Part shown: one piece after another, positions 1 through 64,000 of the stretch
How the letters are laid out: every line of letters begins with the position of its first letter
Position numbering within the stretch: position 1 is the stretch's first letter
From: a virus
DNA length: 64,000 nt
Reading direction: 5' to 3' (one strand)
IMG/VR virus record: IMGVR_UViG_3300034279_001754
Span: 62,001-126,000 of that record
The notes under the pieces: generated by a model
Database searches by the model: none
Told to the model about the DNA's origin: nothing
What the model saw: only the letters and a program-made list of their open reading frames with translations
Position numbers and translations under genes: made by a program

Positions 1-323
1 AACATAGGCAGTGGGAGAACCTTTGACTTTTGTCCAGTCTCCGAGTAACCTTTATCTGTTTGTTTTTTAAAGTCACGTTCGATTTCTAGGTAAGCTTGAG
101 TCTCGGCGGATGTCTCATTAGACCTAACTATGTTCTTGCCGCAAACGCAGTAAGGATCACTAAATTGCACAGCTGAGCTTGAGCCATCATTATTTGTTTG
201 CCAGTACGACGACTGTGTGAACCACTGCCCTCGGTCATCACAAAGAACGTGACCTTGCCAAAATTTGACCTTGCCGATGCGAGTTGTTGACTGTAGCACG
301 GGTGTGCTATGTACGATTTTCAT
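1..323 (-). CDS. ATP-dependent DNA ligase, N-terminal domain (partial, runs off window)
   Basis: Starts at ATG 323-321 and stays open to the left edge, so about 107 residues are seen. The visible part resembles the WGR-like N-terminal domain of phage/viral ATP-dependent ligases: a KFWQGH strand, then KNIVRSNETSAETQAYLEIE followed by a Lys-rich helix and GYSE. The last residues (KVLPLPM) look like the start of the nucleotidyltransferase domain, whose catalytic KxDG would lie outside the window. The start overlaps the stop of the upstream gene by ATGA. A close paralogue of this domain alone is at 1529..1822. Ligase identity is an inference from the N-domain only; another WGR protein is possible. 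Confidence 0.55.
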   Translation of the reverse strand, partial: MKIVHSTPVLQSTTRIGKVKFWQGHVLCDDRGQWFTQSSYWQTNNDGSSSAVQFSDPYCVCGKNIVRSNETSAETQAYLEIERDFKKQTDKGYSETGQKSKVLPLPM

Positions 324-784
324 GAAACTTCTATAGCTTTGTTGTAAAACTTTGAGACGGGGATTTGAGCCATCACACAACAAGTGTTCGAAATCCATGC
401 GTGGCCTTTGTTGGCGTTGAAGACGAATATATCTCCTTTATCAACGGAAAGTCCACCATGTGAAGTGATCAATTGGGGCGGATTTTTCGCGGGGGTTGCC
501 CAAACAATCCAAGACAGTAAGGTGCCAAGACCGGGGTCGGTATGCCACCCTGCTGACCCACTAATTGGAACGAACGCACCCTCTCCATCGATCCTGGACA
601 CCCGTGGCTTGTAACCCCACGAATGAGCTAACTCTTTCAAAGTGGCACCAATACAGTTTGGGAAAGTGTTCAGCTTATGAGTGTTCTGTATGTCGTTCTT
701 TCTCTCCTGATGGGCCATAGTCCTTAACCATTCTAAACCTTCAGAGTCTTCATAAAGACAACTCCCCAAGATAACGGGCTTCAT
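320..784 (-). CDS. Possible 2-oxoglutarate/Fe(II) dioxygenase-like protein
   Basis: 154 residues. A GWHTD motif (HxD) and, about 48 residues later, GDIFVFNANKGHAW (distal His after a GD-x-F strand) have the order and spacing of the iron ligands of double-stranded beta-helix 2OG oxygenases. The Arg or Lys that normally binds 2-oxoglutarate downstream of the distal His is not obvious, so activity is uncertain. Overlaps both neighbours by ATGA, so it is translationally coupled to the ligase-like gene. It could instead be a non-enzymatic cupin-fold protein. Confidence 0.4.
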   Translation of the reverse strand: MKPVILGSCLYEDSEGLEWLRTMAHQERKNDIQNTHKLNTFPNCIGATLKELAHSWGYKPRVSRIDGEGAFVPISGSAGWHTDPGLGTLLSWIVWATPAKNPPQLITSHGGLSVDKGDIFVFNANKGHAWISNTCCVMAQIPVSKFYNKAIEVS

Positions 785-957
785 TCGCTGTCGTCGAATT
801 CGAAGTAGTCGTTAAGTTTCATGTACAACTCAAACGAAAGTTTGCCGTCTAGCCGGTCAGCCAACCATACCTCTTCAAGAAGATCCTTGGCCTTTTGAAG
901 ATCTTGAATCTCTTCAACCAGCTTAAGCAACGAGTCAATGTTCGGGTGATTTTCCAT
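781..957 (-). CDS. Small hypothetical protein, coiled-coil/acidic
   Basis: 58 residues from ATG 957, rich in Leu/Glu/Lys heptads (LLKLVEEIQDLQKAKDLLEEV) with an acidic end (FEFDDSE). The frame is open further upstream to 1113, but that extension overlaps the neighbouring gene and has no ribosome-binding site; a GGTAAG lies just before ATG 957. Stop overlaps the next start by ATGA. Function not recognised. Confidence 0.5.
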   Translation of the reverse strand: MENHPNIDSLLKLVEEIQDLQKAKDLLEEVWLADRLDGKLSFELYMKLNDYFEFDDSE

Positions 958-1048
958 ACACTTACCATAGCGTTTCTTCAACTCAGAAACAAGGGTGGAA
1001 GCCGAAGGATTTCGTTCGGGTAACCGTCCCCTGGCGAGGGGCTTAGGG

Positions 1049-1186
1049 CTAGACAAACTCGTGAAGAAAATAATCAATGGAAATGCCCAGTTTCTCGCAT
1101 TCTTGTGGAACATCGTCGGGCAAGGAACTCACGAGATCCGAATGGGCGAACTTTTCCCACAGCAGGTAGAATTGCTCCTCAGTCAT
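1049..1186 (-). CDS. Small hypothetical protein (45 aa)
   Basis: 45 residues starting MTEEQFYLLWEKF. ATG 1186-1184 was chosen because it overlaps the end of the upstream gene (8-nt overlap), the usual coupling style here; the longer open frame to 1255 lies inside that gene. Predicted helical. Between its stop and the next start there is a short CCCCT-CGCC-AGGGG hairpin near 1030-1045. Not recognised. Confidence 0.5.
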   Translation of the reverse strand: MTEEQFYLLWEKFAHSDLVSSLPDDVPQECEKLGISIDYFLHEFV

Positions 1187-1448
1187 TGCTTTCAAGCATT
1201 TTAATAGCATTGATGAAAGACTCCTCGCCAAAGTCACCGCTGTACAGGCGATCAATATGCCTCATTACTCGTGCAGTCTCTCGAATGATGAGCAGTTTGC
1301 TACATAGAATCGAAAGAACCTCACGCGATAGGTGCGCTTTCCCTTCGTCATCGTCCTCGTTGAAGTCGATTGCGTTTTCTAGCTCGTCGGCAAATTGCTC
1401 GACTTTGAAGTAAATGTAACCGTTTTCGTTAAAGTGTCCACCTGACAT
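1179..1448 (-). CDS. Hypothetical protein (89 aa)
   Basis: 89 residues beginning MSGGHFNENGYIYFKVEQFADELENAI, acidic in the middle (NEDDDEG) and helical after that. The SGGHFxENGY...FAxEL start resembles small phage/bacterial proteins in which a Gly-Gly-His-Phe N-terminus precedes a helical domain. First of a run of coupled small genes (1448 down to 320), so probably the head of that operon. Function unknown. Confidence 0.55.
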   Translation of the reverse strand: MSGGHFNENGYIYFKVEQFADELENAIDFNEDDDEGKAHLSREVLSILCSKLLIIRETARVMRHIDRLYSGDFGEESFINAIKMLESND

Positions 1449-1506
1449 GTTGTTTTGATGGTTTTAATTAGCTTTAGAGTTTTCCGACAGATTCGGATTT
1501 CTCTGT

Positions 1507-1523
1507 AGGGGGTTCTACCCCCT
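1507..1523 (-). terminator. Stable hairpin after the WGR gene (possible terminator)
   Basis: Perfect 7-bp stem AGGGGGT / ACCCCCT with a 3-nt loop, located just after the stop codon at 1529. No U-run follows, so it may be an RNA-stability or processing hairpin rather than an intrinsic terminator. Confidence 0.35.
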
Positions 1524-1528
1524 TATCA

Positions 1529-1822
1529 TCAAACTTCCGTAAATCCTTTTTTCTTTTGCTTTTTAACGTCCCGCTCAATTTCCAAATATGCTTGCTGCTC
1601 AGCAGAGATTTCAGTAGATTTGCCTACGTTTTTGGCCTCTACGGGGAAAGCTTCGCTCCATTGTGTGATCGACATAGTGCCGTCAACTTTCTGTCTCCAG
1701 AAAGACACTTGGGTAAACCACCCTCCGGCACCATCGGAAATGATGTGACCTTGCCAAAACTTGGGATCACCTGAACGGGCGATTATTGCTTGGAGGACTG
1801 GTGTGCTGTGTACGATTTTCAT
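1529..1822 (-). CDS. Stand-alone WGR-like domain, paralogue of the ligase N-terminus
   Basis: 97 residues from ATG 1822. Start chosen by alignment with the partial gene at 1..323: both begin MKIVHSTPVLQ, both carry KFWQGH, a KN(I/V)-(R/K)S element, a TSAE/ISAE-QAYLEIERD helix and end KKGFTE/DKGYSE. Here the protein stops where the ligase catalytic domain would begin. The upstream in-frame extension (28 codons) is proline-rich and encoded by the C-rich strand of a G4-like tract, so it is probably untranslated. A TTGACA-N16-TACACT promoter precedes it. It may be a DNA-binding module acting alone. Confidence 0.6.
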   Translation of the reverse strand: MKIVHSTPVLQAIIARSGDPKFWQGHIISDGAGGWFTQVSFWRQKVDGTMSITQWSEAFPVEAKNVGKSTEISAEQQAYLEIERDVKKQKKKGFTEV

Positions 1823-1826
1823 GGTT

Positions 1827-1857
1827 GGGGGGTAGGGGGGGGTAATGGGGTAAGGGG
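1827..1857 (+). other. G-quadruplex motif
   Basis: Four G-runs on the plus strand: G6-TA-G8-TAAT-G4-TAA-G4. It lies between the promoter at 1919-1946 and the start codon at 1822. The transcribed RNA is C-rich there, while the template strand would carry the quadruplex. Confidence 0.6.
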
Positions 1858-1918
1858 AGATAACGGGTAGGTCAGGGATAGTGCAAGGACTAGATGGCAC
1901 AATACCATCTCCATACCC

Positions 1919-1946
1919 AGTGTAGCATACTTTGTGGCCCTGTCAA
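1919..1946 (-). promoter_or_regulatory. Sigma70-like promoter for the WGR gene
   Basis: Minus strand TTGACA (1941-1946), 16-bp spacer, TGC-extended -10 TACACT (1919-1924). The -35 box overlaps the nadA stop codon. Predicted 5' leader of about 90 nt containing the G4-complement. Confidence 0.6.
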
Positions 1947-2860
1947 GACAAGGCAAGCATCTTCTCAAGAGGTTGCAAAGCCTTCAATCTCAACCCCTCC
2001 TCAAGTTGAATCTCGGGTGTCAAATCTCGAAGGCAATTGCGAACTTTTTCTAGGGTGTTTAATTTCATCCAGGGGCAGTCATTACAACTACAACCATCTC
2101 GGCCAGGGACATCTAGGAATACCTTGTTGGGTGCAACCTGAAGCATCTTATGGATAATTCCTGGTTCTGTCAGGACAATAAATGTTTCTGCCGGGCTATC
2201 CTTCACCCTTTGCAGTAAGGCACTGGTAGAGCCCACAAAATCAGCAAGGCGCAATAACGTCTCTTCGCACTCTGGGTGGGCAATAACTTCGCAGCCAGGG
2301 TTGGCCATCCAAAGATCCATCAACGCTTCTTCGCTGAAGGCTTCATGTACTTGGCAGCTGCCATCCCATAAAGTCAAATCTCGACCTGTTTTCTCAGCTA
2401 CCCATCGCCCCAGGTTTCTATCCGGTGCGAACAAAATGTGCCTGTCAGCGGGAATCTGGTTTACCATGCGCACCGCATTACTGCTAGTGCAGATAAGATC
2501 GCTCTGGGCCTTAATCGCTGCTGAACAGTTTATGTAACTGACTACATAGTGGTCGGGGTGCTCTGCACGAAACTTGGAAAAGTCACCCGGCAAACAAGCA
2601 TCAGCCAAGCTACAACCTGCATTGAGGTCAGGAAGCAAGACGGTCTTCGATGGGTTAACAATCTTGGCAGTTTCGGCCATGAAGTGAACACCGCAAAACA
2701 CAATCGTGTCCGCATCCGTCCCAGCAGCTTGGCGGGCAAGCTCAAGGGAATCGCCTACAAAATCCGCAATTTCCTGAATGGCTGGTTCCTGGTAGTAGTG
2801 GGCCAGGATTACGGCGTTACGTTGCTCTTTGAGCTTAAGGATTTCTTCAGAGAAGTTCAT
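1943..2860 (-). CDS. nadA: Quinolinate synthase NadA
   Basis: 305 residues, full length for the family. NadA condenses iminoaspartate with dihydroxyacetone phosphate to quinolinate in de novo NAD synthesis, using a 4Fe-4S cluster. The three cluster cysteines are in place: C83 (PDLNAGC), C198 (AHPEC) and C262 in [10 protein letters not shown]. Other signatures are the LAHYYQ start, DSLELA, INCSA and CTSSNAV. It overlaps the preceding gene by 14 nt, placing it in an operon with small unknown genes. No nadB or nadC is in the window, so it would rely on host enzymes. Phage carriage suggests support of host NAD supply during infection (inference). Confidence 0.93.
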
Positions 2861-3074
2861 TCGGTCGCTCCGGTGCTTTGACTACTTGACTCGGGTCTTG
2901 TTTAACCTTAGAGTAATAATTAGTCGAACCCATAGCAGGGTTAAGGTACTCAATGAAAAAGTAACATTTTGTAATTTTGGTTACGGTTCCTTTAATGAGA
3001 GTGTAACGGTAGTTGGGCAGCGAAAAAATGACGGTATCGCCAACTTCAACTGTGTTTCCCAGGAAATCTTTCAT
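2847..3074 (-). CDS. Small beta-rich hypothetical protein
   Basis: 75 residues from ATG 3074: [23 protein letters not shown]...[17 protein letters not shown]. The pattern DxxGNxVxVGDxV...GxVxKI is that of small SH3-like barrel proteins. The start was taken downstream of 3104 because the extension overlaps the upstream gene; the chosen ATG is 2 nt from its stop. Overlaps nadA by 14 nt. Specific role unknown. Confidence 0.55.
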
Positions 3075-3075
3075 C

Positions 3076-3285
3076 TCAATTTTCAGGCTCCATAGTAACT
3101 TCAAATCCGGAAAACTCCCTCTGTGAGGGGAATTGGTCCTCGTAATACCCTACATGGCTCGCATACAGAGCTTGAACACCAGTGACTTTATGACCCGGAA
3201 ATTGTGTCTCTAATGAAGAAGTTACGGCATCTTTCACAGCCTCTAGGTCAAGTTCGACTTTGGCGAAGTGCTTTAGTTTAGTCAT
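3076..3285 (-). CDS. Hypothetical protein, tandem paralogue of 3282..3518
   Basis: 69 residues. Shares a layout with the adjacent upstream protein: KVELDLEAVKDAVTSSLETQFPGHKV versus KVNLTKAQVEAMITQAVRDSFPNFTV, then FSGFEVTMEP versus FKGVEIVLKP. Both look like helix plus beta-hairpin folds. Start overlaps the upstream stop by ATGA. Function unknown. Confidence 0.6.
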   Translation of the reverse strand: MTKLKHFAKVELDLEAVKDAVTSSLETQFPGHKVTGVQALYASHVGYYEDQFPSQREFSGFEVTMEPEN

Positions 3286-3518
3286 CGGTCCCAGTAAGAA
3301 AGATTAGAAGTATTTGAGGGTTTCAGAACGATCTCAACCCCTTTGAAAGTGGTGCCGCTAACTTCGTGTCTCATGTCAGTTTGTGTGGAAACGTTGAAAG
3401 AGATTTGATCGACCGTAAAGTTAGGGAAGGAGTCCCTAACCGCTTGCGTAATCATTGCCTCTACTTGAGCTTTCGTAAGATTTACTTTTACGGGTGAGTT
3501 GTTAAAAATCGAGTTCAT
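3282..3518 (-). CDS. Hypothetical protein, tandem paralogue of 3076..3285
   Basis: 78 residues. Helix KVNLTKAQVEAMITQAVRDSFP followed by a beta-rich half ending FKGVEIVLKPSN, matching its downstream neighbour in order and spacing, so the pair likely arose by tandem duplication. First gene of the run that leads into nadA. Not recognised. Confidence 0.6.
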   Translation of the reverse strand: MNSIFNNSPVKVNLTKAQVEAMITQAVRDSFPNFTVDQISFNVSTQTDMRHEVSGTTFKGVEIVLKPSNTSNLSYWDR

Positions 3519-3558
3519 TGGTGAGTTCTAAGAAAGTATTCTTCACTTTAAAAGTCAA

Positions 3559-3687
3559 TCAGCGGCGGTAGGGGGAAGTCCAATAAGCCCGCCAAACGCT
3601 GATGCAAATAGCAAGCGTCGAAATAATGCCAATAAGACCTAGGAAGGTGGTAGCATTGCCGGTAAAATCTAGAGAGTCGGGGGCCAT
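3559..3687 (-). CDS. Small single-pass membrane protein (42 aa)
   Basis: 42 residues from ATG 3687: a polar start (MAPDSLDFTGNATT), one hydrophobic helix (FLGLIGIISTLAICISVW) and a short basic tail (SPYRR), predicting N-out/C-in. The size and topology resemble small photosystem or thylakoid subunits, but no specific family is recognised. The leader is made of AACC repeats with no Shine-Dalgarno. Confidence 0.55.
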   Translation of the reverse strand: MAPDSLDFTGNATTFLGLIGIISTLAICISVWRAYWTSPYRR

Positions 3688-3715
3688 GGTTGATTGGTTG
3701 GTTGGTTGATTGTCA
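3688..3715 (-). repeat. AACC-repeat leader
   Basis: The minus-strand leader directly before ATG 3687 reads as four AACC/AATC tetranucleotides (ATCAACCAACCAACC type). The hli leader at 24451-24511 ends in the same kind of sequence. No Shine-Dalgarno is present. Confidence 0.5.
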
Positions 3716-3733
3716 ACTAAAGCGAGGTCAAAA

Positions 3734-3895
3734 TCACATTCGACCCAGGACAAACTCAACTTCTTCTAAAGTCGCTTTTTCAGGGTCTACGAATTCCGCA
3801 TAGATGTAATCTACAGGGAGACCATAAAAATCAGCCATTCTCTCACAAAGTACATACTTTAGGAGTTCTGGTTCATTAGAAGAGTCAATTAGCAT
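3734..3895 (-). CDS. Small hypothetical protein (53 aa)
   Basis: 53 residues from ATG 3895: MLIDSSNEPELLKYVLCERMADFYGLPVDYIYAEF..., acidic and helical. The open frame extends to 4003, but a strong promoter (TTGACA-N18-TACTAT) sits inside that extension, so translation must begin downstream of it. Not recognised. Confidence 0.55.
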   Translation of the reverse strand: MLIDSSNEPELLKYVLCERMADFYGLPVDYIYAEFVDPEKATLEEVEFVLGRM

Positions 3896-3973
3896 TGTTT
3901 TTAGGGTGACTTTGGGTGTGAGACTGATGGCAGGAACGGCGAAGAACCCGGTACCAACCAACCCCGTGAACCC

Positions 3974-4003
3974 ATAGTACCATACAGAAAAGGGGAGTGT
4001 CAA
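3974..4003 (-). promoter_or_regulatory. Strong sigma70-like promoter
   Basis: Minus strand TTGACA (3998-4003), 18-bp spacer, TGG-extended -10 TACTAT (3974-3979). Drives the small genes from 3895 leftwards, possibly through nadA. Confidence 0.65.
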
Positions 4004-4041
4004 TCCCCGTGAACTATGGGTTCCTGCGGCCCGCGCCCAAA

Positions 4042-4167
4042 TTAGATGTCATCACAACGGTTTCTCGAAGCTTCCCTGAGGTTGATTTCTGTCTCTAGGT
4101 CAATTAGTTGTTTCAGATACAGTCCGTACTCCGACGAAATGAGATCCGCCAGGCAAGAATCATCCAA
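4042..4167 (-). CDS. Small hypothetical protein (start uncertain)
   Basis: Open frame ending RNRCDDI; about 41 residues if it starts at TTG 4167, which overlaps the stop of the AbrB-like gene. No ATG is available near that overlap; the longer frame to 4284 would lie entirely inside the neighbour. Helical (LIDLETEINLREA). Moderate doubt about the start and about reality. Confidence 0.35.
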   Translation of the reverse strand: MDDSCLADLISSEYGLYLKQLIDLETEINLREASRNRCDDI

Positions 4168-4342
4168 TTTTTCTAAATATGATCCTCCCAGCAAAGAGTT
4201 CGATTCCAAGTGTATCTCCTTCTTTCCAATTAACTGCCTGTAAAAGCTCATCAGGGAAGTCAAGAATGAGGTTGCCATTTTCATCGGATGATAGTTTAGT
4301 AGTTAGCTGAGTGTTTTCGGTGGTTTCTGGGTTCAGGTTCAT
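4160..4342 (-). CDS. SpoVT/AbrB-fold protein (MazE-like)
   Basis: 60 residues from ATG 4342. After a Thr/Asn-rich start, DENGNLILDFPDELLQAVNWKEGDTLGIELFAGRIIFRKI has the classic AbrB/MazE swapped-hairpin pattern (xGxLxLxxPxELLxxxxWxxGDxLxxExxxxxIxxxK). Such domains bind DNA as dimers, as transition regulators or antitoxins. No toxin gene is adjacent, so a transcription-regulator role is likelier. Confidence 0.6.
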   Translation of the reverse strand: MNLNPETTENTQLTTKLSSDENGNLILDFPDELLQAVNWKEGDTLGIELFAGRIIFRKIG

Positions 4343-4388
4343 TTTGCTGAGGGGTTTGCTATTTAGTGTTAAAATAACGAGGTCAATC

Positions 4389-4583
4389 TCATGACAAGCA
4401 CCCATTTTCTATAATTTGTAGGTTTAACTTAGGGTCAGCCATTAGGAGATCATTCCTCATGTTTTGGATTCGTAACCTGTTTTTAGAAGTTGCCTGAAGT
4501 TTGGCGTGGCTTTGAACGACTGTTTTACCATCCATCTCCACTAATTCCAATGTACTTTCTGGGAAATTTCTGGGCGGGATCAT
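4389..4583 (-). CDS. Hypothetical protein (64 aa)
   Basis: 64 residues starting MIPPRNFPESTLELVEMDGKTV; ATGA overlap with the upstream 56-residue gene shows coupling. Basic in the middle (SHAKLQATSKNRLRIQNMRNDLL). Not recognised. Confidence 0.5.
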   Translation of the reverse strand: MIPPRNFPESTLELVEMDGKTVVQSHAKLQATSKNRLRIQNMRNDLLMADPKLNLQIIENGCLS

Positions 4584-4750
4584 TGGGTTCTCGTATTCTT
4601 TTCGGTTGGTACTATAGTGACTCCACTATCGTCTTCACCTTCTTCATGAAGGGATCTTGTAGCAGAGGCTACGGAAAGGAACTCCCTCGCCATGGTACTC
4701 CAACTTAAACCATCCCAATAGCAACCATCGGCTCTAACAACTAGAAACAT
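4580..4750 (-). CDS. Small hypothetical protein (56 aa)
   Basis: Begins MFLVVRADGCYWDGLSWSTMAREFLS, ending TEKNTRTQ. A good Shine-Dalgarno (GGAGGT) stands 6 nt before ATG 4750, and a promoter of the TTGACT-N16 class is at 4774-4801, so this is the first gene of a short operon (4580, 4389, 4160, 4042). The N-terminus (..D..YWDG..WS) resembles short tail/virion-associated modules but is too small to assign. Confidence 0.6.
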   Translation of the reverse strand: MFLVVRADGCYWDGLSWSTMAREFLSVASATRSLHEEGEDDSGVTIVPTEKNTRTQ

Positions 4751-4773
4751 CGGGTGACCTCCACTCTGCCACT

Positions 4774-4801
4774 AGCATAGCAGGACCGCCAGAAAAGTCA
4801 A
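4774..4801 (-). promoter_or_regulatory. Sigma70-like promoter, N16 class
   Basis: Minus strand TTGACT (4796-4801), 16-bp spacer ending TGC, -10 TATGCT (4774-4779). Leader of about 20 nt to the gene at 4750. Confidence 0.55.
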
Positions 4802-4826
4802 TGGGTCAAGTTAGTACGGTCAGCAA

Positions 4827-5261
4827 TCAGTGACCTAGGGCCTGCTGAAGCAAGCTTTGGTTGTGCAAAATTTCGCTAGACATTGATTGCAAGTAGTCTG
4901 CTAAGCCTACCATTCTCGGGTCCCCTTTGAAAGAACTTGTATATTCAAAGAATAATGATACCATCCCATTGACTGCCATTGTGTAGTCTAAAGTTAGGGC
5001 CAGCAACGACAAGCAGTCATAGGTTTGCATGGAAATAGCGGGACCAGAAAATTCAGGGAAATCTGGATTGTAGCCACAACCACGCAACCTCTCGATGAGG
5101 CCGTCCATTAGGCCGTTAAGGGAATCATATACCTGGTCAAACAGCAAATGACATTCATAGAAATTACTACCACGTACATTCCAATGAGCCATGTGCAACA
5201 CAATGGTTGCATCATTCAGGAGTTTGACAGTTTTTTTAGCATAGACGGCGAGTTCTTCCAT
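4827..5261 (-). CDS. Dps-like mini-ferritin
   Basis: 144 residues, four-helix bundle expected. Dps proteins oxidise and store iron with peroxide and can coat DNA. The ferroxidase-region signature is present: LHMAHWNVRGSNFYECHLLFDQVYDSLNGLMDGLIERLRGCG, matching the Dps pattern H-W-N-x-R-G ... H-x-L-F-D-x-x-Y ... D-x-x-x-E-R-x-x-x-x-G. The usual Lys-rich DNA-binding N-terminal tail is absent, suggesting oxidant protection rather than DNA compaction. A phage copy could limit oxidative damage in a photosynthesising host (inference). Confidence 0.8.
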   Translation of the reverse strand: MEELAVYAKKTVKLLNDATIVLHMAHWNVRGSNFYECHLLFDQVYDSLNGLMDGLIERLRGCGYNPDFPEFSGPAISMQTYDCLSLLALTLDYTMAVNGMVSLFFEYTSSFKGDPRMVGLADYLQSMSSEILHNQSLLQQALGH

Positions 5262-5281
5262 TGGAGGCTATTTAAGGTTAT

Positions 5282-5575
5282 TTAGGGTGCTTTTAGATAC
5301 ATTTCAATAGCAACTTGATCATCTGATGATTCACATAATGCCAAGAATTCTTTATCTGGATTATAATTAGCAAGATTGGTAATCAAGCTGTTTTCAAACT
5401 CAAAATAATCCCCACCTTTATCGAAATTTTTTAAAAATTGTAGCACATCAGCCCAGGACAAAAATTTACAGTCAGACGACGTATAAAAGTGAGCGCCCCT
5501 TTGGCCCAAGTGTGCCTCAAAACTTTCCATTAGGTAGGGATTATCCATAGCAACCATCAGTAACGAATCTGCCAT
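5282..5575 (-). CDS. Hypothetical protein (97 aa)
   Basis: 97 residues starting MADSLLMVAMDNPYLMESFEAHLGQRGAHFY. Overlaps the end of 5557..6183 and is followed at 21 nt by the Dps gene, so it is likely co-transcribed with both. Acidic, mixed alpha/beta, no recognised motif. Confidence 0.55.
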   Translation of the reverse strand: MADSLLMVAMDNPYLMESFEAHLGQRGAHFYTSSDCKFLSWADVLQFLKNFDKGGDYFEFENSLITNLANYNPDKEFLALCESSDDQVAIEMYLKAP

Positions 5576-6183
5576 TTACCGTCAGACTTTTCGCTGATTT
5601 TGAATGGGAATTTTTTAGAAGTCGCATCCGGGGGTGAATCATAGAAGATCCCAGCAAAAGACTTCCCATCTTCGGCCATCAGATAATTATTGGCTGCATT
5701 AGGGGGATTGCCGTTACGGTCGGTAACATTAGTTACCCCATCAAGATAGACAGAGGAAATTACTTTCTTAAAGAACAGTTCCATTTTGCTAGATAGACCT
5801 CCGTCATCTTCGGCAAAGTCAAAATCAAATTCATCTTCGGCAAAGTCGGCGTCTGGCTCTATTTGATACAGGAGTTTAGAGGATTGAATTTCTTCGGTGA
5901 ACTCTGGATTTGGCCACTCATCTGGGCTAGTCTTAATCAGGGATTCAACTACTTTGATATAGTCTTCATAGGTAGTTCCCTCGGCAAAGTCAACTTTGCT
6001 AAGTTGGGACAAAAGGGACACAGTACCGTCTGAATATGAGTGGTCTAGGGATGACAAATAGGATTCTGGAACCGTGGAAAAATCTCCACCGGTCGCTTCC
6101 CATAACACATCGACTGCCTTTTTAGCTGCAGCAGTGAATGTATCGTCCTTGTCAAAATAAGGGTTTTTATCTATATGTAGCAT
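5557..6183 (-). CDS. Hypothetical protein, paralogue of 41133..41789
   Basis: 208 residues. Two blocks match the protein at 41133..41789: LWEATGGDFSTVPESYLSSLDHSYSDGTVSLLSQLSK, and VISSVYLDGVTNVTDRNGNPPNAANNYL with its AEDG-F-G-F continuation. The middle is very acidic (DADFAEDEFDFDFAEDD). Both paralogues are preceded by the GGGTAAAA box; here there are two boxes. Function unknown; the acidic middle would fit a protein- or DNA-mimic role. Confidence 0.6.
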   Translation of the reverse strand: MLHIDKNPYFDKDDTFTAAAKKAVDVLWEATGGDFSTVPESYLSSLDHSYSDGTVSLLSQLSKVDFAEGTTYEDYIKVVESLIKTSPDEWPNPEFTEEIQSSKLLYQIEPDADFAEDEFDFDFAEDDGGLSSKMELFFKKVISSVYLDGVTNVTDRNGNPPNAANNYLMAEDGKSFAGIFYDSPPDATSKKFPFKISEKSDGKWQIRY

Positions 6184-6204
6184 GATAGTTAGATGACCGG
6201 TTGA

Positions 6205-6234
6205 TTTTACCCGAAGGTTATCCTAGTTTTACCC
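6205..6234 (-). promoter_or_regulatory. Two GGGTAAAA boxes (candidate late promoter)
   Basis: Minus-strand GGGTAAAA at 6205-6212 (21 nt before ATG 6183) and again at 6227-6234. The same octamer recurs at 21-28 nt before eight other start codons in the window. Confidence 0.5.
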
Positions 6235-6240
6235 TTTCGA

Positions 6241-7314
6241 TCACTTCAGAGTATACCACCCTTCTCCCCAGAGATTATCCAAATCTGTGAATACCTTGTC
6301 GTACCTCCTGCCGCAAGCTTCAAGGCTGTAACGGCTGCGAGCAATTTCTGCTATTTTCTGGCGGTCCATGTCCCCAGCATTGTGGCAAGCATCAACCCAA
6401 TCTTGTAACGTATGGCAACGGAACCCGGTAGTTCCCTCAATGACGGTTTCTGTAAAGGCCCCGTAATCTACCCCGATAAGGGGGGTTCCACAAAGCATCC
6501 CTTCGACGCCAGACCCACCAAAAGGCTCAGTAAATGTCGTGGGCATAAGGCAAGCTCGGGCATTTCGTAGGAAGTCATTTCGTTCTTTACCTTTTAAGGG
6601 ACCAACATATCGAATATTAGGGTGTTGCCAGGGGGTGGGGTCACCCTGACCAGCCAGGAAAATCGGGTATGGCACATGGTCTGCAAGTGCTTTGATTGTG
6701 TCTAAGCCCTTGAGGGGAGTTATCCTGCCTAGGAACGCCAAGTATTCTCCGGTCTCAAATGATGGTTGCCAATCATCGATGTCGAAGTAATTGGGAATCA
6801 CCCACTCGTAATTGTGGCCGTTCCGATTCTCTTTCCCTTGGTGATAATGCATCCATGCGTATGACTCATAGATTTTTTTTGTCCCGGGCATTGTGGTCGG
6901 ATACCCAATTCCCGTCTCAACGTGTGTGTTTTTAGGAAATTCACCCAACAGCCTAGAATGGGCATGGCCGAATGGGTGGCAAATTATGTCACGGGTTTGA
7001 ACCCGTTCGTGTAATGCTGGAATCAGTCGAGATTCAAAAAGCTGGTGCCCCTCGGTGCCGACTGTAGCATCGTCCCCATGGAAACTGGTACCGGGGCGGT
7101 TGCCGTATAACCGGTCAAATTCTGGTTCCGTAAGCATAGTAACATGCTCGGATGCGTTGGCTTCGGAACCTTCATTTGCGTATTCAATTACGGTGTAACC
7201 TTGAGCCATCATCATCTTTGCAAAGCGTAATGCCTTGCCAGTGAATGCACAATGGCTATATTGTTGGGTGGGTTGAGTGTGGAAAATTCCGATGAGGTGC
7301 AGGGTTGGTTTCAT
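6241..7314 (-). CDS. GT4-like glycosyltransferase (GT-B fold)
   Basis: 357 residues. The C-terminal half is a GT-B Rossmann domain: EYLAFLGRITPLKGLDTI (nucleotide-sugar binding start), IFLAGQGD, then TTFTEPFGGSGVEGMLCGTPLIG, which carries the E-x7-E pair of GT4 retaining enzymes, and GTTGFRC near the end. The N-terminal GIFHTQPTQQYSHCAFTGKALRFAKMM is the acceptor domain. Substrate unknown: phage DNA, virion proteins or host surface polysaccharide. It sits beside the fibre genes, which favours virion or surface glycosylation (inference). Confidence 0.8.
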   Translation of the reverse strand: MKPTLHLIGIFHTQPTQQYSHCAFTGKALRFAKMMMAQGYTVIEYANEGSEANASEHVTMLTEPEFDRLYGNRPGTSFHGDDATVGTEGHQLFESRLIPALHERVQTRDIICHPFGHAHSRLLGEFPKNTHVETGIGYPTTMPGTKKIYESYAWMHYHQGKENRNGHNYEWVIPNYFDIDDWQPSFETGEYLAFLGRITPLKGLDTIKALADHVPYPIFLAGQGDPTPWQHPNIRYVGPLKGKERNDFLRNARACLMPTTFTEPFGGSGVEGMLCGTPLIGVDYGAFTETVIEGTTGFRCHTLQDWVDACHNAGDMDRQKIAEIARSRYSLEACGRRYDKVFTDLDNLWGEGWYTLK

Positions 7315-7422
7315 TTTGTGGTTATTGGAAATTTTATAGTAAGGTACTTAAAGTTAGTTGGTGCTACGGGCCAGATAGAATATCGAAGTGTGGCATGGCA
7401 GAGGCAGAAGGGGCCCAGGGTG

Positions 7423-8373
7423 CTACACCGTGGGAGCGTTAACCTTGTACGGGTGGTCTGCGGCTAGGATGCTTTGTAAATTCCAACCCGCCACCGGACC
7501 GGCCAAATAACCCTCTACCAGTTGAACGGTAGCAAGGCTGGTGCCAGGGGGAAGAATAACAATCTCATATATTTCGCCAGTAAGTGGAACTGCGTTGTTG
7601 CCAAGCGCCCCGAGTTGCATCTGGAATGAAGCATTCCCGGTAGCAGCGGCAAATGTATCTATGTTATTCTGGATTGAGACGCCATTGATTCTGATTATTG
7701 ACCTGTTTGCAGCTATTGCGCTGCCAGGGTTACCGATATGCGAAATTATGACAGGCGTATTGCCTGGGTGTACGTTGTCTGCTGTCTGATTTAATGCCGC
7801 GTTCGTACCCGACACCCCTCTTGATATTAGGGCAATCGCTCTGTCGTTCCTGGGGAGACTAGCTCTATCATCGTAGATTAGGTAGAAACCAGTGTTGGCG
7901 GACACGCCAGCATTTGTTCCCAGTAAACCGTAAACTGCATTAGGGTTACTGCTGTTTCCGGCTTTCCATACGGCTACGATAGTTGCGCCTGCGCCAGCTG
8001 CAGTATGCAGAAAATTCCACGTTGCTGCCGAACTGGCGGAGGTAAGCCACTGTGAGCCGTTAAATGTTAGCGAAGCCTTACCATTCAACGCATTTGGCGT
8101 AATGGTAGGCTGAGTTCCGCTAGTTGCTTGGTCAAAATTGCGCCCATTCCCTTTTCTGTCCCGCAGCTGAGAAACCCCTGTTGCGATCGTAGTCGTAGCC
8201 GTATCGTACGGCGCCCCCCACCACTCGGTGGCAGTTTGGGTTGGGGTCCATGGAGTTGTCCCCACCCTCCGCCTAGGAACAATAATCACCGGTTGCACCT
8301 CACGATTCGGTAGCCCAGCGGCAGGGGTGATCCATGGCGGGGGGAAACGCAATCCATCATTCCTCGATTCCAT
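7423..8373 (-). CDS. Tail-fibre protein with LamG/ConA-like domain
   Basis: 316 residues from ATG 8373 (overlapping the upstream stop). A Pro/Arg-rich start is followed by a concanavalin-like jelly roll: TEWWGAPYDTATTTIATGVSQLRDRKGNGRNFDQATSGTQPTITPNALNGKASLTFNGSQWL, the usual start of LamG-type sugar-binding folds (WxD...DKSGNGxxxxQ...P...GxxxLxFxG). The domain ends GEIYEIVILP, also typical. Likely the receptor-binding tip of a fibre. The stretch 7315-7422 downstream holds no gene or clear signal. Confidence 0.65.
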   Translation of the reverse strand: MESRNDGLRFPPPWITPAAGLPNREVQPVIIVPRRRVGTTPWTPTQTATEWWGAPYDTATTTIATGVSQLRDRKGNGRNFDQATSGTQPTITPNALNGKASLTFNGSQWLTSASSAATWNFLHTAAGAGATIVAVWKAGNSSNPNAVYGLLGTNAGVSANTGFYLIYDDRASLPRNDRAIALISRGVSGTNAALNQTADNVHPGNTPVIISHIGNPGSAIAANRSIIRINGVSIQNNIDTFAAATGNASFQMQLGALGNNAVPLTGEIYEIVILPPGTSLATVQLVEGYLAGPVAGWNLQSILAADHPYKVNAPTV

Positions 8374-9022
8374 TAACCCAACCCGCGAGTTGCTGCCCGT
8401 TGGCGTCGGTTGTGGCCATTTGGCTAACCACAAAGTCAATAGGGCCGGCATTCCCGGCGGCTTCGATCTCGCTGTACAACTGGGCTAACCTGGCGTCGTT
8501 GTGGAACGATGCTTGTAGCAGCGCTTCGTGTCTTGCGATTAGATTTGTGAACTGCGGCAAACGGTTATTTGCTGCCACCTGCTTCTCCGCGTATTGCAAC
8601 TTCTCGGTGTAACCGTTCTCCTGGGGCCATAACATCGCGTTGTAGCGGTCAGCATAGCCTTTGGCTAGTATTTTCAGCTCAGCTATTGTGCGACGCTTAA
8701 TGTTTTCGGAACGTACATAGGTTCCTTTGGGATGACCATCGGGAGCCCCACCAGGTTTCATAACCAGGTTCCACCCCGAAGTCGTATCGTCAACATGGAA
8801 TAGTTCTGGGTCAAATGGGACAGGTGTGAATGGCACTAGCTCGTAGTAGTCAGCAGGTTGATCATGGGGGCGGCCATATTGAAATGGCCATCTACTGCCA
8901 GCGGGGTTGCGAACTTGACCGTCAGTGACGGCCACAAAAAGCTTAATACTTTGGCCTTCTTGAGGGCCATCCTCGTAATACTCAATGCCAGTGATGGGAT
9001 TAGTGGTGATAGCTGAGGTCAT
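8357..9022 (-). CDS. Hypothetical fibre-region protein
   Basis: 221 residues. N-terminal half is beta-rich (MTSAITTNPITGIEYYEDGPQEG...), the C-terminal half helical (AELKILAKGYADRYNAMLWPQENGYTEKLQYAEKQVAANNRLP), the arrangement seen in phage tail-fibre assembly chaperone-like proteins. It lies between two fibre genes with 2-17 nt junctions, supporting a fibre-assembly role. No specific family recognised. Confidence 0.5.
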   Translation of the reverse strand: MTSAITTNPITGIEYYEDGPQEGQSIKLFVAVTDGQVRNPAGSRWPFQYGRPHDQPADYYELVPFTPVPFDPELFHVDDTTSGWNLVMKPGGAPDGHPKGTYVRSENIKRRTIAELKILAKGYADRYNAMLWPQENGYTEKLQYAEKQVAANNRLPQFTNLIARHEALLQASFHNDARLAQLYSEIEAAGNAGPIDFVVSQMATTDANGQQLAGWVNGIEE

Positions 9023-9024
9023 GA

Positions 9025-11814
9025 TTAGGAATAACGAACAATAACTGTAAAAATGTGACCAGAAGAGCCAGTGCCGACTGCGTTAAGGTTGACCCCGAGA
9101 GTGTCCCCGGTTGTAAGGGTCAAGGGGGCGATTAAAGTAGATGTGACATTAGTGAAGTAACCAGTTACGGTACTTACTGCTGCTAGAGAAGCGTCAGCAC
9201 TTAAGAGGTTTGACCTTGTGCCGCTGCGACGGGCGTAGAGCATTGCCTGACTTGTACTGCTGCCAGTGGAAACTGGAGAGCATTCCCAGTAAGCTGCTAT
9301 AACCGTACACGCCCGGAGAACTGTTGTTTCAACGTAGTTTGCCCCCGGTATTGCGGTTTCACCCCTATTGGAAACAACAAGCTTAATAATGTCTGAGGGG
9401 ACAAAAGTGCCACTCTCGATGGATAGCCCCCCGGACAAGGTTGCTCCAGCAGCAACGCCGCCATTATTGTAAATAACTTGGCCCGTGGTACCAGCAACTG
9501 GGCCTGTTGCCCCCGTGGTACCAGCGGCGCCTGTGGCGCCTGTGGCTCCAGATATGCCTATGGGACCTGTTGCCCCGGAAACCCCGATGACGCCAGTGGC
9601 CCCAGTAGCACCGATTGGGCCTGACACCCCAGTTACACCCTGGGGCCCAGTTGCTCCGGTGGTTCCGACCCCAGTGGCACCGATAACACCAGTTGCCCCT
9701 GTCACCCCGATAGGGCCAGTTGCTCCCGTAGATCCTTGAGCACCGTTCACTAGTGCAAGGAATAATGAATGGTTATTGCTGAAATTGGTTGTCCCTGTCC
9801 CGGAAGAATTCAGCAGGGATACAGGATATTGCCAGTAACTATTGGGGGTGCCAGGATTTATGTTGGACGGTGTGCCGTTAATCAACCAAGTTTGGTAATT
9901 CGAACTATCGTTTCTATCTTGTATAGTAAATTTTTCAGTCTGTGTTAAATTCGATAAGAAAATATCGATGTCTGTGTTGTCGTCCGTTAAATGACTAATG
10001 TTTAATGCGGTTGAGCTGATTTGTGTGGCATTGTTCCAGATTAAGCTTCCCTGGCCGGGATTTCCCGTAGTGGCCGTAGTTTTGGCGCTGTACAGGAATA
10101 GACTAGAAGAATACCCTTGGGGACCAGTGGCCCCTGTGCTACCCGATAAACCAGTGGCCCCCGTGGTTCCAACCCCGGTAGCTCCAGTTGCCCCTGAAAC
10201 TCCAACAACGCCAGTTGCCCCAGTGATTCCTATCGGTCCCTGTATCCCTGTGGCACCAACGGGACCGGTTCCACCAGAAGCCCCAGTCGCCCCGATGACG
10301 CCAGAAGCCCCTGTACTTCCTATTGCCCCTGCTACACCTGTAGCACCAGTTGCCCCGAAACCTGTTGCCCCGGTTGCTCCTGTAGCCCCGGTCGCACCCG
10401 TTGTGCCAACAACGCCAGTTGCCCCGGTTGCCCCGAAACCTGATGCTCCCGTTGCCCCGGTTGCCCCATCTGCACCGGTAGCCCCGGTTGCTCCTGACGC
10501 TCCAAAACCTGACGCCCCGGTTGCTCCTGACGCTCCAGTCGCACCTATCGCTCCGGTAGCTCCGGAAACTCCAATTCCGGTAGGTCCAGTTGCCCCCGTT
10601 GTGCCAACAACGCCAGTTGCTCCTGACGCTCCAGTTGCTCCTGACGCCCCGAAACCAGACGCTCCAGTCGCACCTATAGCACCTGTTGCTCCTGACGCTC
10701 CAATAGGCCCAGTGCCCCCGGTTGTGCCTGCTGGCCCAGTGGCCCCGGACACTCCAGTAACACCAGTGGCTCCGGTAGCCCCAGACGCCCCGAATCCTGA
10801 CGCACCAGTTGCACCTGTAACTCCTGTTGCCCCTGACGCTCCAGTAGCTCCAGAAGTTCCAACTCCGGTGGGTCCGGTTGCCCCCGTTGTTCCAATGACA
10901 CCGGTAGCGCCTATCACACCGGTAGCGCCCGTTGCTCCTGACGCCCCGAAACCTGATGCCCCGGTAGCACCGGTTGCTCCAGAAGCCCCGGTAGCACCGG
11001 TTACTCCAAAACCAGTCGCACCATCCGCACCGGTAGCCCCGGTAGCACCTGATGCCCCAGTTGCCCCGGTTGCCCCAAAACCTGATGCCCCGGTTGCTCC
11101 AGTCGCACCATCCGCACCGGTCGCACCGGTCGCTCCCGACGCTCCAAAACCAGTCGCACCAGTTATACCAATCGGCCCAGTTGCTCCTGACGCTCCGGTA
11201 GCTCCCGACGCTCCAAAACCAGTTGCCCCAGTGTCACCAATCGGCCCAGTCGCCCCAGACGCTCCGGTAGCTCCTGACGCCCCAAAACCAGTTGCCCCGG
11301 TCTCCCCGGCAGCCCCGGCTAGTCCAGTTGCCCCAGTGTCCCCAATTGGGCCCGAAGCCCCAGTCGGACCGGCTACCCCAGTAGGCCCAGTGTCCCCACG
11401 GAAGCTAGACACCCATTGGCCACCTGCCAGGCCAACATACCAAACTGAAAGATACGACGACAAGGTATCAAACCATAGGGCGCCGTTTACAGGATTCGGG
11501 GGGGGGGATGCCGATACGGAAGCACACGGGGTGCATCCACTAGGGGACGAAGTAACCTCCTTCCACTGCCCAGGGGTTCCAGGTTCTAGGACCCATATAT
11601 AAAGAAATTCGCTTAATGTGTTAAACCAGAAAGACCCTTGGAGAATTGGGGGAGATGGTTGAGAAGCAGATACGTAGATCGGGACTGTAGTCGGTTCAGG
11701 CTCAGATAAGTTAATCCACTGCCTTCCGTTCCAACGGTAGTCAGATCCTTGCCATGTGAAAGTTTCCCCTGGCGTTGGATTTGGTGGAAAATTTGGTGGA
11801 AAATTATTGGTCAT
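9025..11814 (-). CDS. Collagen-like tail-fibre protein
   Basis: 929 residues. A short anchor-like start ([21 protein letters not shown]) is followed by two WxxxLSxxLxxW-like repeats, then a long Gly-X-Y collagen region ([13 protein letters not shown] type) from about residue 135 to 550. A non-collagen insert of about 120 residues follows ([20 protein letters not shown]... to LALVNG), then a second shorter Gly-X-Y block and a beta-rich C-terminal cap resembling BclA/C1q-like trimerisation domains. Predicts a long trimeric fibre. The DNA is a patchwork of near-identical 9- and 18-bp units and therefore prone to length change. Confidence 0.8.
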
Positions 11815-11815
11815 T

Positions 11816-12046
11816 TTAGACTTCAGGGGGTAGTGACCGGGGGTTCAAAGTACCACCACTCGGTTGTATTTTCTGTATTAAAACACCAAGGTCATGATAC
11901 ACGTCAAAGATATCAACCATTTTGTAAGCTCGGACAACATCAACAATGCCATCTTTTCGAATAACCGTGTGACAATCCGAAGTTAATTGCCCAGGGATAA
12001 TGTCATAGAGCTTAACATCTTCAGCAACGACTTTCACCTTTGACAT
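11816..12046 (-). CDS. Small hypothetical protein (76 aa) of fibre cluster
   Basis: 76 residues beginning [33 protein letters not shown], ending [12 protein letters not shown]. Immediately precedes the collagen-like fibre gene (1-nt gap) and is preceded by a GGGTAAAA box, so it is the head gene of that late unit. Not recognised. Confidence 0.6.
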
Positions 12047-12073
12047 TTGATTCGGGGTTAAACCTTTGGTTAG

Positions 12074-12081
12074 TTTTACCC
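12074..12081 (-). promoter_or_regulatory. GGGTAAAA box
   Basis: Octamer 27 nt before ATG 12046 on the minus strand. Confidence 0.45.
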
Positions 12082-12095
12082 TACCCCACCATGAC

Positions 12096-12197
12096 TCACA
12101 AAAGAAGCAGCGTCAGCAATGGTACAATCATTGTCAAAAACGCAATTAAAAAGCCCCCCACATCATTAGCAAGGGGCCACAGACTATCAGGTTCCAT
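12096..12197 (-). CDS. 33-residue single-TM peptide
   Basis: Starts at ATG 12197, overlapping the end of the short collagen-like gene by 11 nt, and encodes MEPDSLWPLANDVGGFLIAF... then a run of Leu/Val/Thr to the stop: one hydrophobic helix with an acidic N-terminus. Too short for routine ORF calling. The overlap and clean membrane profile support it; possible roles are a holin-like or photosystem-associated peptide, neither demonstrated. Confidence 0.5.
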   Translation of the reverse strand: MEPDSLWPLANDVGGFLIAFLTMIVPLLTLLLL

Positions 12198-12891
12198 TTT
12201 TTGTACCTAGCAACCAAACTTTAAACCCTGTTCCAGCATTTGTACTTCCTATTTGATTTATAAATACAGTAATTTCAGCATCCACTAGGAGGATAGTGGT
12301 GGATAATACTGCGCTGTCCCCTCCAACTTCACTACCAGCCGCAATTACGGGGAGAACGGAAAAAATCGTTGTGCCCCCAGATTTAATGTCAGCAATTAAG
12401 CTACTTCCTGTAGGTGCTGTATTGGTGCTTATTTTGACCCCCGTCAGATTCATCGAATAAGGCATCCTAAGGGTGAACTTTAAGCCCTCCGTTAGACTTG
12501 TCGTCTCATCTGAGCAAGCGAAGCCAATATCCCCGCTAAAGTTGCCTTGCAAGCCAGTGGCTCCGGTCGCACCTGTTACCCCGAAACCTGACGCCCCGGT
12601 TGTCCCTATCGCCCCGGTAGCGCCCGTAGGACCCGAAACCCCCGCTACCCCCGTTGCTCCAATTATGCCGGGCCCCCCTGTCTTTTCAACGAAGTCTATA
12701 TCTAAAATTCCGTTCCAAAACCAGTACTCCGTAAGTTGCCCTAAAATGTACACTCCCGCAGTTAAACCCTGGTAGCGAATAATGGGCTCAATGACCGATA
12801 ACGCTTCGGCCGTGCTGTCGTAAGGCCCATAGCGTTCGTCAGTTGCCTTAGGAGCTTGAACAATTAGGTTATCATTTAGATTGATTGCCAT
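12187..12891 (-). CDS. Short collagen-like fibre protein
   Basis: 234 residues. N-terminal region AINLNDNLIVQAPKATDERYGPYDSTAEALSVIEPIIRYQGLTAGV is the usual phage base-attachment module (parameters-of-experiment style: RYxGLTVGI). A 16-triplet Gly-X-Y segment (GATGVAGVSGPTGATG...) is followed by a beta-sandwich head of about 110 residues. Likely a short trimeric fibre or appendage paralogous in design to the large collagen protein. Confidence 0.65.
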   Translation of the reverse strand: MAINLNDNLIVQAPKATDERYGPYDSTAEALSVIEPIIRYQGLTAGVYILGQLTEYWFWNGILDIDFVEKTGGPGIIGATGVAGVSGPTGATGAIGTTGASGFGVTGATGATGLQGNFSGDIGFACSDETTSLTEGLKFTLRMPYSMNLTGVKISTNTAPTGSSLIADIKSGGTTIFSVLPVIAAGSEVGGDSAVLSTTILLVDAEITVFINQIGSTNAGTGFKVWLLGTKNGT

Positions 12892-12912
12892 TCTGGTATC
12901 TAATCAAGGGTT

Positions 12913-13053
12913 CTAGTTACTTAATCGAGTCGAGCTTTTGCTTTTACGCGACTTGGTGAGCTTTTCACCGAATATTGAAAATACATTACAATAAATTCTA
13001 CCCGCTTTGCCGGTTTGAGCTAGGTAAGGGCCCGTTGGCAAGGGATCTAACAC
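12913..13053 (-). CDS. Possible small basic protein (46 aa, GTG start)
   Basis: An open frame in the gap between two fibre genes, from GTG 13053: LDPLPTGPYLAQTGKAGRIYCNVF then FGEKLTKSRKSKSSTR. The composition looks coding, with a Lys/Ser/Arg tail, but there is no ATG; the frame closes just upstream at a TAA. Start and reality uncertain. No other gene is seen in 12892-13072. Confidence 0.35.
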   Translation of the reverse strand: MLDPLPTGPYLAQTGKAGRIYCNVFSIFGEKLTKSRKSKSSTRLSN

Positions 13054-13072
13054 ATGGGCACAAGACGTACCC

Positions 13073-13708
13073 TCATATTCGCTGAAACTCCATGTTTACG
13101 GTGTAAAACCCCTTTTCTAAGAGAAATGAGCTTTCCTCTGGCGCGTAGTACGGTTCGCTACCAAGGTCGATGAGCATACTGGGCACTGCACCTTGCTGTG
13201 TGGCGGCTGTTGTATTCAACTTAAAGCCGCTGGCAATAACGGATACGTTTGCAGTTGGAACTATTACTGGGGAAAGTTCATTCCAAGTGGCAGCCACAAC
13301 ATAGTCAACATTCGCATCAAGCTCTGGGCCGTTGGTAATGTCGAACCAACAATAATACGGCGCTACGGTTGGGGTAGCATCTGCAATGCAAGTAGTTGAG
13401 GCTAGAAAATCTTGCTGCCAAATAAGTGGGAGCCCAGGATCAGTAAAGTCCCATATTCCCACTGAATGATCCAAGGTAGACGGTTGGTTGATTCGAGGCA
13501 TTGCGGTAGGGTCAGCCTGCGTCGGCTTGTATATCCCAATACGAGTAAGTTGTCGGTTAAAATCTGTAGTGAAATGATACCCTAGAATATAAGGGCCATC
13601 AGCCACTTCACGTTCGCTTACGTTTACGACAGGGGCCGTAGTGAACCCGAACGCCACATCTATAGTGGGTGATGGGGTTGTCCAATACGGATTCAGTATG
13701 AAGGGCAT
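13073..13708 (-). CDS. DUF4082-like fibre domain protein
   Basis: 211 residues from ATG 13708, which lies 1 nt after the upstream gene's TAA; the longer frame to 13852 runs inside that gene. PYILGYHFTTDFNRQLTRIGIYKP ... LDHSVGIWDFTDPGLPLIWQQDF has the DUF4082 pattern (xLGxxFT...hxLG...SHxVGIWDxxGxLL), a beta-sandwich often attached to surface proteins, and DANVDYVVAATW completes it. A sugar-binding or fibre-head role is likely. Confidence 0.65.
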   Translation of the reverse strand: MPFILNPYWTTPSPTIDVAFGFTTAPVVNVSEREVADGPYILGYHFTTDFNRQLTRIGIYKPTQADPTAMPRINQPSTLDHSVGIWDFTDPGLPLIWQQDFLASTTCIADATPTVAPYYCWFDITNGPELDANVDYVVAATWNELSPVIVPTANVSVIASGFKLNTTAATQQGAVPSMLIDLGSEPYYAPEESSFLLEKGFYTVNMEFQRI

Positions 13709-13709
13709 A

Positions 13710-14837
13710 TTAAGAGTTGAGTAGTTGTATAGTGCCGCTTGTATTCGTGGCGTAGTCACTGATGTAAATCTTGTAGTTAATGCCGGACCAATACCCATCC
13801 GGGGAATTAACAGCTTGGGTAACTGGTGGCAGGATAAAATTTCCGAAGCCAATTAGCCCTTGGTTTAAGGGGGTATTAAACCACTTTGTCTTTGTGGTAT
13901 CTGCCGCAGGATGAGCGAACCAAATATATTCTGCTGAAGCGTCAAATGTAGCACCAATCGTCCCGCTTGCCGAAGCAAGGACTTTCGTAGTCGTGCCCGC
14001 TTCGATACTGGTTGCGATTGACTCTGCGGATGGTGCTGCCGAGGATTTACCCCAGAAGTAAGGGTAGATGCCGTTAATGGACACCGAACTCGAAGTTAAA
14101 GAGCCTGCGGTCTGGGGGGCATTGGGGGAAAGTAATGCGGGAGGGCGAGCATCGGTGGACCCTTTATTAGTTATCTTTGCTAGGCCCGATGCGAAACCGC
14201 CAGTACCATCCCAAGTTGTTGCCCCTGTCGTCACGGTTAGGTTATTGGTATAACTGTGTGGGTACGAAAAGTTTGGGTTGTTCGGGTTAGTATAGCCGAA
14301 TTGGTCCGGTACATTCGCGTGGGGGGAACCCGATGGACTAGATACGCTGCTTATCGTAGAGCCATCTTTCCTAAGGGTTAAAGTTCCGAAGGCTCCTGCG
14401 TCGTTTTTGATTCCAGTGACTGTTAGTACCTGAGAAAGTGTAGACCCGATCTCTTTGATTCCGGATTGAGAAAAGGAAAGGGAAATTGTGGGGATTGTAT
14501 ATGTTGGTTGCAAAGTGGGGAACAAAATCGCATCTAAAACCTGGACAAGGTTTCTCGTTTTCCACACAGATGCGGGCTGAGCGATTGCACCCCCGACAGG
14601 GACACTTTGTTCCGTATCGGGGACTAAGGTGTTATATCGTGTTGATAGATTTTGACCGGTTAAGGTAAGGCCAACATTGGGGTCGATGGTCACCAGAGTT
14701 TCATCACCGCCGCCTTGGGGAACAATTTCCCATGTCAAAGCTGCAGCGTTCCACTTGTATTGATTAACGCCGGGGACGGGGATTTCCGGGAATAATTGCC
14801 CATTGGTGGGGCTATCTGGGAAGACGATCACCGTCAT
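13710..14837 (-). CDS. Fibre protein with PNxPxxGxxxxxYxWN anchor
   Basis: 375 residues. N-terminal FPDSPTNGQLFPEIPVPGVNQYKWNAAALTWEIV resembles the anchor module of the collagen fibre ([20 protein letters not shown]). The rest is Ser/Thr/Gly-rich beta structure (EIGSTLSQVLTVTGIKNDAGAFGTLTLRKDGS). Preceded by a GGGTAAAA box at 28 nt, so it starts a late unit. Structural role inferred from composition and position. Confidence 0.6.
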   Translation of the reverse strand: MTVIVFPDSPTNGQLFPEIPVPGVNQYKWNAAALTWEIVPQGGGDETLVTIDPNVGLTLTGQNLSTRYNTLVPDTEQSVPVGGAIAQPASVWKTRNLVQVLDAILFPTLQPTYTIPTISLSFSQSGIKEIGSTLSQVLTVTGIKNDAGAFGTLTLRKDGSTISSVSSPSGSPHANVPDQFGYTNPNNPNFSYPHSYTNNLTVTTGATTWDGTGGFASGLAKITNKGSTDARPPALLSPNAPQTAGSLTSSSVSINGIYPYFWGKSSAAPSAESIATSIEAGTTTKVLASASGTIGATFDASAEYIWFAHPAADTTKTKWFNTPLNQGLIGFGNFILPPVTQAVNSPDGYWSGINYKIYISDYATNTSGTIQLLNS

Positions 14838-14865
14838 TGCGAACTAGATGGGGGGCACTGTCTAG

Positions 14866-14873
14866 TTTTACCC
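14866..14873 (-). promoter_or_regulatory. GGGTAAAA box
   Basis: Octamer 28 nt before ATG 14837 on the minus strand. Confidence 0.45.
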
Positions 14874-14891
14874 GCGTTCCGGTAAGTTGGG

Positions 14892-15016
14892 TTAAAACTT
14901 GGGGGATAGATGCCGGGTGTAAAAGTTCAGTTGTTGTTGGGCTGCTATGGCGAAATCCTTGGGACTTAGCCCATTTGAGCAGGGGGTGCCCCTGTCATTG
15001 ACCCTTGAAACGCCAT
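14892..15016 (-). pseudogene. Frameshifted small ORF
   Basis: From ATG 15016 the frame reads MAFQGSMTGAPPAQMG and stops at TAA 14968-14966. Shifting by -1 at ATGGGC continues as LSPKDFAIAAQQQLNFYTRH...KF to TAA 14894-14892. Both halves look coding and join smoothly, giving about 41 residues. Either a recent single-base frameshift, a sequencing error, or recoding. It is not a classical X-XXY-YYZ slip site. Confidence 0.4.
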
Positions 15017-15023
15017 ACCCCTA

Positions 15024-16394
15024 TTAGACTCCTTCATAATACATATTGATATACTTACGTGCGTTCTGATTGCTGACTTTTTCCCATACCCCCCTTCTAA
15101 ATGATTCTGCAGAATGTTGAATGCCGAATGTTGCTATATCTTTAGCCTCACTCTTCGTTAGTCCGTCTTTTTCCATTTCTGTCATCACTTTATTGAAATT
15201 CCTTTCCAACACATCCGCTTGTTTGCCTGTCGGGTAATTTGTCATCGCGAAGTTAGTCCCTGTCCATCCACCTAAAGCTTCAGATAAGGCTGCTTTCCAG
15301 TTTTTCTGAGATAGCCCTAAATCAACAAACCTAGCCACCCCCTTATCATCAATAATTAAATTATCGCCCTTAGCATCATTGTGGGCATACCCTAGTTTAT
15401 GCAATTTTCTCATACTGATATTATAGGCATCGTCTTTGTCAATGCCATTGATCTTTTGAGGGGCTTTGTAAAGGGGGACCCCTGGAACAACTTCCATAGC
15501 AATCATGCCTTTGTGGATGGTACCGTTATCCATGTTGCTGTGGGCATTCTTTACGAATCTGGAGGCTATTAATTTGGGCCCCAAACCGACTTCCCCCAGT
15601 TTTTTAATTAAGGTAGCCTCAGTTCTACCGATATCCCCAACCTTAACGCCAATTTCATTAGGCATTCCATCCGAGTATCCAAGTAACTTCTTCGTAGGTA
15701 TCTTCAGGAATGCTCCATAGCCCCCTGCACCCAATACCCGGGAGCCTGATCCTTCGACTGCGCTCCACTTTACCTTATCTGCTTTCTCTGAGCCATCAAT
15801 ACTTATAGTGCCTTCGGGGCCTAGCCTTTTCATTTTGTCTAATAACTTACTGGCGGCTTCTCTGACTTTTCTTACCTTATCTGCAGGGATATCACCATGC
15901 TTATGGGCAGTCATTGGGGCTGAGGGCCGGGTCCGTGCCACAGTTTCTTTAGGGGTCTTAGGAACTGGTTGCTTCTTTAGTTTCTTGGCAGCATTTATTC
16001 TGCCTATAAGGGTGCGAAACCTCTGAATGGCTTGACTAAAAAATAGTCCTAAGTTGTGTTCTTTGTCTTGAGTTTGCTTATTTATTGGTGGTGAATTCTT
16101 TCCCGTAGGGGGATTCTTAATTGAGGGATTTTGGGCAGGGGTAGAGGCAGAAACTGGTTTGGTAACACCAAAAATCTTGTCCCTTACTTTTATCAGAGAA
16201 CCCACAACAACATAAGGCAACTCGACAAGACAAGTCTTCACCCCTTCGATACAAGTTGCTGAGCAGCTTTTACCGATAGAGCACCTTTTACGACCACCCC
16301 CGACAGCATTTGATTTGGACTTCAGAATCTCAGAACTTGATGGCGCATTGCCTGAAGGTGCAACAAAGTTGAATTGTCCTTCAGCATTTGCCAC
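15024..16394 (-). CDS. Protein-kinase-like protein with N-terminal Cys motif
   Basis: 456 residues. N-terminal RCSIGKSCSATC (C38, C44, C48) is shared with the protein at 62722..63855. The C-terminal domain is a kinase fold: Gly-loop VLGAGGYGAF, ATP-site strand GVKVGD, alpha-C glutamate in RTEATLIKKL, catalytic loop HNDAKGDNLI (D340, N345) and metal-binding DLG (D358). All catalytic residues are present. It sits at one edge of the fibre cluster and its paralogue at the other, suggesting a late, possibly virion-carried enzyme (inference). Target unknown. Confidence 0.7.
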   Translation of the reverse strand: MANAEGQFNFVAPSGNAPSSSEILKSKSNAVGGGRKRCSIGKSCSATCIEGVKTCLVELPYVVVGSLIKVRDKIFGVTKPVSASTPAQNPSIKNPPTGKNSPPINKQTQDKEHNLGLFFSQAIQRFRTLIGRINAAKKLKKQPVPKTPKETVARTRPSAPMTAHKHGDIPADKVRKVREAASKLLDKMKRLGPEGTISIDGSEKADKVKWSAVEGSGSRVLGAGGYGAFLKIPTKKLLGYSDGMPNEIGVKVGDIGRTEATLIKKLGEVGLGPKLIASRFVKNAHSNMDNGTIHKGMIAMEVVPGVPLYKAPQKINGIDKDDAYNISMRKLHKLGYAHNDAKGDNLIIDDKGVARFVDLGLSQKNWKAALSEALGGWTGTNFAMTNYPTGKQADVLERNFNKVMTEMEKDGLTKSEAKDIATFGIQHSAESFRRGVWEKVSNQNARKYINMYYEGV

Positions 16395-16403
16395 ACGGTG
16401 CCT

Positions 16404-16583
16404 TTAACCTAGATACTGCCAAGCAGTGACTACATCCTCAGATACCAACCCATCAATATCCATCTTTTGCGCAGCGTCTAGGGCCCTAAGGGATTCAACC
16501 CGCTTGGCAGGGTCTCTGCGCAACTTTTTGTAACGCTCCATGAGCTTTTGGTATTTGTCGTCGTTGCTTAGTTGAGATGCCAT
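16404..16583 (-). CDS. Small basic hypothetical protein (59 aa)
   Basis: Encodes MASQLSNDDKYQKLMERYKKLRRD then VESLRALDAAQKMDIDGLVSEDVVTAWQYLG. Start ATG 16583, about 50 nt after a near-consensus promoter (16633-16662); stop 10 nt before the kinase gene. Helical and Lys/Arg-rich. Likely co-transcribed with the kinase gene. Not recognised. Confidence 0.6.
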   Translation of the reverse strand: MASQLSNDDKYQKLMERYKKLRRDPAKRVESLRALDAAQKMDIDGLVSEDVVTAWQYLG

Positions 16584-16632
16584 TTGTTATGGGGGAGTTT
16601 TGAGTTATCGGGCTGTTAAGCCGCATACATCT

Positions 16633-16662
16633 ATTATACCCCGTGGTCGCTGCCTTTGTCAA
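16633..16662 (-). promoter_or_regulatory. Near-consensus sigma70 promoter
   Basis: Minus strand TTGACA (16657-16662), 18-bp spacer, TATAAT (16633-16638). Both hexamers match consensus. It lies at the end of 16634..16861 and drives 16404..16583 and the kinase gene. Confidence 0.7.
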
Positions 16663-16861
16663 CCCTCTCCCGGTCTTCTTCGGATTTGATGAAATCCTTA
16701 AGGTCTTTGACATATACACGAAGATCTTGGGCCTTTTGAAGATGCCAATGTTGTTTAGTTTTCAAGTAAAGCATCATGTGGTTATCAATGGCTTTAAGCA
16801 AGCTATGAATTACTGGGTTCCACGGGCCCCTTATTGGGTTATCCCATTCTCTTTTTGACAT
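16634..16861 (-). CDS. Hypothetical protein (75 aa)
   Basis: 75 residues, MSKREWDNPIRGPWNPVIHSLLKAIDNHMMLYLKTKQHWHLQKAQDLRVYVKDLKDFIK..., Trp/His-rich and helical with a charged tail. Its 3' end contains the promoter for the next unit. It follows the endolysin gene by 26 nt. Not recognised. Confidence 0.55.
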   Translation of the reverse strand: MSKREWDNPIRGPWNPVIHSLLKAIDNHMMLYLKTKQHWHLQKAQDLRVYVKDLKDFIKSEEDRERVDKGSDHGV

Positions 16862-16887
16862 TTGACCTACCTACTATTCTATGGGCA

Positions 16888-17619
16888 TCACTTAATAACA
16901 TTGAGACTTCTATTGAAGTACATCCTGCGGTCTTCCAACCCGTTATAACCACCATTGACCCTGCGGGTAACTTGTTCTACTGTCGGATTTCTATCACATA
17001 AGGCATTCATCCCATTATTAGACCACCAAAAACCTGCCGAGGAAAATGGATACTTATCAGCTACATAATTAACCCCTTGCATAACTTGTGGATCTTTGAT
17101 AAAATTGGCAAAGTCCTGATAGTTTGCTCTACCTGTAAGCTGAATGTAACCGGCACCTTTGAAGCGGGGGCCATCCCCCGGTTGGGTATTTCCCAGATCT
17201 TTCCTACCTTCGTAATCCCAACCCGAAGCCAACTCTTTCTTCCAGCGACCACCACCAGATTCATGCGCAGTTTGACTCAGGAAATGACGAATTCTTTGCG
17301 CAGTTGTGATTGCAAATTCTTCTAGACATCTATTAAGTTCGGTAACTTCAGAATCTAAAATCAAGCTTGGGGCACATTGCCAAATATATGCCAGAGACTC
17401 TTTGGAAACATACTGCTTTGGGGTTGGTGGCCTAGTAGGAGTTGGTGGTTTGTAGGGTGTACGATATTTCTTAACCCAACTAGCCTCATCTGTGAATAGT
17501 TCGGGTTGTTTAGCAAAAACCGCCTTGGCAAAATCCAAAAAGGCACTTTCTTGAAGGGGGTTGTCTGTTCTACGGTTACTGACAAAATCTAAGAATTTCT
17601 CTGCAGTGAATTGGGGCAT
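16888..17619 (-). CDS. GH19 chitinase/lysozyme-type endolysin
   Basis: 243 residues from ATG 17619 (MPQFTAEKF); the frame upstream lacks support and a GGGTAAAA box sits 23 nt before this ATG. N-terminal 90 residues form a helical module with a Pro/Thr linker ([10 protein letters not shown]). The C-terminal GH19 domain has [17 protein letters not shown] (catalytic Glu), [40 protein letters not shown], and [12 protein letters not shown]19 phage enzymes cleave peptidoglycan at lysis. No signal peptide, so export would need a holin. Confidence 0.85.
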
Positions 17620-17642
17620 CTTGTTTCGGGTATCTATTACTA

Positions 17643-17650
17643 TTTTACCC
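17643..17650 (-). promoter_or_regulatory. GGGTAAAA box
   Basis: Octamer 23 nt before the endolysin start ATG 17619, supporting that start and late expression. Confidence 0.5.
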
Positions 17651-17672
17651 GCCTCACCGCACCCAGACCCAA

Positions 17673-18356
17673 CTACGTCAACCCGGTCCCTGCACCCTGT
17701 TCCCCGGATGGAGTACACTTATTTTGCCTATTTTGAGCCATCTGTGTCTCTGACTGCTCGGGTTTAGGGTTCTTTGGCATTTCTTCTTGGGAGTCTACTT
17801 TTGGTTGTGCTGTGGGCACTTTAGAGTCTTCTCTTGGCTTCCTTGGTGGGCATACCTTGCCAGTAGTCAACCCCTGTGGTGGTTCCTCAAATGAACGCAA
17901 ACCCTTTAATTGCAGAGATCGCGGGCCAGGTTGTGGATTTTCGCTAGGGGTAGCTAAAGGCGGCAATTTACCGGACTCATTATCTTTTAGTTTGCCTTGA
18001 CTACCTTTTTGTTTCCCTGGCTTATTATCAATATCCATGGTTGATAACCCCTGGGCTCTGGTAGTTTTGTTTTCTTTGGGGGTTTCCCCACCGGTATTGC
18101 CCTTATCGAATTGTCTATCCCATGCACCGGACTCCAACATCTTAGAAACCCTATTTGCAGATTCCTGGGAGAATCCAATTGATTGTAAGGCCTCAGCATA
18201 GTCGCCCCTTTTGCAAGCAGATAATGAAATCGCAATTGCTTGCTTAGGATTTTCTACTACTGGGCCAGCCTTGCCAGAACCCGAATGAAGTTTGCCAGCT
18301 TTGAACCGGCGCATTTCACCCCTGACGCAATTTTTATCGTCTGGATTGACTGGCAT
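17673..18356 (-). CDS. DUF6496-like protein with disordered tail
   Basis: 227 residues. The first 60 ([45 protein letters not shown]) match the short family DUF6496: [33 protein letters not shown]. The rest is Pro/Lys/Gln-rich and probably disordered. It is preceded by a GGGTAAAA box at 23 nt. Role unknown; highly charged, possibly nucleic-acid-associated or packaged. Confidence 0.6.
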
Positions 18357-18362
18357 TTTTAG

Positions 18363-18572
18363 CTACTGAATTTCCAAAATTTTACCCTCTAGTTCCTCTA
18401 TGTAGTCTAATAGGGCCGTGGTCTGAGCCGATAGCTTTATTAGTAGGCAAGAACTTTCAACAAGGTATTCTTCCAGCTCTTGTCTGGATAGAAGATTAAT
18501 TTTTTCCCTAATTTTGAAAGGAATTAGTTCCTTTTCTAGGGGTAATTCAATTTGTGGCCTTTGGAAGTCCAT
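18363..18572 (-). CDS. Small coiled-coil protein (69 aa)
   Basis: 69 residues with heptad-like Leu/Ile/Glu pattern (LSRQELEEYLVESSCLLIKLSAQTTALLDYIEELEGKILEIQ). Overlaps the upstream sigma-factor gene by 26 nt and ends 6 nt before the DUF6496 gene. Coupling to the sigma factor would fit an accessory or antagonist of it (inference only). Confidence 0.55.
   Translation of the reverse strand: MDFQRPQIELPLEKELIPFKIREKINLLSRQELEEYLVESSCLLIKLSAQTTALLDYIEELEGKILEIQ
18380..18387 (-). promoter_or_regulatory. GGGTAAAA box
   Basis: Octamer 23 nt before ATG 18356, embedded in the end of the preceding small gene. Confidence 0.45.
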
Positions 18573-19227
18573 GGGCTATTTGTTTAAGGGATTGGAATTT
18601 CTCTGATGCCCAATGGTGTTGGTCTTCCCTCATGACTGCATCACTGATGTAATCAACCATGAGGTCCATTTCTTCGTCTGACAATACACTGAAAGCTTCA
18701 GCTAGGTCATCTGATAAGAGCAGCGTCCGAGCCTCATCTGGGCTATAAACAAAATCAGTATCTACCCAGTCTTCAGGTTGAGAGTCATAGGAGATGTGGT
18801 AGTTGTTTTCTGATAGTTGGCATTCCAGGACTCTAGCCTCGTCAATGTTTAACTTTTTGGCTATGTCGGTGTAGCTCATGTTTTCCTGTAAAAGCCCTAA
18901 GACTTCATTGCGATACTTGGCGATCCAACGGGGGGTTTTCACAAGCCTGGAATAATCCCGAAGGGCATGTTGGATGTATCCTCGGGCATTTTTCCATGCG
19001 TAGGTGCTGAATTTAACGTGTTTGTCGGGGTCAAACCTGGTAGCAGCTACGCAAAGAGCAAAGTTTGCTATGGACTCTAGATCCTCCCTAGTGAGAGAAC
19101 CTGTATTGCCACCTGTTAAACACTTGGCTCCAAAAGCTAATCGACCAGCAATCCAGCTATGCTCTTCGACTAGTTTCTTTTGATCTCTGGATAGTTCAGG
19201 GTACGATTTGTACCTCTTTTTTGTCAT
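18547..19227 (-). CDS. Sigma70-family RNA polymerase sigma factor
   Basis: 226 residues. Region 2 is visible as EDLESIANFALCVAATRFDPDKHVKFSTYAWKNARGYIQHALRDYSR (core binding plus -10 recognition helix), followed by RLVKTPRWIAKYRNEV and a helix-turn-helix-like NMSYTDIAKKLNIDEARVL. The C-terminus is acidic. Start lies 3 nt after the upstream nrdA stop. One of two sigma factors in the window; presumably directs host RNA polymerase to a phage promoter class. Confidence 0.8.
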   Translation of the reverse strand: MTKKRYKSYPELSRDQKKLVEEHSWIAGRLAFGAKCLTGGNTGSLTREDLESIANFALCVAATRFDPDKHVKFSTYAWKNARGYIQHALRDYSRLVKTPRWIAKYRNEVLGLLQENMSYTDIAKKLNIDEARVLECQLSENNYHISYDSQPEDWVDTDFVYSPDEARTLLLSDDLAEAFSVLSDEEMDLMVDYISDAVMREDQHHWASEKFQSLKQIAHGLPKATN

Positions 19228-19230
19228 GGG

Positions 19231-21804
19231 TCAAGCCTCACACGCTGTGCAATCTGTGTATTCGGGGGTGGTTTCTGAGGGCAGATTAAACTTTAAGACA
19301 CTGTTTTCTTCTTTGTACTGCATGTACTCAGTATAGCCCCCGATGTGCTTCTTATAGAGCCACAGTTGGGGCACAGTCTTCCATTCAGGGTCCCAAAAAC
19401 CTTTTTCTTCGGCTTCTGCCTTTGTGATTTCTTCGTAACGTACCCCTTCGGCAGATAGTTCTTCTTTGAGTTTTACACACCATGGGCAACCTTCGCGAGT
19501 AACAATCAAAGCAGGTACAACCTCTTTATTTGTCAATAAGCTGCTTCCCTTAAGGTAATAAAGGGACTTCAACTTCATTTTCCATGCAGCAAGGTGTAAA
19601 CGAGTAATGTAGGCAGCATCTGATTCGGGGTCGGGGAATAAATTCAAGGACTGACCTTGACATACATACGGTTGACGATCTGATGCTTGCTTAATTAGCT
19701 CAAACTGGTCAACTTCCCGTGCTGTCTTAAAGACTTCTTTTTCATGATCGGTCAAACAGCCAAGACCTTGAACACTGCCTTTAGCTTCTAGAATTTGATC
19801 CCAAACTTCTGGACCAATACCCCTTTCGGAGAAGATTTTTTCAAGATACTGGTTTTTTCGGACGTAAGTTCCTTTCCCTTGTTTGGCAACGTAGTAATTT
19901 CTATCCCTGGGCTCAATACCTTCGGTTCCTGCTCCACAGATTACGCTGTTTGTCTTAGTCGGGGCGATTGCTATCAGGTGTGTGTGACGCATCCCTGTCC
20001 CTTTACACCATTCCGGTTCTCCGAATCTCTCCGCTAGTTCCCGGGAAGCTTTAACAGCTTCTTCTTTTATCCAGCGAGAGGTTTCGATATTCAGTGCCCT
20101 GGCCCCGTGGGACTTGGCCGGTAGTCCGTGTAATTGGTAAAGTGAATGGAGACCCATGACCCCTAAGCCAAGGGCACGACTCTTCTCCGCAAATCGAACA
20201 GCTCTCCCCATGCCAACTTTATCTTTCGCTTTGCGAATGAACTCGCTAACTACGGCCTCTAGGAGGTGGATGCCAATTTGAGGAACAGTGCGCCCCGAGA
20301 TTGGGGATTTCCAGTTCTTGTACTCGTCATAGCGGCTAAGGTTCAAGCTGCTGAGAACGCAAACGAACGAGTGGTTTTCGTCTGTGTGGAGAAAAATCTC
20401 TGAACAATTATGAACAAGGACCCCAGAGTTAATATCCCCGGTTTTTGTAACAATGAAGAAGTTGTGATTGTCTTCGACGCGCAGGTCGTACACATCCTCT
20501 ACCCCTATGCTCCGGATACTGGTGACGCGGAACCCGTTGCGTCGAATTTCAGGTACTTTGGACCATATCCGCTCATTTTGTTCTTTAGTGGTATTAACTG
20601 GTGCCCCCGGTCTGACTTCATACTCGCCCCTATATACATCTTCATTTAGGACATAGCTGTCTAGACGATTGTGACCATTTACCGTGGAGTTGGTCATTAT
20701 GCGCCCTGATGTAGTCTTGAAAGAAGTAAAAGGCTCAAGAATTTCCCCTACTGAGTGCTGAGCTTCCACCCATAGGCCATCTCTTCGAGCCAAGAGGTGA
20801 TCTGGGGTGCATTTAAAAGTGCTTCCGTCCTCAAGCTCTACTTCAATAACTTTTTGAGTCCCTGTCTTGAACGCAACAGCTTTTTTAATCTCGGTAACCC
20901 ACTTATTCTTCAATGCTGTGGTCCGGTGCGTGCGCCAATAAGCTGAATATACCGGGAAAGAAGTGTTCACCAGGTCCCCAATTGGGACAGAGTTTCTACC
21001 GTCGGCAACAGCCACAAGGGTGTCTGCAGTGAAGCACAAGTTGCTAGTCTTTACAGAGAGCCCTCGTTCGGTATAGCACTCAGGGTTTTGGTTGTTGGCA
21101 TTATCTATGAAGATCAGATAGGGGCTCCCCGAAATCATTCTCGTTTTAAGAACTTCGGCAAATAGTTCATGCTTGTGTGTATCCCCAGCAATCATTGACT
21201 CTATCCACTCGTCCGAGATAGTTAAAGCTATATTTGAGTCTAGCCAGAGTCTCGAATCCCCTTTTGTGTGGTCTTTTGCACGTAGAAGCTCAGGAACGTC
21301 AGGGTGGTCGATAGGGAGATAGAAAGCAAAAGAGCCCCTTCGGACTCCACCTTGAGAAACAACTCTTGCGCATAGGTCGTATTGTCGCATCCAAGGGACA
21401 ACACCGGTTGACTTCCCACCACCCGTAATCGGAGAACCAGCGGGACGAACATCACCGAAATAGTTACCTACGCCCCCACCGCTTTTGCTCAGTTGAGCTA
21501 CTTCTTTCAGGTGGGAATAAATAGAGGAGACACTATCGGTGAGATGAGTTGAAAAGCACGATATGGCTTGACCACGGTTCGTACCGAAATTGGAAGCTAC
21601 GGGAGAACTAGCACCAATCCAGCCAGACCACAAGCAGTGAAACAAATCCTCATTCAAAGAAGGGTCTTCGTTTATCTTACTCGCTGTTGACGAGAGCCGA
21701 GTCATCATGTCACGGGGAGTTTCACCGGGTAGGAGATAGCCAGAGGAAAGGGTATGGAGAGCCTCCTCATTCATCCAGCTAGGGTGTGTAAGTTCTGTAG
21801 TCAT
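19231..21804 (-). CDS. nrdA: Ribonucleotide reductase alpha subunit with intein and embedded glutaredoxin
   Basis: 857-residue precursor. Alpha subunits reduce ribonucleotides via a thiyl radical. N-extein residues 1-256 carry the redox Cys (AISC, C83), GGGVGN and the SNL of the active site. Residues 257-466 are an intein. C-extein starts at the catalytic Cys467 (CSEI, with E469), followed by the partner Cys482, then YYLKG. A glutaredoxin domain (about 297-365 of the C-extein, motif CPWC at 773-776) sits before the swinging-arm DCTACEA. Spliced length 647. No ATP-cone is seen. It is shorter than cellular NrdA (about 760). Confidence 0.9.
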   Translation of the reverse strand: MTTELTHPSWMNEEALHTLSSGYLLPGETPRDMMTRLSSTASKINEDPSLNEDLFHCLWSGWIGASSPVASNFGTNRGQAISCFSTHLTDSVSSIYSHLKEVAQLSKSGGGVGNYFGDVRPAGSPITGGGKSTGVVPWMRQYDLCARVVSQGGVRRGSFAFYLPIDHPDVPELLRAKDHTKGDSRLWLDSNIALTISDEWIESMIAGDTHKHELFAEVLKTRMISGSPYLIFIDNANNQNPECYTERGLSVKTSNLCFTADTLVAVADGRNSVPIGDLVNTSFPVYSAYWRTHRTTALKNKWVTEIKKAVAFKTGTQKVIEVELEDGSTFKCTPDHLLARRDGLWVEAQHSVGEILEPFTSFKTTSGRIMTNSTVNGHNRLDSYVLNEDVYRGEYEVRPGAPVNTTKEQNERIWSKVPEIRRNGFRVTSIRSIGVEDVYDLRVEDNHNFFIVTKTGDINSGVLVHNCSEIFLHTDENHSFVCVLSSLNLSRYDEYKNWKSPISGRTVPQIGIHLLEAVVSEFIRKAKDKVGMGRAVRFAEKSRALGLGVMGLHSLYQLHGLPAKSHGARALNIETSRWIKEEAVKASRELAERFGEPEWCKGTGMRHTHLIAIAPTKTNSVICGAGTEGIEPRDRNYYVAKQGKGTYVRKNQYLEKIFSERGIGPEVWDQILEAKGSVQGLGCLTDHEKEVFKTAREVDQFELIKQASDRQPYVCQGQSLNLFPDPESDAAYITRLHLAAWKMKLKSLYYLKGSSLLTNKEVVPALIVTREGCPWCVKLKEELSAEGVRYEEITKAEAEEKGFWDPEWKTVPQLWLYKKHIGGYTEYMQYKEENSVLKFNLPSETTPEYTDCTACEA
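20407..21036 (-). mobile_element. Mini-intein in NrdA (210 aa)
   Basis: Residues 257-466 of the precursor. Block A CFTADTLVAVADG, block B GSTFKCTPDHLLA, block F VYDLRVEDNHNFFI and block G GVLVHN, followed by Cys+1. No LAGLIDADG or HNH motif, so no homing nuclease is apparent. Insertion is exactly before the catalytic thiyl-radical cysteine of NrdA. Confidence 0.9.
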
Positions 21805-22604
21805 GATTCTACTCTATAGTCAAGATTAAAAATGTCTTTTAAATCCTCGCTTTTTAGAACTTTGAGGATGTTCTGTATTACACCTCTGGAAGAAGGCCAT
21901 TCAAAATTTTGTTTACAAAGCTTAAATAGCTTACCAGATGAGCAGGGTAACTGCTCTTTTATGAATCTGATTTTTTCATCTGTCCATCCTGAATTTATGC
22001 GGCGATTAACTGTTTGTTTCCTTACCAATGCCGCCACGAAACTGTTATCCATTCTCTCCCTAGCTTCTTTAGCAATGGCGCTATAGTCCCACTTCCTATT
22101 TTGTGAGAGTAAGGGAAGAGTTCCATTCAGGATTTGTTTCCTAGCATTTTCCCTGGCAACAGTAGATCTATCCCAGGTTTCGTTCCCCCTCAAGAAATGG
22201 TGAGTACCGCTTTCAACTAGTTTTTTCTGGTGCTCTGATACCCTTATAGAGTGCTCTCCGGATGTATTGAACTTTAGGAGGTTGAGAGTACCCCGTTCTA
22301 AAGATGTCTGGGCACTTTTCTTAGGGCTTAAAGACTGATCCCATGTTCTATTTTGCGGGAGAAGATGGTGAGTTCCTTCCCTAATGGCTCTTTTTATTTG
22401 CTCTTTGCAGGCTAGAATTCTAGCTTCCTCACGGTTAATCAAGCCTGACAAAGTTTTCCAAGCGATTCTGTCTAGTTCATTTCCAGTTCTATGCCACTCA
22501 CACCAATGAAACATAGAGTGCCTTACAACCGGTATAGGGGGAGTTATATTACCAGGGTCGTTTGACCCCCCGGCGTGCTTAGGGATGATGTGGTGTTTGT
22601 GCAT
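21801..22604 (-). CDS. Free-standing HNH homing endonuclease
   Basis: 267 residues from ATG 22604, which overlaps the nrdB stop (TAATG). The start MHKHHIIPKHAGGSNDPGNITPPIPVVRHSMFHWCEW is an HNH nuclease core (H-H...G...N...H). Downstream are repeated motifs of the form R-x-GTHHLL/HHFL-xx-NxTWD, like NUMOD-type DNA-binding repeats, and a basic helical end. The frame upstream of 22604 lies in nrdB and is not used. Placed between nrdB and nrdA, an established site for phage homing endonucleases; it probably spreads the linked region into nuclease-free relatives. Confidence 0.75.
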   Translation of the reverse strand: MHKHHIIPKHAGGSNDPGNITPPIPVVRHSMFHWCEWHRTGNELDRIAWKTLSGLINREEARILACKEQIKRAIREGTHHLLPQNRTWDQSLSPKKSAQTSLERGTLNLLKFNTSGEHSIRVSEHQKKLVESGTHHFLRGNETWDRSTVARENARKQILNGTLPLLSQNRKWDYSAIAKEARERMDNSFVAALVRKQTVNRRINSGWTDEKIRFIKEQLPCSSGKLFKLCKQNFEWPSSRGVIQNILKVLKSEDLKDIFNLDYRVES

Positions 22605-23584
22605 TACACTAAAACCAGATCCAGGGTTTTTAGGTTTACGCCCATGAAATCTTGAGTTGGCTTTGCTACATAGGAATCTCCTGATTTGGCTTGGGCAAAA
22701 ACGTCCGTGCTTGTAGCACCGGCCATGATTGGATGAAACCACTCCTTAACCCTATTAGCGGCATCTAAATCCACTTCAAAAATGGGAGCAAATCCCCCGA
22801 GAATCCCCAATCTTTCATTACCCCGCATACGAAGATAGTTTTTTGCATCGTACAGGGTAATCTTGGATAAGTTACGGCCTTCAAAGATTTGGTCTAGAAA
22901 GGCTTCTTCATTCTGGATCACCATGCGGAACCCCTGAGAGATGGCCTCAGTTTCCTCATTAGTAAGTGGTTGCTCTTTGATTAACTCCCTGAAAAGTTTA
23001 ATTCCAGTATCGCTATGGAGCTGTTCATCAAGCGCACTCCAACTGATAATCTGGGCAATTCCCTTGAAGCGACCGTCTAAGTTAAGAGATAGGAGAACAG
23101 CGAACGAACTAAAGAGGGAGACACCTTCCCCAGCACCACTGAACACGGCGAGAGACTCCTTAATGCTACGATTCTCAAGAAAGTATCCAATCTTCTGTCG
23201 TGCTACAGGGTCCCCCAGGAATGCCTCAAACTCATCAAGTCCAAGAGTGTCTGAAAGAAGATTGTAAGCCTCTGCATGGACTATTTCGGAGAAGGCAAAT
23301 GCTCTCGCTACTGCCGCGATTTCGTGTTTAGGGAACCAGTCGGGAATCTTGGACCAATAATCACTAACGTGACACTCTAACTGAGTAAAACCACGGAGAA
23401 TACCTCCAATAATCTCTCGTTCATCTTGAGTGGCATTCTGCCAGTCTCGGACATCACTTTCAAACTGAGCTTCCTCTGGTCCCCAGATGGAGAGGCGGGC
23501 TTTTTGATAAATTTTGAAGTATTCAGGGTACTCAAAAGCACCGTTAATTTTGTAGGGTTCTCTGTATTCTCTGATGCTGGGCAT
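22604..23584 (-). CDS. nrdB: Ribonucleotide reductase beta subunit
   Basis: 326 residues, ferritin-like di-metal fold carrying the tyrosyl radical. Ligand motifs are visible: E in FTQLECHVSDY (Glu in place of the usual Asp), SEIVHAEAY (Glu, His and the radical Tyr at the expected spacing), GEGVSLFSSF (Glu) and DEQLHS (Glu, His). The C-terminal NLKTLDLVLV should dock to NrdA. Intact and overlapping the HNH gene by 1 nt. Works with nrdA, thioredoxin, MazG, dCMP deaminase and thyX in dNTP supply. Confidence 0.9.
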   Translation of the reverse strand: MPSIREYREPYKINGAFEYPEYFKIYQKARLSIWGPEEAQFESDVRDWQNATQDEREIIGGILRGFTQLECHVSDYWSKIPDWFPKHEIAAVARAFAFSEIVHAEAYNLLSDTLGLDEFEAFLGDPVARQKIGYFLENRSIKESLAVFSGAGEGVSLFSSFAVLLSLNLDGRFKGIAQIISWSALDEQLHSDTGIKLFRELIKEQPLTNEETEAISQGFRMVIQNEEAFLDQIFEGRNLSKITLYDAKNYLRMRGNERLGILGGFAPIFEVDLDAANRVKEWFHPIMAGATSTDVFAQAKSGDSYVAKPTQDFMGVNLKTLDLVLV

Positions 23585-23650
23585 TGTTCTATGCTATCAT
23601 TTGGTCATGGAAATTGTTTGGTATTTGTTTGTTTTAAGGATAGTCAACTG

Positions 23651-23872
23651 TCAGTTGCTATAACCTTCGAGTTTGGCATACTTGGCCATTCGATCATTTT
23701 CTTTTACTATCGCTTCGGTAAGCTCAATTTGAGCTTTTTGAAACTGTTCGATGATTTGTTTGTTTTTCTTGTACTCCCCATACATAGCAATTCTACCGAG
23801 GATGTAAATCAGCGATAAATTACCGAGGACACTCCCTAACGCTACTGCCAGGGTCATTGTTAAGAACGTCAT
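23651..23872 (-). CDS. Small membrane protein (73 aa)
   Basis: One N-terminal transmembrane helix (FLTMTLAVALGSVLGNLSLIYILGRIAMY) followed by a charged coiled coil (YKKNKQIIEQFQKAQIELTEAIVKENDRMAK). Overlaps the upstream gene by 53 nt. Position next to nrdB and hli. Function unknown. Confidence 0.6.
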   Translation of the reverse strand: MTFLTMTLAVALGSVLGNLSLIYILGRIAMYGEYKKNKQIIEQFQKAQIELTEAIVKENDRMAKYAKLEGYSN

Positions 23873-24059
23873 TTCTTCCGATAGAGAAATTTGTTGTGAT
23901 TTTTACTTGTGGATTAGGAAACGTCCAGCATTCCCCATTACCGTCTAAAAAGACTACCCAAAGGAGATCATGTTCCTGTGAGTAGTCAATAAGGAAGTGA
24001 GCCCAACCCTTACCTTTAGGTGTTTCCATAGGCAACGCAGGGTCAAGTTGTAAAATCAC
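23820..24059 (-). CDS. Hypothetical protein (79 aa, GTG start)
   Basis: Begins at GTG 24059, which overlaps the preceding stop (GTGA). METPKGKGWAHFLIDYSQEHDLLWVVFLDGNGECWTFPNPQVKI is a compact beta-rich domain with the look of a small phage protein conserved near nrd/hli genes. Function unknown. Confidence 0.65.
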   Translation of the reverse strand: MILQLDPALPMETPKGKGWAHFLIDYSQEHDLLWVVFLDGNGECWTFPNPQVKITTNFSIGRNDVLNNDPGSSVRECPR

Positions 24060-24202
24060 TTACCTTGCCCGCGATATTTCTTTTTGGGGTTTGGATTAGC
24101 AGAGGTTGCAGAGAATTTCGTTCTTTTTGAGTTTCCCTGGTATGTCTTCTTTTCAGAGGGGACGATTTCCCGTTGATTGGTTAGTGATTTGACTTTTGCC
24201 AT
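24056..24202 (-). CDS. Small basic protein (48 aa)
   Basis: Encodes MAKVKSLTNQREIVPSEKK then SKRTKFSATSANPN and ends KKKYRGQGK. Strongly basic; start ATG 24202, stop overlapping the next GTG. Likely nucleic-acid-binding or ribosome-associated by charge alone. Missed by length cut-offs but tightly packed between two genes. Confidence 0.65.
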   Translation of the reverse strand: MAKVKSLTNQREIVPSEKKTYQGNSKRTKFSATSANPNPKKKYRGQGK

Positions 24203-24246
24203 TTTGAGTTGGTATTAGTTTGAGTTGGTTTGCGTCCAGGTGGAAA

Positions 24247-24450
24247 TCACCAAATACCGGGAATAATTTGCCCAGTAACAGCATAAGAACCAAGAGCTGC
24301 GATAATTCCAAGCATAGCCAATCTCCCATTTAGGGCTTCACCGGCCTTATCCCACGCAACCATTGGCCTATAGCCTTCATCAACTAGGGTCATTTCGGGT
24401 TCGATGGCAAAATGGTTAAGGACACCTTGGTCGTCTTTTGTGGTTGTCAT
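24247..24450 (-). CDS. hli: High-light-inducible protein (Hli)
   Basis: 67 residues. The C-terminal half is the chlorophyll a/b-binding helix: GEALNGRLAMLGIIAALGSYAVTGQIIPGIW, with the ExxNGRxAMxG signature. Hli proteins bind pigment in the thylakoid membrane and protect photosystem assembly under stress; phage copies are thought to keep photosynthesis running during infection. It has its own promoter (24519-24546) and an unusual repeat leader without a Shine-Dalgarno. This gene is the strongest evidence for a cyanobacterial host. Confidence 0.93.
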   Translation of the reverse strand: MTTTKDDQGVLNHFAIEPEMTLVDEGYRPMVAWDKAGEALNGRLAMLGIIAALGSYAVTGQIIPGIW

Positions 24451-24511
24451 TGTTGGTTGGTTAGTTGATCGATCCGTCAGTCAGTCAGTTAGTCAGTCAC
24501 TTAGTCAGTAA
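24451..24511 (-). repeat. TGAC/AACC tandem-repeat leader of hli
   Basis: The predicted 5' leader is built almost entirely of TGACTAAC/TGAC tetranucleotide repeats (24476-24511) followed by ATCAACTAACCAACC up to the start codon. No Shine-Dalgarno. The end matches the leader at 3688-3715. Confidence 0.6.
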
Positions 24512-24518
24512 CACTGCC

Positions 24519-24546
24519 ATTATAGCAAGTCCTTAATGAAAGTCAA
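24519..24546 (-). promoter_or_regulatory. hli promoter
   Basis: Minus strand TTGACT (24541-24546), 16-bp spacer ending TGC, TATAAT (24519-24524). Almost the same as the promoter at 46319-46346, including TTTCAT after the -35 and ACTTGC before the -10. It overlaps the end of the 59-residue upstream gene. Confidence 0.7.
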
Positions 24547-24712
24547 CGGGTGGGTTGCTCCCGGGCGTGCTATCTTCAAGTTGGGCACGTTTCTTGAGGG
24601 CCTTCATTCTCTTATGTTCCTGCAACCATTTGGCAAAATAAGACAGCTCCCCTTCTGTATAGAGGGAAGGATCTTTTAAGGCTTTCTTTACTAGTTTTGT
24701 TCTTTTAGTCAT
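24533..24712 (-). CDS. Small basic hypothetical protein (59 aa)
   Basis: Encodes MTKRTKLVKKALKDPSLYT then ELSYFAKWLQEHKRMKALKKRAQLED and an STPGSNPP tail. ATG 24712 overlaps the speD stop by ATGA. Amphipathic, Lys-rich helix. Its 3' end contains the hli promoter -35. Function unknown. Confidence 0.6.
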   Translation of the reverse strand: MTKRTKLVKKALKDPSLYTEGELSYFAKWLQEHKRMKALKKRAQLEDSTPGSNPPVDFH

Positions 24713-25035
24713 CGTGATAGTTCCTGCAATCTAATTTCTATGGGCTTGAAGTAATCAATGAGAATTTGCATCCCTGACTTAGGATCCATACTGCCGCAAG
24801 TATAGCAATCCAGCGCCACAGAACCCATTTCAGGGAAAGTGTGACAAGATATATGGCTTTCAGCCAATGCGTACACTATGGTAACACCTTGGGGTGTGAA
24901 TTGATGGGAAAATTTATTTAAGACCGTGGCACCCATCGTAGCTACGGCTTTATCAAAAGCCAACTGAATGGCTAGTATGTTGTCCAAACGGGAAAATGAA
25001 ATCCCGTACAAAGAGCAAATAACATGTGTTCCCAA
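24709..25035 (-). CDS. speD: S-adenosylmethionine decarboxylase proenzyme SpeD
   Basis: 108 residues, the size of the short bacterial-type enzyme. It supplies decarboxylated SAM for spermidine synthesis. The self-cleavage/pyruvoyl site ESHIS with following CHTFPEMGSVALDCYTCG is present (Ser after Glu becomes the pyruvoyl group; the Cys of YTCG is the catalytic acid). Start is TTG 25035: a strong AGGAGG lies 9 nt upstream and the TTG is 1 nt past the thioredoxin stop. A known auxiliary gene of cyanophages. Confidence 0.88.
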   Translation of the reverse strand: MGTHVICSLYGISFSRLDNILAIQLAFDKAVATMGATVLNKFSHQFTPQGVTIVYALAESHISCHTFPEMGSVALDCYTCGSMDPKSGMQILIDYFKPIEIRLQELSR

Positions 25036-25036
25036 T

Positions 25037-25375
25037 TCACGGTACCTCCTTTGCCGCTAAAATTTGTTTGACCTTTTCACGAAATTCAGATAAAGTAGCA
25101 GCACCAACGTGGTGCCCAAGGAATTTGCCATTACTCCTTAGAAATACATAAACTGGCAGGTCTATGGTATAATCCGCATTGATTGCGTGTCTCTCTAGGC
25201 ACTGGTAGACTCTAATTTTTGTTAGGTCGTTTCCATGACTGATAATGTCATCTAAGTCCGTTTCCTGATAAGCAATCTCTGGAAAGCCCTCGATAACAGA
25301 CTTATCATGTCTGCTCATATGCTTGCAAATTTCGCAGTTTTTATCAAAAACTTTAGTGGCAATAACTGTGGTCAT
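25037..25375 (-). CDS. Thioredoxin-like protein
   Basis: 112 residues, thioredoxin fold with active site CEIC near residue 15, a DLD strand, cis-Pro in DLPVYVF, and the FLGHHVGAATLSEFREKV C-terminal helix. The pairing with nrdAB suggests it reduces ribonucleotide reductase, although NrdA also carries its own glutaredoxin. Upstream is a palindromic GGTAAATTTACC at about 25400. Confidence 0.75.
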   Translation of the reverse strand: MTTVIATKVFDKNCEICKHMSRHDKSVIEGFPEIAYQETDLDDIISHGNDLTKIRVYQCLERHAINADYTIDLPVYVFLRSNGKFLGHHVGAATLSEFREKVKQILAAKEVP

Positions 25376-25416
25376 TATCCCAAGGGGTTTGTAGGATTTA
25401 AGGTAAATTTACCCTA

Positions 25417-25992
25417 TCATCGAAAAAGATCGATAAGCTCAGGGTGCTTCTTCCGGAAAGATGTCGTGAACCTGGCCACGCAGCTACTTACCGCTTGTTT
25501 GGTTACTCCAAACTCCTTTGCGATTTCGGATTGGGTCAACTTGGTATGATTAAATAGTCCGTACTTCGAGCAAATGATTTTGAACCCTTGCGTATCGGGT
25601 CCGCCGTAACGATCCAGTAAAATTTCCTTAATTTGTGGAACATCAACTTTAGGATTTACTTCACCCTCGTAGCCAACATCAACTTCATCAATGCTCTCTG
25701 TGTACTTAGGGTGCTTGTTTTCCTTCCTAGCAGCCCCCTGGATGGCCTCACGGACCTTCCAAAACATCCAAGTCATGGGAACTACGTTGCGGCTCAAATC
25801 AAAGGTTCTGATGCCATTGACAATGCCAATCCTTCCCTCTTGAACGAGGTCTTTCTCCATGTGTTTGGGCACCATGTATAAATACATATTCACAAGTTTG
25901 TGAACCAATGGTGTGAATTGAACGATAGTTTCCTCAATGGACTTCTCATCACCATTTACGGCTTTGCGGAAGGTTTCAATTGTGTAAGCCAT
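25417..25992 (-). CDS. Second sigma70-family sigma factor
   Basis: 191 residues. Region 2: EETIVQFTPLVHKLVNMYLYMVPKHMEKDLVQEGRIGIVNGIRTFDLSRNVVPMTWMFWKVREAIQGAARKENK. Region 4 helix-turn-helix: KLTQSEIAKEFGVTKQAVSSCVARFTTSFRKKHPELI. Lacks region 1, as in alternative or phage late sigma factors. Together with 18547..19227 this gives the phage two promoter-specificity factors. Confidence 0.85.
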   Translation of the reverse strand: MAYTIETFRKAVNGDEKSIEETIVQFTPLVHKLVNMYLYMVPKHMEKDLVQEGRIGIVNGIRTFDLSRNVVPMTWMFWKVREAIQGAARKENKHPKYTESIDEVDVGYEGEVNPKVDVPQIKEILLDRYGGPDTQGFKIICSKYGLFNHTKLTQSEIAKEFGVTKQAVSSCVARFTTSFRKKHPELIDLFR

Positions 25993-26113
25993 TTTCTCTC
26001 TCTTTGCTTGGTGTTTGGTCTTTTAGTGTCAATTTAGGGCATAGGTTAAACCCCTAGAGTCCTCCTGCCCCGGCAATCAAATCAAGCTGATCCTTGAATA
26101 ACTGCGTTTAATT

Positions 26114-26335
26114 TCAATCGTTATTTGACGAATAGTTAGGGGGACCCGGTAGATTCTCCCGCATTACCCAAGCTGTGGCTGCTTTCTGGGACATCCATGC
26201 CTGTAGCAATTGCTTGCACAGACCTTGAAGGGCTTTTAGATCAGTAGTGGAGTCTATAACTCTACCCATCCTCTCTAGTTCAAATTTTTGCCCCATAGTT
26301 AATTCCAAGGGGTTAACAATTCCGTCAGGATTCAT
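26114..26335 (-). CDS. Hypothetical protein (73 aa)
   Basis: 73 residues, MNPDGIVNPLELTMGQKFELERMGRVIDSTTDLKALQGLCKQLLQAWMSQKAATAWVMRENL... Helical. Short proteins of this pattern (LELTxxQxFELExMxRxIDxxxDxxxLxxLCKQLLxxWxxQKAATxWVM) look conserved among cyanophages. ATGA overlap with the deaminase gene. Role unknown. The 121-bp gap on its far side (25993-26113) holds a GGAGGA and no convincing gene. Confidence 0.65.
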   Translation of the reverse strand: MNPDGIVNPLELTMGQKFELERMGRVIDSTTDLKALQGLCKQLLQAWMSQKAATAWVMRENLPGPPNYSSNND

Positions 26336-26808
26336 AGTGATTCATAGTATAAAACAGGTATTCCGGCCTCATAGAGGATGTCACTTGCTGTAGTTAGGCT
26401 ATCTTTCCAGCTTCCGTGGTAGGAATTCAAGTTAGGGCAGACGATTCTTTTGATCCCTGCACCAATGAGCACACTAGCACATCCGCTGCATGGCGGGAAA
26501 GTGATGAAAGCCGAACAGCCGTCAGTGGACACACCTTCTTTGGCCGCCCATACAATGGCATTTTTCTCAGCGTGAATGATTACATTATTTTTGAAAGTCT
26601 TGTCATTCAACCTTATCGCAGTATCTGCTATTCCATTTGGGAAGCCATTGTACCCAGTAGAAACTATGCGATTTTCCTTGACCAAGACGCAACCGACTTT
26701 TTTGTAAGGGTCTTTGCTCCAGAGTTTAATGTCTTCAGCTAGCTGAATCCAGCGGAGATCCCATTTTGTAAGATGGGGGTTCTGATGATTCAATCTCTCG
26801 GTAGTCAC
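26332..26808 (-). CDS. Deoxycytidylate (dCMP) deaminase
   Basis: 158 residues. Zinc-dependent deaminase converting dCMP to dUMP, the substrate of thymidylate synthase. Motifs: KKVGCVLVKENRIVSTGYNGFPNG, catalytic HAEKNAI, and zinc cysteines FPPCSGCA. Fits the nucleotide-synthesis block with nrdAB, MazG and thyX. Overlaps the neighbouring reading frame by 74 nt. Confidence 0.9.
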   Translation of the reverse strand: MTTERLNHQNPHLTKWDLRWIQLAEDIKLWSKDPYKKVGCVLVKENRIVSTGYNGFPNGIADTAIRLNDKTFKNNVIIHAEKNAIVWAAKEGVSTDGCSAFITFPPCSGCASVLIGAGIKRIVCPNLNSYHGSWKDSLTTASDILYEAGIPVLYYESL

Positions 26809-27076
26809 TTAAGGCTTCACTGAATTGTTTGCAAATGTGTTTCTTCGTTGTAAAGACTTCTTCATCACAATTTGCTATTTCTGTATAGATATTCCACAGG
26901 GATTCCGTATGTGCCAAACCATACTCCACTTGGAAGTAGGACAGAAGAATAGCAAGGTCAGGAAGGGAACATGAGATGGTTCTCATCTCTTGGAAGGAGC
27001 AATCAGATGCCTTTAGTACGGGTCTATTTTTGGGTGGAATTGCCACTTTGTTGGGAGTACGGTCAGGGGCACTCAT
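26735..27076 (-). CDS. Hypothetical protein (113 aa)
   Basis: 113 residues with a Pro/Lys-rich start and a helical middle (MRTISCSLPDLAILLSYFQVEYGLAHTESLWNIYTEIANC). Start overlaps the MazG stop by ATGA, and the last 74 nt overlap the deaminase gene. Not recognised. Confidence 0.5.
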   Translation of the reverse strand: MSAPDRTPNKVAIPPKNRPVLKASDCSFQEMRTISCSLPDLAILLSYFQVEYGLAHTESLWNIYTEIANCDEEVFTTKKHICKQFSEALSDYREIESSEPPSYKMGSPLDSAS

Positions 27077-27402
27077 CGGTTATCTCCACTTCCTGCGATG
27101 ACCCCTCTCTCCTTTCTAGATGCAAGTTTGTCAATGTTTTGCTGTGCGATTGCATTAAGGTCGGTCCCCATTTCTGTGGCTAATTGGGCAACATACCAAA
27201 GCACATCCCCAAGCTCATCAGAAACAGATTTTCGGACCTCGTCTGAAAGAATGCCGGAATTATCCCGGATAACCTTCTTAAGTTTATTTGCGATTTCGCC
27301 AGCTTCACCAACGAGGCCAAGAGCAGGATAGGTGAATTCTGAGCCCATATTAGGGTAGATGGCGGTTCCCCGGGCTCGATTTTGATAATAGTTAAAATCC
27401 AT
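27073..27402 (-). CDS. MazG-like nucleoside triphosphate pyrophosphohydrolase
   Basis: 109 residues, all-alpha NTP-PPase. The metal-binding pattern is visible in LGLVGEAGEIANKLKKV (GExGExxxxxKK) and SDELGDVLWYVAQLA (ExxD). Phage MazG proteins hydrolyse (d)NTPs and were proposed to modulate host alarmone or nucleotide pools. Own promoter at 27464-27493 with three 10-bp repeats upstream. Confidence 0.85.
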   Translation of the reverse strand: MDFNYYQNRARGTAIYPNMGSEFTYPALGLVGEAGEIANKLKKVIRDNSGILSDEVRKSVSDELGDVLWYVAQLATEMGTDLNAIAQQNIDKLASRKERGVIAGSGDNR

Positions 27403-27463
27403 AGACGGTGTGTGGAGCGAAATTGTAACTGTTTTGGTGTCAAACCCTTGGTTTAACGAGATG

Positions 27464-27493
27464 ACCTTAGCACAGATGGCACGTAGCTGTCAA
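27464..27493 (-). promoter_or_regulatory. mazG promoter
   Basis: Minus strand TTGACA (27488-27493), 18-bp spacer ending TGC, -10 TAAGGT (27464-27469). Leader of about 55 nt. Confidence 0.5.
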
Positions 27494-27510
27494 CACGAGT
27501 TTAGTCAGAC

Positions 27511-27540
27511 CGGTAGCAATCGATAGCAACCGATGGCAAT
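27511..27540. repeat. Three 10-bp direct repeats upstream of mazG promoter
   Basis: Plus strand CGGTAGCAAT, CGATAGCAAC, CGATGGCAAT in tandem (consensus CGRTRGCAAY). They lie about 18 bp upstream of the -35, in phase with one helical turn each: an activator- or repressor-site candidate. Confidence 0.5.
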
Positions 27541-28037
27541 CAATACCCAACATCAATCTCCTGCGCATCACCAGATTCTACCATCTCAGACCATGAAATG
27601 CAAGCGACCCCAATCGTGAATCTAACTTGAGTAGGGGTACTTCCTGCAAATTGTGCAACTTTTTTAAGCAAAGTCTGGTAGTATCTCACTTCTCCTTCAA
27701 AATCACTTACTTGGATGGACGGAATAATGACGCAAAGCGATAGGTCGTGGCCTTCCGTAATGAACTCTAGTAAATGACTTTCCCTGTGGATGATGGATTG
27801 AATAATGTCATTTTTATCCCTTCTTAACCTAACTAGGATTTCATTCCATTCGGGGCTAGATTGGTTAAAATCACTAATTGCGTTATCAGAGGGGTTTCCA
27901 AAAGTTACTTGAGACTCATCCGAAATCAACGTGGTAACTACAATGTGAGTCAGGTAGACACCATCTGCTGAGGATTTCCCCCTCTTCTGAACAGAATTCT
28001 GGAGGTAAATTGCCGGGTCAATGTGCTTGTTTGTCAT
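27540..28037 (-). CDS. Hypothetical protein (165 aa)
   Basis: 165 residues beginning MTNKHIDPAIYLQNSVQKRGKSSADGVYLTHIVVTTLISDESQVTFGN, mixed alpha/beta, C-terminus GVACISWSEMVESGDAQEIDVGY. Separated by 6 nt from the upstream gene. No recognised domain. Confidence 0.55.
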   Translation of the reverse strand: MTNKHIDPAIYLQNSVQKRGKSSADGVYLTHIVVTTLISDESQVTFGNPSDNAISDFNQSSPEWNEILVRLRRDKNDIIQSIIHRESHLLEFITEGHDLSLCVIIPSIQVSDFEGEVRYYQTLLKKVAQFAGSTPTQVRFTIGVACISWSEMVESGDAQEIDVGY

Positions 28038-28043
28038 TTTGTT

Positions 28044-28481
28044 TCAGGGTTTTTCGTAAGTTATGCTTCCACCATTGTTGATGATTTTAATGGGGTCATT
28101 GTGAAGGACGGCTCTGGTGTTGTTTTCAGTCCTATTGAGTCTGACGTTGCCCTCTTTGCCGAATAAGGGGTGCTTAGCCAACAAGTCCCTAACATGGCGT
28201 TTGGATTCAATGCTGAATGCCCCGAAATAACGGTCAACTGCGTTGTTTTCTGAGCCAGACGTTGTTGTTAGGGGGTTGTTGGGTCTAGGTTTTTCCGATT
28301 GGTTGCCTTTGGGGTATTCCTCTTTTAGGTCACCTTTTGGTTGGCTTAGGTCATCCCTGGATTTTACCTTTCTTTGAAGACTCCTACCAATTGGAAAAGA
28401 ACCGGCAGCATTTTTATAGCCACCTGTTGAATTCAACGGTGTTGGAGTATCCGGTAAGTTAGACTCAAATAGTTCCTTCAT
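28044..28481 (-). CDS. Hypothetical protein, low-complexity N-terminus (145 aa)
   Basis: First 85 residues are Pro/Lys/Ser-rich and probably disordered; the C-terminal 60 (NNAVDRYFGAFSIESKRHVRDLLAKHPLFGKEGNVRLNR...) may fold. Between two unknown genes. Not recognised. Confidence 0.5.
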   Translation of the reverse strand: MKELFESNLPDTPTPLNSTGGYKNAAGSFPIGRSLQRKVKSRDDLSQPKGDLKEEYPKGNQSEKPRPNNPLTTTSGSENNAVDRYFGAFSIESKRHVRDLLAKHPLFGKEGNVRLNRTENNTRAVLHNDPIKIINNGGSITYEKP

Positions 28482-28503
28482 TGTGCGATACTGCCAATTG
28501 ATA

Positions 28504-28905
28504 TCAGGTTAAGGGTAACCGCAAGCTAGGTAAGAATCCGAGGCATAGCCCCGAAACTTTATCATTCACTCTCCTGACACCAACAATGTAGTTGGAAGAA
28601 AAATACTCACCGGGTTGAGGGATAACGTAGTTATACTTAACAATCTGCCAAATTGGAACCAGAAAAAACGCATGTTCCAGGTCTTCGATGCCCTTTACAC
28701 ACAACTTAGCCAGGAGTCTAGGGGTATAGAGCTGGCAGTAGGTTTCGACTTCTTGTACAGTCCCGACTTTATCGTAAAGATTAGCGGGATCATCGATGCA
28801 ACTAAGACCTTCCGATTCTAGTTGTTCTTTAAGTCTTAGTTGCTTTTGGCATTCGTATGTAAATGAGTCCACGAAAGTATCCTGGTCGTTTGTATGTAAG
28901 TTCAT
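28504..28905 (-). CDS. Hypothetical protein (133 aa)
   Basis: 133 residues, mainly helical first half (SFTYECQKQLRLKEQLESEG) and a beta-rich second half (VPIWQIVKYNYVIPQPGEYFSSNYIVGVRRVN). ATG overlaps the stop of the helicase-like gene by ATGA, so it is translated with it. Possibly a helicase partner, by position only. Confidence 0.55.
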   Translation of the reverse strand: MNLHTNDQDTFVDSFTYECQKQLRLKEQLESEGLSCIDDPANLYDKVGTVQEVETYCQLYTPRLLAKLCVKGIEDLEHAFFLVPIWQIVKYNYVIPQPGEYFSSNYIVGVRRVNDKVSGLCLGFLPSLRLPLT

Positions 28906-29855
28906 ACTTTTACCCCCTTCGCTTCAAACATTTTTTCGCAAGCTTCTTTCCTAAGAATTTCAGCCCTATCTGGTGAATAGCCCTCGTTTGCCATCCATTT
29001 GTCTTGGCATTTAGCTTTAGGATCAAGGATCCTATTTTTGTAGACACCTTCGACTTCACCCAATAGCCCGATTGCCTCGCGGACCAGGTCCTCTTGGGCA
29101 TAGCGGCAGTTTTCCCAGTTTTCGATGATGTAGGAAGCTTCACCACCAATTTTAAAGCCATCCCTAAGAACTAACTTTTCAATCATCTCCTTGATGATCA
29201 TCAGGGAAGTTTTTTCTTTAGTTTCCTTCCTGGCGCCAGTAGTCTCATCAAAGAGCATTTCTCTGCCAAGTGAAATTGACTTCTTGACTGATTCCCACCT
29301 TAGCTCCCTGAATCCCTGATAGTAGTGGGTAGAGGGTCTACCTACATTGCACCAGTTATCTTTAAGTAAAGGCATTAAGTGTTGGCAACTGGGGTCAACC
29401 CCCACAAAATAGAGGCTCTCCAGGTAATCATAAAGGACGTTGGGTGTCAATTCCGGCATTCTTTCATCTATGTTTCCTGTGCGGATAAAATGAGCAAACG
29501 CCATAGCATTGACTAGGGCCTGGGTAACATCTGCCTTGAATCGAATTCTTTGCCGAGTCGTCCAATAACGGACTTCAACTTGGAGGCGATTAATGGTGGG
29601 ATCGGAGTCGTCGTTGATGATGTCTAGGAACCTATCAGTACAAAGCCTTAAGCACCATAGATACAAAGCATCTTTGCTTACCCCTAGTTTTTCTTCGAGG
29701 AACGGTATATGAGACTTTGGCCTGAGGTCAGGGGTGCCTTCAGATACGGTGCCTTCCAGATTTTCCTTGTTTTTTGCTACCTCATATTCTCTGAATGTGC
29801 TGATTAGCTTGATGCGGTCAATACCTTGTATTAAAGAAAGGTCGTTAATCTTTCC
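28902..29855 (-). CDS. Primase/helicase-type ATPase, exon 4
   Basis: C-terminal exon (317 residues) of a 703-residue protein made by joining 31551..32481, 31170..31248, 30764..30911 and this exon. The spliced join gives ...DPGI-GKINDLSLIQGIDRIKLISTF. The exon is helical and ends CEKMFEAKGVKV. The conventional ATG 29885 in this frame lies in the intron's 3' end (within conserved ribozyme sequence) and would give an orphan fragment, so splicing is the better model. Confidence 0.65.
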   Translation of the reverse strand, partial: GKINDLSLIQGIDRIKLISTFREYEVAKNKENLEGTVSEGTPDLRPKSHIPFLEEKLGVSKDALYLWCLRLCTDRFLDIINDDSDPTINRLQVEVRYWTTRQRIRFKADVTQALVNAMAFAHFIRTGNIDERMPELTPNVLYDYLESLYFVGVDPSCQHLMPLLKDNWCNVGRPSTHYYQGFRELRWESVKKSISLGREMLFDETTGARKETKEKTSLMIIKEMIEKLVLRDGFKIGGEASYIIENWENCRYAQEDLVREAIGLLGEVEGVYKNRILDPKAKCQDKWMANEGYSPDRAEILRKEACEKMFEAKGVKV

Positions 29856-30763
29856 CCAGGGGTTTACCCTGCTGAATGTTACCATTCAGAGTAGACTATA
29901 TCTTCACCCTTCGTTTCCTTTAGGTTGGAAGGGGACACTCGTTTCGAGTCACTTGACCCTACTCCCTCTCGGGATAGCCGTTAGGCGTTTAGTAATTTAT
30001 CCAACTGGTAACTGTACTTGAGATCCAGAGCTTTTAAGGCTTCTTTTTTAGTTAAGTACGTTATACCGTTTAGGGTCACCTGAATAGCCATGGGGTTTCC
30101 TCCCCCTGAATATTTTTCACGAATAGAGTTAAGATACTCTTCTTTGTGGTGACTGCCTCGTCTGTTTGACATGAACTCCGATTTCTGCTTCTTGAACTCA
30201 TCTGACCTGACTTTTCCGGTATTAGCAATGGAAATAGCGTCCTTTGAGGATTGGTCGTGTGTTCTTCCGTAGAATGGATTGTTTTCCCCACGAATGGCAT
30301 CCGGATTATTCTTATGGAATTCCCTTAAGGATTCACGCCTTCGTTCATTTGCTTCCTTTGTAACTTCACCACCTTTAGCGGTTTTGCATACATTGAACGA
30401 GTTTCCCCAGTCCATTAAATCTAAATAGACTTGCTCGATTTCCCTTATTTCTCTTTCTGTACAACCTGAGAGGTTCTCTAGCAATGTAAAATTGAAAGAG
30501 TCTTCCCCATAAATTGAGAAAGCGTTTTGGAGATGGGGATTTACGTGATTTCCTTTTCGTAGAGATCTTAAATGTTTACTCCAACGGCCCGGTACCTCTA
30601 CGGATGATCCGATGTACCCTTTACCATTGGTTTTACAGACAATTGAATAAACTCCACTTAGCACGGGATTGCCCTTGTTTTAGAGATTTTACCCTCTTTA
30701 GGGGTTCCCCCGTTTAGAGTGTGTTTTTTACTGAGCGTTACCGCCCAGGGGAACTAGAGAGTT
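29856..30763 (-). ncRNA. Group I intron 3 (carries GIY-YIG gene)
   Basis: 908 nt. Core: CTCTAAACGGGGGAA..., AAGGGCAATCCCGTGCTAAG, R element CCTAACGGCTATC, S element GAAGATATAGTCT (P7 pair GGCTA/TAGTC), then AATGGTAACATT hairpin and GGGTAAACCCCTGG 3' end. It shares its core and 3' end, at equal length, with intron 2. Boundaries were chosen to restore the reading frame and may be off by a few bases. Confidence 0.75.
29981..30664 (-). CDS. GIY-YIG homing endonuclease in group I intron 3
   Basis: 227 residues from GTG 30664. The N-terminal nuclease domain has GVYSIVCKTNGKGYIGSS (GIY and YIG halves), RWSKHLRSLRKGNH and the catalytic Glu region further on. A NUMOD3-type motif (NPFYGRTHDQSSKDAISIANTGKV) and a NUMOD1-type C-terminal DNA-binding element (AIQVTLNGITYLTKKEALKALDL) follow. 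The GTG start falls inside the conserved intron core CCGTGCTAAG, so translation would compete with ribozyme folding. Drives intron homing. Confidence 0.85.
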   Translation of the reverse strand: MLSGVYSIVCKTNGKGYIGSSVEVPGRWSKHLRSLRKGNHVNPHLQNAFSIYGEDSFNFTLLENLSGCTEREIREIEQVYLDLMDWGNSFNVCKTAKGGEVTKEANERRRESLREFHKNNPDAIRGENNPFYGRTHDQSSKDAISIANTGKVRSDEFKKQKSEFMSNRRGSHHKEEYLNSIREKYSGGGNPMAIQVTLNGITYLTKKEALKALDLKYSYQLDKLLNA

Positions 30764-30911
30764 AATCCCCGGATCGAGGTCATAAGCAAATTTACTATTC
30801 CAATCATTGGAGTTCAGAAGCATGACGGTTTTTGGCCAGATTTGCTCTGAAGTTTGGAACTTGTCTTCTACTTGTAATACCATGTGTTCAAACGGTGTCG
30901 CTAGTTCCGTT
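30764..30911 (-). CDS. Primase/helicase-type ATPase, exon 3
   Basis: 148 nt (about 49 codons). Reads TELATPFEHMVLQVEDKF... QIWPKTVMLLNSNDWNSKFAYDLDPGI. The TVMLLNSND strand fits motif C (sensor-like Asn) of SF3/D5-type ATPases. It has no start codon in phase and ends without a stop within its frame, as expected of an internal exon. Confidence 0.6.
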
Positions 30912-31169
30912 CCGGGACTTAACCCAGCTAAATGTTACCATTTAGAGCAGACTATATCATATTCCCTTAGGAATCTTCCCGTTTCGGATCGCTTGATCCT
31001 ACTCTCTTTCGAGATAGTCGTTAGGCTTCGTATCCCCATGGTCTCATGCCTTTACAGCAGAAAACTCTGAAAATACTTTAGCACGGTAGGTTGCCCTTAA
31101 GTATCAAAGGGTATTCCCCGTTTAGAGAAGTTTTCTCTAGGACATTACTGACCTAGGGGGCTACTAGTT
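30912..31169 (-). ncRNA. Group I intron 2
   Basis: 258 nt, ORF-less. Core elements parallel intron 3: TTCTCTAAACGGGGAATACCC, AAGGGCAACCTACCGTGCTAAAG, R element CCTAACGACTATC, S element GATATAGTCTGCTC, the AAATGGTAACATTT hairpin and a GGGTTAAGTCCCGG 3' end. Removal restores TTA across the exon 2/3 join (NG-L-TELATPF). Confidence 0.7.
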
Positions 31170-31248
31170 AACCCATTTGTGATCATGATCTTAGTCTCCT
31201 CAGCAGAAAGGAATTTCTTAAGAGAAGATAAGGATGTGTCGTCTTTAT
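31170..31248 (-). CDS. Primase/helicase-type ATPase, exon 2
   Basis: 79 nt internal exon: (Y)KDDTSLSSLKKFLSAEETKIMITNG(L). The LKKFLSAEETKI helix resembles the segment between Walker B and sensor in D5/P4-type helicases (L-K-x-L-x-x-x-D/E). Flanked by introns 1 and 2; the frame only makes sense after splicing. Confidence 0.6.
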
Positions 31249-31550
31249 CCTATTGTTCGGTCAAACTTCGTTACAGTTCAACCCGAGGTTCCCCTCAGCT
31301 ACAGGTTTCCCAGTAGAGCAGACTATATCTTCATCCCTACTTTCATAGGGAGCTTCGCGTTTCCCCTCACTTGAGGGTACGGAGTAAACTCCTAGTCGTT
31401 GAGCCTCTTTAACATGATGGTACCATATTGAAGTTGGCTGCTGATTGCCCATTGTTTCATCCTCTAGGATTATTAGTTAGTGTTGAGCCAACTACCCGAG
31501 GCTCTTAGGGGTTTCCAGCAAATAGCGAAGTTTTACTTGCGCAAAAGTCT
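31249..31550 (-). ncRNA. Group I intron 1
   Basis: 302 nt. P1 is clear: exon end TTGCGT pairs with intron GCGCAA with the terminal U-G pair. P element ATTTGCTGGAAACCCCTAAGAGCC, Q element ATCAGCAGCC, R element CAACGACTA and S element AAGATATAGTCT are textbook group I. The predicted 3' end (GG before ATAAAG) allows a P10 pairing with CTTTT near the 5' end. No intron ORF of note. Confidence 0.85.
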
Positions 31551-32481
31551 ACGCAATGTCACTCATCGCAAAGGACTTAACACCAAATCGTTCTTCAGTG
31601 GACTTAAAAGTCCAGATTGAAAATCCGCATTTGGAAAAAGCAGCGGTCATACTGTTAAAGCATTCGGATTTCCCAAGTCCAGGATCCTTACCAACTACAA
31701 CCCCTGCCATACGGGCAGTATGTTGAACTGCTTTGTCTTTACCTGGTGGGAGGTGATTAGACCTACCTACACCGATCCTCCCAATAATTAGCTTGAGAAT
31801 TTCTAACTCAGCTTCTGGAAAAATCGTGAATACATCCGACAATTTAACCTGACGAAGCACAGGATCAAACCAATCCCTGTCCGGGACCCAAATCCGGGGA
31901 TTAGTTACAACAGTTCCCCCCAACCTAGCCATCGGATCAAACGTATGGGCAAAATCAAACTCTGGGTAGAAATTTTTCGATTGGCTGATTTTCTGCATCT
32001 TCAACAGACGGGCCGTAAAAGAAGCTAGATCGCTATCGCCTGGTTTCGGACGGTGTAGCGGCTCCCAGAAAGTTCGAACTTCATCTTCGCACAACCCAGG
32101 ATAAAACACCTTCTCAATGTCTTCAAAATCTGCCATTTCGGTGATGTCTTGAAGTGGTTTGAAGGTATGGGGATACTTAATCCCTTTGACTTCCGGGGGG
32201 GCCGCAGGTTTTAGGATCCGGTGATTAACGTGGGGTGCGCCTTCTACGAGGTCTAGGATGTAACCCTTCGCCTTTAGTAGGGCAATACCCTTATTATACA
32301 ACTCACTTACCCTGACAGGCTCTTTTTTCTTCTTACCTTTCTTGTCTTCGGAGTCTTTTGGATTCTCCCCCTCGTCTTTTTCTGAGGAAAAAACCCTAGC
32401 CTTCTTCAATTCTTGGGCTTGATTGAAAATGGCGATTTCTTGTTTGGTACTCCCTGTACCACCTGAATAGGGGTCTGGCAT
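31551..32481 (-). CDS. Primase/helicase-type ATPase, exon 1 (Walker A)
   Basis: 310 codons plus one base. N-terminal 75 residues are Lys/Glu-rich. Walker A is VVGKDPGLGKSE near residue 264, followed by a strand and KSTEERFGVKSFAMSDIA; splicing continues with YKDD, a Walker-B-like acid pair. Motif order (A in exon 1, acidic pair at the 1/2 join, motif-C-like in exon 3) fits SF3/D5-type primase-helicases, the replicative helicase role. Without splicing the frame stops 1 codon into intron 1. Confidence 0.7.
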
Positions 32482-32510
32482 TTGGTTTCTATAGTAGTTT
32501 AGTAGTCGGA

Positions 32511-32538
32511 CAAAGAAAGACCCCGGTTGATGCCGGGG
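32511..32538 (-). terminator. Intrinsic terminator
   Basis: Minus strand CCCCGG-CATCAA-CCGGGG perfect 6-bp stem followed by TCTTTCTTTG. Ends the transcript of 32755..33729; the 184-bp IS607 derivative lies between that gene's stop and this hairpin. Confidence 0.75.
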
Positions 32539-32560
32539 CTAGTTTTAATCCGGGTCAGTT

Positions 32561-32744
32561 CCGATAGAATTTTGCTAACCTAAGTTAACAATGCACAGGT
32601 ATTAATACCTGAGGGGCTATCTCCCAAAGTCTCAAGAATTCTTGAGACGCTTTTTACCCAGATATTCTGGGCACCATTTATGTCTCTATTGACACAATGG
32701 CTATCATCAGTATTTAGTAGCGATTCTACTACTGTTTAAGAACC
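32561..32744 (-). mobile_element. IS607 deletion derivative (MITE) retaining omega-RNA end
   Basis: 184 bp. Positions 32561-32708 match the tnpB-side end of the complete element (43177-43324) with one visible mismatch, and 32709-32744 match its tnpA-side end (44902-44937) exactly. Everything between (most of tnpB, all tnpA) is missing. Flanked by GG like the full copy. It lies harmlessly between a stop codon and its terminator. Contains both palindromes of the putative omega-RNA scaffold. Confidence 0.85.
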
Positions 32745-32754
32745 CTCGTGGAGA

Positions 32755-33729
32755 TCAGAAAGCGAGAGAGAAGCTTTCGGGGTCTTCCACGAATGTTTGG
32801 CATCTCAAGACGCATTTTGCGGTTGGGAAGCCATTGTAATCCCCATGCTCAGTGACTTTGAGCACAGCGGGTGAATCAGGAGTAATAACTGGATCAGCAG
32901 CTAATGTCTTCTTGAGGGCATTGTTAGGTTCGACGATAGCCCAATCAGAAACCTCTCTTTCTTCGGTGACCCATTCACCTTCAACTTGAGTGCGAATCGG
33001 AGCAACAAAGGGCTCGGAAACTTGCACTTGCATGAAGTATTTGATCCCGTATTGACCACCTTCTTTGGCACGGTAAGTCGTTACATTGTACTCACCAAGG
33101 GGCAAATGTGCTACCTTAAGGAAGGGTCCAACCATGCGCTCGCCGGTACCGAGAGATTCACCGCGCTTGCTGAGGTCACTTGCGATTTGGACTTTTTCAG
33201 CAATTGCTTCGGGATTCTCACCGAGGAGCAGATCCAGTAGTTCTACTGAGATTTTATCTTCGTAGTCAGCGGAACGGATGGGAATTGGCAGCGTGTACAG
33301 GGTACCGTCAGCGGTTGCTGAAACTGCGAGAGCAGGCTCTTTGTATTTGCCAATTTGTTCTTCCTTGAAGGAAAGTTTGGTTCCCTTCCCGATGTTTTCG
33401 GTGGTGATTTTATCTGTGCTTACTAGCAGGGGGATGTCACGATCACCCCAACGGATGACTAGTCCTCTTTCTTCCGTAGAGAAGACAGTAGGAGAGTAAA
33501 GGCGCTTGAATACACCGTTTGCATCCGCACGAACAGTAAATGTGTTGGATTCCATGTCAAAATCTTCGCCAGTCAATGCTTTGAAGATAGTGGCAAGGCC
33601 CAGACGGTATGTCTCAGGTAGAGCTTTGTTCGGGATGTCGGTGTATGCCTTGACGTAGGTTTTAGACTCAAGGCGAGCGCGATTTTTGTCGTCGAGTTGA
33701 GGATTGATTTTAAGTGGTGTTACGGCCAT
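32755..33729 (-). CDS. Monocistronic unknown protein (candidate abundant DNA-binding protein)
   Basis: 324 residues from ATG 33729 (MAVTPLKINPQLDDKNRARLESKTYVKAY); the frame upstream of it contains the leader. Beta-rich middle (FTVRADANGVFKRLYSPTVFSTEERGLVIRWGDRDIPLLVS) and C-terminus TFVEDPESFSLAF, an acidic-aromatic tip somewhat like single-stranded DNA-binding proteins. It has its own promoter and terminator, so it is a separate, probably highly expressed unit beside the helicase gene. An SSB role is a hypothesis; no OB-fold signature could be confirmed. Confidence 0.55.
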   Translation of the reverse strand: MAVTPLKINPQLDDKNRARLESKTYVKAYTDIPNKALPETYRLGLATIFKALTGEDFDMESNTFTVRADANGVFKRLYSPTVFSTEERGLVIRWGDRDIPLLVSTDKITTENIGKGTKLSFKEEQIGKYKEPALAVSATADGTLYTLPIPIRSADYEDKISVELLDLLLGENPEAIAEKVQIASDLSKRGESLGTGERMVGPFLKVAHLPLGEYNVTTYRAKEGGQYGIKYFMQVQVSEPFVAPIRTQVEGEWVTEEREVSDWAIVEPNNALKKTLAADPVITPDSPAVLKVTEHGDYNGFPTAKCVLRCQTFVEDPESFSLAF

Positions 33730-33787
33730 TTTGTTCTTTGAGTAGAATGTGTGGTTCCATGCTCTATTGCTTGGCACATTCATCTCT

Positions 33788-33815
33788 ATTGTAGTAAGGT
33801 GCCCCCGAAAGTCAA
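33788..33815 (-). promoter_or_regulatory. Sigma70-like promoter, N16 class
   Basis: Minus strand TTGACT (33810-33815), 16-bp spacer, -10 TACAAT (33788-33793). Leader of about 50 nt to ATG 33729. Confidence 0.6.
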
Positions 33816-33824
33816 CGGGCCTAA

Positions 33825-35717
33825 TCAGAAGAGCCTGTTTGCCACAAAATACTCAAACCACTGGTTTGCAATTACCATGCCCCCCAAGCCGAAAGTAGCG
33901 TATGCAGAATTTGAGTCACTTTTTGGTTTCTGCCCATAGGAAGTCAGGTACCGATAAAAATCTGATTTTGTTGAAACTTTGACTAACGAGCTATTGCCTG
34001 GATATTGTATAACCACCGAGTTGAACTCCCTTTGTTCTGCTGCTGTAAGGGGCCTACCTAAAGGTTTTGCAGCAGGGTTGGGGTTGGGGATTGGGTTGGT
34101 TGAAAATGTTGAGGGTTGGTTGGGGGTTGGTTGAGTGGACGGTTGGGTGGTCGGTTGAGTGGCCGGTTGTGGTTGAGACACGGGCTTGGCAGTTGCTGCT
34201 ACCTGAGAATTCAACTTAAACGCACCAGGACCCGTTGCAGCGTAGGCAAATATGTCATCCAGTGACCAAGCATACCTGACCCAATTTTCTATGGACCCGT
34301 ACTTACCAACTAACCCCAAGGTATTAACAGCAACATCCAGCCAATTTTTACCAATTTGAGGGTTCATAAAAGTGCCGAGGCCATTCGTCCTTGAGGCTTG
34401 GATAGAAAGATTCACTCCGCCATCGCTTTGTTCGTACTCAACTGAGTTCACAATCCAATCTTCCATGGACCCCCCAGAGAACCCAGGAATGAATATTATG
34501 TCGCATGGCTTAATGCCAGTCAAGGCAGGGCACATAAACAAGTTTGCAGAAAGTTTGGCAGTCCGTTCTCTTTGTAGAAGGTGCTTTTTAAATTCCCCCT
34601 CTTCATTACCTTCTAACCTCATGCCTGGCCTAGACATGGAGCCAAAGGTTCCACCCGCACCGTTTGTGTTTTTAGCGTTTTGTGATACTTGGTTTTTTAA
34701 GTCTTGGGAAGATTTAAAGGTAAATCCAGTTTCGCCCAGTGTTACATCAAATCTTTGAACTTTAGGGTTGGTGCTCCGGGTGTTTCGTCTGGTTTTTTGT
34801 CCAGGGGACCATTCTGAAGTTTTTGTCATAGAGTCTATCATAGCAGGCCCTAAGAAATACCCAAATCGATTAGTCGGATAGACAAAGGAGTTAGTTGCTA
34901 TAGAACGTGGTCTATAACTAACTAACCTGTAATAGTCATCTTTAGTATAACCTATTTCCACTAACTTACCGTTTTCTAATTTTTTACCGAGCCAAGAATA
35001 CGGGGGAAATATAACTACTCCAGGTAAATCACTAGACACATACCCACTACCTCCCGATGGTAATCTGCTCATTAAATTGTGGAAAAAAGCTATGTTTCCA
35101 TTCTGTCCTACAATATTTTCAACCGACTGGGAGAATGTGGTTCCTTCGGAGTAATTTGACAGAACTTTAACTTTTCCTAGCTCCTCACCCACTTTGTCTG
35201 CGAAAGAAATTAAGGTTTTAGGTGTTGTATTATTAGGGTAGAGACGATTGAGTGCTGCCTTTATGCCAAAAAGTTGTTCAACGCTATCTAATGCCCTAAG
35301 GAGGGTTACACCATTTTCAACAGTGACAAAGCTCTTTATGTAACCTTCACAGAGGCCATCCAACTCAGAGTAAAGGCGAACGGTGATGTCCATGTTGCGC
35401 CCATAGCTCTCTGTCTGTCCAGCCCACACAAAGGAAAACGCAATGGCAGGGCCACTCGGATAGTAGTACTTGACGATGATAGTTTTGTCATATTTATCCC
35501 TAACTAGGCGCTCATATTCCCTATAGGCTAATGCGCTAGGGTTCCAACTCATGGACCCTGACGGTGTTTGGCCCTCCTCATGGATATTGACTTTTACATT
35601 GTAAACCAATGGTTGCGGCCCATCGGACCCTGGCCATTTCTCTGCGCCTTTAAAGAAGGTGATATTCTCGTCTCCCCAATAAACTTCGCAGCGTGGGATC
35701 AGTAAATCTCCGCCCAT
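33825..35717 (-). CDS. Putative baseplate/tail-hub protein
   Basis: 630 residues, directly downstream of the tape measure (14-nt gap) with a good Shine-Dalgarno (AAGGAG, 7 nt). Beta-rich first 400 residues (CEVYWGDENITFF..., VKVNIHEEGQTPSGSMSWNP), a hub-like segment LTGIKPCDIIFIPGFSGGSMEDWIVNSVEYEQSDGGVNLSIQASR, then a Pro/Gln/Thr linker near 505-545 and a small C-terminal domain. Gene order after the tape measure and before replication genes supports a tail-tip or baseplate role; no closer assignment. Confidence 0.5.
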   Translation of the reverse strand: MGGDLLIPRCEVYWGDENITFFKGAEKWPGSDGPQPLVYNVKVNIHEEGQTPSGSMSWNPSALAYREYERLVRDKYDKTIIVKYYYPSGPAIAFSFVWAGQTESYGRNMDITVRLYSELDGLCEGYIKSFVTVENGVTLLRALDSVEQLFGIKAALNRLYPNNTTPKTLISFADKVGEELGKVKVLSNYSEGTTFSQSVENIVGQNGNIAFFHNLMSRLPSGGSGYVSSDLPGVVIFPPYSWLGKKLENGKLVEIGYTKDDYYRLVSYRPRSIATNSFVYPTNRFGYFLGPAMIDSMTKTSEWSPGQKTRRNTRSTNPKVQRFDVTLGETGFTFKSSQDLKNQVSQNAKNTNGAGGTFGSMSRPGMRLEGNEEGEFKKHLLQRERTAKLSANLFMCPALTGIKPCDIIFIPGFSGGSMEDWIVNSVEYEQSDGGVNLSIQASRTNGLGTFMNPQIGKNWLDVAVNTLGLVGKYGSIENWVRYAWSLDDIFAYAATGPGAFKLNSQVAATAKPVSQPQPATQPTTQPSTQPTPNQPSTFSTNPIPNPNPAAKPLGRPLTAAEQREFNSVVIQYPGNSSLVKVSTKSDFYRYLTSYGQKPKSDSNSAYATFGLGGMVIANQWFEYFVANRLF

Positions 35718-35731
35718 TTTATTCTCCTTGG

Positions 35732-38700
35732 TTATGCGTAATGGTTTCTCATTTGTTCAACTGCCATGCTAAGCCTCGTTACGACAATAGTTGCCAGTTC
35801 TTCTGGGTCTTGGCCCGGTTGTTGATAGATGGTGATAGGGGCATTCACATTCATACCCCCAAATCCTTCTGAGGAGTTCATGGTGTAGGTAGCTACCTTA
35901 GCCCCGGCAGGCATCATTTTTTTCTCCCAGGCTTCTGCTTGTTGGCGGGTAGAGAAAAACGCAGGATTTGACGAACCTAGGGCCATGGCCACGCTACCTT
36001 TGCCGGATAAGTCCTGTTGGGTGTACTGCCGTAGATACTGGTCATACATTTTTTTCAGTGTGTCATAGGACTTCACTGGTTGATTATAATAGCTTTTACC
36101 GGATAAAGTTGGGAATGACGCCCACTCCGGTGCTAATTTATTAATGGATGAGGGAGAAAAATCAAATGAAGATAAATTTATACCTCTGCGGGCTATTAAT
36201 TGCAAAGCCATTCTATCTTGATCAACTTCTGTAAAGCGACCACCACCTAAACTCTTGTATGTGTCTGGCATTATCTGGTAAGCCCCAGCCGCAGCAGATG
36301 CGTACCCCCCCGACCTTATAACTTTGTCTGGGTGCCTAGACATGTCGGAAAACGTACTTCCTCCAAATAAAGTTTGATAGCCCCTTGGGCCGGACGTTCC
36401 TTCCGCAAATCTAATTACCGATAATAGGGCTTTAAGTTTGGGGGACAATGACCCCATTGCTATGGTGCCAGATGATCCGGCCAGCAAATCCAGACCCATT
36501 AGACTACTGGATGAACTACTAGCCTGTTCATTCTTCAGGGTGGTGCTAATCTGCTCCAAAGCAAATAACATACTATTTAGAATATCCATCTTGTTGCTAA
36601 TTACAAAGAGGGCCGACTTTAGATTGCCTAAGGTAGTTGCGGATGTTTGGGTATTTTTTGCGGTTCTGGCGGTTTCAGTTGCGGTTCTGGCGGCGTTGGG
36701 GTTGATTTTGGCTATGTTTGTTGCTGTCTGGACATTGGATGTTGCGGCAGCAGTTATTTGAGCTGGAGACGGCCCCCCGGTGGCAGAAGTAGTTGAGCCA
36801 CTTGGTTTTCCACCTAATATGGCCTTGGCTTCTTCTATGTAAGCCTTCAGTTCAACAATTCTATAAATGTCTAAGTTCTTTTTGGTATTAATTTCTGCTT
36901 GGGCCCCCGTAATACCTGATTTCAGGGCACCAGACCCCCTTAAACTATCGTTATAGGCATTGATTCTGGCCCTACTTGACATTTCCCCACGTTTGGCTTC
37001 ATCAAAATCTTTCCAAGCCCCTGGCTGATTGAATTTCATTCTAACCCAAGCCAAAAGGGTAGCTAACCCCTTGAGTCCCATCTCTAGTGCCTGGAAAGCC
37101 AAAGTAAAAGGGGCCATGGCTATACCCATAGCATTTATTCCAGGAACTGCTTTACCAAGAGCCCTACTCAAATCTCCGAATAATTTAAAAACGATCTCAA
37201 CAGATTTCATCAACCCTTGGAAAGAACCCCAAATGTTCTTAAAAATCTCTGACAGTGGTTTCTCCAACAGTTGCCCAAATTTAGCACCTAATACAGCACC
37301 AAGCAAAGGTCCTACAATGGGAATCCACCCCAACAGCACTGACCCAATTGCAGCACCAATCGCCGGACCAGCGCCAGATGCCAAAGAGTCAAATATATTC
37401 TTCCCTTGAAACAAAGAAATTATAGTCTGCAACGCAGCCCCAAATAAAAGGAGTCTCCCTGAAAGCCCTCTGAAGGTTTCTCCGATTTTAGCTATGTTGG
37501 TGGCCGCTACACCCCGAGCTAATCCCCCTATATTAGCAGCTCCCCCCATAGCTAACCCTGATACCGACCGGGCCAACCCCAAACCAACCGACCGTGGTGC
37601 GCCGGAAATAACCCCCGGTAAACCCCTGACAGTAGCCGAAGCCCTGGCCATTAACCTAGGGGCTGCACCCAAACCCCTCTCAATAAAGGTTCCAAGCCTA
37701 CCAAATAATGATAACAATCCGAAAGTAATAATCTGCTGAATGATGGGCATACCGACAGTTAATGCTGCCAATATGGACATTTGCATCGGGGCAGCTTGGA
37801 ACAAGGTTTGTATCGTATTGCCAATTACCTTAAAGAGGGACTCAAATACTAACTTAACTCCTTCAGACCCTTTAGTCGCTTTCCAACCTTCAGCCAAACC
37901 TTCGGCGAATGGCCCTGTCGCCACAATGTTTGTAGCTCCGGACATAATGTCGCCTAGCATTTTGATGGTTGATCCAATGGCACCGCCAATGGTTTTACCG
38001 ATGAAATAGGGGAAATCTGTCTGGAATAGTTTTGCGAATAGGTCTTTAGTGATTCCCGCCAAATCCGCATTTGGCCTCATTAATTTTTCCCTGACGCCGT
38101 AGAATCCCTTTAAACCAAACTTATCGTCGAGGACCCTAATAAAATTAGTTAAGGCCAGAACAAAACCTCTTGCACCAGCCGTCTTCTTAATTGCTTGCCC
38201 TGCGGGGGAATTTAAACCCATACTATTGGCAATATTTTCGAATCCTTTGGTGTAGTAAATAAAGTTCCTATAAAAATCTTGAGCCGCATTCATCATGGGC
38301 ATCATCAACTCAGCAATACTCCTCAATGGGTCCCAAATTTGGGGCAGTATCGCCGTCAACTCACTAAGTGGCAAACCGAAACCCTTTATGATTTTAGAAA
38401 TTATTTCAAATAAACTATAGTCTTCTTCTGCTGCTAGTGCCGCATCTTTAACCACTTGCCCTTGTTTATTTAGGTAACGACCATACTCATCAATTGACTT
38501 GCCAATTTTACCAAATTTTCTACCAAGACCAAATAGACCTACCTCCGGGTCTAAGAAGGAAGATCTAAACGCTTCGAGGAAACCACTTGTCGAGTTTTTA
38601 TATGCCTGAATGACCTCATTTGGTAGGATCATGTCAAGCAATTCCATGACGACTCTAACCCGGTCAGGCCCCCCTGCTTTTGTGGCCGCTAGTTTCTTCT

Positions 38701-39715
38701 GCATCTCCGGGTCTTGGAATGCGCCTGTAAAGATAGGGTTGTTCCTAAAGGCTACATATTTTTGGAACATCTTCGGACCAATAGCCGGGGCATTAATCAA
38801 TTGTTCGATGAGCTGGGGGGTTCCCAAAGGTGATTTAGTTGGGTTGCCCATACCAATCAATACGGACTTCTCTGTTAACTTCTGGATTAGAACTCCCAAA
38901 GAATCCATCTTATCGCCAACTTTAGCCCCAAACTCCTGGCCCAATTTTGTGAACCCCTTTGGGTCATTTCCCATTGCGGTCATTACCGTGTCAGAGAGCA
39001 ACTTCCCCTGCTTAACGTAATCTTCAGTGGCCCCTGGTAAAGCAGCAGCAGATTGTGCGAGCTTGTAGTTAATTCTCTGCAGTTCTCTCATTGCTGAAGA
39101 GAAGTTTGGGAACATGTTCAGCCCCTTACGTTGACTGATGGCAAACAAACCCCCAGCAGCCTGGATATCTGACATTTCATCTTTAATTCGTTCCCCAAAT
39201 GCGCTTGCAAAATACTGGAAGGGCTTTTCCATAAGGTTGACACCCATTTGGAAGCCGCTCAGTATGGCCCCGGAAATTGTGTTGGCAATCTGGTAGCCCA
39301 CGATCTGTGAGGCGAACCCATCACCACCATATCCACCACGGCCATAGCCCCTTCTACCATATCCACCACCGCCCCCGGTAGAGCGACCACCACCACCATA
39401 ACCACCACCACTGCTACGTTGAGTTTGATTCAATCTTTGGGCAGCAGCATTGGCAGCATTGAGGGCCCTGGTATAGCTATTCATTGCTGTAGTAGCTGCC
39501 CTTAGTTGAGGTGCCCTAGACGACAATGAGTTGTTGAAGTTCCTACTATTGGTTGTCAATTGAGCCATCTGAGTATTCAGTGGCGCCACAGCTTGGCCCA
39601 GGGTTTGGAAGTTTGTCCGTAGTTGGTTTAAGGCACTGTTAATCCGGTTTAACTCGGGAGTAATATTATCAGTAAAATTCCCGATTAAGGTAAATTGTCT
39701 TTGTGTATTACTCAT
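35732..39715 (-). CDS. Tail tape measure protein with GH104 transglycosylase domain
   Basis: 1327 residues. Long helical N-terminus, a Gly/Tyr/Arg-rich stretch (about 100-135), hydrophobic segments around the middle (AAIGSVLLGWIPIVGPLLGAVLGAKFG). Near 1095-1232 there is a muramidase domain: LSVIRFAEGTSGPRGYQTLFGG ... HPDKVIRSGGYASAAAGAYQIMPDTY ... DQDRMALQLIARRGI, matching lambda-endolysin-type GH104 (catalytic Glu in AEGT). Sets tail length and opens the wall at DNA entry. ATGA overlap with the upstream gene. Confidence 0.85.
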   Translation of the reverse strand: MSNTQRQFTLIGNFTDNITPELNRINSALNQLRTNFQTLGQAVAPLNTQMAQLTTNSRNFNNSLSSRAPQLRAATTAMNSYTRALNAANAAAQRLNQTQRSSGGGYGGGGRSTGGGGGYGRRGYGRGGYGGDGFASQIVGYQIANTISGAILSGFQMGVNLMEKPFQYFASAFGERIKDEMSDIQAAGGLFAISQRKGLNMFPNFSSAMRELQRINYKLAQSAAALPGATEDYVKQGKLLSDTVMTAMGNDPKGFTKLGQEFGAKVGDKMDSLGVLIQKLTEKSVLIGMGNPTKSPLGTPQLIEQLINAPAIGPKMFQKYVAFRNNPIFTGAFQDPEMQKKLAATKAGGPDRVRVVMELLDMILPNEVIQAYKNSTSGFLEAFRSSFLDPEVGLFGLGRKFGKIGKSIDEYGRYLNKQGQVVKDAALAAEEDYSLFEIISKIIKGFGLPLSELTAILPQIWDPLRSIAELMMPMMNAAQDFYRNFIYYTKGFENIANSMGLNSPAGQAIKKTAGARGFVLALTNFIRVLDDKFGLKGFYGVREKLMRPNADLAGITKDLFAKLFQTDFPYFIGKTIGGAIGSTIKMLGDIMSGATNIVATGPFAEGLAEGWKATKGSEGVKLVFESLFKVIGNTIQTLFQAAPMQMSILAALTVGMPIIQQIITFGLLSLFGRLGTFIERGLGAAPRLMARASATVRGLPGVISGAPRSVGLGLARSVSGLAMGGAANIGGLARGVAATNIAKIGETFRGLSGRLLLFGAALQTIISLFQGKNIFDSLASGAGPAIGAAIGSVLLGWIPIVGPLLGAVLGAKFGQLLEKPLSEIFKNIWGSFQGLMKSVEIVFKLFGDLSRALGKAVPGINAMGIAMAPFTLAFQALEMGLKGLATLLAWVRMKFNQPGAWKDFDEAKRGEMSSRARINAYNDSLRGSGALKSGITGAQAEINTKKNLDIYRIVELKAYIEEAKAILGGKPSGSTTSATGGPSPAQITAAATSNVQTATNIAKINPNAARTATETARTAKNTQTSATTLGNLKSALFVISNKMDILNSMLFALEQISTTLKNEQASSSSSSLMGLDLLAGSSGTIAMGSLSPKLKALLSVIRFAEGTSGPRGYQTLFGGSTFSDMSRHPDKVIRSGGYASAAAGAYQIMPDTYKSLGGGRFTEVDQDRMALQLIARRGINLSSFDFSPSSINKLAPEWASFPTLSGKSYYNQPVKSYDTLKKMYDQYLRQYTQQDLSGKGSVAMALGSSNPAFFSTRQQAEAWEKKMMPAGAKVATYTMNSSEGFGGMNVNAPITIYQQPGQDPEELATIVVTRLSMAVEQMRNHYA

Positions 39716-41133
39716 CTATTTCCCCCTTGTCTTTGATCCTGAGGGTCTATACCCCCCCTAACATTTGGGTTAGATGCCGGTGTTTGTACGCCCGCAACCT
39801 GTCGGGCAGTTTCATTATTACTGGAAAGTAATTTAGAGACAGCATCAGACACAGCAGGCAAAATCGACGTTCGCCCAATTAACGCAATATTGGCAAGATC
39901 CCTGCCACTAGTAACCTGATAAGGTGGCACCTGAACAAATGAAACGTCAACCGTAGCCCTCGTTGTACTTCCCGATAAATCCCTCATCAATTCCTTTACA
40001 TTAACGCTCTTAATCACAAAGTACCCGCCATCAGCACCGTTCAACCCATTTCCATACAGTTTATTATTTGCCTGGACGTAATAGACTGGGACTTTAATGT
40101 ATTTGTTTTTGGTATCTAGGGTGAAATTCATTAAATTTTCTAATCTAGCAATTTTATCCTCAACTGACCTGCCCCTTGAAAAACCCTCCACAAGGGCATC
40201 TGACAGTGTAAGGTCTCTCATGCTTTTTGACCCCGAGATAACGGGCGGCTGATTAGTACCAAACATAGGGACACGCTCGACTTGGGCTTCACTGTTCCAT
40301 GAGATACTTTCCGGAGCACAAATGAAATTCCAACCACCAGAGAGTGACTCCGCGAGAGACACACTAAGGTCAGAATTTGCAAAAAGATCCCCTAAAGGTA
40401 ACCCCCCAGAACCTGACAAGTAATTAAAAAATTCCTCACTCCCTACTAAGGGAAACTTACCTTTAGGGTCAGGCAGAGACAAGGCAAGATCCATCTCCTT
40501 AGAGAAAGCGGCAGCCGTGTCAAAATTTGATGCCGCTATATAACCCCCGGACGTTTCAGCAAAGGCCTCCCTAGCATTTAAACTTGCTTTTGATTTTGGA
40601 TTAACTAACCAAGATGCAGATTCCCTAGCAGCCCCTGAAAGAGCAGGTATAATAGAAAAAGTTACATCAGGTCCATTTAACCCCTTTGTGAAAATTGTAG
40701 ACCCATAATTAGCTACGGGTTCATTGGATGCACCTGGAAACCACCTGCTGGATTTCCCGCTACCTACTGCTGCCCCACTTATGTCCCCCAATAGATTCTG
40801 AAATACGTTACTAGCTGCAGTCTGAGCTAAATTTATTCCAATATTCCCTAAAACTCCCCCTGCCCCTGATGGTGATAAAGTATCAGTCAAAAATTGATTG
40901 AAAAGTTGTCCCCCAGCAGAAAGAGCGCTCCTCTCGATTGATGGCAGAATATTATCGAATGCTGTAGGCTCCACCCCGAGAACCTGTCTCCATTCCTCCG
41001 GAGTTACTTGATTCAATGCGACGTTAATAACAGACCCGCCTAAAGTTTGAACTATATTATTCCCTAAGCTATTAATGGCCCCATTAGCCGTAATGGGGAA
41101 TGTAGGGATCACCCCACCAGAAAAATTAGCCAT
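39712..41133 (-). CDS. Putative tail/baseplate structural protein
   Basis: 473 residues from ATG 41133 (TGATG overlap with the upstream stop; a GTG at 41142 is less likely). Ser/Ala/Gly/Asn-rich N-terminal half; the C-terminal half has WNFICAPESISWNSEAQVERVPMFGTNQPPVISGSKSMRDLTLSDALVEGFSRGRSVEDKIARLENLM, a pattern of tail proteins that sit next to tape measures and bind the tube or hub. Overlaps the tape measure start. Confidence 0.6.
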   Translation of the reverse strand: MANFSGGVIPTFPITANGAINSLGNNIVQTLGGSVINVALNQVTPEEWRQVLGVEPTAFDNILPSIERSALSAGGQLFNQFLTDTLSPSGAGGVLGNIGINLAQTAASNVFQNLLGDISGAAVGSGKSSRWFPGASNEPVANYGSTIFTKGLNGPDVTFSIIPALSGAARESASWLVNPKSKASLNAREAFAETSGGYIAASNFDTAAAFSKEMDLALSLPDPKGKFPLVGSEEFFNYLSGSGGLPLGDLFANSDLSVSLAESLSGGWNFICAPESISWNSEAQVERVPMFGTNQPPVISGSKSMRDLTLSDALVEGFSRGRSVEDKIARLENLMNFTLDTKNKYIKVPVYYVQANNKLYGNGLNGADGGYFVIKSVNVKELMRDLSGSTTRATVDVSFVQVPPYQVTSGRDLANIALIGRTSILPAVSDAVSKLLSSNNETARQVAGVQTPASNPNVRGGIDPQDQRQGGNR

Positions 41134-41789
41134 CAGGACCACCCCCTATTGCGTACTTTTCGGTGTTGGGGCGCCTTCTTCTTATTTTTTATGTCGGTGT
41201 TCTTTTCTAGGGAATCCAACGACTTCTCGTCCATCCTATAGGTACACACCCAGCCCTGCTCAGTAGGTAAGATCTCAAATAGGAACTTGTATTTATCAAA
41301 TTTAAATGAGCCAGAAAAGGTTCCGTCCTCGTCTTGCAGGAAATTATTCGTTGGAGACGGAAAATTCCCGGACCTATCCCTTATCGTATCCACCTTCTCA
41401 CCAAACACACTATAAATAACTGCTGACAGAACCTTCTGGGCTCTTTCAGACGAACTCAAATTATCTTCAACAAAGTCTAATGATTCCTCTTGCCCATTAG
41501 AAAAAATACCACCCAAGTCAAGGTGCTCTATGGATTCAGGATCAGGCCAAAAATCAGGCTCTACTTTACTTAGCAATTCGATGGCTTCATCTAGCTCCCA
41601 ATTTTCTAACTCACCATCTATAGAAAACTTAGAAAAAGCCGACAGCAACGATACATCCCCATCCTGGAAGCAATGGCTAAAATGCTCAGAGTAAGTCTCA
41701 GGAACGCATTCAAAATCCCCACGACTAGCTTCGTAAAGAAGACGAGCCATAGGGAGTGCTTTTGCTAGGTATGCTGAATCGGGATTCAT
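41133..41789 (-). CDS. Hypothetical protein, paralogue of 5557..6183
   Basis: 218 residues. Shares LYEASRGDFECVPETYSEHFSHCFQDGDVSLLSAFSKFS and VIYSVFGEKVDTIRDRSGNFPSPTNNFLQDEDGTFSGSFKFD with the protein at 5557..6183, plus an acidic centre; here there is an additional Lys/Arg-rich tail (NKKKAPQHRKVRNR). First gene of the tail unit, after a GGGTAAAA box and four 14-bp repeats. Function unknown. Confidence 0.6.
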   Translation of the reverse strand: MNPDSAYLAKALPMARLLYEASRGDFECVPETYSEHFSHCFQDGDVSLLSAFSKFSIDGELENWELDEAIELLSKVEPDFWPDPESIEHLDLGGIFSNGQEESLDFVEDNLSSSERAQKVLSAVIYSVFGEKVDTIRDRSGNFPSPTNNFLQDEDGTFSGSFKFDKYKFLFEILPTEQGWVCTYRMDEKSLDSLEKNTDIKNKKKAPQHRKVRNRGWS

Positions 41790-41812
41790 TCATTGATGTT
41801 TATCTAAAGGAG

Positions 41813-41820
41813 TTTTACCC
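41813..41820 (-). promoter_or_regulatory. GGGTAAAA box
   Basis: Octamer 23 nt before ATG 41789 on the minus strand, between that gene and the 14-bp repeats. Confidence 0.5.
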
Positions 41821-41849
41821 CCTTTGCCCTACCCTTGACTACCCGGGCA

Positions 41850-41905
41850 TAGTACCAGAGGTTAGATACCAAAGGACAAATACCCAATGTCAAATACCAG
41901 ACACC
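41850..41905. repeat. Four tandem 14-bp repeats upstream of the tail operon
   Basis: Plus-strand copies start at 41850, 41864, 41878 and 41892; each has TACC at positions 4-7 (TAGTACC, AGATACC, AAATACC, AAATACC). They fill the gap between the exonuclease stop and the GGGTAAAA box, a likely operator or enhancer. Confidence 0.6.
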
Positions 41906-41907
41906 AA

Positions 41908-42876
41908 TCAAGTAGAAACCGGAATTTCCAAACAAATCTTAGCAAAGGCCTTTACTGCCTGGTCGTAATGGTCGTTTCTAGTATTGTGCTCAGGATTGTT
42001 GATTTCGGAATAAAAAGCTTTGTCCCATAGCAACTCATCAATGTTCCATTTGGGGTTTGGTTCACACAAGTTAAACAACTCGATGGGGCTACCTTTTACG
42101 GCATTGTCACACATATCCCCGGCAGCAGCTTTGTGCTTTGCCAGCTCACTAGGGTGCCCAATGTCAACTTTCATCCTATGTTTAGCCCACTCAGCAACGC
42201 CAATTTCCCCGTTAAGTTGCTCTTGGATTTTTTCATTGGGGCGACATGCTCGTGTGTTTGAGAAGTAAATTTGGTTTTTATCATCGCACAACTGAGTCCA
42301 ATCTCTATCAACAGTGTGAAGCAAGATTTGGCGTTTGTGAATAACGTCGCTGGGTTCCCCCTTGTGGGATGCCCTACAGATACTGCCTGCTATGTCATCA
42401 GCTTCATAACCAAGACGCCAAAACCACGGAAAATACATTTGGCAGTAATTCCTACCTTCATTGTAGACAAACCAGAATGCATCTGATTTCTCACTCCGAG
42501 TCCCCTTATAGTGAGTGGCAAGTTCTTTGACATCGACTCCCCCAGCTGCCGCATAATCGACCCATGCTTGTTGGACTACTTCGGATTCTTTCATGAAATC
42601 ATCCCTCCAGTAGTTATTTGTTTCTGGATTGCGATAATCTGCAGCAAACACAATACGGTAAGGGTGTCTCTTCATGAACTGTGGACCGCGATTTACGAAA
42701 AGTGCCCAAGCTCCACGAACTAGCTTCTTTTCGACTTCTTTGCTGAAGGATCCTTCAATTTTTGATTCATACCAACCCAAAACAGCAAAGCACATGACGT
42801 TGAAGTCAATGACCAAAAGGGGGCTAGGGGAAGTCTTTAAGACGATAGTTTTTTCGAGTTTGGGCCTGTCCGTCAT
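41908..42876 (-). CDS. 5'-3' exonuclease / RNase H (FEN-PIN family)
   Basis: 322 residues. Acidic metal-site motifs of the FEN/T4 RNase H superfamily are in order: LLVIDFNVMCF (first Asp), FAADYRN, GTRSEKSDAFWF, YEADDIAGSI (central acidic cluster), HTVDRDWTQLCDD, and GDMCDNAVKGS (helix-hairpin-like DNA-binding element). Likely removes RNA primers or flaps in phage replication, together with the ligase. Overlaps the DUF551 gene by ATGA. Confidence 0.75.
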   Translation of the reverse strand: MTDRPKLEKTIVLKTSPSPLLVIDFNVMCFAVLGWYESKIEGSFSKEVEKKLVRGAWALFVNRGPQFMKRHPYRIVFAADYRNPETNNYWRDDFMKESEVVQQAWVDYAAAGGVDVKELATHYKGTRSEKSDAFWFVYNEGRNYCQMYFPWFWRLGYEADDIAGSICRASHKGEPSDVIHKRQILLHTVDRDWTQLCDDKNQIYFSNTRACRPNEKIQEQLNGEIGVAEWAKHRMKVDIGHPSELAKHKAAAGDMCDNAVKGSPIELFNLCEPNPKWNIDELLWDKAFYSEINNPEHNTRNDHYDQAVKAFAKICLEIPVST

Positions 42877-43100
42877 CTTGGCATGGGGAGATCAATGTAG
42901 TATGTTGGAAGTCCGACTTCCTGCTCTTGGAATCTAGAGTCTGGGAGGCTTAGCCATTCCCCGGACCTGAATTCCCACACATCACAATCCACCATTGAGA
43001 AAGTTCCGTCATTGGCAGGGAAAGCTACAAGGTAATCTTTGTCCGTTGTGGGATAATCTTCGGCGATTTTCCAAAATCCTTTTACGATCTGATTGTTCAT
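42873..43100 (-). CDS. DUF551-like small protein
   Basis: 75 residues: GFWKIAEDYPTTDKDYLVAFPANDGTFSMVDCDVWEFRSGEWLSLPDSR...VGLPTYYIDLPMPR, matching the DUF551 layout (W-x-x-x-x-x-x-P...YLV...W...PTHWxxLPxP). Common in phages; function unknown. Its ATG overlaps the stop of the severed thyX 3' end by ATGA, so it was originally coupled to thyX. Confidence 0.65.
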   Translation of the reverse strand: MNNQIVKGFWKIAEDYPTTDKDYLVAFPANDGTFSMVDCDVWEFRSGEWLSLPDSRFQEQEVGLPTYYIDLPMPR

Positions 43101-43178
43101 TGATTTGAGAGTTGATTTTGAAGCGTAGTTACTATGGACTTGAGGTCTTCAATTTCCTTGTGCAGGATGGAGATCTCC
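43097..43178 (-). pseudogene. Severed 3' end of thyX (beyond the IS607 insertion)
   Basis: Minus strand after the element reads GG-AGATCTCC..., encoding EISILHKEIEDLKSIVTTL... QLSNQ and a stop. Joining it to thyX at one GG gives the uninterrupted frame ...LLYKDK-EISILHKEIED... This is a coiled-coil-like tail now detached from thyX and no longer translated with it. Confidence 0.8.
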
Positions 43179-43324
43179 GATAGAATTTTGCTAACCTAAG
43201 TTAACAATGCACAGGTATTAATACCTGAGGGGCTATCTCCCAAAGTCTCAAGAATTCTTGAGACGCTTTTTACCCAGATATTCCGGGCACCATTTATGTC
43301 TCTATTGACACAATGGCTATCATC
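43179..43324 (-). ncRNA. Candidate omega-RNA scaffold at the tnpB end
   Basis: In TnpB transposons the 3' end of tnpB and the element end encode the guide RNA, with the guide read from flanking DNA. This segment holds a 14-bp palindrome at 43213-43226 and a 20-bp perfect palindrome at 43245-43264, and is the part conserved in the MITE. The guide for this copy would be the host sequence following the terminal GG, starting AGATCTCC. Inferred from the family; limits uncertain. Confidence 0.45.
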
Positions 43325-44407
43325 TTGTATAATTTTAGAACCCCCTAAAGAATAGTTGATTCTTCCGGTCCAAGACAAAGTTTTTGATGTGTAGGCTTCA
43401 TTTACAATTAACAGTAATTTATTAAACTCTTCACATTTATTCTTCAAAAAACATTTAAATCTATAATGTGACCAAGTTAATAAAGAACGTGCGGTTTTTG
43501 AATTTAGTTTTCTCTTACCTCTTTTAACCATTTGGCTAACGTCAAATGATGGTAAAAAGATAATGTCAAAATGTTCAACTAGAAATTTGGAAATTTTATG
43601 ATGCATTTCATCAACGAGATTTTTAATCTTGTTTCTCATTCTTTTAATCGCTTTTCCGATCCTTTGTTTTTGCTTTGAAGTTGATTTTGATTTTTTTGAA
43701 ATCAGGTTATCCAAATGATGGCAAAGTCTCGTAATTCTTCCAATGTCCCCATTTCCCAAAAGTCCAGAAAATTCTGGATTATAAAAAGTTTGGAAAGTTC
43801 GGATTCCTGGATCCAAAGCAACAACTCTAGTTTGGTTCTCGCTAAGAGTCGTTGCTTGCTCATAAGGAATAATAAGATAATAATTGCCATTGTCTAATGA
43901 CAATCTTGAATCCATAATTTTTTGAGGCAATTCCTCACTTATTTTCAATTCACCTAAAATAGTATGATAAACTCCTTTTTCCTTTATCGCGGATTTTGGA
44001 ATGTAAATCGTTTGCTTACCATCCTTCCTACTCCTATAACTAACTTTGTGCCATTTGTCTTTTGTTATTCCTTTATTTTTTCTCTTACACATAGAGAACG
44101 CTTTGCAGCAGTCTCTAATCGCAACAGATTTTATTTGATAGGGAACATCGGACGACCATTCTGGGAGTAATTTTAGTAATGGAGTTTTTATAGTTTTCCA
44201 ATTTGTATTTTGTCCACTTTCATTTAAAAATTTAACTGTTTCATTAAAAGCAAATCTAGAAGCCCCAAACCAATTATTAAGAATTGATTTTTGGGTCTGG
44301 GTTGGGTAAATCCTTATCTTCTTTGATTTGATTTTTATACTTTCGCATCCCGTGAATTCTACAAGAGAAGACGTGGATGATTGAAAGAATGTCGGATACG
44401 AGTTCAC
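43196..44407 (-). CDS. tnpB: TnpB RNA-guided nuclease, rearranged RuvC site
   Basis: 403 residues if started at GTG 44407; the conserved part begins KSKKIRIYPTQTQKSILNNWFGASRFAFN. RuvC-I D199 is in VALDPGIRTF; RuvC-III D370 is in NRDINGARN. At the canonical RuvC-II Glu (E-D-L-N-V) this protein has P-S-F-D-V; a Glu appears instead in VNEAYTSKT (E337), the rearranged site described for Fanzor and a subset of TnpBs. The zinc-finger cysteines are absent (SLSWTGR..., SLGGSK). Frame is intact. Start uncertain: no ATG near the conserved domain. Confidence 0.8.
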   Translation of the reverse strand: MNSYPTFFQSSTSSLVEFTGCESIKIKSKKIRIYPTQTQKSILNNWFGASRFAFNETVKFLNESGQNTNWKTIKTPLLKLLPEWSSDVPYQIKSVAIRDCCKAFSMCKRKNKGITKDKWHKVSYRSRKDGKQTIYIPKSAIKEKGVYHTILGELKISEELPQKIMDSRLSLDNGNYYLIIPYEQATTLSENQTRVVALDPGIRTFQTFYNPEFSGLLGNGDIGRITRLCHHLDNLISKKSKSTSKQKQRIGKAIKRMRNKIKNLVDEMHHKISKFLVEHFDIIFLPSFDVSQMVKRGKRKLNSKTARSLLTWSHYRFKCFLKNKCEEFNKLLLIVNEAYTSKTLSWTGRINYSLGGSKIIQDDSHCVNRDINGARNIWVKSVSRILETLGDSPSGINTCALLT

Positions 44408-44870
44408 TTTCGGGGCTACTTGCAATTTGGTTGAGAACCACGAGTTCTCCACCGTTTTTAACGATGAGATACTCAACGAGTTCAAATCCGAATCTACAAA
44501 GTCTGTCACGCTCGGCAACCACAAGTTTGATTGAATTTCCTTGCAATAATCGTTCCAGAATGGTACGCAAACCTTTTCGTTTAAAATTGAGTCCAGAGCC
44601 AACATCAGAGATGATCTCCGCTCCTGGGTACTTGGAGATGAGATAATTTTTCTGATTGTTGAGGTCGTCTTTTTGTCTAACACTAGAAACTCTACAGTAA
44701 AGAATTGTTTGCAAACTATTTTGTTTTTGTTGTATAAAGGACTCAATGTTGAATCTTCTCTGTCCAGAAGGGGTTTTAATTGTATCAATAATACCTTCGT
44801 CGGCATATTTTCTAAGAGTATTTGGGTGTAAGCCCAGTTGTTTACGAGCCTCCTTTAATGTTACATACAT
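44277..44870 (-). CDS. tnpA: IS607-family serine recombinase TnpA
   Basis: 197 residues. MerR-like helix-turn-helix at the start (YVTLKEARKQLGLHPNTLRKYADEGIIDTIKTPSGQRRF), then the resolvase catalytic domain: LYCRVSSVRQKDDL with Ser62, ISDVGSGLNFKRKGL, AERDRLCRFGFE, and the C-terminal FSCRIHGMRKYKNQI characteristic of IS607 TnpA. Overlaps tnpB in a different frame. Intact, so the element may be active. Confidence 0.9.
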   Translation of the reverse strand: MYVTLKEARKQLGLHPNTLRKYADEGIIDTIKTPSGQRRFNIESFIQQKQNSLQTILYCRVSSVRQKDDLNNQKNYLISKYPGAEIISDVGSGLNFKRKGLRTILERLLQGNSIKLVVAERDRLCRFGFELVEYLIVKNGGELVVLNQIASSPESELVSDILSIIHVFSCRIHGMRKYKNQIKEDKDLPNPDPKINS

Positions 44871-44921
44871 ATTTATTTAGTGGTATTTGTTATTTGACAT
44901 TAGTATTTAGTAGCGATTCTA

Positions 44922-45668
44922 CTACTGTTTAAGAACCTTATCCTTGTAGAGAAGGGTGCCTGTTTGAGCGTCAAACAACGAATCGTAAATCGTGGGGAAT
45001 TGAGTCGCAAATACCGAACGTACAGCTCTTGCAAGTTCTACGTGTTCCCACTGAGCTACCCCCTGATCGTCCCTTACGTTGATGTAATGGATGAAAGAAC
45101 GAACGTTACCGGTGATGTAAAGACGGGTATATACACCTTCAGGGAGAACAAAACGTGCTAGTTCTTTGGCGATACCGCGCCCAAGGAGGTTATTATAGGA
45201 AGAAATCGCAGCTTTGTAAGCAAACTCAAACTCAGCCCACATGAAGTCAGTTAGACTATTATCTTCGGCGACAAAACTATTTTGCCGGTTCTTGGTATCC
45301 TGAACTCTCGCTTCTTCGGGCATGTAGAATAGGTCCTTGTAGGTAGGGAGACCATTGGTGTAGTTCCCCATGAAACCTTGATCTTCATACCTCCCAGAAA
45401 ATTGCTGAAAGCAAAAAGACCGGTGCCTTAGTGCCTGAATTGAGATAGCCAGAGGGGTGATGACTTCGACTGACATTGTCGCATTTTCAAACACACTCCA
45501 ATGTCCATGTTTAGCGCAATGCTTTAGTAGACCCGAGATTTTAGGGTTGCTTTGATCTTTGCTTGTCACCCTCGCAATGTATGCAATGTGCTCCTCAGCA
45601 TTGGGGGTAACGGTAACGAGACGGGACTTGCTAGACCCCTCAATAAACCAGGGATTGTTATTTTCCAT
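44922..45668 (-). CDS. thyX: Flavin-dependent thymidylate synthase ThyX, 3' end replaced by IS607
   Basis: 248 residues from ATG 45668. Makes dTMP from dUMP with FAD and methylenetetrahydrofolate. The ThyX motif RHRSFCFQQFSGR (RHRxxSxxxxSxR) is present, and ISIQALRHR, ARFVLPEGVYTRLYITGNVRSFIHYINVR complete the fold. The catalytic core is intact; only the last four residues (VLKQ) and the stop come from the IS607 end, replacing a native tail of about 26 residues. Likely still functional. Confidence 0.9.
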   Translation of the reverse strand: MENNNPWFIEGSSKSRLVTVTPNAEEHIAYIARVTSKDQSNPKISGLLKHCAKHGHWSVFENATMSVEVITPLAISIQALRHRSFCFQQFSGRYEDQGFMGNYTNGLPTYKDLFYMPEEARVQDTKNRQNSFVAEDNSLTDFMWAEFEFAYKAAISSYNNLLGRGIAKELARFVLPEGVYTRLYITGNVRSFIHYINVRDDQGVAQWEHVELARAVRSVFATQFPTIYDSLFDAQTGTLLYKDKVLKQ

Positions 45669-45676
45669 TAGTAAAT

Positions 45677-46297
45677 TCAAAAATTCAAATCAATTTCATC
45701 TGCGCTGGCTTTAGCCGGATCGTACAAACCAGACATTAATTCCAGTACTTTTAAGGTGGAAAGACAGTCGGACATGGCATCGTGCGCCGGAAGTGCTGAG
45801 AGATTTGGCAACCTTTGCCACTTAAATCCATCCTTCTTATCGCTCCACTCACCACTCCACTCCGAGTATCTATCCATGGCACAGGATACTCCTGAAGTCT
45901 TAGGGGGTTCGAGATTGTACTTCTTGTACAGGTGCCATAAAAGCTTCAAGTCAAAATCCGCGTTATAGGCAATAAGGTGCTTGCCATCGAGGATAAACGA
46001 CAGCATTTTGGCGATTTGCGGAAAAATCGGGGCATCCATAACCATTTCATTGGTGATTCCGTGGATGTCGATTAGCTCTTGTGATAGTGGCTTACTCGGC
46101 TTCACAAGCATAGAAAAGGTTGGGCGACCCTGCATGTTGACGACAGAGATTTGCACGACTTCGGTATCTGGATCCTTGCTAAGGGTGCCGGTAGTTTCAA
46201 CGTCAAGGATTAGGGATTTTCTGTCCCCTAGGCGTTCTTTAGCCCAATTTTCGGAGTTCTTCTTAAACTCTGCTAGTTTTTCTTCTGATGGTTTCAT
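45677..46297 (-). CDS. DnaQ-like DEDDh 3'-5' exonuclease
   Basis: 206 residues. ExoI LILDVETTGTL (Asp, Glu), ExoII HLIAYNADFDLKLL (Asp), ExoIII LPAHDAMSDCLSTLKVLE (His, Asp): full DEDDh set, with HGIT as usual between. Proofreading or RNase T-like trimming. A promoter stands immediately upstream (46319-46346), leaving a leader of about 15 nt. Likely co-transcribed with thyX. Confidence 0.88.
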   Translation of the reverse strand: MKPSEEKLAEFKKNSENWAKERLGDRKSLILDVETTGTLSKDPDTEVVQISVVNMQGRPTFSMLVKPSKPLSQELIDIHGITNEMVMDAPIFPQIAKMLSFILDGKHLIAYNADFDLKLLWHLYKKYNLEPPKTSGVSCAMDRYSEWSGEWSDKKDGFKWQRLPNLSALPAHDAMSDCLSTLKVLELMSGLYDPAKASADEIDLNF

Positions 46298-46318
46298 TTT
46301 TGAGGTTTACTCATTGCT

Positions 46319-46346
46319 ATTGTAGCAAGTTGCCATGAAAAGTCAA
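46319..46346 (-). promoter_or_regulatory. Promoter of the exonuclease-thyX unit
   Basis: Minus strand TTGACT (46341-46346), 16-bp spacer TTTCATG...ACTTGC, -10 TACAAT (46319-46324). Nearly the same sequence as the hli promoter. Confidence 0.65.
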
Positions 46347-46522
46347 TGCTCTTCCTCGTACTCCCTGCCGATTCGCTCTCTCCATTCTAAAACCTTGGTG
46401 AAAACATTGATCAAGTCCGTAGAGAAACCTCTTACGTGCTCTATTTCCTCGGGACCATCCCATAAGTCAAACTCATAGTATTCTTTGCCGTTGGAGAAGC
46501 CGTTTTTAATTTCAATTTTCAT
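46343..46522 (-). CDS. Small hypothetical protein (59 aa)
   Basis: From ATG 46522: MKIEIKNGFSNGKEYYEFDLWDGPEE then IEHVRGFSTDLINVFTKVLEWRERIGREYEEE. Overlaps the upstream gene by 11 nt. Acidic, mixed alpha/beta. Its stop overlaps the next promoter's -35. Not recognised. Confidence 0.55.
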   Translation of the reverse strand: MKIEIKNGFSNGKEYYEFDLWDGPEEIEHVRGFSTDLINVFTKVLEWRERIGREYEEEH

Positions 46523-46871
46523 GATTAACTTTTGGTAGAATTCCGTAATCAGTTGACCCAAATAATCCCCTATCAATTGATTTACCCCCCATCCTTCTGT
46601 AAGAGTAGACCAGTCCGGTGAATCTTATTCGTTCGTTTTGGCTGGGTAACTTACCTATTTGCTGTAATTGCTTTTTAAGTATCCACATGTGGTCAATAGC
46701 TATAGATTCCCCAAATGGCACTGGGGTGACAATGAGGTTTACAAGTAAGACGGAATCAAGGTCTTTCCTCTTCTCATGAGATTTGAATTCTTTCACCCTA
46801 CCGGAGCATTCTACGGTGGTCCCATTTAAGAACTCAAGGTCGGTTCTTTGTCGGATTACGGAGTTTGACAT
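46512..46871 (-). CDS. Hypothetical protein (119 aa), possibly OB-like
   Basis: From ATG 46871 (MSNSVIRQRTDLEFLNGTTVECSGRVKEFKSHEKRKD). A TGC-extended TATAAT (46891-46896) lies upstream with a poor -35, so the frame above 46871 is probably leader. The strand-rich layout LNGTTVECSGRVKEF...VLLVNLIV...RIRFTGLVYSYRR is compatible with an OB fold, but this is weak. It is divergent from the plus-strand DUF3223 gene. Confidence 0.5.
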   Translation of the reverse strand: MSNSVIRQRTDLEFLNGTTVECSGRVKEFKSHEKRKDLDSVLLVNLIVTPVPFGESIAIDHMWILKKQLQQIGKLPSQNERIRFTGLVYSYRRMGGKSIDRGLFGSTDYGILPKVNHEN

Positions 46872-46912
46872 AGTACCACTCACTAAAGTAATTATAGCAC
46901 ATACGACTAAGG

Positions 46913-46920
46913 GGGTAAAA
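46913..46920 (+). promoter_or_regulatory. GGGTAAAA box on the plus strand
   Basis: The octamer stands 24 nt before ATG 46945 of the only plus-strand gene, in the matching orientation. Confidence 0.5.
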
Positions 46921-46944
46921 GTATTGTTAGCAAACCAAGAAACC

Positions 46945-47697
46945 ATGACGATAGGTAAAACCACTTTTGGCCTCAATAAAGGTGAGTATTCCGATAAAAT
47001 AACCAGGATCATTGATAACCATAGGACCAATAGCCGCTTGATTGGGGTTCCGAAAGATTTTGTTCTCCGTTCATGCCGACTGACGGAACAGTGGATGAAG
47101 CTATCGAATGAGAACGATGTAGAAGTTTACATCCGTAGCATCGACATTGCTGGCGGAAGAAAAATCAAAATGATTTCCCTAGAAAGAGGGACAACCAAAC
47201 AGCCGGTTGGCAAACTAAAGCTGATAGACATGTTGTACCCGCCTAAAAAAATCGGAACCGCCCCATCTCCGGAGGAAAAACATTATAATGCCGTTCGAGC
47301 ATCAATGAGGCTAGCGGTCAATGATCAGTTAAAGGGGTTTAGATCGTCTATTTCACTACCAATTACCTGCATGATAACTGGAAAGACCATTAGGAATGGG
47401 GTCAAGACAGACGTTGATCATGTTTTGTTGAGTTTCTCTGAAATTGCAGACTCTTTCATGGCTTTTAAAGGTTTGGTTTATGCTGATGTGCCCCTAGTGG
47501 GCCCTCCCACGGCTAAAAAGTTTAAAGACCAGCAACTATGGAAAGATTGGCAAGAGTTTCATAGAGGTGCTGCCAAATACGCATTGGTCTTAGCTAGTGC
47601 TAACCGAAGCAAAGGATGTGGGAATTACACGACTCCCGGACACTTATACGGTTCCTTCTCAAAGCAGGGGCCAGAAGATCTAGCTCTAGACTTTTGA
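46945..47697 (+). CDS. DUF3223 / HNH-like endonuclease-related protein
   Basis: 250 residues on the plus strand, opposite to every other gene here. Start ATG 46945 chosen because a GGGTAAAA box lies 24 nt upstream; the upstream open frame overlaps the divergent gene. The C-terminal part has the DUF3223 pattern: CMITGKTIRNGVKTDVDHVLLSFSEIADSFMAFKGL ... WKDWQEFHRGAAKYALVLASANRSKG (VDH motif, FH, final N). Such proteins occur as homing-endonuclease-like mobile genes in phages. It contains a GLNKGEYSDKITRII start element. Nuclease activity is inferred. Confidence 0.6.
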   Translation: MTIGKTTFGLNKGEYSDKITRIIDNHRTNSRLIGVPKDFVLRSCRLTEQWMKLSNENDVEVYIRSIDIAGGRKIKMISLERGTTKQPVGKLKLIDMLYPPKKIGTAPSPEEKHYNAVRASMRLAVNDQLKGFRSSISLPITCMITGKTIRNGVKTDVDHVLLSFSEIADSFMAFKGLVYADVPLVGPPTAKKFKDQQLWKDWQEFHRGAAKYALVLASANRSKGCGNYTTPGHLYGSFSKQGPEDLALDF

Positions 47698-47786
47698 TTT
47701 CGATCACCCAATCCTGGGATTAGGAAGGGTCACATCTACGGAGGGGTCGCATGACGGTATAACCCAATCTCGCTGAGTTAAAGCGA

Positions 47787-48380
47787 TTAATCAGCGGGAA
47801 TCAAGCTAAGAAGCATATCAACAAATTCCCCTGGAAGATGCATCACCCTGGCTTCAGCAGCGAAACTGCGAAGGATAGCCGGGTCGGGCTCTACTGAGTT
47901 AAACACTGAGGATAAAGCAGCGTAGAAGGGGCGAGAATCCCCACCGCGAATAACCTCATTCAATTCAATTTGGAGTCCCAAGGCATTTACTGGGTCAGAA
48001 ACAAGGGCTTGTGTAATGACACCCTTAAACTCGGGGGAACTTTGTGACAGCAACTTAAACGCCACCCAGTCAGGTTGAGGGGCCGGGTTGTTAATAATGT
48101 CCCACTCGGAGATTTCCTGTTCGGTTGCATCACGGATAGTCCAAGTCTGCTCCCATTTGCCGTCCAAATTTTGCACGGGTTCAGATTCACTGATTCGCTG
48201 AGTGCGAGGCTCGGTTAGGAGGGGGGGTTCGGTTGAGGCCACGAAGAAACAGTGGAATGGCTCCAAGTCCCCTTCCGTCGGGTTTATAGGGAAGGAAATG
48301 TTCGGGTTATCCGCCCGCAGCTGGGTGGGACTATAGGGGTATACTAAGTCCGAGTTGGGCCTTAAAAGAATTAAATTCAT
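47787..48380 (-). CDS. Tail-fibre assembly-type protein
   Basis: 197 residues. VYPYSPTQLRADNPNISFPINPTEGDLEPFHCFFVASTEPP is the usual start of phage tail-fibre assembly/DUF4376-like proteins; the rest carries LDGKWEQTWTIRDATEQE and a helical C-terminal domain of about 75 residues. It converges with the plus-strand DUF3223 gene; the 89-bp gap between them holds an imperfect CCCAATCC/GGATTAGG hairpin. Likely a chaperone or small tail protein. Confidence 0.6.
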   Translation of the reverse strand: MNLILLRPNSDLVYPYSPTQLRADNPNISFPINPTEGDLEPFHCFFVASTEPPLLTEPRTQRISESEPVQNLDGKWEQTWTIRDATEQEISEWDIINNPAPQPDWVAFKLLSQSSPEFKGVITQALVSDPVNALGLQIELNEVIRGGDSRPFYAALSSVFNSVEPDPAILRSFAAEARVMHLPGEFVDMLLSLIPAD

Positions 48381-48443
48381 TTGAAAGTTAGTTGTTGTGT
48401 TTGTTTAGTTGGGTTGTTCCGAAATCTCATTGGGCCAAATGGT

Positions 48444-49370
48444 CTATAGTGCCGAAATGGGGTAGCGAATGATAACGATGCCGGAGCCTCCACTTAGGGT
48501 GTCGGAGAAGCCACCCCCTCCACCTCCTCCACCCGTGTTAGCCGTTCCGGAAAAGTTACCGGGCTGAGAGCGGTTGTTAAATCCACCGTTGCCACCGCCT
48601 GCCGTTCCAGTGCCGGGACCACCGCCTGTACCAAATATGTCACTTCCTCCCCCCCCTCCGCCCCTGGCGGTTGGTGTTCCATTGATTGAGCTGGTAACTC
48701 CCGCACCACCGTTACCCCCTCTAGCATTACTCCCAGTACCGGTTACGCCCCCACCAACACCACCCGCACCACCACCACCACCACCCGCACCCGACGTGTT
48801 GCCAACGCCTCCACCCGTGCCCGCGCCTCCGGCATAGCCCTGACCAGTTGTGCCTGCACCGTTTATGGCTAGCGCACTTGCACCGCCTCCACCACTGCCG
48901 CCAGATGACGCTACAACGGCTTGTCCACCGTCTCTAAAGGAACCACCACCACCACCACCAAGAGAAACTATTCCAGCAAATGATGAAGAAGATCCTTGAT
49001 TCCCCCTGCGGTCAAAGGGGTCATCTTGAGAGTTTAAGCCGCCAAGACCAACGGTCACTGTGTAAAGTTGTGGCGTTAGGATTAGTGGCGGTTCAGCGGG
49101 TGCCCCACCCCCGGACAATTCACCAGCCACTGAACAGCGATAGCCCCCTCCGCCACCCGCACCAGCGGTAGCAATGCTCCTCCCCCCCGCACCTCCGCCA
49201 CCTATAATAAGGTACTCGCATGTAATGGGGGACCCCCCTACTCTAAGTATACCGGTAGAAAGAAAAGTATGCACCCTATAAGTTACCCCTCCGACATTTA
49301 TCACAGTTATGATACCCCCGGTTACCCCTGCCCCCCCGTTAGCAGCTAATAAAGCTCTTCTGCTATTCAT
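48444..49370 (-). CDS. Glycine-rich fibre/adhesin protein
   Basis: 308 residues from ATG 49370, 1 nt after the upstream stop. Begins MNSRRALLAANGGAG, then CEYLIIGGGGAGG, and runs of poly-Gly separated by short loops, ending GGSGIVIIRYP. This YLVIGGGGxG...GGSGIVIIRY layout is that of glycine-rich domains on tail tips; poly-Gly runs can form polyglycine-II bundles as in phage adhesins. Probably receptor-binding. Confidence 0.65.
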   Translation of the reverse strand: MNSRRALLAANGGAGVTGGIITVINVGGVTYRVHTFLSTGILRVGGSPITCEYLIIGGGGAGGRSIATAGAGGGGGYRCSVAGELSGGGAPAEPPLILTPQLYTVTVGLGGLNSQDDPFDRRGNQGSSSSFAGIVSLGGGGGGSFRDGGQAVVASSGGSGGGGASALAINGAGTTGQGYAGGAGTGGGVGNTSGAGGGGGGAGGVGGGVTGTGSNARGGNGGAGVTSSINGTPTARGGGGGGSDIFGTGGGPGTGTAGGGNGGFNNRSQPGNFSGTANTGGGGGGGGFSDTLSGGSGIVIIRYPISAL

Positions 49371-49371
49371 A

Positions 49372-52300
49372 TTATGTATTCCTCCCCAGTAAGAAAGCAA
49401 CATCGATAACCGTTGTTCCACCAACTACCGTGATGATGATTGTTTCGGTTTCCCCTACCGTTGGTGAAATCGCCGAGCCTCCGTCCCATCTCACCGTGAA
49501 GCCAGTGTTACCGGGAAACCAATTTATGACCCCGGATGTATATGCAAAAGAGAGTACAGCTCTCCAGACTGCCCCTGTGGGAATACTCGCTAAGTTGGAA
49601 AGGTTTACTATCGAAGCACCTGCAATAGCCGCACTAGTTACAAACTCATTTCCCAGAGTTGCGTTTACAGTGTAGGTCCCGGCGGATGCCGTAACTGTTG
49701 TTCTAGTTGAGTATTGGGTGCCGTAGGTCACGCCGGAGATTGAACCCCCTGTAAAAGTGACGCTTGCAGAACCCAGAGTAACCCCCGAGATTGCCCCACC
49801 AGTGATGGCTACGTTGGTAGCAGCCTGCGCTGCCATGGTTCCTGCGTCCAAGATTGTGCTAAGTGTCTGAGTACCGGTATGGTTAGCGCGACTCAAAAGG
49901 AAGGCATCAGTCTGATTCGCAGTTGCGCCATCTGCAACACCGTTAAGCTTAAACTTATCAGCTGCACTCATGGTCCCGCGAGCGGAAGTTGTCGCTGCTG
50001 CGATAGACAAAGTCCTCACATAACTCCAAATTCCTGCCCCGTTTGCACTGGCATTGCCGGTAACACTTAAAGGCCCACCGACTTCAACGGCCACGTTGGT
50101 AACATAACGACTACCGGTGTACTCCTTGACAGCGAACTGAGTTGGTACGGTATTTCCATCAGCAACCCCCGTACTTGCGATTAAGCTTGTATTATTGCTA
50201 ACCTCACGAAGCTGCTCGCCGACTGTGCTAATACCACCGTTTCTGCTGAATGGGCCTATGAAATTCAAACCAGACAGGTTAAACTGATCTGTATTAATTG
50301 TAACAGCACCAGTGGTACCGTCTACATTAAAACTGCTTCCGACTGAAAAATTCCCAAGTTCGTCGGTGTTGCTGCTGAACACTCTGCCATTGTTCGTTTC
50401 AACTATATGGTTGGCAGGGACTGGTACCCCTCCATTATATGGCAAGGCGTCATAGTTTGTGCCGGAGCCGACATATTCGAAAGTGTGGCTGGGGGCGCTA
50501 ACTTGGCTCCGGTTACGGAAGTCAATAACTTGGTTAGGGTCAATCGTATTTTTCAGGCCTCCGTTGGTCCCGGAATAGAAGTTAATCCGATAACCAGCTT
50601 GAGTAGGTGCGTTAAATGGGACCGGATTTCCGTTAATGTCAATCGGAACACTTCCTGTAATCACGTAGGCCGAAGTTGGGCAAATAAAGTTTAGACCCTC
50701 AACTGTAACGGTTCCAGAAGACGCCCCAGGCAAAGGGGTTACTGTTGTGATCGTTACGAGTCCAGTATTTTTAATGTAGGTACAATCTGCAACACCGTAG
50801 TTGGTCGATCCTATGACGGCAGTACCACCTGAAACATATTCGTGTTCTGGACCCGAAGGAGATGCCGCAGCTTGATAAGTGAAGGTACTGGCGCCGACCT
50901 TTGTATAGGAAAACGCTGTAGCACCACCACTTGGGAAAGAAAGTTGAGGGAATAGTAAAATACCAGAACTAGGGCGGCTAGAGGAGTTACAAGTGAAGAA
51001 TAGATTCTGCATCGTCACTTGTGCGCCCAAGGTGGGGGCATAACCTGCAGCTGTCAAGACCGTAGAGCCAGTTAGGTTGTTATAGGTACAACTTGTGACG
51101 GGATAAGTGTTGGCGCCGATGGTAACAGTTCCGCCACCGGTATACTCGTGTTTGATGGAGCTGGTGTCTAAGGTTACCGTAAAGCTAGACCCTGCGGATG
51201 TGCCCCCTCTGGCCGTAATCGTAACGGCATTTCCAGGACTCCCTGCGCTTCCTGCGGTCGGGTATTTGAGTTGTCTACCTAATCTATTAGCACCCAGGTC
51301 TATTACATCAATTTCAGTATCACCTTGGCGAATAACTGTGTAAGTTCCTGTGGCAGTTCCGGAAATGTTAACTGGAGATCCACCTTGAGTCAAGGAGACT
51401 TTGAAATCCACCGTTGTGAAGCCACTGGAAATCACAAAGTATTTCGTCCCTGTTACTATATTGTCTGGGAACGTGCCTTCCGAACAGTTGAAGACAACTT
51501 GGTCGTCTATTGAGAGCCCATGCCCCAAAGGGTCAATGCAAGTTATCAGATCGGTAGAAACATTAAATGTAACACCTTTTTCAATTCTTGACGCACCAAA
51601 TGCGGACACTCGTGCTTTAGCAGTATATAGGGAGGATGGAGAGTAACCATCTGCCATTAATCCGTATGTACCAAAGTCACTAGTACCACCACCGGAAAGG
51701 TTAACTTGACCCCCGCTTTCAGTGCGGACATGGTAGTTACAGAAAGTCCCGAAGAACGAAACTAGCTGCGCGTAACCATCATTTTTGACAAGGCAACCCG
51801 GACCACCGAGGTTAACCTGCGTGAAGCTGTCCACCACCATTGAACGAATGGGGCTATTTTTAGCACAGGCTGCACCATCAACAATGATTCCACCACCTGT
51901 ATCCCCAGTTGACTGGGATCCTGCGTTACCGTTGTCGTCTTCTGCAGTTAGAGAGGTGCAGTTTTGGATGTAGGGGGACTTGAAAATATAAGCCCCAGGG
52001 CCGACAGCTCCCAATGCAGTGTTATCAGCGGTTTCGTTAAAGCTGACAGACCAGGCCTGCTTCCCAGTGGAACTATCTGCCTGGTGCCCAGCAAATTCCA
52101 GACCCCAACACCAGAATCCACTATCTACTTTGAAGATGTCATTATATTCTTGACCTGCGGCAGGTTGTATTCGAGCGTTACGAAGACCCTTGCCCAGAAT
52201 ACCAACGTCACGCTTCCAACGAATAGGGAGGCTTGGCTCAGTATAAAGACCAGGGCCAACTTCTACTAGGTCACCAGGTTGGGCTACTACTGCTGCTGCG

Positions 52301-52980
52301 CCAAGCGTGAGTAAAGGTTCGCCTGGGGAAGTTCCATCGTTGCTATCGCTAGCGTAAATACTCTTGGAAACATAAACCCTGTTACTGTCCCTGAACTTCA
52401 GAAGTTGTTGTTGTAGGGTGGCAATGTTTGCGTTTGCAGTAGTTAAACCTGAACTTACAGTCCCTATGTTGGTGCTTAAGAGACTGATTGCCTTCGGTGT
52501 GGCTGCCAATGTCTCAGAAACATCTGACAAAGATGACGAAAGCTGGACTTGCCCCTTTTGGGAAATGGATGCGTTCAGGTTGAATCTTTGGGAATTTCCG
52601 GCAGAATCTGTGAAGATAAGGAAAGGGTTACTAGCCGTATTGGTAAGAGCCAGGTCCCCCAAATCCCCGGTACCGCCTCCACCACCTTGGATAGCAATCC
52701 AAGCAGACCCGCTCCAAATTTTGAGTTCTTCATTAGCAGTATCATACCACATTTCCCCGATGCAGTTTCCTGCAAATAGTGGTGGCAAGACCCCGGAATT
52801 AGGGGGTACAGGGCCAATGTGACAAGGCCCAACTTTCCGAAGGTTACCGGCTGTGTCAGAGAAATATAAACCTGGCTCAGCAGGATTAATGTTCGCAGCC
52901 AGTTGCCCCGGTAAAAGAGTTGCAGGGTTGGGGCGCTTCTTTGCCTCTAGACTCCTTAGGATTTGGATTGTTTGGGGCAT
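49372..52980 (-). CDS. Giant tail-fibre protein A (beta-helix)
   Basis: 1202 residues. N-terminal attachment module LLPGQLAANINPAEPGLYFSDTAGNLRKVGP, trimeric repeat region, then a beta-helix start KSIYASDSNDGTSPGEPLLTLGAAAVVAQPGDLVEVGPGLYTE typical of pectate-lyase folds. It continues with CxxLTAEDDNGNAG and a distal beta-rich head. Shares design with 54094..57804 and 57849..62672. A GGGTATAA variant of the late box precedes it at 36 nt. Confidence 0.7.
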   Translation of the reverse strand: MPQTIQILRSLEAKKRPNPATLLPGQLAANINPAEPGLYFSDTAGNLRKVGPCHIGPVPPNSGVLPPLFAGNCIGEMWYDTANEELKIWSGSAWIAIQGGGGGTGDLGDLALTNTASNPFLIFTDSAGNSQRFNLNASISQKGQVQLSSSLSDVSETLAATPKAISLLSTNIGTVSSGLTTANANIATLQQQLLKFRDSNRVYVSKSIYASDSNDGTSPGEPLLTLGAAAVVAQPGDLVEVGPGLYTEPSLPIRWKRDVGILGKGLRNARIQPAAGQEYNDIFKVDSGFWCWGLEFAGHQADSSTGKQAWSVSFNETADNTALGAVGPGAYIFKSPYIQNCTSLTAEDDNGNAGSQSTGDTGGGIIVDGAACAKNSPIRSMVVDSFTQVNLGGPGCLVKNDGYAQLVSFFGTFCNYHVRTESGGQVNLSGGGTSDFGTYGLMADGYSPSSLYTAKARVSAFGASRIEKGVTFNVSTDLITCIDPLGHGLSIDDQVVFNCSEGTFPDNIVTGTKYFVISSGFTTVDFKVSLTQGGSPVNISGTATGTYTVIRQGDTEIDVIDLGANRLGRQLKYPTAGSAGSPGNAVTITARGGTSAGSSFTVTLDTSSIKHEYTGGGTVTIGANTYPVTSCTYNNLTGSTVLTAAGYAPTLGAQVTMQNLFFTCNSSSRPSSGILLFPQLSFPSGGATAFSYTKVGASTFTYQAAASPSGPEHEYVSGGTAVIGSTNYGVADCTYIKNTGLVTITTVTPLPGASSGTVTVEGLNFICPTSAYVITGSVPIDINGNPVPFNAPTQAGYRINFYSGTNGGLKNTIDPNQVIDFRNRSQVSAPSHTFEYVGSGTNYDALPYNGGVPVPANHIVETNNGRVFSSNTDELGNFSVGSSFNVDGTTGAVTINTDQFNLSGLNFIGPFSRNGGISTVGEQLREVSNNTSLIASTGVADGNTVPTQFAVKEYTGSRYVTNVAVEVGGPLSVTGNASANGAGIWSYVRTLSIAAATTSARGTMSAADKFKLNGVADGATANQTDAFLLSRANHTGTQTLSTILDAGTMAAQAATNVAITGGAISGVTLGSASVTFTGGSISGVTYGTQYSTRTTVTASAGTYTVNATLGNEFVTSAAIAGASIVNLSNLASIPTGAVWRAVLSFAYTSGVINWFPGNTGFTVRWDGGSAISPTVGETETIIITVVGGTTVIDVAFLLGRNT

Positions 52981-53043
52981 GGTGACTTAGGGTTCGTTTT
53001 TAGTCCTTATTATGAGTTATACCCGACATGTCTTAATGGGAGG

Positions 53044-53721
53044 TCACCAGGTTTGAAAGCTTTCGCTTTGGCAGTAGGTCCGCAGACTTTCTACACTATT
53101 TTGCGAAGCGGCGGTTGTGAGCTTCTCACTAGCAGCAGCTCTCACGGCTGCTCTCCAGGTAACCCACTCTCCAGGGATTGCCTTGCCAGTTTCAGACTGA
53201 CGCACTATGTACCAGTCGGACGGTTGCAACAGCGCATAGGCTTTATCGTTGACTAGGCTAGTGACATAATTTTGGGCGCCAGCCAGGTCCAAATCAATAG
53301 GGAAGGACGACCATACAAACTCAGTGCCGTCCCAATAGAGGGATGTATTCGGTGAAGGTTGATCAGGGGGGGCCACCTCTGTTGAATTAGCAGGCTGGGG
53401 CCAGCCCTTGGCCGTGACAACAATCGGGGATCCAACCGGTGTGGCGGTGCTATAGAAAGTTCTAGGGTTCTTTGCACAGTGAATGATATTTTCCGCATCT
53501 AAGATTTGAGGTTCCCAGGGGTCAACATTGGTAATTTGCTCTTGGGGCCTAGTAGCACCAGTCTCCGGGTTTGTTTTAAACTCCACCGTCCCCTTGCCCA
53601 ATTCTGTGTTAAACTGAACGGCATGAATTTCAAGATCCACGGAAGCCATGTCAACCCCGAAGGCTGCATCTCCGCCAAGAACTACCACTTGGTCGATGGG
53701 GACTATTGTAATCTGTGACAT
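53044..53721 (-). CDS. Tail-fibre assembly protein (XkdW-like end)
   Basis: 225 residues. The C-terminal LLQPSDWYIVRQSETGKAIPGEWVTWRAAVRAAA has the pattern DWxxxRxxExGxxIPxxWxxYRxxxR of phage tail-fibre assembly chaperones. N-terminal beta-rich module. A GGGTAAAA box lies 21 nt before ATG 53721. Sits between two fibre genes. Confidence 0.7.
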   Translation of the reverse strand: MSQITIVPIDQVVVLGGDAAFGVDMASVDLEIHAVQFNTELGKGTVEFKTNPETGATRPQEQITNVDPWEPQILDAENIIHCAKNPRTFYSTATPVGSPIVVTAKGWPQPANSTEVAPPDQPSPNTSLYWDGTEFVWSSFPIDLDLAGAQNYVTSLVNDKAYALLQPSDWYIVRQSETGKAIPGEWVTWRAAVRAAASEKLTTAASQNSVESLRTYCQSESFQTW

Positions 53722-53742
53722 TTTGTTATGTGTGTGAAAGAA

Positions 53743-53750
53743 TTTTACCC
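53743..53750 (-). promoter_or_regulatory. GGGTAAAA box
   Basis: Octamer 21 nt before ATG 53721 on the minus strand; it overlaps the end of the preceding small gene. Confidence 0.5.
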
Positions 53751-54065
53751 GGGTAAGATTTCCCTCAGTTCAACTGGTTGAATGGCATCTCTATTTGCAA
53801 GTCCTTGGGAAGCTTGCAACAGGATCGTGTTCATTAGGTCTGACCTCTCTATAGCCTCATTCCTAAAGATTTGAATTGACGCCGAAGTTTGCCTTTGCTG
53901 GTTGGAGTTTTCAATAAGTAAAAGGGGAAGCAGGTTTACAGCACATTGCCATTCTGCTACTTCTTGACCTGTGTTTGGATTTACCCCTCTTACTTGACAA
54001 AACCAGGAGCATTTATGCTCAATACAATCTTTTTTGATGAGTGGACAATAGTTTTTGTTTTTCAT
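53745..54065 (-). CDS. Cysteine-rich hypothetical protein (106 aa)
   Basis: 106 residues. N-terminal CPLIKKDCIEHKCSWFCQVRGVNPNTGQEVAEWQCAVNLLPLLLIENSNQQRQTSASIQIFRNE: five cysteines suggest a small metal-binding knuckle. The pattern C-P-L-x-K-K-x-C-x-x-x-x-C-x-W...R-G-x-N-P-x-T-G...W-x-C-A looks conserved in phages. Located between fibre genes. Function unknown. Confidence 0.65.
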   Translation of the reverse strand: MKNKNYCPLIKKDCIEHKCSWFCQVRGVNPNTGQEVAEWQCAVNLLPLLLIENSNQQRQTSASIQIFRNEAIERSDLMNTILLQASQGLANRDAIQPVELREILPG

Positions 54066-54093
54066 GGTTGAAGTAGTAGTGTGTTAAATAGTG

Positions 54094-57000
54094 TCAGGAC
54101 CTTGTTGCGACGATAAAATTGACGTATTTTACATTGAAGTTCAGTCCAGCCATTGCGTATGTGGGGTTGGTGAAACCGTGCGCATGGGCTCCGCTTGAAC
54201 CAGCATCACCGGTACTAGTAATAGTTGATTCTACTGCCCTGCCAGCTCCCACGACACAAGTTTGGCCAGAAGTGGCAGAATTATACGTGTGACTGTGAGT
54301 TGCTAGTTCGTTAACGGACAATGTGTGCTGACTCACAGTGCCGCTGGTTTGTACTCCAATACTAGAACTCCTTGAGTTGGTAAACACGGTTGTGAACGGT
54401 TGATCACCGTTGGAACCCCCCGCTGCGGGGAATATTGCTCCTGAAGAGTTTAATATCCGGATTGCGGCATTATCGAAAGCAATATCTGTTACAATGACCC
54501 ACCCCGGCGGTGGCGAAGCGTTGTTGAAACTCATGCGAGTACCAGTAGGGAATCCGATCACGCCTAATGCAGAAGCGTAAGCTAAGGTTGCGGGAGAAAT
54601 AGCTACATCCGTAGCAGCACCAGCGGCAGTTTCGACATTGGTTGCATAACGAGTGATTCCAGTTTGTGTCTGGCTTGCGGCGCGGTAGTTTGTATACCAT
54701 TCCGGGGAGAAAATCGGGGCTCCCGAAATGTTACACCCTGAAGTAAATTCGACACTTGTGGTAACGTTTAGGTTATCCACGGTTAATGCAGGGTAGTATG
54801 TTGGAATATCTACTCCCGCGAAAGGGTTTCCAATATCAGTAATACTGATTGTCGCCCCGGTACTCAAGTCGGTTAAACCTGCTGCAGTTACAAAGTAACC
54901 CTCCTGGTTGAAGCCAGTCGCATAAACTCGACCACCGAGTTCGTTAGTGAAGTAATAGGTGAACTGATTTTGTGGGGACAAGTCCCCTTGGTAACGGGGG
55001 AGAGCTTTCGTATAGTTGAGGAAGCCCGCCCATTCCCAAGCATGGCCGAACATGCGTAAAACCGATGGTCGCCTGAACTCAATGGACCAATTTGATAGTA
55101 AGTTCGCCGCTCCATTGGGTATGTAACCCTTCATGTCCACGTTAGAAGCCGGATTTAACTCCCTGTCAGCAGTTGCTACAGGCAGCAAAATGCTAGTTAC
55201 TTGGGGCGCAGTGAAACCGATACCAATCAGGAATTGATAAACACCCCTATAGTCGGTTGCTGTGGTGTACTGGCCAATGATTTCTGGGTCAGTAGACCAG
55301 CAAGTGGTTAGATTATAGCCACAGTTTGTGGTAGGTTGATTGCCATCGGTATCATTATCGAAATAAATTACAGGTGCTACGTTGACGAAAAAGTCATAAG
55401 CATTGAAATCTGAGCCCATGTGAACGTAGGACTGGCTCCACTTTTCAGTATCAAAAGTAGTATCTGAGTTCTTAACTACGCAGGTGAAGTGCTTATTCTC
55501 GCGCCTAACTGTTTCACCTGGCCTGTAGTAATTGCCAGCGGCCCAAACATTGGAAGGATTGGCTCTTTCTAATATGACCTGAGCTTTCCTGGTAACAGGG
55601 TCTGTTCCAATCGGTATAGGTCCAGACTTGTTCACAATTACCATGTCTGACTCAGGGAGCGAGTCTACGATACCACCACCAGAACCCAAGGTTGTTTGAA
55701 TTACATAGTCTCTTAAAGGGGTGCGAGTGTTGTTATCAGTGTTGGTTACATTAATGCTGTACCGCCTTTGAGTCAAAGAGCGGTTGTCTACAAGGCGGCG
55801 AATGTATACCTTACTGCCCACTAAACTAGGCGCACCACCGACTCCTGGCGAATTTCCACTCTGGTTCCCCATTGGAACGGTAATTTGAATGTTCGCGGGG
55901 TTTGAGGAACTCCAAGCTGCTGATGATAGGGGGGCCCTCCAATCTGGTCCGCTAGGGTTTTCAATCCACAGATAGCTGCCGTCTGCGAAAGTGTAATTTT
56001 TAGACGCAAGAATTTGAGGAGCACCGGGATACACATCGGAGTCTATTAAGGGTTGGGTTAGAGTTATAGTGATAGCATTATCAGCTACACCCGAATTTAC
56101 CACGCCCAGGGAGATATTATTTACGACGGTAGTTTGATCCGTCATGTTTGTTGCTAGGTTTATTGTAGCAACGCTCCAGTTTGTATCCTGAGGAAATGCC
56201 TCAGACTTGTATCCTTCAGCTAAAGCAGCACACCCACCAAATGAAGAGTTAGAATTCGTGATAGAAATTTCACCGCCAGACTTCACCCAGTGGTGAATAC
56301 CCTGTCCAATAGCAAATACAGAAACTTCCTGAATGAATGCCTCATTGACGGCCCTAATGTGGAAACTTCTTTTCGCGGGGTCCATCCTAACATTATTTGG
56401 ATCTAACGCGATATAAGAGTCATAGTTGGCGATGGTATTGGTCCATGTTTTTGGACCTGAATTATATTTTTGCCAGCATGTCAAGTCCCTCTGTAAACTA
56501 ACGCCAGTAAACTGGGCTACAACCATGGACTTAAATCCGGTTACATCGTTGCCGTCTGCGTTAATTCCGCAAAGGCCATAATTTGAACGCACAGAACAGT
56601 TGAAGATGTACGGGGAAGATCCGATAATGCCGTCTGTATCCTGCTCGGGGATACCAGGTGGCTGGGGGGCTACAATCTCAGTCTCACCGGGGTTAACAGG
56701 GACGTTGGAATTGGTTTGGGCAAAAATAATTTTTACTTTTTCATAGTAATCATCCAGGTCTGCCTCAGAAACAAACGAAAAACAGTCTAGGAGGTGATGA
56801 CTATCGGAAAGACCTTCTTTGTCCTTGAAAGTGAAGTTAAAGAAGAACCCCCCACCCGTGATCCTTAGAATAGAGCCACGGTCAGTGTCGATATTACCTG
56901 TTTTTAGGGGAACATATAGGGGCCTAATGATGGTCTTCCTTAGATCTTCACCAATGACGGATACACCCCTGGGCAAAATTATACCTGGATAATCCACGCT

Positions 57001-57804
57001 ATTCATGGCCCTTAATTGGGCGGCGGACGGCACGGTACCGTTTACCCAGGCCGAAACGGACTCGCTACCAGTGGCATTATCAATCAATGCAACCCCGGCA
57101 GTACACTTAATTACAAAGCGATCGAATGACTGGTCATCTTGGCCTAAACCATTCTGAATTCTGGCCACTTCTAGTGCGGCTCTTTGCAGGGTTTTAAAGG
57201 GTTTTTGAGCAGTGTAGCCAGCCTGCGTCATTTGGTTGGTGATGACTGGTACTACTGTATTATCGTAGATCCCGGTTACATAAATGTCGCTACCAATTTG
57301 GGAGTTAACATATAGAGTATAAGTTCCCGTGAGAAGGGCCCCGTTAAGGTCAGCAGGGCCGTATGAGGTTTGGACCCATGAGCCACCAAAATTTATAAAA
57401 AGATTGCCGCTGTCACTGTTCCAATATAAACCACCTTCTGGAGCTTCTTCTAATTCTGTTCCAATATCTGGGTTAGTAGTGGAAATGGGTAATGCTGCCT
57501 TGAGGTTAGAGGCGTTGGTACCATCCTCCACTAGACCAAAACCGGGAATTCTGCCCCATGTTAGGCTATTACCTGCTCTGAGGATAAGCTGGCCATTTGT
57601 TAATACGGATTCTGGCCAGGCATAAGAGTTGAATGCTGCAGCGTTGTTTGTCCTTACTACCCCTGAAGATGTATTAGCTTTAAAATTTATTGTGCCATCA
57701 GTTAAAATCTCAACGCCCGTACCGGCTTTAACACCCCGGACCTGGTCCGCAAGGACATCGCCCTGGTTTGCATCTCCAGCTATGTATTGGGCTCTAGTTA
57801 ACAT
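54094..57804 (-). CDS. Giant tail-fibre protein B with tail-collar tip
   Basis: 1236 residues. N-terminal attachment region, a beta-helix module (LYVNSQIGSDIYVTGIYDNTVVP...KPFKTLQRAALEVARIQNG), a long middle, and a C-terminal tail-collar-like head: FPTGTRMSFNNASPPPGWVIV ... LNSSG ... ELATHSHTYNSAT ... GSSGAHAHGFTNPTY ... LNFNVKYVNFIVATRS. His pairs (HSH, HAH) resemble metal-coordinating fibre tips such as gp37. Preceded by a GGGTAAAA box at 25 nt. Confidence 0.75.
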   Translation of the reverse strand: MLTRAQYIAGDANQGDVLADQVRGVKAGTGVEILTDGTINFKANTSSGVVRTNNAAAFNSYAWPESVLTNGQLILRAGNSLTWGRIPGFGLVEDGTNASNLKAALPISTTNPDIGTELEEAPEGGLYWNSDSGNLFINFGGSWVQTSYGPADLNGALLTGTYTLYVNSQIGSDIYVTGIYDNTVVPVITNQMTQAGYTAQKPFKTLQRAALEVARIQNGLGQDDQSFDRFVIKCTAGVALIDNATGSESVSAWVNGTVPSAAQLRAMNSVDYPGIILPRGVSVIGEDLRKTIIRPLYVPLKTGNIDTDRGSILRITGGGFFFNFTFKDKEGLSDSHHLLDCFSFVSEADLDDYYEKVKIIFAQTNSNVPVNPGETEIVAPQPPGIPEQDTDGIIGSSPYIFNCSVRSNYGLCGINADGNDVTGFKSMVVAQFTGVSLQRDLTCWQKYNSGPKTWTNTIANYDSYIALDPNNVRMDPAKRSFHIRAVNEAFIQEVSVFAIGQGIHHWVKSGGEISITNSNSSFGGCAALAEGYKSEAFPQDTNWSVATINLATNMTDQTTVVNNISLGVVNSGVADNAITITLTQPLIDSDVYPGAPQILASKNYTFADGSYLWIENPSGPDWRAPLSSAAWSSSNPANIQITVPMGNQSGNSPGVGGAPSLVGSKVYIRRLVDNRSLTQRRYSINVTNTDNNTRTPLRDYVIQTTLGSGGGIVDSLPESDMVIVNKSGPIPIGTDPVTRKAQVILERANPSNVWAAGNYYRPGETVRRENKHFTCVVKNSDTTFDTEKWSQSYVHMGSDFNAYDFFVNVAPVIYFDNDTDGNQPTTNCGYNLTTCWSTDPEIIGQYTTATDYRGVYQFLIGIGFTAPQVTSILLPVATADRELNPASNVDMKGYIPNGAANLLSNWSIEFRRPSVLRMFGHAWEWAGFLNYTKALPRYQGDLSPQNQFTYYFTNELGGRVYATGFNQEGYFVTAAGLTDLSTGATISITDIGNPFAGVDIPTYYPALTVDNLNVTTSVEFTSGCNISGAPIFSPEWYTNYRAASQTQTGITRYATNVETAAGAATDVAISPATLAYASALGVIGFPTGTRMSFNNASPPPGWVIVTDIAFDNAAIRILNSSGAIFPAAGGSNGDQPFTTVFTNSRSSSIGVQTSGTVSQHTLSVNELATHSHTYNSATSGQTCVVGAGRAVESTITSTGDAGSSGAHAHGFTNPTYAMAGLNFNVKYVNFIVATRS

Positions 57805-57829
57805 CGGATTCCTTCACCTAGTATGGGTA

Positions 57830-57837
57830 TTTTACCC
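57830..57837 (-). promoter_or_regulatory. GGGTAAAA box
   Basis: Octamer 25 nt before ATG 57804 on the minus strand. Confidence 0.5.
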
Positions 57838-57848
57838 GCACCTTGTGC

Positions 57849-60800
57849 TTATTGTATAATATCGGCACTATCAGCAAGTTCCAAGACAATGCTAGGCCCC
57901 CACTTCAAGAATGATGATGCACCGTACTTTCCAGATGGGCAAGTTATAAATTCGGCATTGGTTATAACCCGGATATTCACCGTAGCACCCTCTGCAGGCC
58001 CCTCAGTGAAAATTATCCTCGACCCTTCCACCCTGTACGAATAGTCGCCCGCAGACGCACCCTGGAAGTAAGGAATCTGCATAGAACCCCCCAGATTAAC
58101 TAAAATATTCTGAGAACTAACTGAAGCAGCGTTAACTGGTCTTGGGAGAGTTTCTGCTACATCGAAGTACCCATAAGTCAAATCAAATTCGGTTTTCACA
58201 CCATTAAACTGGCTGGAGATGGAATTTAAAGAATATACTTGAACAGGAAAAACCGACTGAATGGCCCAGAAAGAAGAGGTACAAACAGTTCTAACATCAA
58301 ACACGGTGCCAACTGCAAGGGCTTCGGAAAAAGTGATTTCCAACTCAGAGCCAGAGAGCCTAGTTAGGGTGTAAGAGTAAGGATCTAATGGACCGGGGGT
58401 TGTTATGGGCAACTGTCCAGTACCACCTAAGAATACAAAAGTATTATTGGCGTTAATGTCGAACGGTGCCAAGTTAATTGCAGGATCTTTTGATACCAAA
58501 GTAAACGAGAACCGGATGCCATTAATACTCTGGCCTTCCTTGATCTTTAGGGGCACCATTTGCAAAGTCCTATTATCATCATCAGATGTGACGATTCTAA
58601 TATCACTCACTGCCCCTTGCAAAGGAGCTTCATTGAAGATTATTTGATTGCCATTGACTGTGTAGTCCTTACCGGGCACCTGAGTGACGGCCCCTAGAAT
58701 TGCAAAAATGGAGTTAGCTGAAATCTGAGTTGGAGGTATGGGGACCCCACCTTTAGTCAAGGTGAAGATAGTCGTGATACCGTTGAATAGGGGCGAAATA
58801 GAATCCGTTGAATATGCAGTAACCTGCCCAGGAAACTCTACAAATGGTTGCTGTTCGTAAATTTGTTGATTGGTCAGGTTTGCGAATGGGTTGATTTGCT
58901 CGAAGAAGTTGGCTGTAAGGGCTTGTCTTTGGGGGCCAAAAATGATGATTTCACCCTTATCGTTGACACCAGTAATTGTTAGCCTACCGCTCCACAAAGT
59001 AGTTGCTTGGAAGTCCGCCGCTAATTTTCTAGAGATATCATTTGTTTGGAATTTAGGTAAGCCACGGGAATAGTTATAGTATCCTGCAAATGCCCATGTA
59101 TGAGTATTAGCGATGACTATGGACGGTTGATTGAATTCTACAGGCCATCTACTAGTAGTTAGAGCATAGCCACCGGTTTCAGGGGTCAATGGTAAAGCAC
59201 CGATGGGCAAGAGTCTCTCTCCCCAATATTTAGGTTGAAGGTAAGTAAGTAGAGACTCCGGAGAATATCCCATAATCTGGAAGAACCTCAGTATTGCTCT
59301 CTTAGTGTTGGACCAATTAGGGTCATATAACCCCGGTTCAGGAATGGGATTAGTTCCACAAACCTTAACGGAAGTTTGAATAGGCCAAGAATTCGGTATA
59401 GTACCGGAATTGAAATAGAAACCATTACCGGAGTTAAGTCTGATAGCCCTAACTATGGAGCCTGAGATACCAATTATTCGGACAAATTCATGGTTGGTGT
59501 CATTTCCGATTCTGACGATAGAAACAGTTTGCCTAGGGTTCTGTAGAACACTGGCAGATAGAACAGAGAACTCAACTACTTCTGGCCTATATCGTTGTGT
59601 GGGGGCCGGTAATAGTTGAGTTTGTACAACTTCTGGGGAACTAACCAGAAAAGTCTCCGGTCCGGTAACTAAATCCTTGAGACAAATACCAAGGGATTCG
59701 GAACCATCATCATCGTCGTACTGATTATTAACCGGGTAGGTGGTGTAAGGGTTGGTAGAACCCCGGAAGTAGGTAGAATTTGGATAAACCGATAAATATT
59801 CATCTGCAGCATAGGACCCCTGGAAAGTCTGGCTGACTAAGTCCTGTCTTTCTAAGGTACTAGTATCGACGAATGGGGAATTGGTAGAAGTTGGGGATAG
59901 TTTTTCTGGTCCTGATGAGGGCTGGAAGTTACTAGCCTCCCCATAATAAACTGAGGTCCAGTAATTATTTTCCGCAGCATACCAGTTTCTATTGGCGTAT
60001 GTAGTGTAGGTTCCCGAAGGGTTATCGAAAGTCAGGTAACTATTACTGCCGGAGTCATAATTCTGCACCCACGGCCTATCGTAATCGGATGCCGTTATGG
60101 TAACATAGTACTCTATGTCTTGATTCCCATCCCCAATCAAATAGTTAAACTGAGGTGAAGATCCCAAAATTCCCGTCTCCACTGCATCCACGGTGAACAC
60201 ACGGCCCCATCCCCCTAGTATCCCTGGGTCAAATTGAACATTGGGCCTTAAACTCGATGACCCGAGAATCTGACTACTTTGGTTGAGACGTAAAACATCG
60301 CCTATTTGAGGAGAAATAGCATTCGATGACGTATTACTTAATACTACGCTATAAGACTTTTCAATATCACTACGGGGGTCATGGAAACGCCTGATGTATG
60401 GCACCCCTAGGACAGGGATCAAATTGGTGTCAGTCGGTATAGTGCTGTCAGAAGACCTAATTCTCAACTGAGCAAATCTAGCCGGGTCATCCTGACCAGT
60501 GTTGATTGTGGGGCCACCATCTGTGGCTAGGAAGCCCCGGTATGTGCATTCTTCCGTCTCTACCCAAATTGCACTCCCTGGCTTTAGGGAATAAGGTAGT
60601 AGATACCTGGGATCAAAATCTGCACTTAATTCAACTAATTGGATTTCAGTATTAGTCGGATCAATGTAAGAGCTTACTATTCTGGACCCCAGGGAAAGAA
60701 TCTTTTTGTTTTCCGACTTTTCAACTTGACCGATAGTTAAAGTCAAAGGTCTCTGGATGCCTTCAAAGACAAATCCTTGAGTATTATTCTGTGCTCCACT

Positions 60801-62672
60801 TATTGTATTTATTCCTAGAAAACCTTCGGCTTTGAAAGCTATGGACCCGAAGTTACTTGTGCTGTTAGTTAGGCTGGTGATTCCCCCATTTAGTGACCAT
60901 ACCCCAATTGCTGGACCGATGGTGTACACAGATTGTAGTTGAGCATAGGCTCCGTTCCTCACTCTGAACCCAAAATGTCTAAAATCATTATCTATATCTA
61001 CTATGCCTAAACTAAGATTATCAACGGTTTTCAGGTTCTGATAGTAATAACGTATGTTATTGATGGGTACTGAATTTAATTCTTGGAGCTGGTCTTCAAC
61101 GGTTATATCAACTATAGATGCGGGCCTTTGGGATAAAGGCTTGGATAGATATGTATACTCGGTCAATGACCACCATTTTTGTTCAGACCCTAGAGTGGTA
61201 TAAACCTCATATGCCGTTGGGTCATTTTGTAGGCTGACAGATGTACAAGAGTTGGCAATGATGGACTTAAACCCAAGGACATTGGACCCGTCAAAATCAG
61301 TAAAACACATCCCATAATCAGACTTTAGATTTACCTGATTGACATAGGATGATGAATTTTTTGTAGTATTTGAATTAATATTGTTCGGGAATGCCGTATC
61401 GGTGGGGCCCACGATGACAAAATCACCTGAATTAACCAGTAAATCACCGTCAGTTACTCTGCCCCCAAAGAATTCTGGGAATGCTCTTTGAACCTTAGTA
61501 TAATACTCGGCTAAGTCATTTTTAGATGCCTCTTCAACTACTCTTAGTCTGTGGGCTGATTTCAAAGTAAGGGAACAGCTGAAACTCACAGTCCTGGAAT
61601 TGACATTAAGTGGAATTGATGTAAACGCAACGCTAGGTGCTCCACTAAATGGTAATTGCTTTTCTTCAGATAACTGGAAAGTGTATGTTGTTATGGGAAT
61701 GGCATAGTATTCACCAGCAGAAAAGGATCCGGTGCTTTGGTCTATGCCAGTCGAGTACTGGGTGTCAACTAAATCATTCAACTCTAATCCATGGGGCCTC
61801 CTAGTTCTGAATAGTGCGTAGGTATTCTGATTGGTAACTTCGACTACTTCGTTGTAGTTTACTTTATCGTTAATGGAAAAGTTGGAAAGGGACGAGTTGC
61901 CTGACAGTTTAAAAATAGAAGTTATAGGTTGATTAACTCCTGCTAATGCGGTAGGGAAAGTGTGGTTACGGTATGATGGCACATATGAAGGACATACTAC
62001 GCATTTTTTCAAATCCAAACCAACGATAGAAATACCAGATGGCACTATAATGGACCCACTCTCAGTGTTAAATTTGCTTAAATCAGAGCTGGAAATATTT
62101 TCTGTTCCATAATTTGATAAGTCAAGAGAGAAGTCCGACAAGCTCTGCCCAGGGCCATTATTAGCGGTGAATCTTGACGACGCCAAAAAGATTGTGTACC
62201 TATTAGATTCACTCTTCTGGGATAAACCAGCCAGTACGTTGCTGATATAAATTTTCGATAGCTCCAGGATAGCCCTTGACAATGTCTGGTAGGGCAATGC
62301 TTGTCCATCATTGGCAATGGCATCCGAGGAGAACTGAAATTCCGGGGCTACAAATACTACGTTACCATTGCCCCCAAGAAAAGGCGCTGCGATTGACCTC
62401 CATGACCTTACAGCATCGCCTACATTCAAAGTACCGTCAACGGTATTCAACCAGGTTTCACCCCTCTCCGGGGTGCTTGTAGGGGCATCTGGTAGAACTG
62501 CCGTAGGGCCAACTTTAATTACTCTTCCATCTGTTGTTCCAAAGAATAATCCCGGTTCTTGGCTATTGGTGTTTAAACCGATTTCGCCGGGTTGCAGTTG
62601 GTTGGTAGGACGCTTACCCAGGAGACTGGATTTTGCGAAAATGATTTTGTTTGCTGATTGTTCTCTGGTCAT
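57849..62672 (-). CDS. Giant tail-fibre/virion structural protein C
   Basis: 1607 residues, the largest gene here. N-terminal module KRPTNQLQPGEIGLNTNSQEPGLFFGTTDGRVIKVGP (same as in protein A), ERGETWLNTVDG, then beta-helix start NVVFVAPEFQFSSDAIANDGQALPYQTLSRAILELSKIYIS. C-terminus carries three similar repeats of about 100 residues (STDSISPLFNGITTIFTLTKGG..., NGIRFSFTLV..., NSISSQFNGVKTEFDLTYG...) each with VFLGG/ILGAV-type strands. Likely a long fibre or baseplate-associated protein of cyanophage type. Confidence 0.7.
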   Translation of the reverse strand: MTREQSANKIIFAKSSLLGKRPTNQLQPGEIGLNTNSQEPGLFFGTTDGRVIKVGPTAVLPDAPTSTPERGETWLNTVDGTLNVGDAVRSWRSIAAPFLGGNGNVVFVAPEFQFSSDAIANDGQALPYQTLSRAILELSKIYISNVLAGLSQKSESNRYTIFLASSRFTANNGPGQSLSDFSLDLSNYGTENISSSDLSKFNTESGSIIVPSGISIVGLDLKKCVVCPSYVPSYRNHTFPTALAGVNQPITSIFKLSGNSSLSNFSINDKVNYNEVVEVTNQNTYALFRTRRPHGLELNDLVDTQYSTGIDQSTGSFSAGEYYAIPITTYTFQLSEEKQLPFSGAPSVAFTSIPLNVNSRTVSFSCSLTLKSAHRLRVVEEASKNDLAEYYTKVQRAFPEFFGGRVTDGDLLVNSGDFVIVGPTDTAFPNNINSNTTKNSSSYVNQVNLKSDYGMCFTDFDGSNVLGFKSIIANSCTSVSLQNDPTAYEVYTTLGSEQKWWSLTEYTYLSKPLSQRPASIVDITVEDQLQELNSVPINNIRYYYQNLKTVDNLSLGIVDIDNDFRHFGFRVRNGAYAQLQSVYTIGPAIGVWSLNGGITSLTNSTSNFGSIAFKAEGFLGINTISGAQNNTQGFVFEGIQRPLTLTIGQVEKSENKKILSLGSRIVSSYIDPTNTEIQLVELSADFDPRYLLPYSLKPGSAIWVETEECTYRGFLATDGGPTINTGQDDPARFAQLRIRSSDSTIPTDTNLIPVLGVPYIRRFHDPRSDIEKSYSVVLSNTSSNAISPQIGDVLRLNQSSQILGSSSLRPNVQFDPGILGGWGRVFTVDAVETGILGSSPQFNYLIGDGNQDIEYYVTITASDYDRPWVQNYDSGSNSYLTFDNPSGTYTTYANRNWYAAENNYWTSVYYGEASNFQPSSGPEKLSPTSTNSPFVDTSTLERQDLVSQTFQGSYAADEYLSVYPNSTYFRGSTNPYTTYPVNNQYDDDDGSESLGICLKDLVTGPETFLVSSPEVVQTQLLPAPTQRYRPEVVEFSVLSASVLQNPRQTVSIVRIGNDTNHEFVRIIGISGSIVRAIRLNSGNGFYFNSGTIPNSWPIQTSVKVCGTNPIPEPGLYDPNWSNTKRAILRFFQIMGYSPESLLTYLQPKYWGERLLPIGALPLTPETGGYALTTSRWPVEFNQPSIVIANTHTWAFAGYYNYSRGLPKFQTNDISRKLAADFQATTLWSGRLTITGVNDKGEIIIFGPQRQALTANFFEQINPFANLTNQQIYEQQPFVEFPGQVTAYSTDSISPLFNGITTIFTLTKGGVPIPPTQISANSIFAILGAVTQVPGKDYTVNGNQIIFNEAPLQGAVSDIRIVTSDDDNRTLQMVPLKIKEGQSINGIRFSFTLVSKDPAINLAPFDINANNTFVFLGGTGQLPITTPGPLDPYSYTLTRLSGSELEITFSEALAVGTVFDVRTVCTSSFWAIQSVFPVQVYSLNSISSQFNGVKTEFDLTYGYFDVAETLPRPVNAASVSSQNILVNLGGSMQIPYFQGASAGDYSYRVEGSRIIFTEGPAEGATVNIRVITNAEFITCPSGKYGASSFLKWGPSIVLELADSADIIQ

Positions 62673-62721
62673 TGCTAAAGAGCTTTCTATTTGAGCGCAA
62701 AGGCGCCCCTATTCTTACCCT

Positions 62722-63855
62722 TTAATCCTTAGAATAGTCTTTGACTCCGTCATACAAAATGTCGATAACTTTGGCAGCGTCATTGTTTGATAGCTTGGCC
62801 CATGGGCCTTTCTCGTAGGACGGCAACGGTTGTCTGACTTGGGTTATAATCATCCGGGTAATTTCGTTGTCGGAGATGCCATGGCTTCTGAGCGCATCGT
62901 AAACCCTGGGTAGATTGTCCCTCATTTTTAGTAAATTCTGGGGAGCATCTCCTTTGATTGACCCTTTATGTACCCCCAATTGGGGGTCAAATTTTGAATT
63001 GTAGTCTCCAGAAGTCATAGAATTAATTTTACTAGGGTCGAAAGTTGAACCCTTTGGTAAAAAACCTCTGTTGGTAAAAACCCCTAATGCCTCGGATAAC
63101 GCTGCTTTGACATTTCGTTGTGATAATCCCATGTCAACAAACCTGGACTTACCGTTTTTATCAATCAGAACATTACCACTATGTGCATCGTTGTGAGCTA
63201 TCCCGAGCCTATGGACCTGTGATCTCAAGAACCAGTAAGCATCTCCAATAGAGGTCTTTCCAACTCTGTCCGAAGACTTACTGAAATTACCATAATCTTT
63301 ACCCGGGACCCGGCTCATAACTATGCGTCCATTTGTAATATAAACACCGTGCTCTACTATAGGTTTGCCTTTGGCTATTTCACCATACACCAGTTTGGGG
63401 CCCAAACCGGCTTTACCCAAGATTTGAGTTATTTCAGCTTCCGTTGTACTCACTTGGCCACGCTTAACAGCATAGCCCGGGTTACCTTTTACCAGGAGCA
63501 CAGTACCAAATGCACCTTCCCCTAATTTGGTCCCCTTATCTATGGACCCCGACCAGTCAAATTGATCCTTAGTACCATTAATGACCCTGCCTACCTTGAA
63601 ACTAGAGTCAAAATCAGAAGCATCTCTAACCCACTGTGTATTACTGGTGACTGCTTTATCCTGATTTTTAAGTGGCTTTTGATTTACATTAAATACAGAT
63701 TTTATGTTAGGCTCAGCATCTGGTCCCACCTTCTTTAAAAAAGTAGACAGACTTTCGGACATCTCGTCACCTAGCTCTAACTCGCAAATATCAGTTTTTG
63801 TTATGCAAGAGTACCTACATGACTTCCCAATTGAGCATCTCTTTTTCCTAAGCAC
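62722..63855 (-). CDS. Protein-kinase-like protein with N-terminal Cys motif (paralogue)
   Basis: 377 residues from GTG 63855. N-terminus RCSIGKSCRYSC (C7, C13, C17) as in 15024..16394. Kinase motifs: LGEGAFGTVLLV, YAVKRG (Lys), TTEAEITQIL (Glu), GLGPKLV, catalytic HNDAHSGNVLI (D223, N228), FVDMGLS (D241). The segment after it, KAALSEALGxxT, and the C-terminal W-x-K-x-S-N are also shared with the paralogue. Apparently active; target unknown. Lies upstream of the giant fibre genes. Confidence 0.7.
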   Translation of the reverse strand: MLRKKRCSIGKSCRYSCITKTDICELELGDEMSESLSTFLKKVGPDAEPNIKSVFNVNQKPLKNQDKAVTSNTQWVRDASDFDSSFKVGRVINGTKDQFDWSGSIDKGTKLGEGAFGTVLLVKGNPGYAVKRGQVSTTEAEITQILGKAGLGPKLVYGEIAKGKPIVEHGVYITNGRIVMSRVPGKDYGNFSKSSDRVGKTSIGDAYWFLRSQVHRLGIAHNDAHSGNVLIDKNGKSRFVDMGLSQRNVKAALSEALGVFTNRGFLPKGSTFDPSKINSMTSGDYNSKFDPQLGVHKGSIKGDAPQNLLKMRDNLPRVYDALRSHGISDNEITRMIITQVRQPLPSYEKGPWAKLSNNDAAKVIDILYDGVKDYSKD

Positions 63856-63859
63856 GGAG

Positions 63860-63997
63860 TCAACCCCCGTTTAGTAAAGTCTCTAGTCTAGCGATTCGGT
63901 TTGATACTGTGTCTATCTTTTCGGAATATGACAATTCTTCACCCGTGGCGATTCGGTGATCATCGGTTTTCTTTCTGGCTAGGTCCAAGGTAGCCAT
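63860..63997 (-). CDS. Small hypothetical protein (45 aa, may extend beyond window)
   Basis: From ATG 63997: MATLDLARKKTDDHRIATG then EELSYSEKIDTVSNRIARLETLL, ending NGG. Helical with a coiled-coil-like end. Stop is 4 nt before the kinase gene GTG. The true start may lie outside the window. Confidence 0.5.
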   Translation of the reverse strand: MATLDLARKKTDDHRIATGEELSYSEKIDTVSNRIARLETLLNGG

Positions 63998-64000
63998 CTT

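Follow-up and report, generated by a model that had tools for sequence, protein, structure and literature searches.

A 184-bp sequence in a viral genome is a non-autonomous derivative of an IS607 element that, on balance, appears to work as a guide-RNA gene, also known as a "ghost" omega-RNA locus. It keeps the omega-RNA region and both ends of the transposon and has lost the nuclease gene. The window analyzed here is a 64,000-nt stretch made up of positions 62001-126000 of virus record G000 (134,024 bp).

The 184-bp unit and its insertion site

The unit is located on the minus strand at 32561-32744 and runs from GG to GG. Its right end (RE, the tnpB side; 32561-32708) is identical to 43177-43324 of a full IS607 element at 147 of 148 positions. 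Its left end (LE, the tnpA side; 32709-32744, GGTTCTTAAACAG...) belongs to a second match, 32705-32744, that is identical to 44898-44937 of the same copy at 39 of 40 positions. The E-values, 8e-73 and 4e-14, are far past chance. The two matches overlap by 4 bp at the joint, where the ends are fused near CATC, and the unit is thus composed of 148 + 36 bp. A preliminary description of this DNA had identified the sequence as two fused IS607 ends of these lengths and as a MITE-like derivative in which both palindromes and the terminal GG are retained. All of this is borne out: both ends of the full copy are present, and the internal genes are lost. The guide-side flanks it gave, AACTGACC for the MITE and AGATCTCC for the full copy, are also as stated, and these flanks confirm that the two guides differ.

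A protein search with the neighboring gene (32755-33783) retrieved 17 related viral contigs. The site is empty in four sisters in which this gene is 99% identical, i.e., L058 (G010), L059 (G011), L060 (G001), and L072 (G002). The empty allele reads ...TTTCTGATCTCCACGAG-GG-AACTGACCCGGATTAAAACTAG..., also given as CACGAG-GG-AACTGACC, and the occupied allele of the window reads ...CACGAG-[GG-TTCTTAAAC...CTATC-GG]-AACTGACC... The empty site has a single GG that becomes two upon occupation, and no other duplication is observed; the insertion is therefore exact from GG to GG, the signature of IS607. An assembly chimera was rejected: the unit has a unique joint, and its flanks come together just as they do in the sister contigs. 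The 184-bp MITE was found in one genome only, G000. The unit may have moved as a MITE, or a full copy may have inserted and later lost its interior, since both routes give the same product.

The MITE sits in sense between the stop codon of the upstream gene and the terminator of that gene. The order, all on the minus strand, is a promoter-like site, the gene (33783-32755), 10 bp, the MITE (32744-32561), ~21-22 nt of flank, and the terminator. The gene belongs to phrog_25892, and its transcript would read through the MITE. The intrinsic terminator, identified in a sequence scan, is located at 32520-32539, directly after the guide. The promoter-like site (TTGACT-16-TACAAT; 33788-33815) is a match no better than chance expects. 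A similar layout is observed in an unrelated 161-kb viral contig, L055, which contains a 306-bp MITE of a related IS607 element (RNA strand 4554-4859, reverse complement). This MITE is also in sense, a few nt ahead of a stop codon, and a terminator lies 21 nt past its right end. The same scan found no hairpin equally close to any of the five full-length elements examined. The L055 scaffold has a different 5' part (TTGAGCCCTCTGGAAG, common to L052). This motif was pursued as a lead and yielded just unrelated coding repeats.

The hosts are probably picocyanobacteria: the best annotated relatives of the upstream gene come from cyanophages, Synechococcus phage S-CBWM1 among them, and phage tail fibers are encoded in the window.

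Other mobile elements and unusual genes are present in the window. Three consecutive group I introns (29872-30143, 30928-31180, and 31299-31580, minus strand) follow a primase-like ORF (31549-32481), the first of which scores below the Rfam gathering threshold. A GIY-YIG/NUMOD3 homing endonuclease ORF is located at 29981-30664. The phage has, in addition to TnpB, several homing elements. A protein of 929 aa, encoded at 9025-11814 (minus), contains long collagen-like repeats (Pfam Collagen, E 6e-48).

The full-length element and its TnpB

The full IS607-type element, recognized by its end matches and domains, is located at 43177-44937 (minus) and is the presumed source of TnpA and TnpB. TnpA (44277-44870, minus; 197 aa) is a serine recombinase with a MerR-type N-terminal domain, and TnpB (43196-44605, minus; 469 aa from the probable start MLALDS) is of the pro-Fanzor type. 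PF00239 and a MerR domain are found in TnpA, and PF07282, PF12323, and PF01385 in TnpB. The guide of this copy is AGATCTCCATCCTGCACAAG (43157-43176, minus). The genes are encoded 10 kb from the MITE in the same genome, as the preliminary description claimed. Compared with relatives of 71-74% identity, both tnpB and the part of tnpA outside the overlap have a dN/dS of ~0.1, which indicates that both genes have been under purifying selection. The probable N-terminal part of tnpB overlaps tnpA out of frame by ~330 bp (44277-44605). Conservation backs the tnpB reading in this overlap, as do alignments to PDB 9b0l and a Vibrio phage TnpB.

The best solved relative of TnpB by sequence is the TnpB-like protein L79 (PDB 9b0l). 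The RuvC-I motif has a DPG in all six proteins compared, reading ALDPGIR or ALDPGVR (SLDPGVR in L011/L012). The displaced catalytic Glu (VNEAYTSKT), six residues before the zinc-finger position, is conserved, as is the final Asp (RDINGARN), and both motifs were aligned to L79. The CxxC...CxxC of the zinc finger is missing, and TLSWTG/TVSWNG and HCVNRD replace the four cysteines across the clade. The paper that defined pro-Fanzors recorded them from cyanobacteria only, and its search expression demands these cysteines (PMC10711439). Judged by its motifs, the cognate TnpB is therefore Fanzor-like ("pro-Fanzor") with a degenerate finger, the cysteines being a family feature that it lacks.

Full copies were found in viral contigs (L009/L015 and L010-L014), and no DNA relatives were found in annotated phage genomes. 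The right-end motif is absent from a collection of 84,980 prokaryote species, and a profile scan of the same collection for TnpB, in which the two short peptide patterns were weak, confirmed no relative and retrieved no cyanobacterial homolog. AlphaFold, given six sequences for TnpB, yielded a poor model (pLDDT 45) that was left unused.

Several further observations concern this locus. A perfect sigma-70 consensus, TTGACA-17-TATAAT, is located at 43306-43334 (plus strand), antisense to the 3' end of tnpB. It was noticed on a scan of the G002 site-3 solo (described below), the sequence of which matches the full copy there. The -10 element is lost through the MITE deletion, and the site is unconserved in L010-L014. 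Vibrio phages F100 and 184E37.1 (L144 and L145) encode a TnpB 35% identical to that of the window, without an annotated tnpA; it is flanked by an exonuclease/HNH region on one side and thyA on the other. In the window, an exonuclease gene and thyX flank the element, and both places are thymidylate synthase neighborhoods.

A structured right end and its gene-less copies

The right end contains a whole predicted omega-RNA scaffold. Its 114-nt core (32561-32674, minus), supported by folds and covariation, is also retained by solo right ends. The core is composed of hairpin 1 (32657-32671), hairpin 2 (32629-32648), the element GGG-AGATAG-CCC (32614-32625), hairpin 3 (32596-32611), hairpin 4 (32572-32591), and a possible pseudoknot strand (32563-32567), all on the minus strand.

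Ten right ends from diverged viruses (full, MITE, and solo) make up the structure alignment. The four hairpins and GGG-AGATAG-CCC are common to the ten, with hairpin 1 absent or different in L052 and L055. Standard pairs are observed in 95.3% of cells, and both sides have changed in 8 of 30 pairs. Covariation as high as observed was found in 0 of 500 shuffles, and pairing drops to ~50% when the partner is shifted by one base. Hairpin 2 of L052 is rebuilt via four compensatory pairs; hairpin 3 has one broken pair at site 3 of G002. The sole change between the right ends of the MITE and the full copy converts a G.U to an A-U pair in hairpin 1. Synonymous divergence is 0.33-0.40 in the tnpB codons that double as scaffold versus ~2.1 elsewhere. 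The loop AGAUAG can pair with the CUAUC beside the terminal GG (GAUAG/CUAUC). These bases never vary, so the pseudoknot is a predicted one here; the corresponding pseudoknot is needed in ISXfa1 (PMC10711439).

The claim that the derivative keeps the omega-RNA end is therefore supported by scaffold structure and covariation. The known IS607 reRNA of ISXfa1 is ~150 nt including the guide (PMC10711439). The scaffold sequence feared to be missing from the MITE is probably present: 148 nt are kept, and the solos persist with 114 nt. An Rfam search of the scaffold found no match, and RAGATH-18 gave none at the gathering threshold nor at E up to 5.

The preliminary description had also proposed a search of related phages for further copies of the 148-bp end. 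This was carried out, in scans that covered 2.9 million viral contigs, and revealed a third copy in G000 and gene-less copies in related phages. Right ends of 114-171 bp without a left end or tnpB are found at three tRNA-cluster sites of this phage group, one of which is occupied in G000, and in other viral contigs. The third right end of G000, outside the window at 41470-41583 of the genome, is 114 bp (112/114 identical), lies between two tRNA-Leu genes, and has no left end of any kind. Site 1 (G000, G001, and G004) has 114 bp beside tRNA-Leu(taa) and a common guide, TGAGCAATCAGTAACTTG. A clean empty site for this solo was not found; G002 and G003 are deleted there. At site 2 (G001, G002, and G003), 117 bp replace the 5' part of a tRNA-Met gene that is intact in G000 (...CCCAGA-GG-AATAGGAGTTC...). 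Site 3, occupied in G002 and unoccupied in G000 and G001, is a GG-to-GG unit of ~165 bp; a look-alike sequence within tnpB (GGTTCTAAAA in place of GGTTCTTAAA) forms its left end. A promoter-like TTTACT-17-TATACT is located just upstream and a tRNA-Lys-like sequence downstream. Another virus, L051, has a 162-bp solo in a tRNA cluster, with the final G lost. The right ends of L052 and L016 are cut off by contig ends. L051 also has an abiF RNA match above the Rfam threshold at 9021-9059 (plus).

The G001 record is 279,339 bp, and its ends share an identical 124-nt overlap, so it is probably a complete circular map. It contains the site-1 and site-2 solos and no cognate tnpB. Its only TnpB is 23% identical and is found in an IS200/IS605-like insertion. 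This element (L140; G001 6408-7972) bears TnpB and a broken-looking TnpA and occupies the place of window position 16782.

TnpB guides use approximately their first 16 nt. The predicted guide of the MITE is the flank AACTGACCCGGATTAAAACTA (32540-32560, minus), with a perfect match next to RRGG in G001, G002, G010, and G011. Wherever the 5' flank of a distinct insertion site is known, two purines precede the GG, whereas the occupied right end reads TCGG. RRGG followed by the first 16 nt of the MITE guide occurs once in each of these four genomes and zero times in G000. For the site-2 guide, RRGG plus the first 16 nt gives a single match in G000, located within the tRNA-Met gene, and no match in the other seven records searched, which include the carriers of this guide. 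Possible targets of the site-3 guide have drifted: G001 has a perfect match but is preceded by GGGA, and G000 has GGGG but two mismatches. The guide of the full copy is mismatched at positions 2 and 18 to the G001/G011 allele, which has ~31 extra bases between two GGs. A match to the empty allele is automatic after any insertion, so it proves nothing by itself. The functional claim therefore rests on the evidence of constraint and on the retention of the right end by itself.

Other candidate targets were rejected. Matches of the site-1 guide in L138 and L139 were attributed to chance, as no GG precedes them. The site-2 guide also matches an unrelated tRNA-Glu (L148), which reflects T-arm similarity, and the bases ahead of this match are CGGG, not RRGG.

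Proposed mechanism, alternatives, and known systems

In the proposed mechanism, the mRNA of the gene at 32755-33783 would continue through the MITE. In trans, TnpB encoded by the 43177-44937 copy would bind the structured 3' part of this transcript and trim it, leaving an omega-RNA with the following 16-22 nt (AACTGACCCGGATTAA...) as its guide. If a sister phage without the unit infects the same cell, TnpB would cut the empty site of that phage, where the guide sequence follows RRGG. At the occupied site, TCGG precedes the guide sequence, and this site would therefore escape cutting. Repair would copy the unit from the occupied genome, or the cut genome would be lost, and the unit would spread either way. 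Solo right ends in tRNA clusters resemble a ghost locus only in part, their left end being missing. They would work likewise, even in a phage without a cognate tnpB, which would depend on the TnpB of a co-infecting phage.

Several lines of evidence favor the ghost-locus reading. The insertion is exact, with an empty site in four sisters, and the sense position between stop codon and terminator is repeated independently by the L055 MITE. Scaffold covariation, the G.U to A-U change, and the low synonymous divergence of scaffold codons point to a constrained RNA. Purifying selection on tnpB and tnpA and retention of the DPG, displaced Glu, and final Asp also count in its favor. The derivatives of the nine sister-group records always keep the right end, and the guide plus RRGG matches are reciprocal, each absent from its own carriers. 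Fanzor ghost omega-RNAs (PMC10432273) and TnpB plasmid drive (PMC11870625) provide precedents. Counted against this reading are the loss of the zinc-finger cysteines in the whole clade, the broken hairpin-3 pair at G002 site 3, the occurrence of the MITE in one genome, and the two mismatches of the full-copy guide to the sister allele.

The main rival is ordinary IS decay, which is a real possibility, if short of an even chance. The MITE and solos would be recent, harmless deletion remnants of full IS607 insertions, with the RNA unmade or unused. The MITE joint does resemble a simple internal deletion, and site 3 could stem from deletion between GGTTCTTAAA and GGTTCTAAAA. Random decay is expected to leave left ends and internal pieces as well, yet a whole-element search of the nine sister-group records found no left-end-only or tnpB-internal fragments, and all derivatives there retain the right end. 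A left-end motif scan of all viral contigs returned full copies only, using a motif stricter than that for the right end. The copies may be young, given how little they differ from the full element, and insertions are tolerated in tRNA clusters. The presence of solos in G001 without a cognate tnpB also fits decay. The solos (114 and 117 nt), however, end on their 5' side just beyond hairpin 1, and two independent MITEs are in sense just ahead of a terminator. Between sisters, the site-1 and site-2 scaffolds are conserved at 226 of 228 positions versus 94% for flanks within ~1 kb (Fisher p = 3e-4), although the flanks closest to these solos are almost as conserved as the solos, as decay would allow.

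Two further explanations concern the role of the retained right end. The MITE could be a DNA-level passenger that TnpA moves in trans, with the guide-RNA part kept only for its overlap with the TnpA binding sites of the right end or as a terminator. In favor of this, the MITE has two intact ends with an intact GG at each, purifying selection acts on tnpA, and on the opposite strand hairpin 2 and the GCTTTTT after it resemble a terminator. This explanation is unlikely: the solos, which have no left end and are immobile by TnpA, still hold 114-117 nt of right end, the covarying hairpins span the whole 114 nt, and no T run follows hairpin 2 on the strand transcribed here. It is more improbable still that solo RNAs are decoys that soak up the TnpB of a co-infecting phage, protecting the carrier instead of guiding cleavage. 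Single CRISPR repeat units in phages work as RNA anti-CRISPRs (reviewed in PMC11656645), and the solos of G001, a genome that encodes no cognate TnpB, could act only on an incoming TnpB. Against this, the boundary between scaffold and guide (...CTATCGG) is exact in the solos of the clade, and a sister phage contains a perfect RRGG target for the site-2 guide; a decoy would require neither.

Gene-less derivatives of IS200/IS605 elements (PATEs) are known. Altae-Tran et al. reportedly described standalone omega-RNAs of IscB in 2021.

The ghost Spu-1 loci of the fungus Spizellomyces punctatus (Fanzor1) produce omega-RNAs that direct nuclease cleavage in trans (Saito et al. 2023, PMC10432273). As in these loci, the nuclease gene is gone and both ends and the right-end omega-RNA are kept. 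Ghost Spu-1 loci are ~550 nt, have terminal inverted repeats, and are located on a eukaryotic chromosome. In contrast, the units described here are 184 and 165 bp or single right ends, reside in phage genomes, have IS607 GG ends without inverted repeats, and are paired with a pro-Fanzor TnpB; their empty alleles are visible in sisters.

The element shares a serine recombinase TnpA, a GG core, the DPG, and the displaced Glu with cyanobacterial IS607/pro-Fanzor elements and ISXfa1 (Yoon et al. 2023, PMC10711439). Also in common are a right-end reRNA with a GG next to the guide and a GG-containing TAM, both of them predicted for the element here. Unlike the cyanobacterial IS607 elements, this element is cyanophage-borne, has lost the zinc-finger cysteines, and is accompanied by gene-less right ends. 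The RAGATH-18-derived reRNA of ISFba1 is likewise an IS607 TnpB guide RNA with a purine- and G-rich TAM (AGGAG, GAGGG; PMC11061315). The scaffold here has no RAGATH-18 match and overlaps the end of tnpB, whereas the ISFba1 reRNA lies outside tnpB.

Drive by TnpB elements that carry their own tnpB has been demonstrated for IS200/IS605 in plasmids (PMC11870625). In both cases, the guide fits the IS-free allele; there, IS-free replicons are cut and IS-bearing replicons are favored. In that system, a single element contains both nuclease and guide, whereas the drive units proposed here have a guide without a nuclease and reside in phage replicons. Viral CRISPR mini-arrays are also virus-borne guides against related viruses with a nuclease encoded elsewhere (reviewed in PMC11656645). 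Mini-arrays use host Cas and CRISPR repeats, whereas TnpB and a transposon end are used here. No paper on gene-less TnpB guide-RNA loci in phages or in IS607 was found in a search that covered few preprints and subscription papers.

A broader role is put forward tentatively and is rather doubtful. Standalone TnpB guide RNAs may be kept by selection in a cyanophage group for inter-phage RNA-guided homing and exclusion. Phages with ghost omega-RNAs of different guides, some of them lacking a cognate nuclease, would turn the TnpB of a co-infecting phage against the allele that is unoccupied in a rival. One such target would be a tRNA gene of the very phage that supplies TnpB. The loci described here are a testable case for virus-to-virus RNA-guided gene drive by units of 165-184 bp that contain no protein gene. 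Natural sequences are at hand for the empty and occupied alleles, the nuclease donor, and a carrier without the cognate nuclease. The separation of a guide RNA from its nuclease gene is a plausible step from transposon TnpB towards CRISPR-Cas12, and the candidate loci would place this step in phages.

What the first reader, a model, noticed from the sequence alone, without database searches (positions are those of the whole stretch)
43196..44407. TnpB with relocated catalytic glutamate and no zinc finger
RuvC-I (DPGIRTF) and RuvC-III (NRDINGARN) are intact, but the RuvC-II motif normally E-D-L-N-V reads P-S-F-D-V. A glutamate sits 51 residues later in VNEAYTSKT, where most TnpBs have Pro or Asp. 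This is the rearranged site reported for Fanzor and a subset of TnpBs. The CxxC zinc-finger pairs are also missing. A phage-borne member would link the bacterial and eukaryotic (often giant-virus-carried) branches.
Basis: partly seen in the sequence, partly recalled or inferred. Interest (0 to 1): 0.68.

Follow-up and report, generated by a model that had tools for sequence, protein, structure and literature searches.

The report
Cyanophage Fanzor-like TnpB jumping gene
A virus that probably infects cyanobacteria carries a small jumping gene whose RNA-guided DNA cutter belongs to the bacterial branch thought to have given rise to the eukaryotic Fanzor nucleases, and also carries stripped-down copies that keep only the guide-RNA part.

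Summary
The 403-aa frame has an intact RuvC-I (DPG, D199) and RuvC-III (D370), P286 where canonical TnpBs have Glu, E337 at the alternative site, and no CxxC zinc finger. It is neither unique nor a missing link. It is the TnpB of a complete 1,761-bp IS607 element (window 43177-44937, minus strand) and carries the DPG + alternative-Glu fingerprint of the published cyanobacterial "pro-Fanzors". Lack of the zinc finger is usual in this clade: 59 of 65 DPG + alternative-Glu rows. In a provisional tree it sits among bacterial pro-Fanzors, with mimivirus Fanzor2 outside on a long branch. The gene probably starts upstream (ATG 44605, dual-coding with tnpA). The right end encodes a guide-RNA scaffold with a covarying pseudoknot. 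Purifying selection is strong. The likely mechanism is IS607 transposition plus RNA-guided cutting of vacant alleles next to RGG. The least ordinary part was not in the finding: this phage and its relatives carry tnpB-less copies that keep the scaffold, each beside a different flank/guide, and three vacant alleles are seen. Cutting and guide function are inferred, not shown.

The parts
43177..44937 (-). Complete IS607-family insertion sequence, 1761 bp, GG core dinucleotide at both ends
   Evidence: 1761-bp homologs in L002 (99.2%), L003, L004, L006 (77-78%) with unrelated flanks; ends GGTTCTTAAACAG...CTATCGG
44280..44870 (-). tnpA, IS607 serine recombinase with MerR-type HTH (197 aa)
   Evidence: NF033518 transpos_IS607 177 bits over cut-off 110; Pfam Resolvase and MerR
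43196..44605 (-). tnpB (pro-Fanzor type), proposed start ATG 44605, 469 aa; its 5' part overlaps tnpA in another frame
   Evidence: NF040570 guided_TnpB 158.8 bits; overlap with suppressed synonymous change; N-terminal S55 and W56 invariant in A2
43811..43813 (-). D199 codon, RuvC-I DPG
43550..43552 (-). P286 codon at the canonical RuvC-II Glu position
   Evidence: aligned with E of VLEDLK in L012
43397..43399 (-). E337 codon, alternative catalytic Glu
   Evidence: aligned with the E of VNVNEYLTTKT of L79; E in 72 of 73 rows
43298..43300 (-). D370 codon, RuvC-III
43177..43287 (-). Right-end guide-RNA scaffold (reRNA/omega-RNA), overlapping the 3' end of tnpB; ends at the element boundary
   Evidence: z-score -4.2; covariation; covariance model hits at the same place in 43 of 69 other loci at E<=1, 32 of 69 at E<=0.01
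43233..43237 (-). Pseudoknot 5' strand GATAG (loop of helix 4)
   Evidence: covaries with the right-end terminus
43179..43183 (-). Pseudoknot 3' strand CTATC, just before the GG core
43157..43176 (-). Presumed guide of the full element (flank, first 20 nt)
   Evidence: inferred from IS607 architecture; flank sequence
44936..44938 (-). RGG motif at the left boundary (AGG), presumed TAM
   Evidence: purine before GG in 7 of 7 phage sites and 7 of 8 bacterial sites
32561..32744 (-). 184-bp tnpB-less mini-element: 36-bp left end + 148-bp right end with whole scaffold
   Evidence: precise vacant site in relative G005 (L024)
32541..32560 (-). Presumed guide of the mini-element; identical sequence follows CGAGG in the vacant site of G005

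Best explanation
This is a complete IS607-family insertion sequence in a cyanophage-like genome. TnpA, a serine recombinase, moves it between GG dinucleotides. TnpB is a pro-Fanzor-type RNA-guided nuclease using a D199-E337-D370 RuvC triad, with a zinc-less TNB knuckle. The transcript of the right end (scaffold 43177-43287) is the guide RNA, and about 20 nt of flanking phage sequence are the guide. TnpB should cut alleles that lack the insertion (RGG + guide) and spare its own insertion, where the boundary reads CGG. This would favour re-copying of the element by recombination, like a homing nuclease. tnpB-less copies that keep the scaffold and boundary can be inserted by TnpA in trans and could guide TnpB to other vacant alleles. 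Shown here: element ends, family, motifs, conserved RNA fold, selection, vacant alleles. Inferred: catalysis, guide length, TAM, homing, trans-guiding.
For: IS607 TnpA and guided_TnpB models over cut-off. Element ends with GG in unrelated flanks. Motifs. AlphaFold model (mean pLDDT 71.6) matches mimivirus Fanzor2 and ISDra2 TnpB (Foldseek E 3.0e-20 and 3.6e-16; VIA Z 23.5 and 25.1). [quoted passage not shown] tnpB core dN/dS 0.14-0.16 in 4 comparisons. Scaffold with pseudoknot: 318 double-change cells against at most 48 when slid. RNA model finds the tnpB 3' end in 43 of 69 other loci at E<=1. Purine before GG in 7 of 7 phage and 7 of 8 bacterial sites. Vacant alleles A, 3 and 5.
Against: No activity, expression or guide processing is shown. 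L012 is the only canonical-Glu row in the alignment. The closest pair, window vs L002, has dN/dS 0.63 on very few changes, and L002 reads ESYTTKT instead of EAYTSKT. Model confidence is moderate, with residues 1-88 mostly disordered. Exact searches found no other vacant RGG target for the full element or site 4: 0 contigs for the full-element pattern; 2 non-element matches without RGG for site 4. The A4 alignment was fitted to the model, which inflates its pair counts.
Confidence: 0.82

Rival explanations
1. A nuclease-dead TnpB (TldR-like) kept by the phage as an RNA-guided repressor.
For: TnpB-derived repressors are known from phages (recalled; no call). The canonical Glu is gone and the zinc finger is lost.
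Against: All three acidic residues of the Fanzor-type triad are present and invariant in A2. The gene sits in an intact IS607 with tnpA rather than next to a regulated operon. Relatives with the same motifs are multi-copy transposons.
Confidence: 0.06
2. A degenerate, inactive passenger: zinc finger and canonical Glu were lost by decay in a recent phage insertion.
For: Insertion truncates and re-ends thyX. ESYTTKT in the 98% relative L002 and dN/dS 0.63 for that close pair.
Against: Both traits are shared by most of the clade (59 of 65 rows). dN/dS 0.14-0.16 against 71-74% relatives, no stops or frameshifts, scaffold intact.
Confidence: 0.1
3. The tnpB-less right-end copies are only inert debris: MITEs and deletion remnants without guide function (this is a rival to the trans-guiding step only).
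For: Sites 3 and 4 have no left end and ragged upstream borders; site 5 uses a tnpB-internal GGTTCTAAAA as left border; one scaffold pair is broken in solo 5. 3 of the 5 other records with such copies that were tested hold no PF07282 match (G005, G016, G017; all possibly fragments); the matches in G014 and G015 were not classified.
Against: Across phage sites the retained unit always holds at least the structured part and boundary. The same solo sites persist in 3 phage records each (sites 3 and 4). Most other changes keep pairing.
Confidence: 0.65
4. A bridging lineage between bacterial TnpB and giant-virus Fanzor2.
For: Best PDB relative is mimivirus Fanzor2.
Against: The phage clade (5 rows) nests within bacterial pro-Fanzors; L79 is outside on a long branch and keeps the zinc finger.
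Confidence: 0.05

Closest known systems
Cyanobacterial pro-Fanzor IS607 TnpBs (Nucleic Acids Res 2023, PMC10711439)
   Same: DPG RuvC-I, alternative Glu, IS607 TnpA partner, right-end RNA with pseudoknot
   Different: Carried by a phage; no zinc finger, whereas the paper's search expressions required CxxC...CxxC; the sampled relatives reach beyond cyanobacteria
Fanzor2, mimivirus L79 (PDB 9b0l)
   Same: DPG + alternative Glu, IS607 context (PMC3627910 lists mimivirus as ISvMimi), overall fold
   Different: L79 keeps a four-Cys zinc finger; about 22-23% identical; outside the phage/bacterial clade
ISDra2 TnpB (8h1j) and IS607 TnpB ISXfa1
   Same: Fold (Z 25.1 for 8h1j); RNA-guided mechanism with right-end RNA
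   Different: Different family branch (recalled); ISXfa1 was not compared here (read in PMC10711439 only)
Vibrio phage TnpBs (OZ195714, MW824371)
   Same: Alternative Glu, no CxxC, phage-borne, beside thymidylate synthase
   Different: RuvC-I DVG not DPG; no annotated tnpA; 34-38% identical

Membership tests
IS607 insertion sequences | Serine-recombinase TnpA with N-terminal MerR-type HTH | tested here: met
   NF033518 177.1 bits, cut-off 110; Pfam MerR + Resolvase
IS607 insertion sequences | Insertion between matching dinucleotides without terminal inverted repeats or duplications | tested here: met
   GG core; precise vacant site for the mini-element; no vacant allele found for the full copy itself
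TnpB / RNA-guided OMEGA nucleases | guided_TnpB family match | tested here: met
   NF040570 158.8 bits, cut-off 100
TnpB / RNA-guided OMEGA nucleases | Structured right-end RNA with pseudoknot next to the guide | tested here: met
   Covarying fold and pseudoknot
TnpB / RNA-guided OMEGA nucleases | RNA-guided DNA cleavage | not testable with these tools
   needs biochemistry
pro-Fanzor clade | DPG RuvC-I together with alternative Glu | tested here: met
pro-Fanzor clade | Tree position with pro-Fanzors | tested here: met
   Nested with cyanobacterial, Poribacteria and Latescibacterota rows that bear DPG + alternative Glu; quick tree, careful search unfinished
pro-Fanzor clade | CxxC zinc finger as used in the published search expression | tested here: not met
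   0 CxxC. This is a search filter of the paper, not its clade definition; 59 of 65 DPG + alternative-Glu rows also lack it
pro-Fanzor clade | Host is a cyanobacterium | tested here: inconclusive
   Virus record; nearest phage is Synechococcus phage S-CBWM1 by one protein; host not determined
Fanzor2 | Encoded by a eukaryote or its virus | tested here: not met
   Phage-type gene families and bacterial-type tRNA genes; nearest phage S-CBWM1

The most novel reading that the evidence does not exclude
A dispersed OMEGA system in cyanophages. tnpB-less right-end RNA loci, several inside tRNA arrays and so perhaps transcribed and trimmed with the tRNAs, are maintained as trans guides for a pro-Fanzor TnpB. 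That TnpB is carried by only some phages and would be directed at vacant alleles of co-infecting relatives; for example, the solo right end of G005, L037 and L038 matches an intact tRNA-Met gene of the window phage next to AGAGG.
Probability: 0.15. Interest if true: 0.75.

Novelty: new member of a known kind. Interest (0 to 1): 0.45.

Why it matters
Pro-Fanzors are the reported source of eukaryotic Fanzors and were described as cyanobacterial. A phage copy under purifying selection shows a vehicle that could move them between hosts. That most sampled relatives lack the zinc finger means a search requiring CxxC misses the larger part of this sample. The vacant and occupied allele pairs in related phages give ready natural substrates to test whether TnpB acts as a homing nuclease, and whether tnpB-less right ends can guide it in trans.

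Tried and rejected
Bridge to giant viruses: rejected on tree position (quick tree because the careful search did not finish; several long branches warned about). Rfam: no family at E<=1 in 43000-45000. External targets: the site 4 guide (18 nt) hit L039, L046 and two other contigs without RGG; the site 3 guide hit only the three element-bearing records, the own record being left out of that tool; the full-element vacant site hit nothing. G005 does not show a clean vacant site for the full element: the first ~69 nt of its right flank and most of the left flank (thyX) are not matched there. The upstream part of tnpB (residues 1-88 of 469) is mostly low-confidence in the model, so a folded N-terminal domain is not supported; dual coding rests on suppressed synonymous change. 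Papers: searches (terms TnpB, phage-encoded, homing, bacteriophage, Fanzor; TnpB, standalone, omegaRNA, orphan, reRNA, solo; TnpB, non-autonomous, MITE, IS607, guide RNA, in trans; pro-Fanzor, zinc, IS607, cyanophage, TnpB): in the listings I saw no paper on phage pro-Fanzors or tnpB-less right-end RNAs; subscription journals are mostly not held. Only passages or named sections were read: PMC10711439 (outline, passages, section 10, part 1 of section 22), PMC10432273, PMC11423790, PMC3627910 and PMC6293099 (passages).

Full report
Observation. The frame 43199-44407 on the minus strand translates to 403 aa with DPG (D199), FLPSFDVS (P286), VNEAYTSKT (E337) and NRDINGARN (D370). Between E337 and D370 there is one Cys and no CxxC.

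What it is. Family models give guided_TnpB (NF040570, 158.8 bits, cut-off 100) and, for the overlapping upstream frame, IS607 TnpA (NF033518, 177.1 bits, cut-off 110). DNA comparison with seven IMG/VR loci shows that similarity starts and stops at about 43177 and 44937 in the six full copies (L002 99.2%, L003-L007 77-78%), with unrelated flanks, except that L004, L005 and L007 share one site. The left end reads GG-TTCTTAAACAG and the right end CTATC-GG. This is a whole IS607 element of 1,761 bp. Its left end supplies the last codons and stop of a thyX-like gene (thyX frame 44922-45680; PHROG thymidylate synthase).

Which TnpB. PMC10711439 (passages, section 10 and part of section 22 read) defines pro-Fanzors by DPG plus a Glu six residues before the zinc finger, says they are mostly cyanobacterial with IS607 TnpA, and searched with expressions that required CxxC...CxxC. 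I took relatives from one scan of genome contigs (145 relatives, best 80 kept, 79 loci), scans of viral contigs and phage records. I parsed 79 loci (58 of the 79 genome loci, 17 viral, 4 phage). Eight rows were dropped as frameshifted, truncated or near-duplicates (L119, L123, L087, L053, L067, L072, L137, L010); the window and the L79 stretch were added, giving 73 rows. Of 73, 72 have the alternative Glu, 65 have DPG, 65 have both, and 59 of these 65 have no CxxC. The sample was chosen by similarity to the window, so this describes its neighbourhood, not all pro-Fanzors.

Tree. In the quick tree (SH-aLRT; careful search unfinished) the window and four phage rows form a starred clade (100), inside a starred set (95, drawn open) with Latescibacterota, Poribacteria and cyanobacteria. 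Mimivirus L79 is outside with branch 2.44. So the phage copy looks like an offshoot of bacterial elements. The nearest cultured phage by one structural-region protein is Synechococcus phage S-CBWM1 (33.9%), so a cyanobacterial host is likely but not shown.

Fold. The AlphaFold model of the 469-aa form (38 sequences; mean pLDDT 71.6, residues 1-17 and 30-88 below 50) matches mimivirus Fanzor2 9b0l (Foldseek E 3.0e-20) and ISDra2 TnpB 8h1j (E 3.6e-16); VIA Z is 25.1 for 8h1j (337 residues, rmsd 4.0) and 23.5 for 9b0l (403, 5.3). By sequence the best PDB chain is 9b0l (1.8e-23), with E337 opposite the Glu of VNVNEYLTTKT. E403 in the longer numbering follows strand 397-401, the place PMC11423790 (passages) gives for the Fanzor Glu. 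I could not measure distances.

Start of the gene. The GTG at 44407 is not present in L003, L004 and L006, whereas an in-frame ATG (44605 in the window) is. Synonymous change in tnpA falls from dS 0.74-0.89 before the overlap to 0.25-0.36 within it in the three window comparisons (0.48 to 0.19 for L003-L006), and 15 of 38 to 41 differences fall on tnpA first/tnpB third positions. The residues S55-W56 are invariant in A2. L79 may share an N-terminal W..P-T..NSW pattern (weak alignment). I infer translation from within tnpA. tnpB core dN/dS is 0.14-0.16 in four comparisons; for window-L002 it is 0.63 on very few changes.

Guide RNA. The last 111 nt fold at -36.2 kcal/mol, z -4.2, 0 of 200 shuffles as good. 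A covariance model from 9 phage copies matched 48 of 74 loci at E<=1, five of them training members; that is 43 of the other 69 (32 of 69 at E<=0.01), at the tnpB 3' end. On that alignment 38 pairs including a pseudoknot (loop GATAG/GATAC/GATTC with terminus CTATC/GTATC/GAATC) give 318 double-change cells against 38-48 when slid, 96.2% paired. The alignment was fitted to the nested helices, so these counts lean towards them; the pseudoknot was not part of the model. On the unfitted 9-row alignment there are 4 pairs with double changes against 0-1 slid.

Boundary and TAM. The base before the left GG is a purine in 7 of 7 phage sites (A five times, G twice) and 7 of 8 bacterial sites; the right boundary reads CGG in the phage copies. 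I infer that RGG is the TAM and that CGG protects the occupied allele.

Copies without tnpB. The window holds a 184-bp mini-element (32561-32744): 36 bp left end plus 148 bp right end. The relative G005 (large blocks at about 80-99% identity to the window) has the vacant site CACGAG-GG-AACTGACC. The own record has a third right end at 41470-41583 of the record, outside the window, next to tRNA-Leu. G005 has two solo right ends (171 and 117 bp) and no PF07282 match. Solo 5 is inserted precisely at a GG that is vacant in the own record and begins inside tnpB at GGTTCTAAAA, which resembles the true left end. Solo 3, shared by G005, L037 and L038, borders the 3' half of a tRNA gene; the own record has that tRNA-Met intact (L048 11483-11556) with CCCAGAGG before the same sequence. 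A viral-contig scan for the right-end tip gave 13 stretches and 14 matches: 6 full elements, 7 without tnpB, 1 cut by a contig end (classed). With the own record, 9 of 16 classifiable copies lack tnpB, at 5 sites. In eight bacterial genomes holding relatives, model R2 gave 41 matches (E<=0.01) against 32 tnpB matches (E<=1e-30), so right ends without a strong tnpB match seem to occur there too; I did not inspect those loci.

Mechanism and verdict. Shown: element, family, motif set, conserved RNA, selection, vacant alleles. Inferred: D199-E337-D370 cleavage, 20-nt guide, RGG TAM, homing-like retention, trans use of solo right ends. The TnpB is a new, phage-borne member of a known kind. The solo right ends are the part worth an experiment, with inert debris as the likelier reading.

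Noticed in passing
window 32561-32744 (-): 184-bp tnpB-less IS607 mini-element that keeps the whole guide-RNA scaffold; vacant site in relative G005
   Followed up: yes
own record G000:C1:41470-41583 (L047), outside the window: Third right-end copy, next to a tRNA-Leu(taa), same site in L039 and L046
   Followed up: partly
L041 / G005 91410-91580 and 97291-97407; L037, L038: Solo right ends in a tRNA array; one starts at a tnpB-internal mimic of the left end, one borders half of a tRNA that is intact in the own record
   Followed up: yes
L043 500-805 (-): 306-bp element with left end, unrelated middle and right-end scaffold
   Followed up: partly
window 44280-44605: Probable dual-coding overlap of tnpA and the 5' part of tnpB
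   Followed up: yes
window 19231-21804 and 21801-22742: Ribonucleotide reductase large chain with an intein and a C-terminal glutaredoxin domain, next to a weak HNH match (under cut-off) overlapping the small-chain frame
   Followed up: partly
window 28902-32481: Primase-like frame matching only the first part of its PHROG (11-273 of 610), followed by a GIY-YIG/NUMOD3 homing-type gene 29981-30664; possibly an interrupted primase
   Followed up: no
window 1943-2860: nadA (quinolinate synthase) in a phage genome
   Followed up: no
L009, L010 (Vibrio phages): Zinc-less alternative-Glu TnpB with DVG, beside thyA and an HNH gene; the window element likewise sits at a thymidylate synthase gene (thyX)
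   Followed up: partly
L048 (own record 42001-62000): 22 tRNA genes predicted in 20 kb
   Followed up: no
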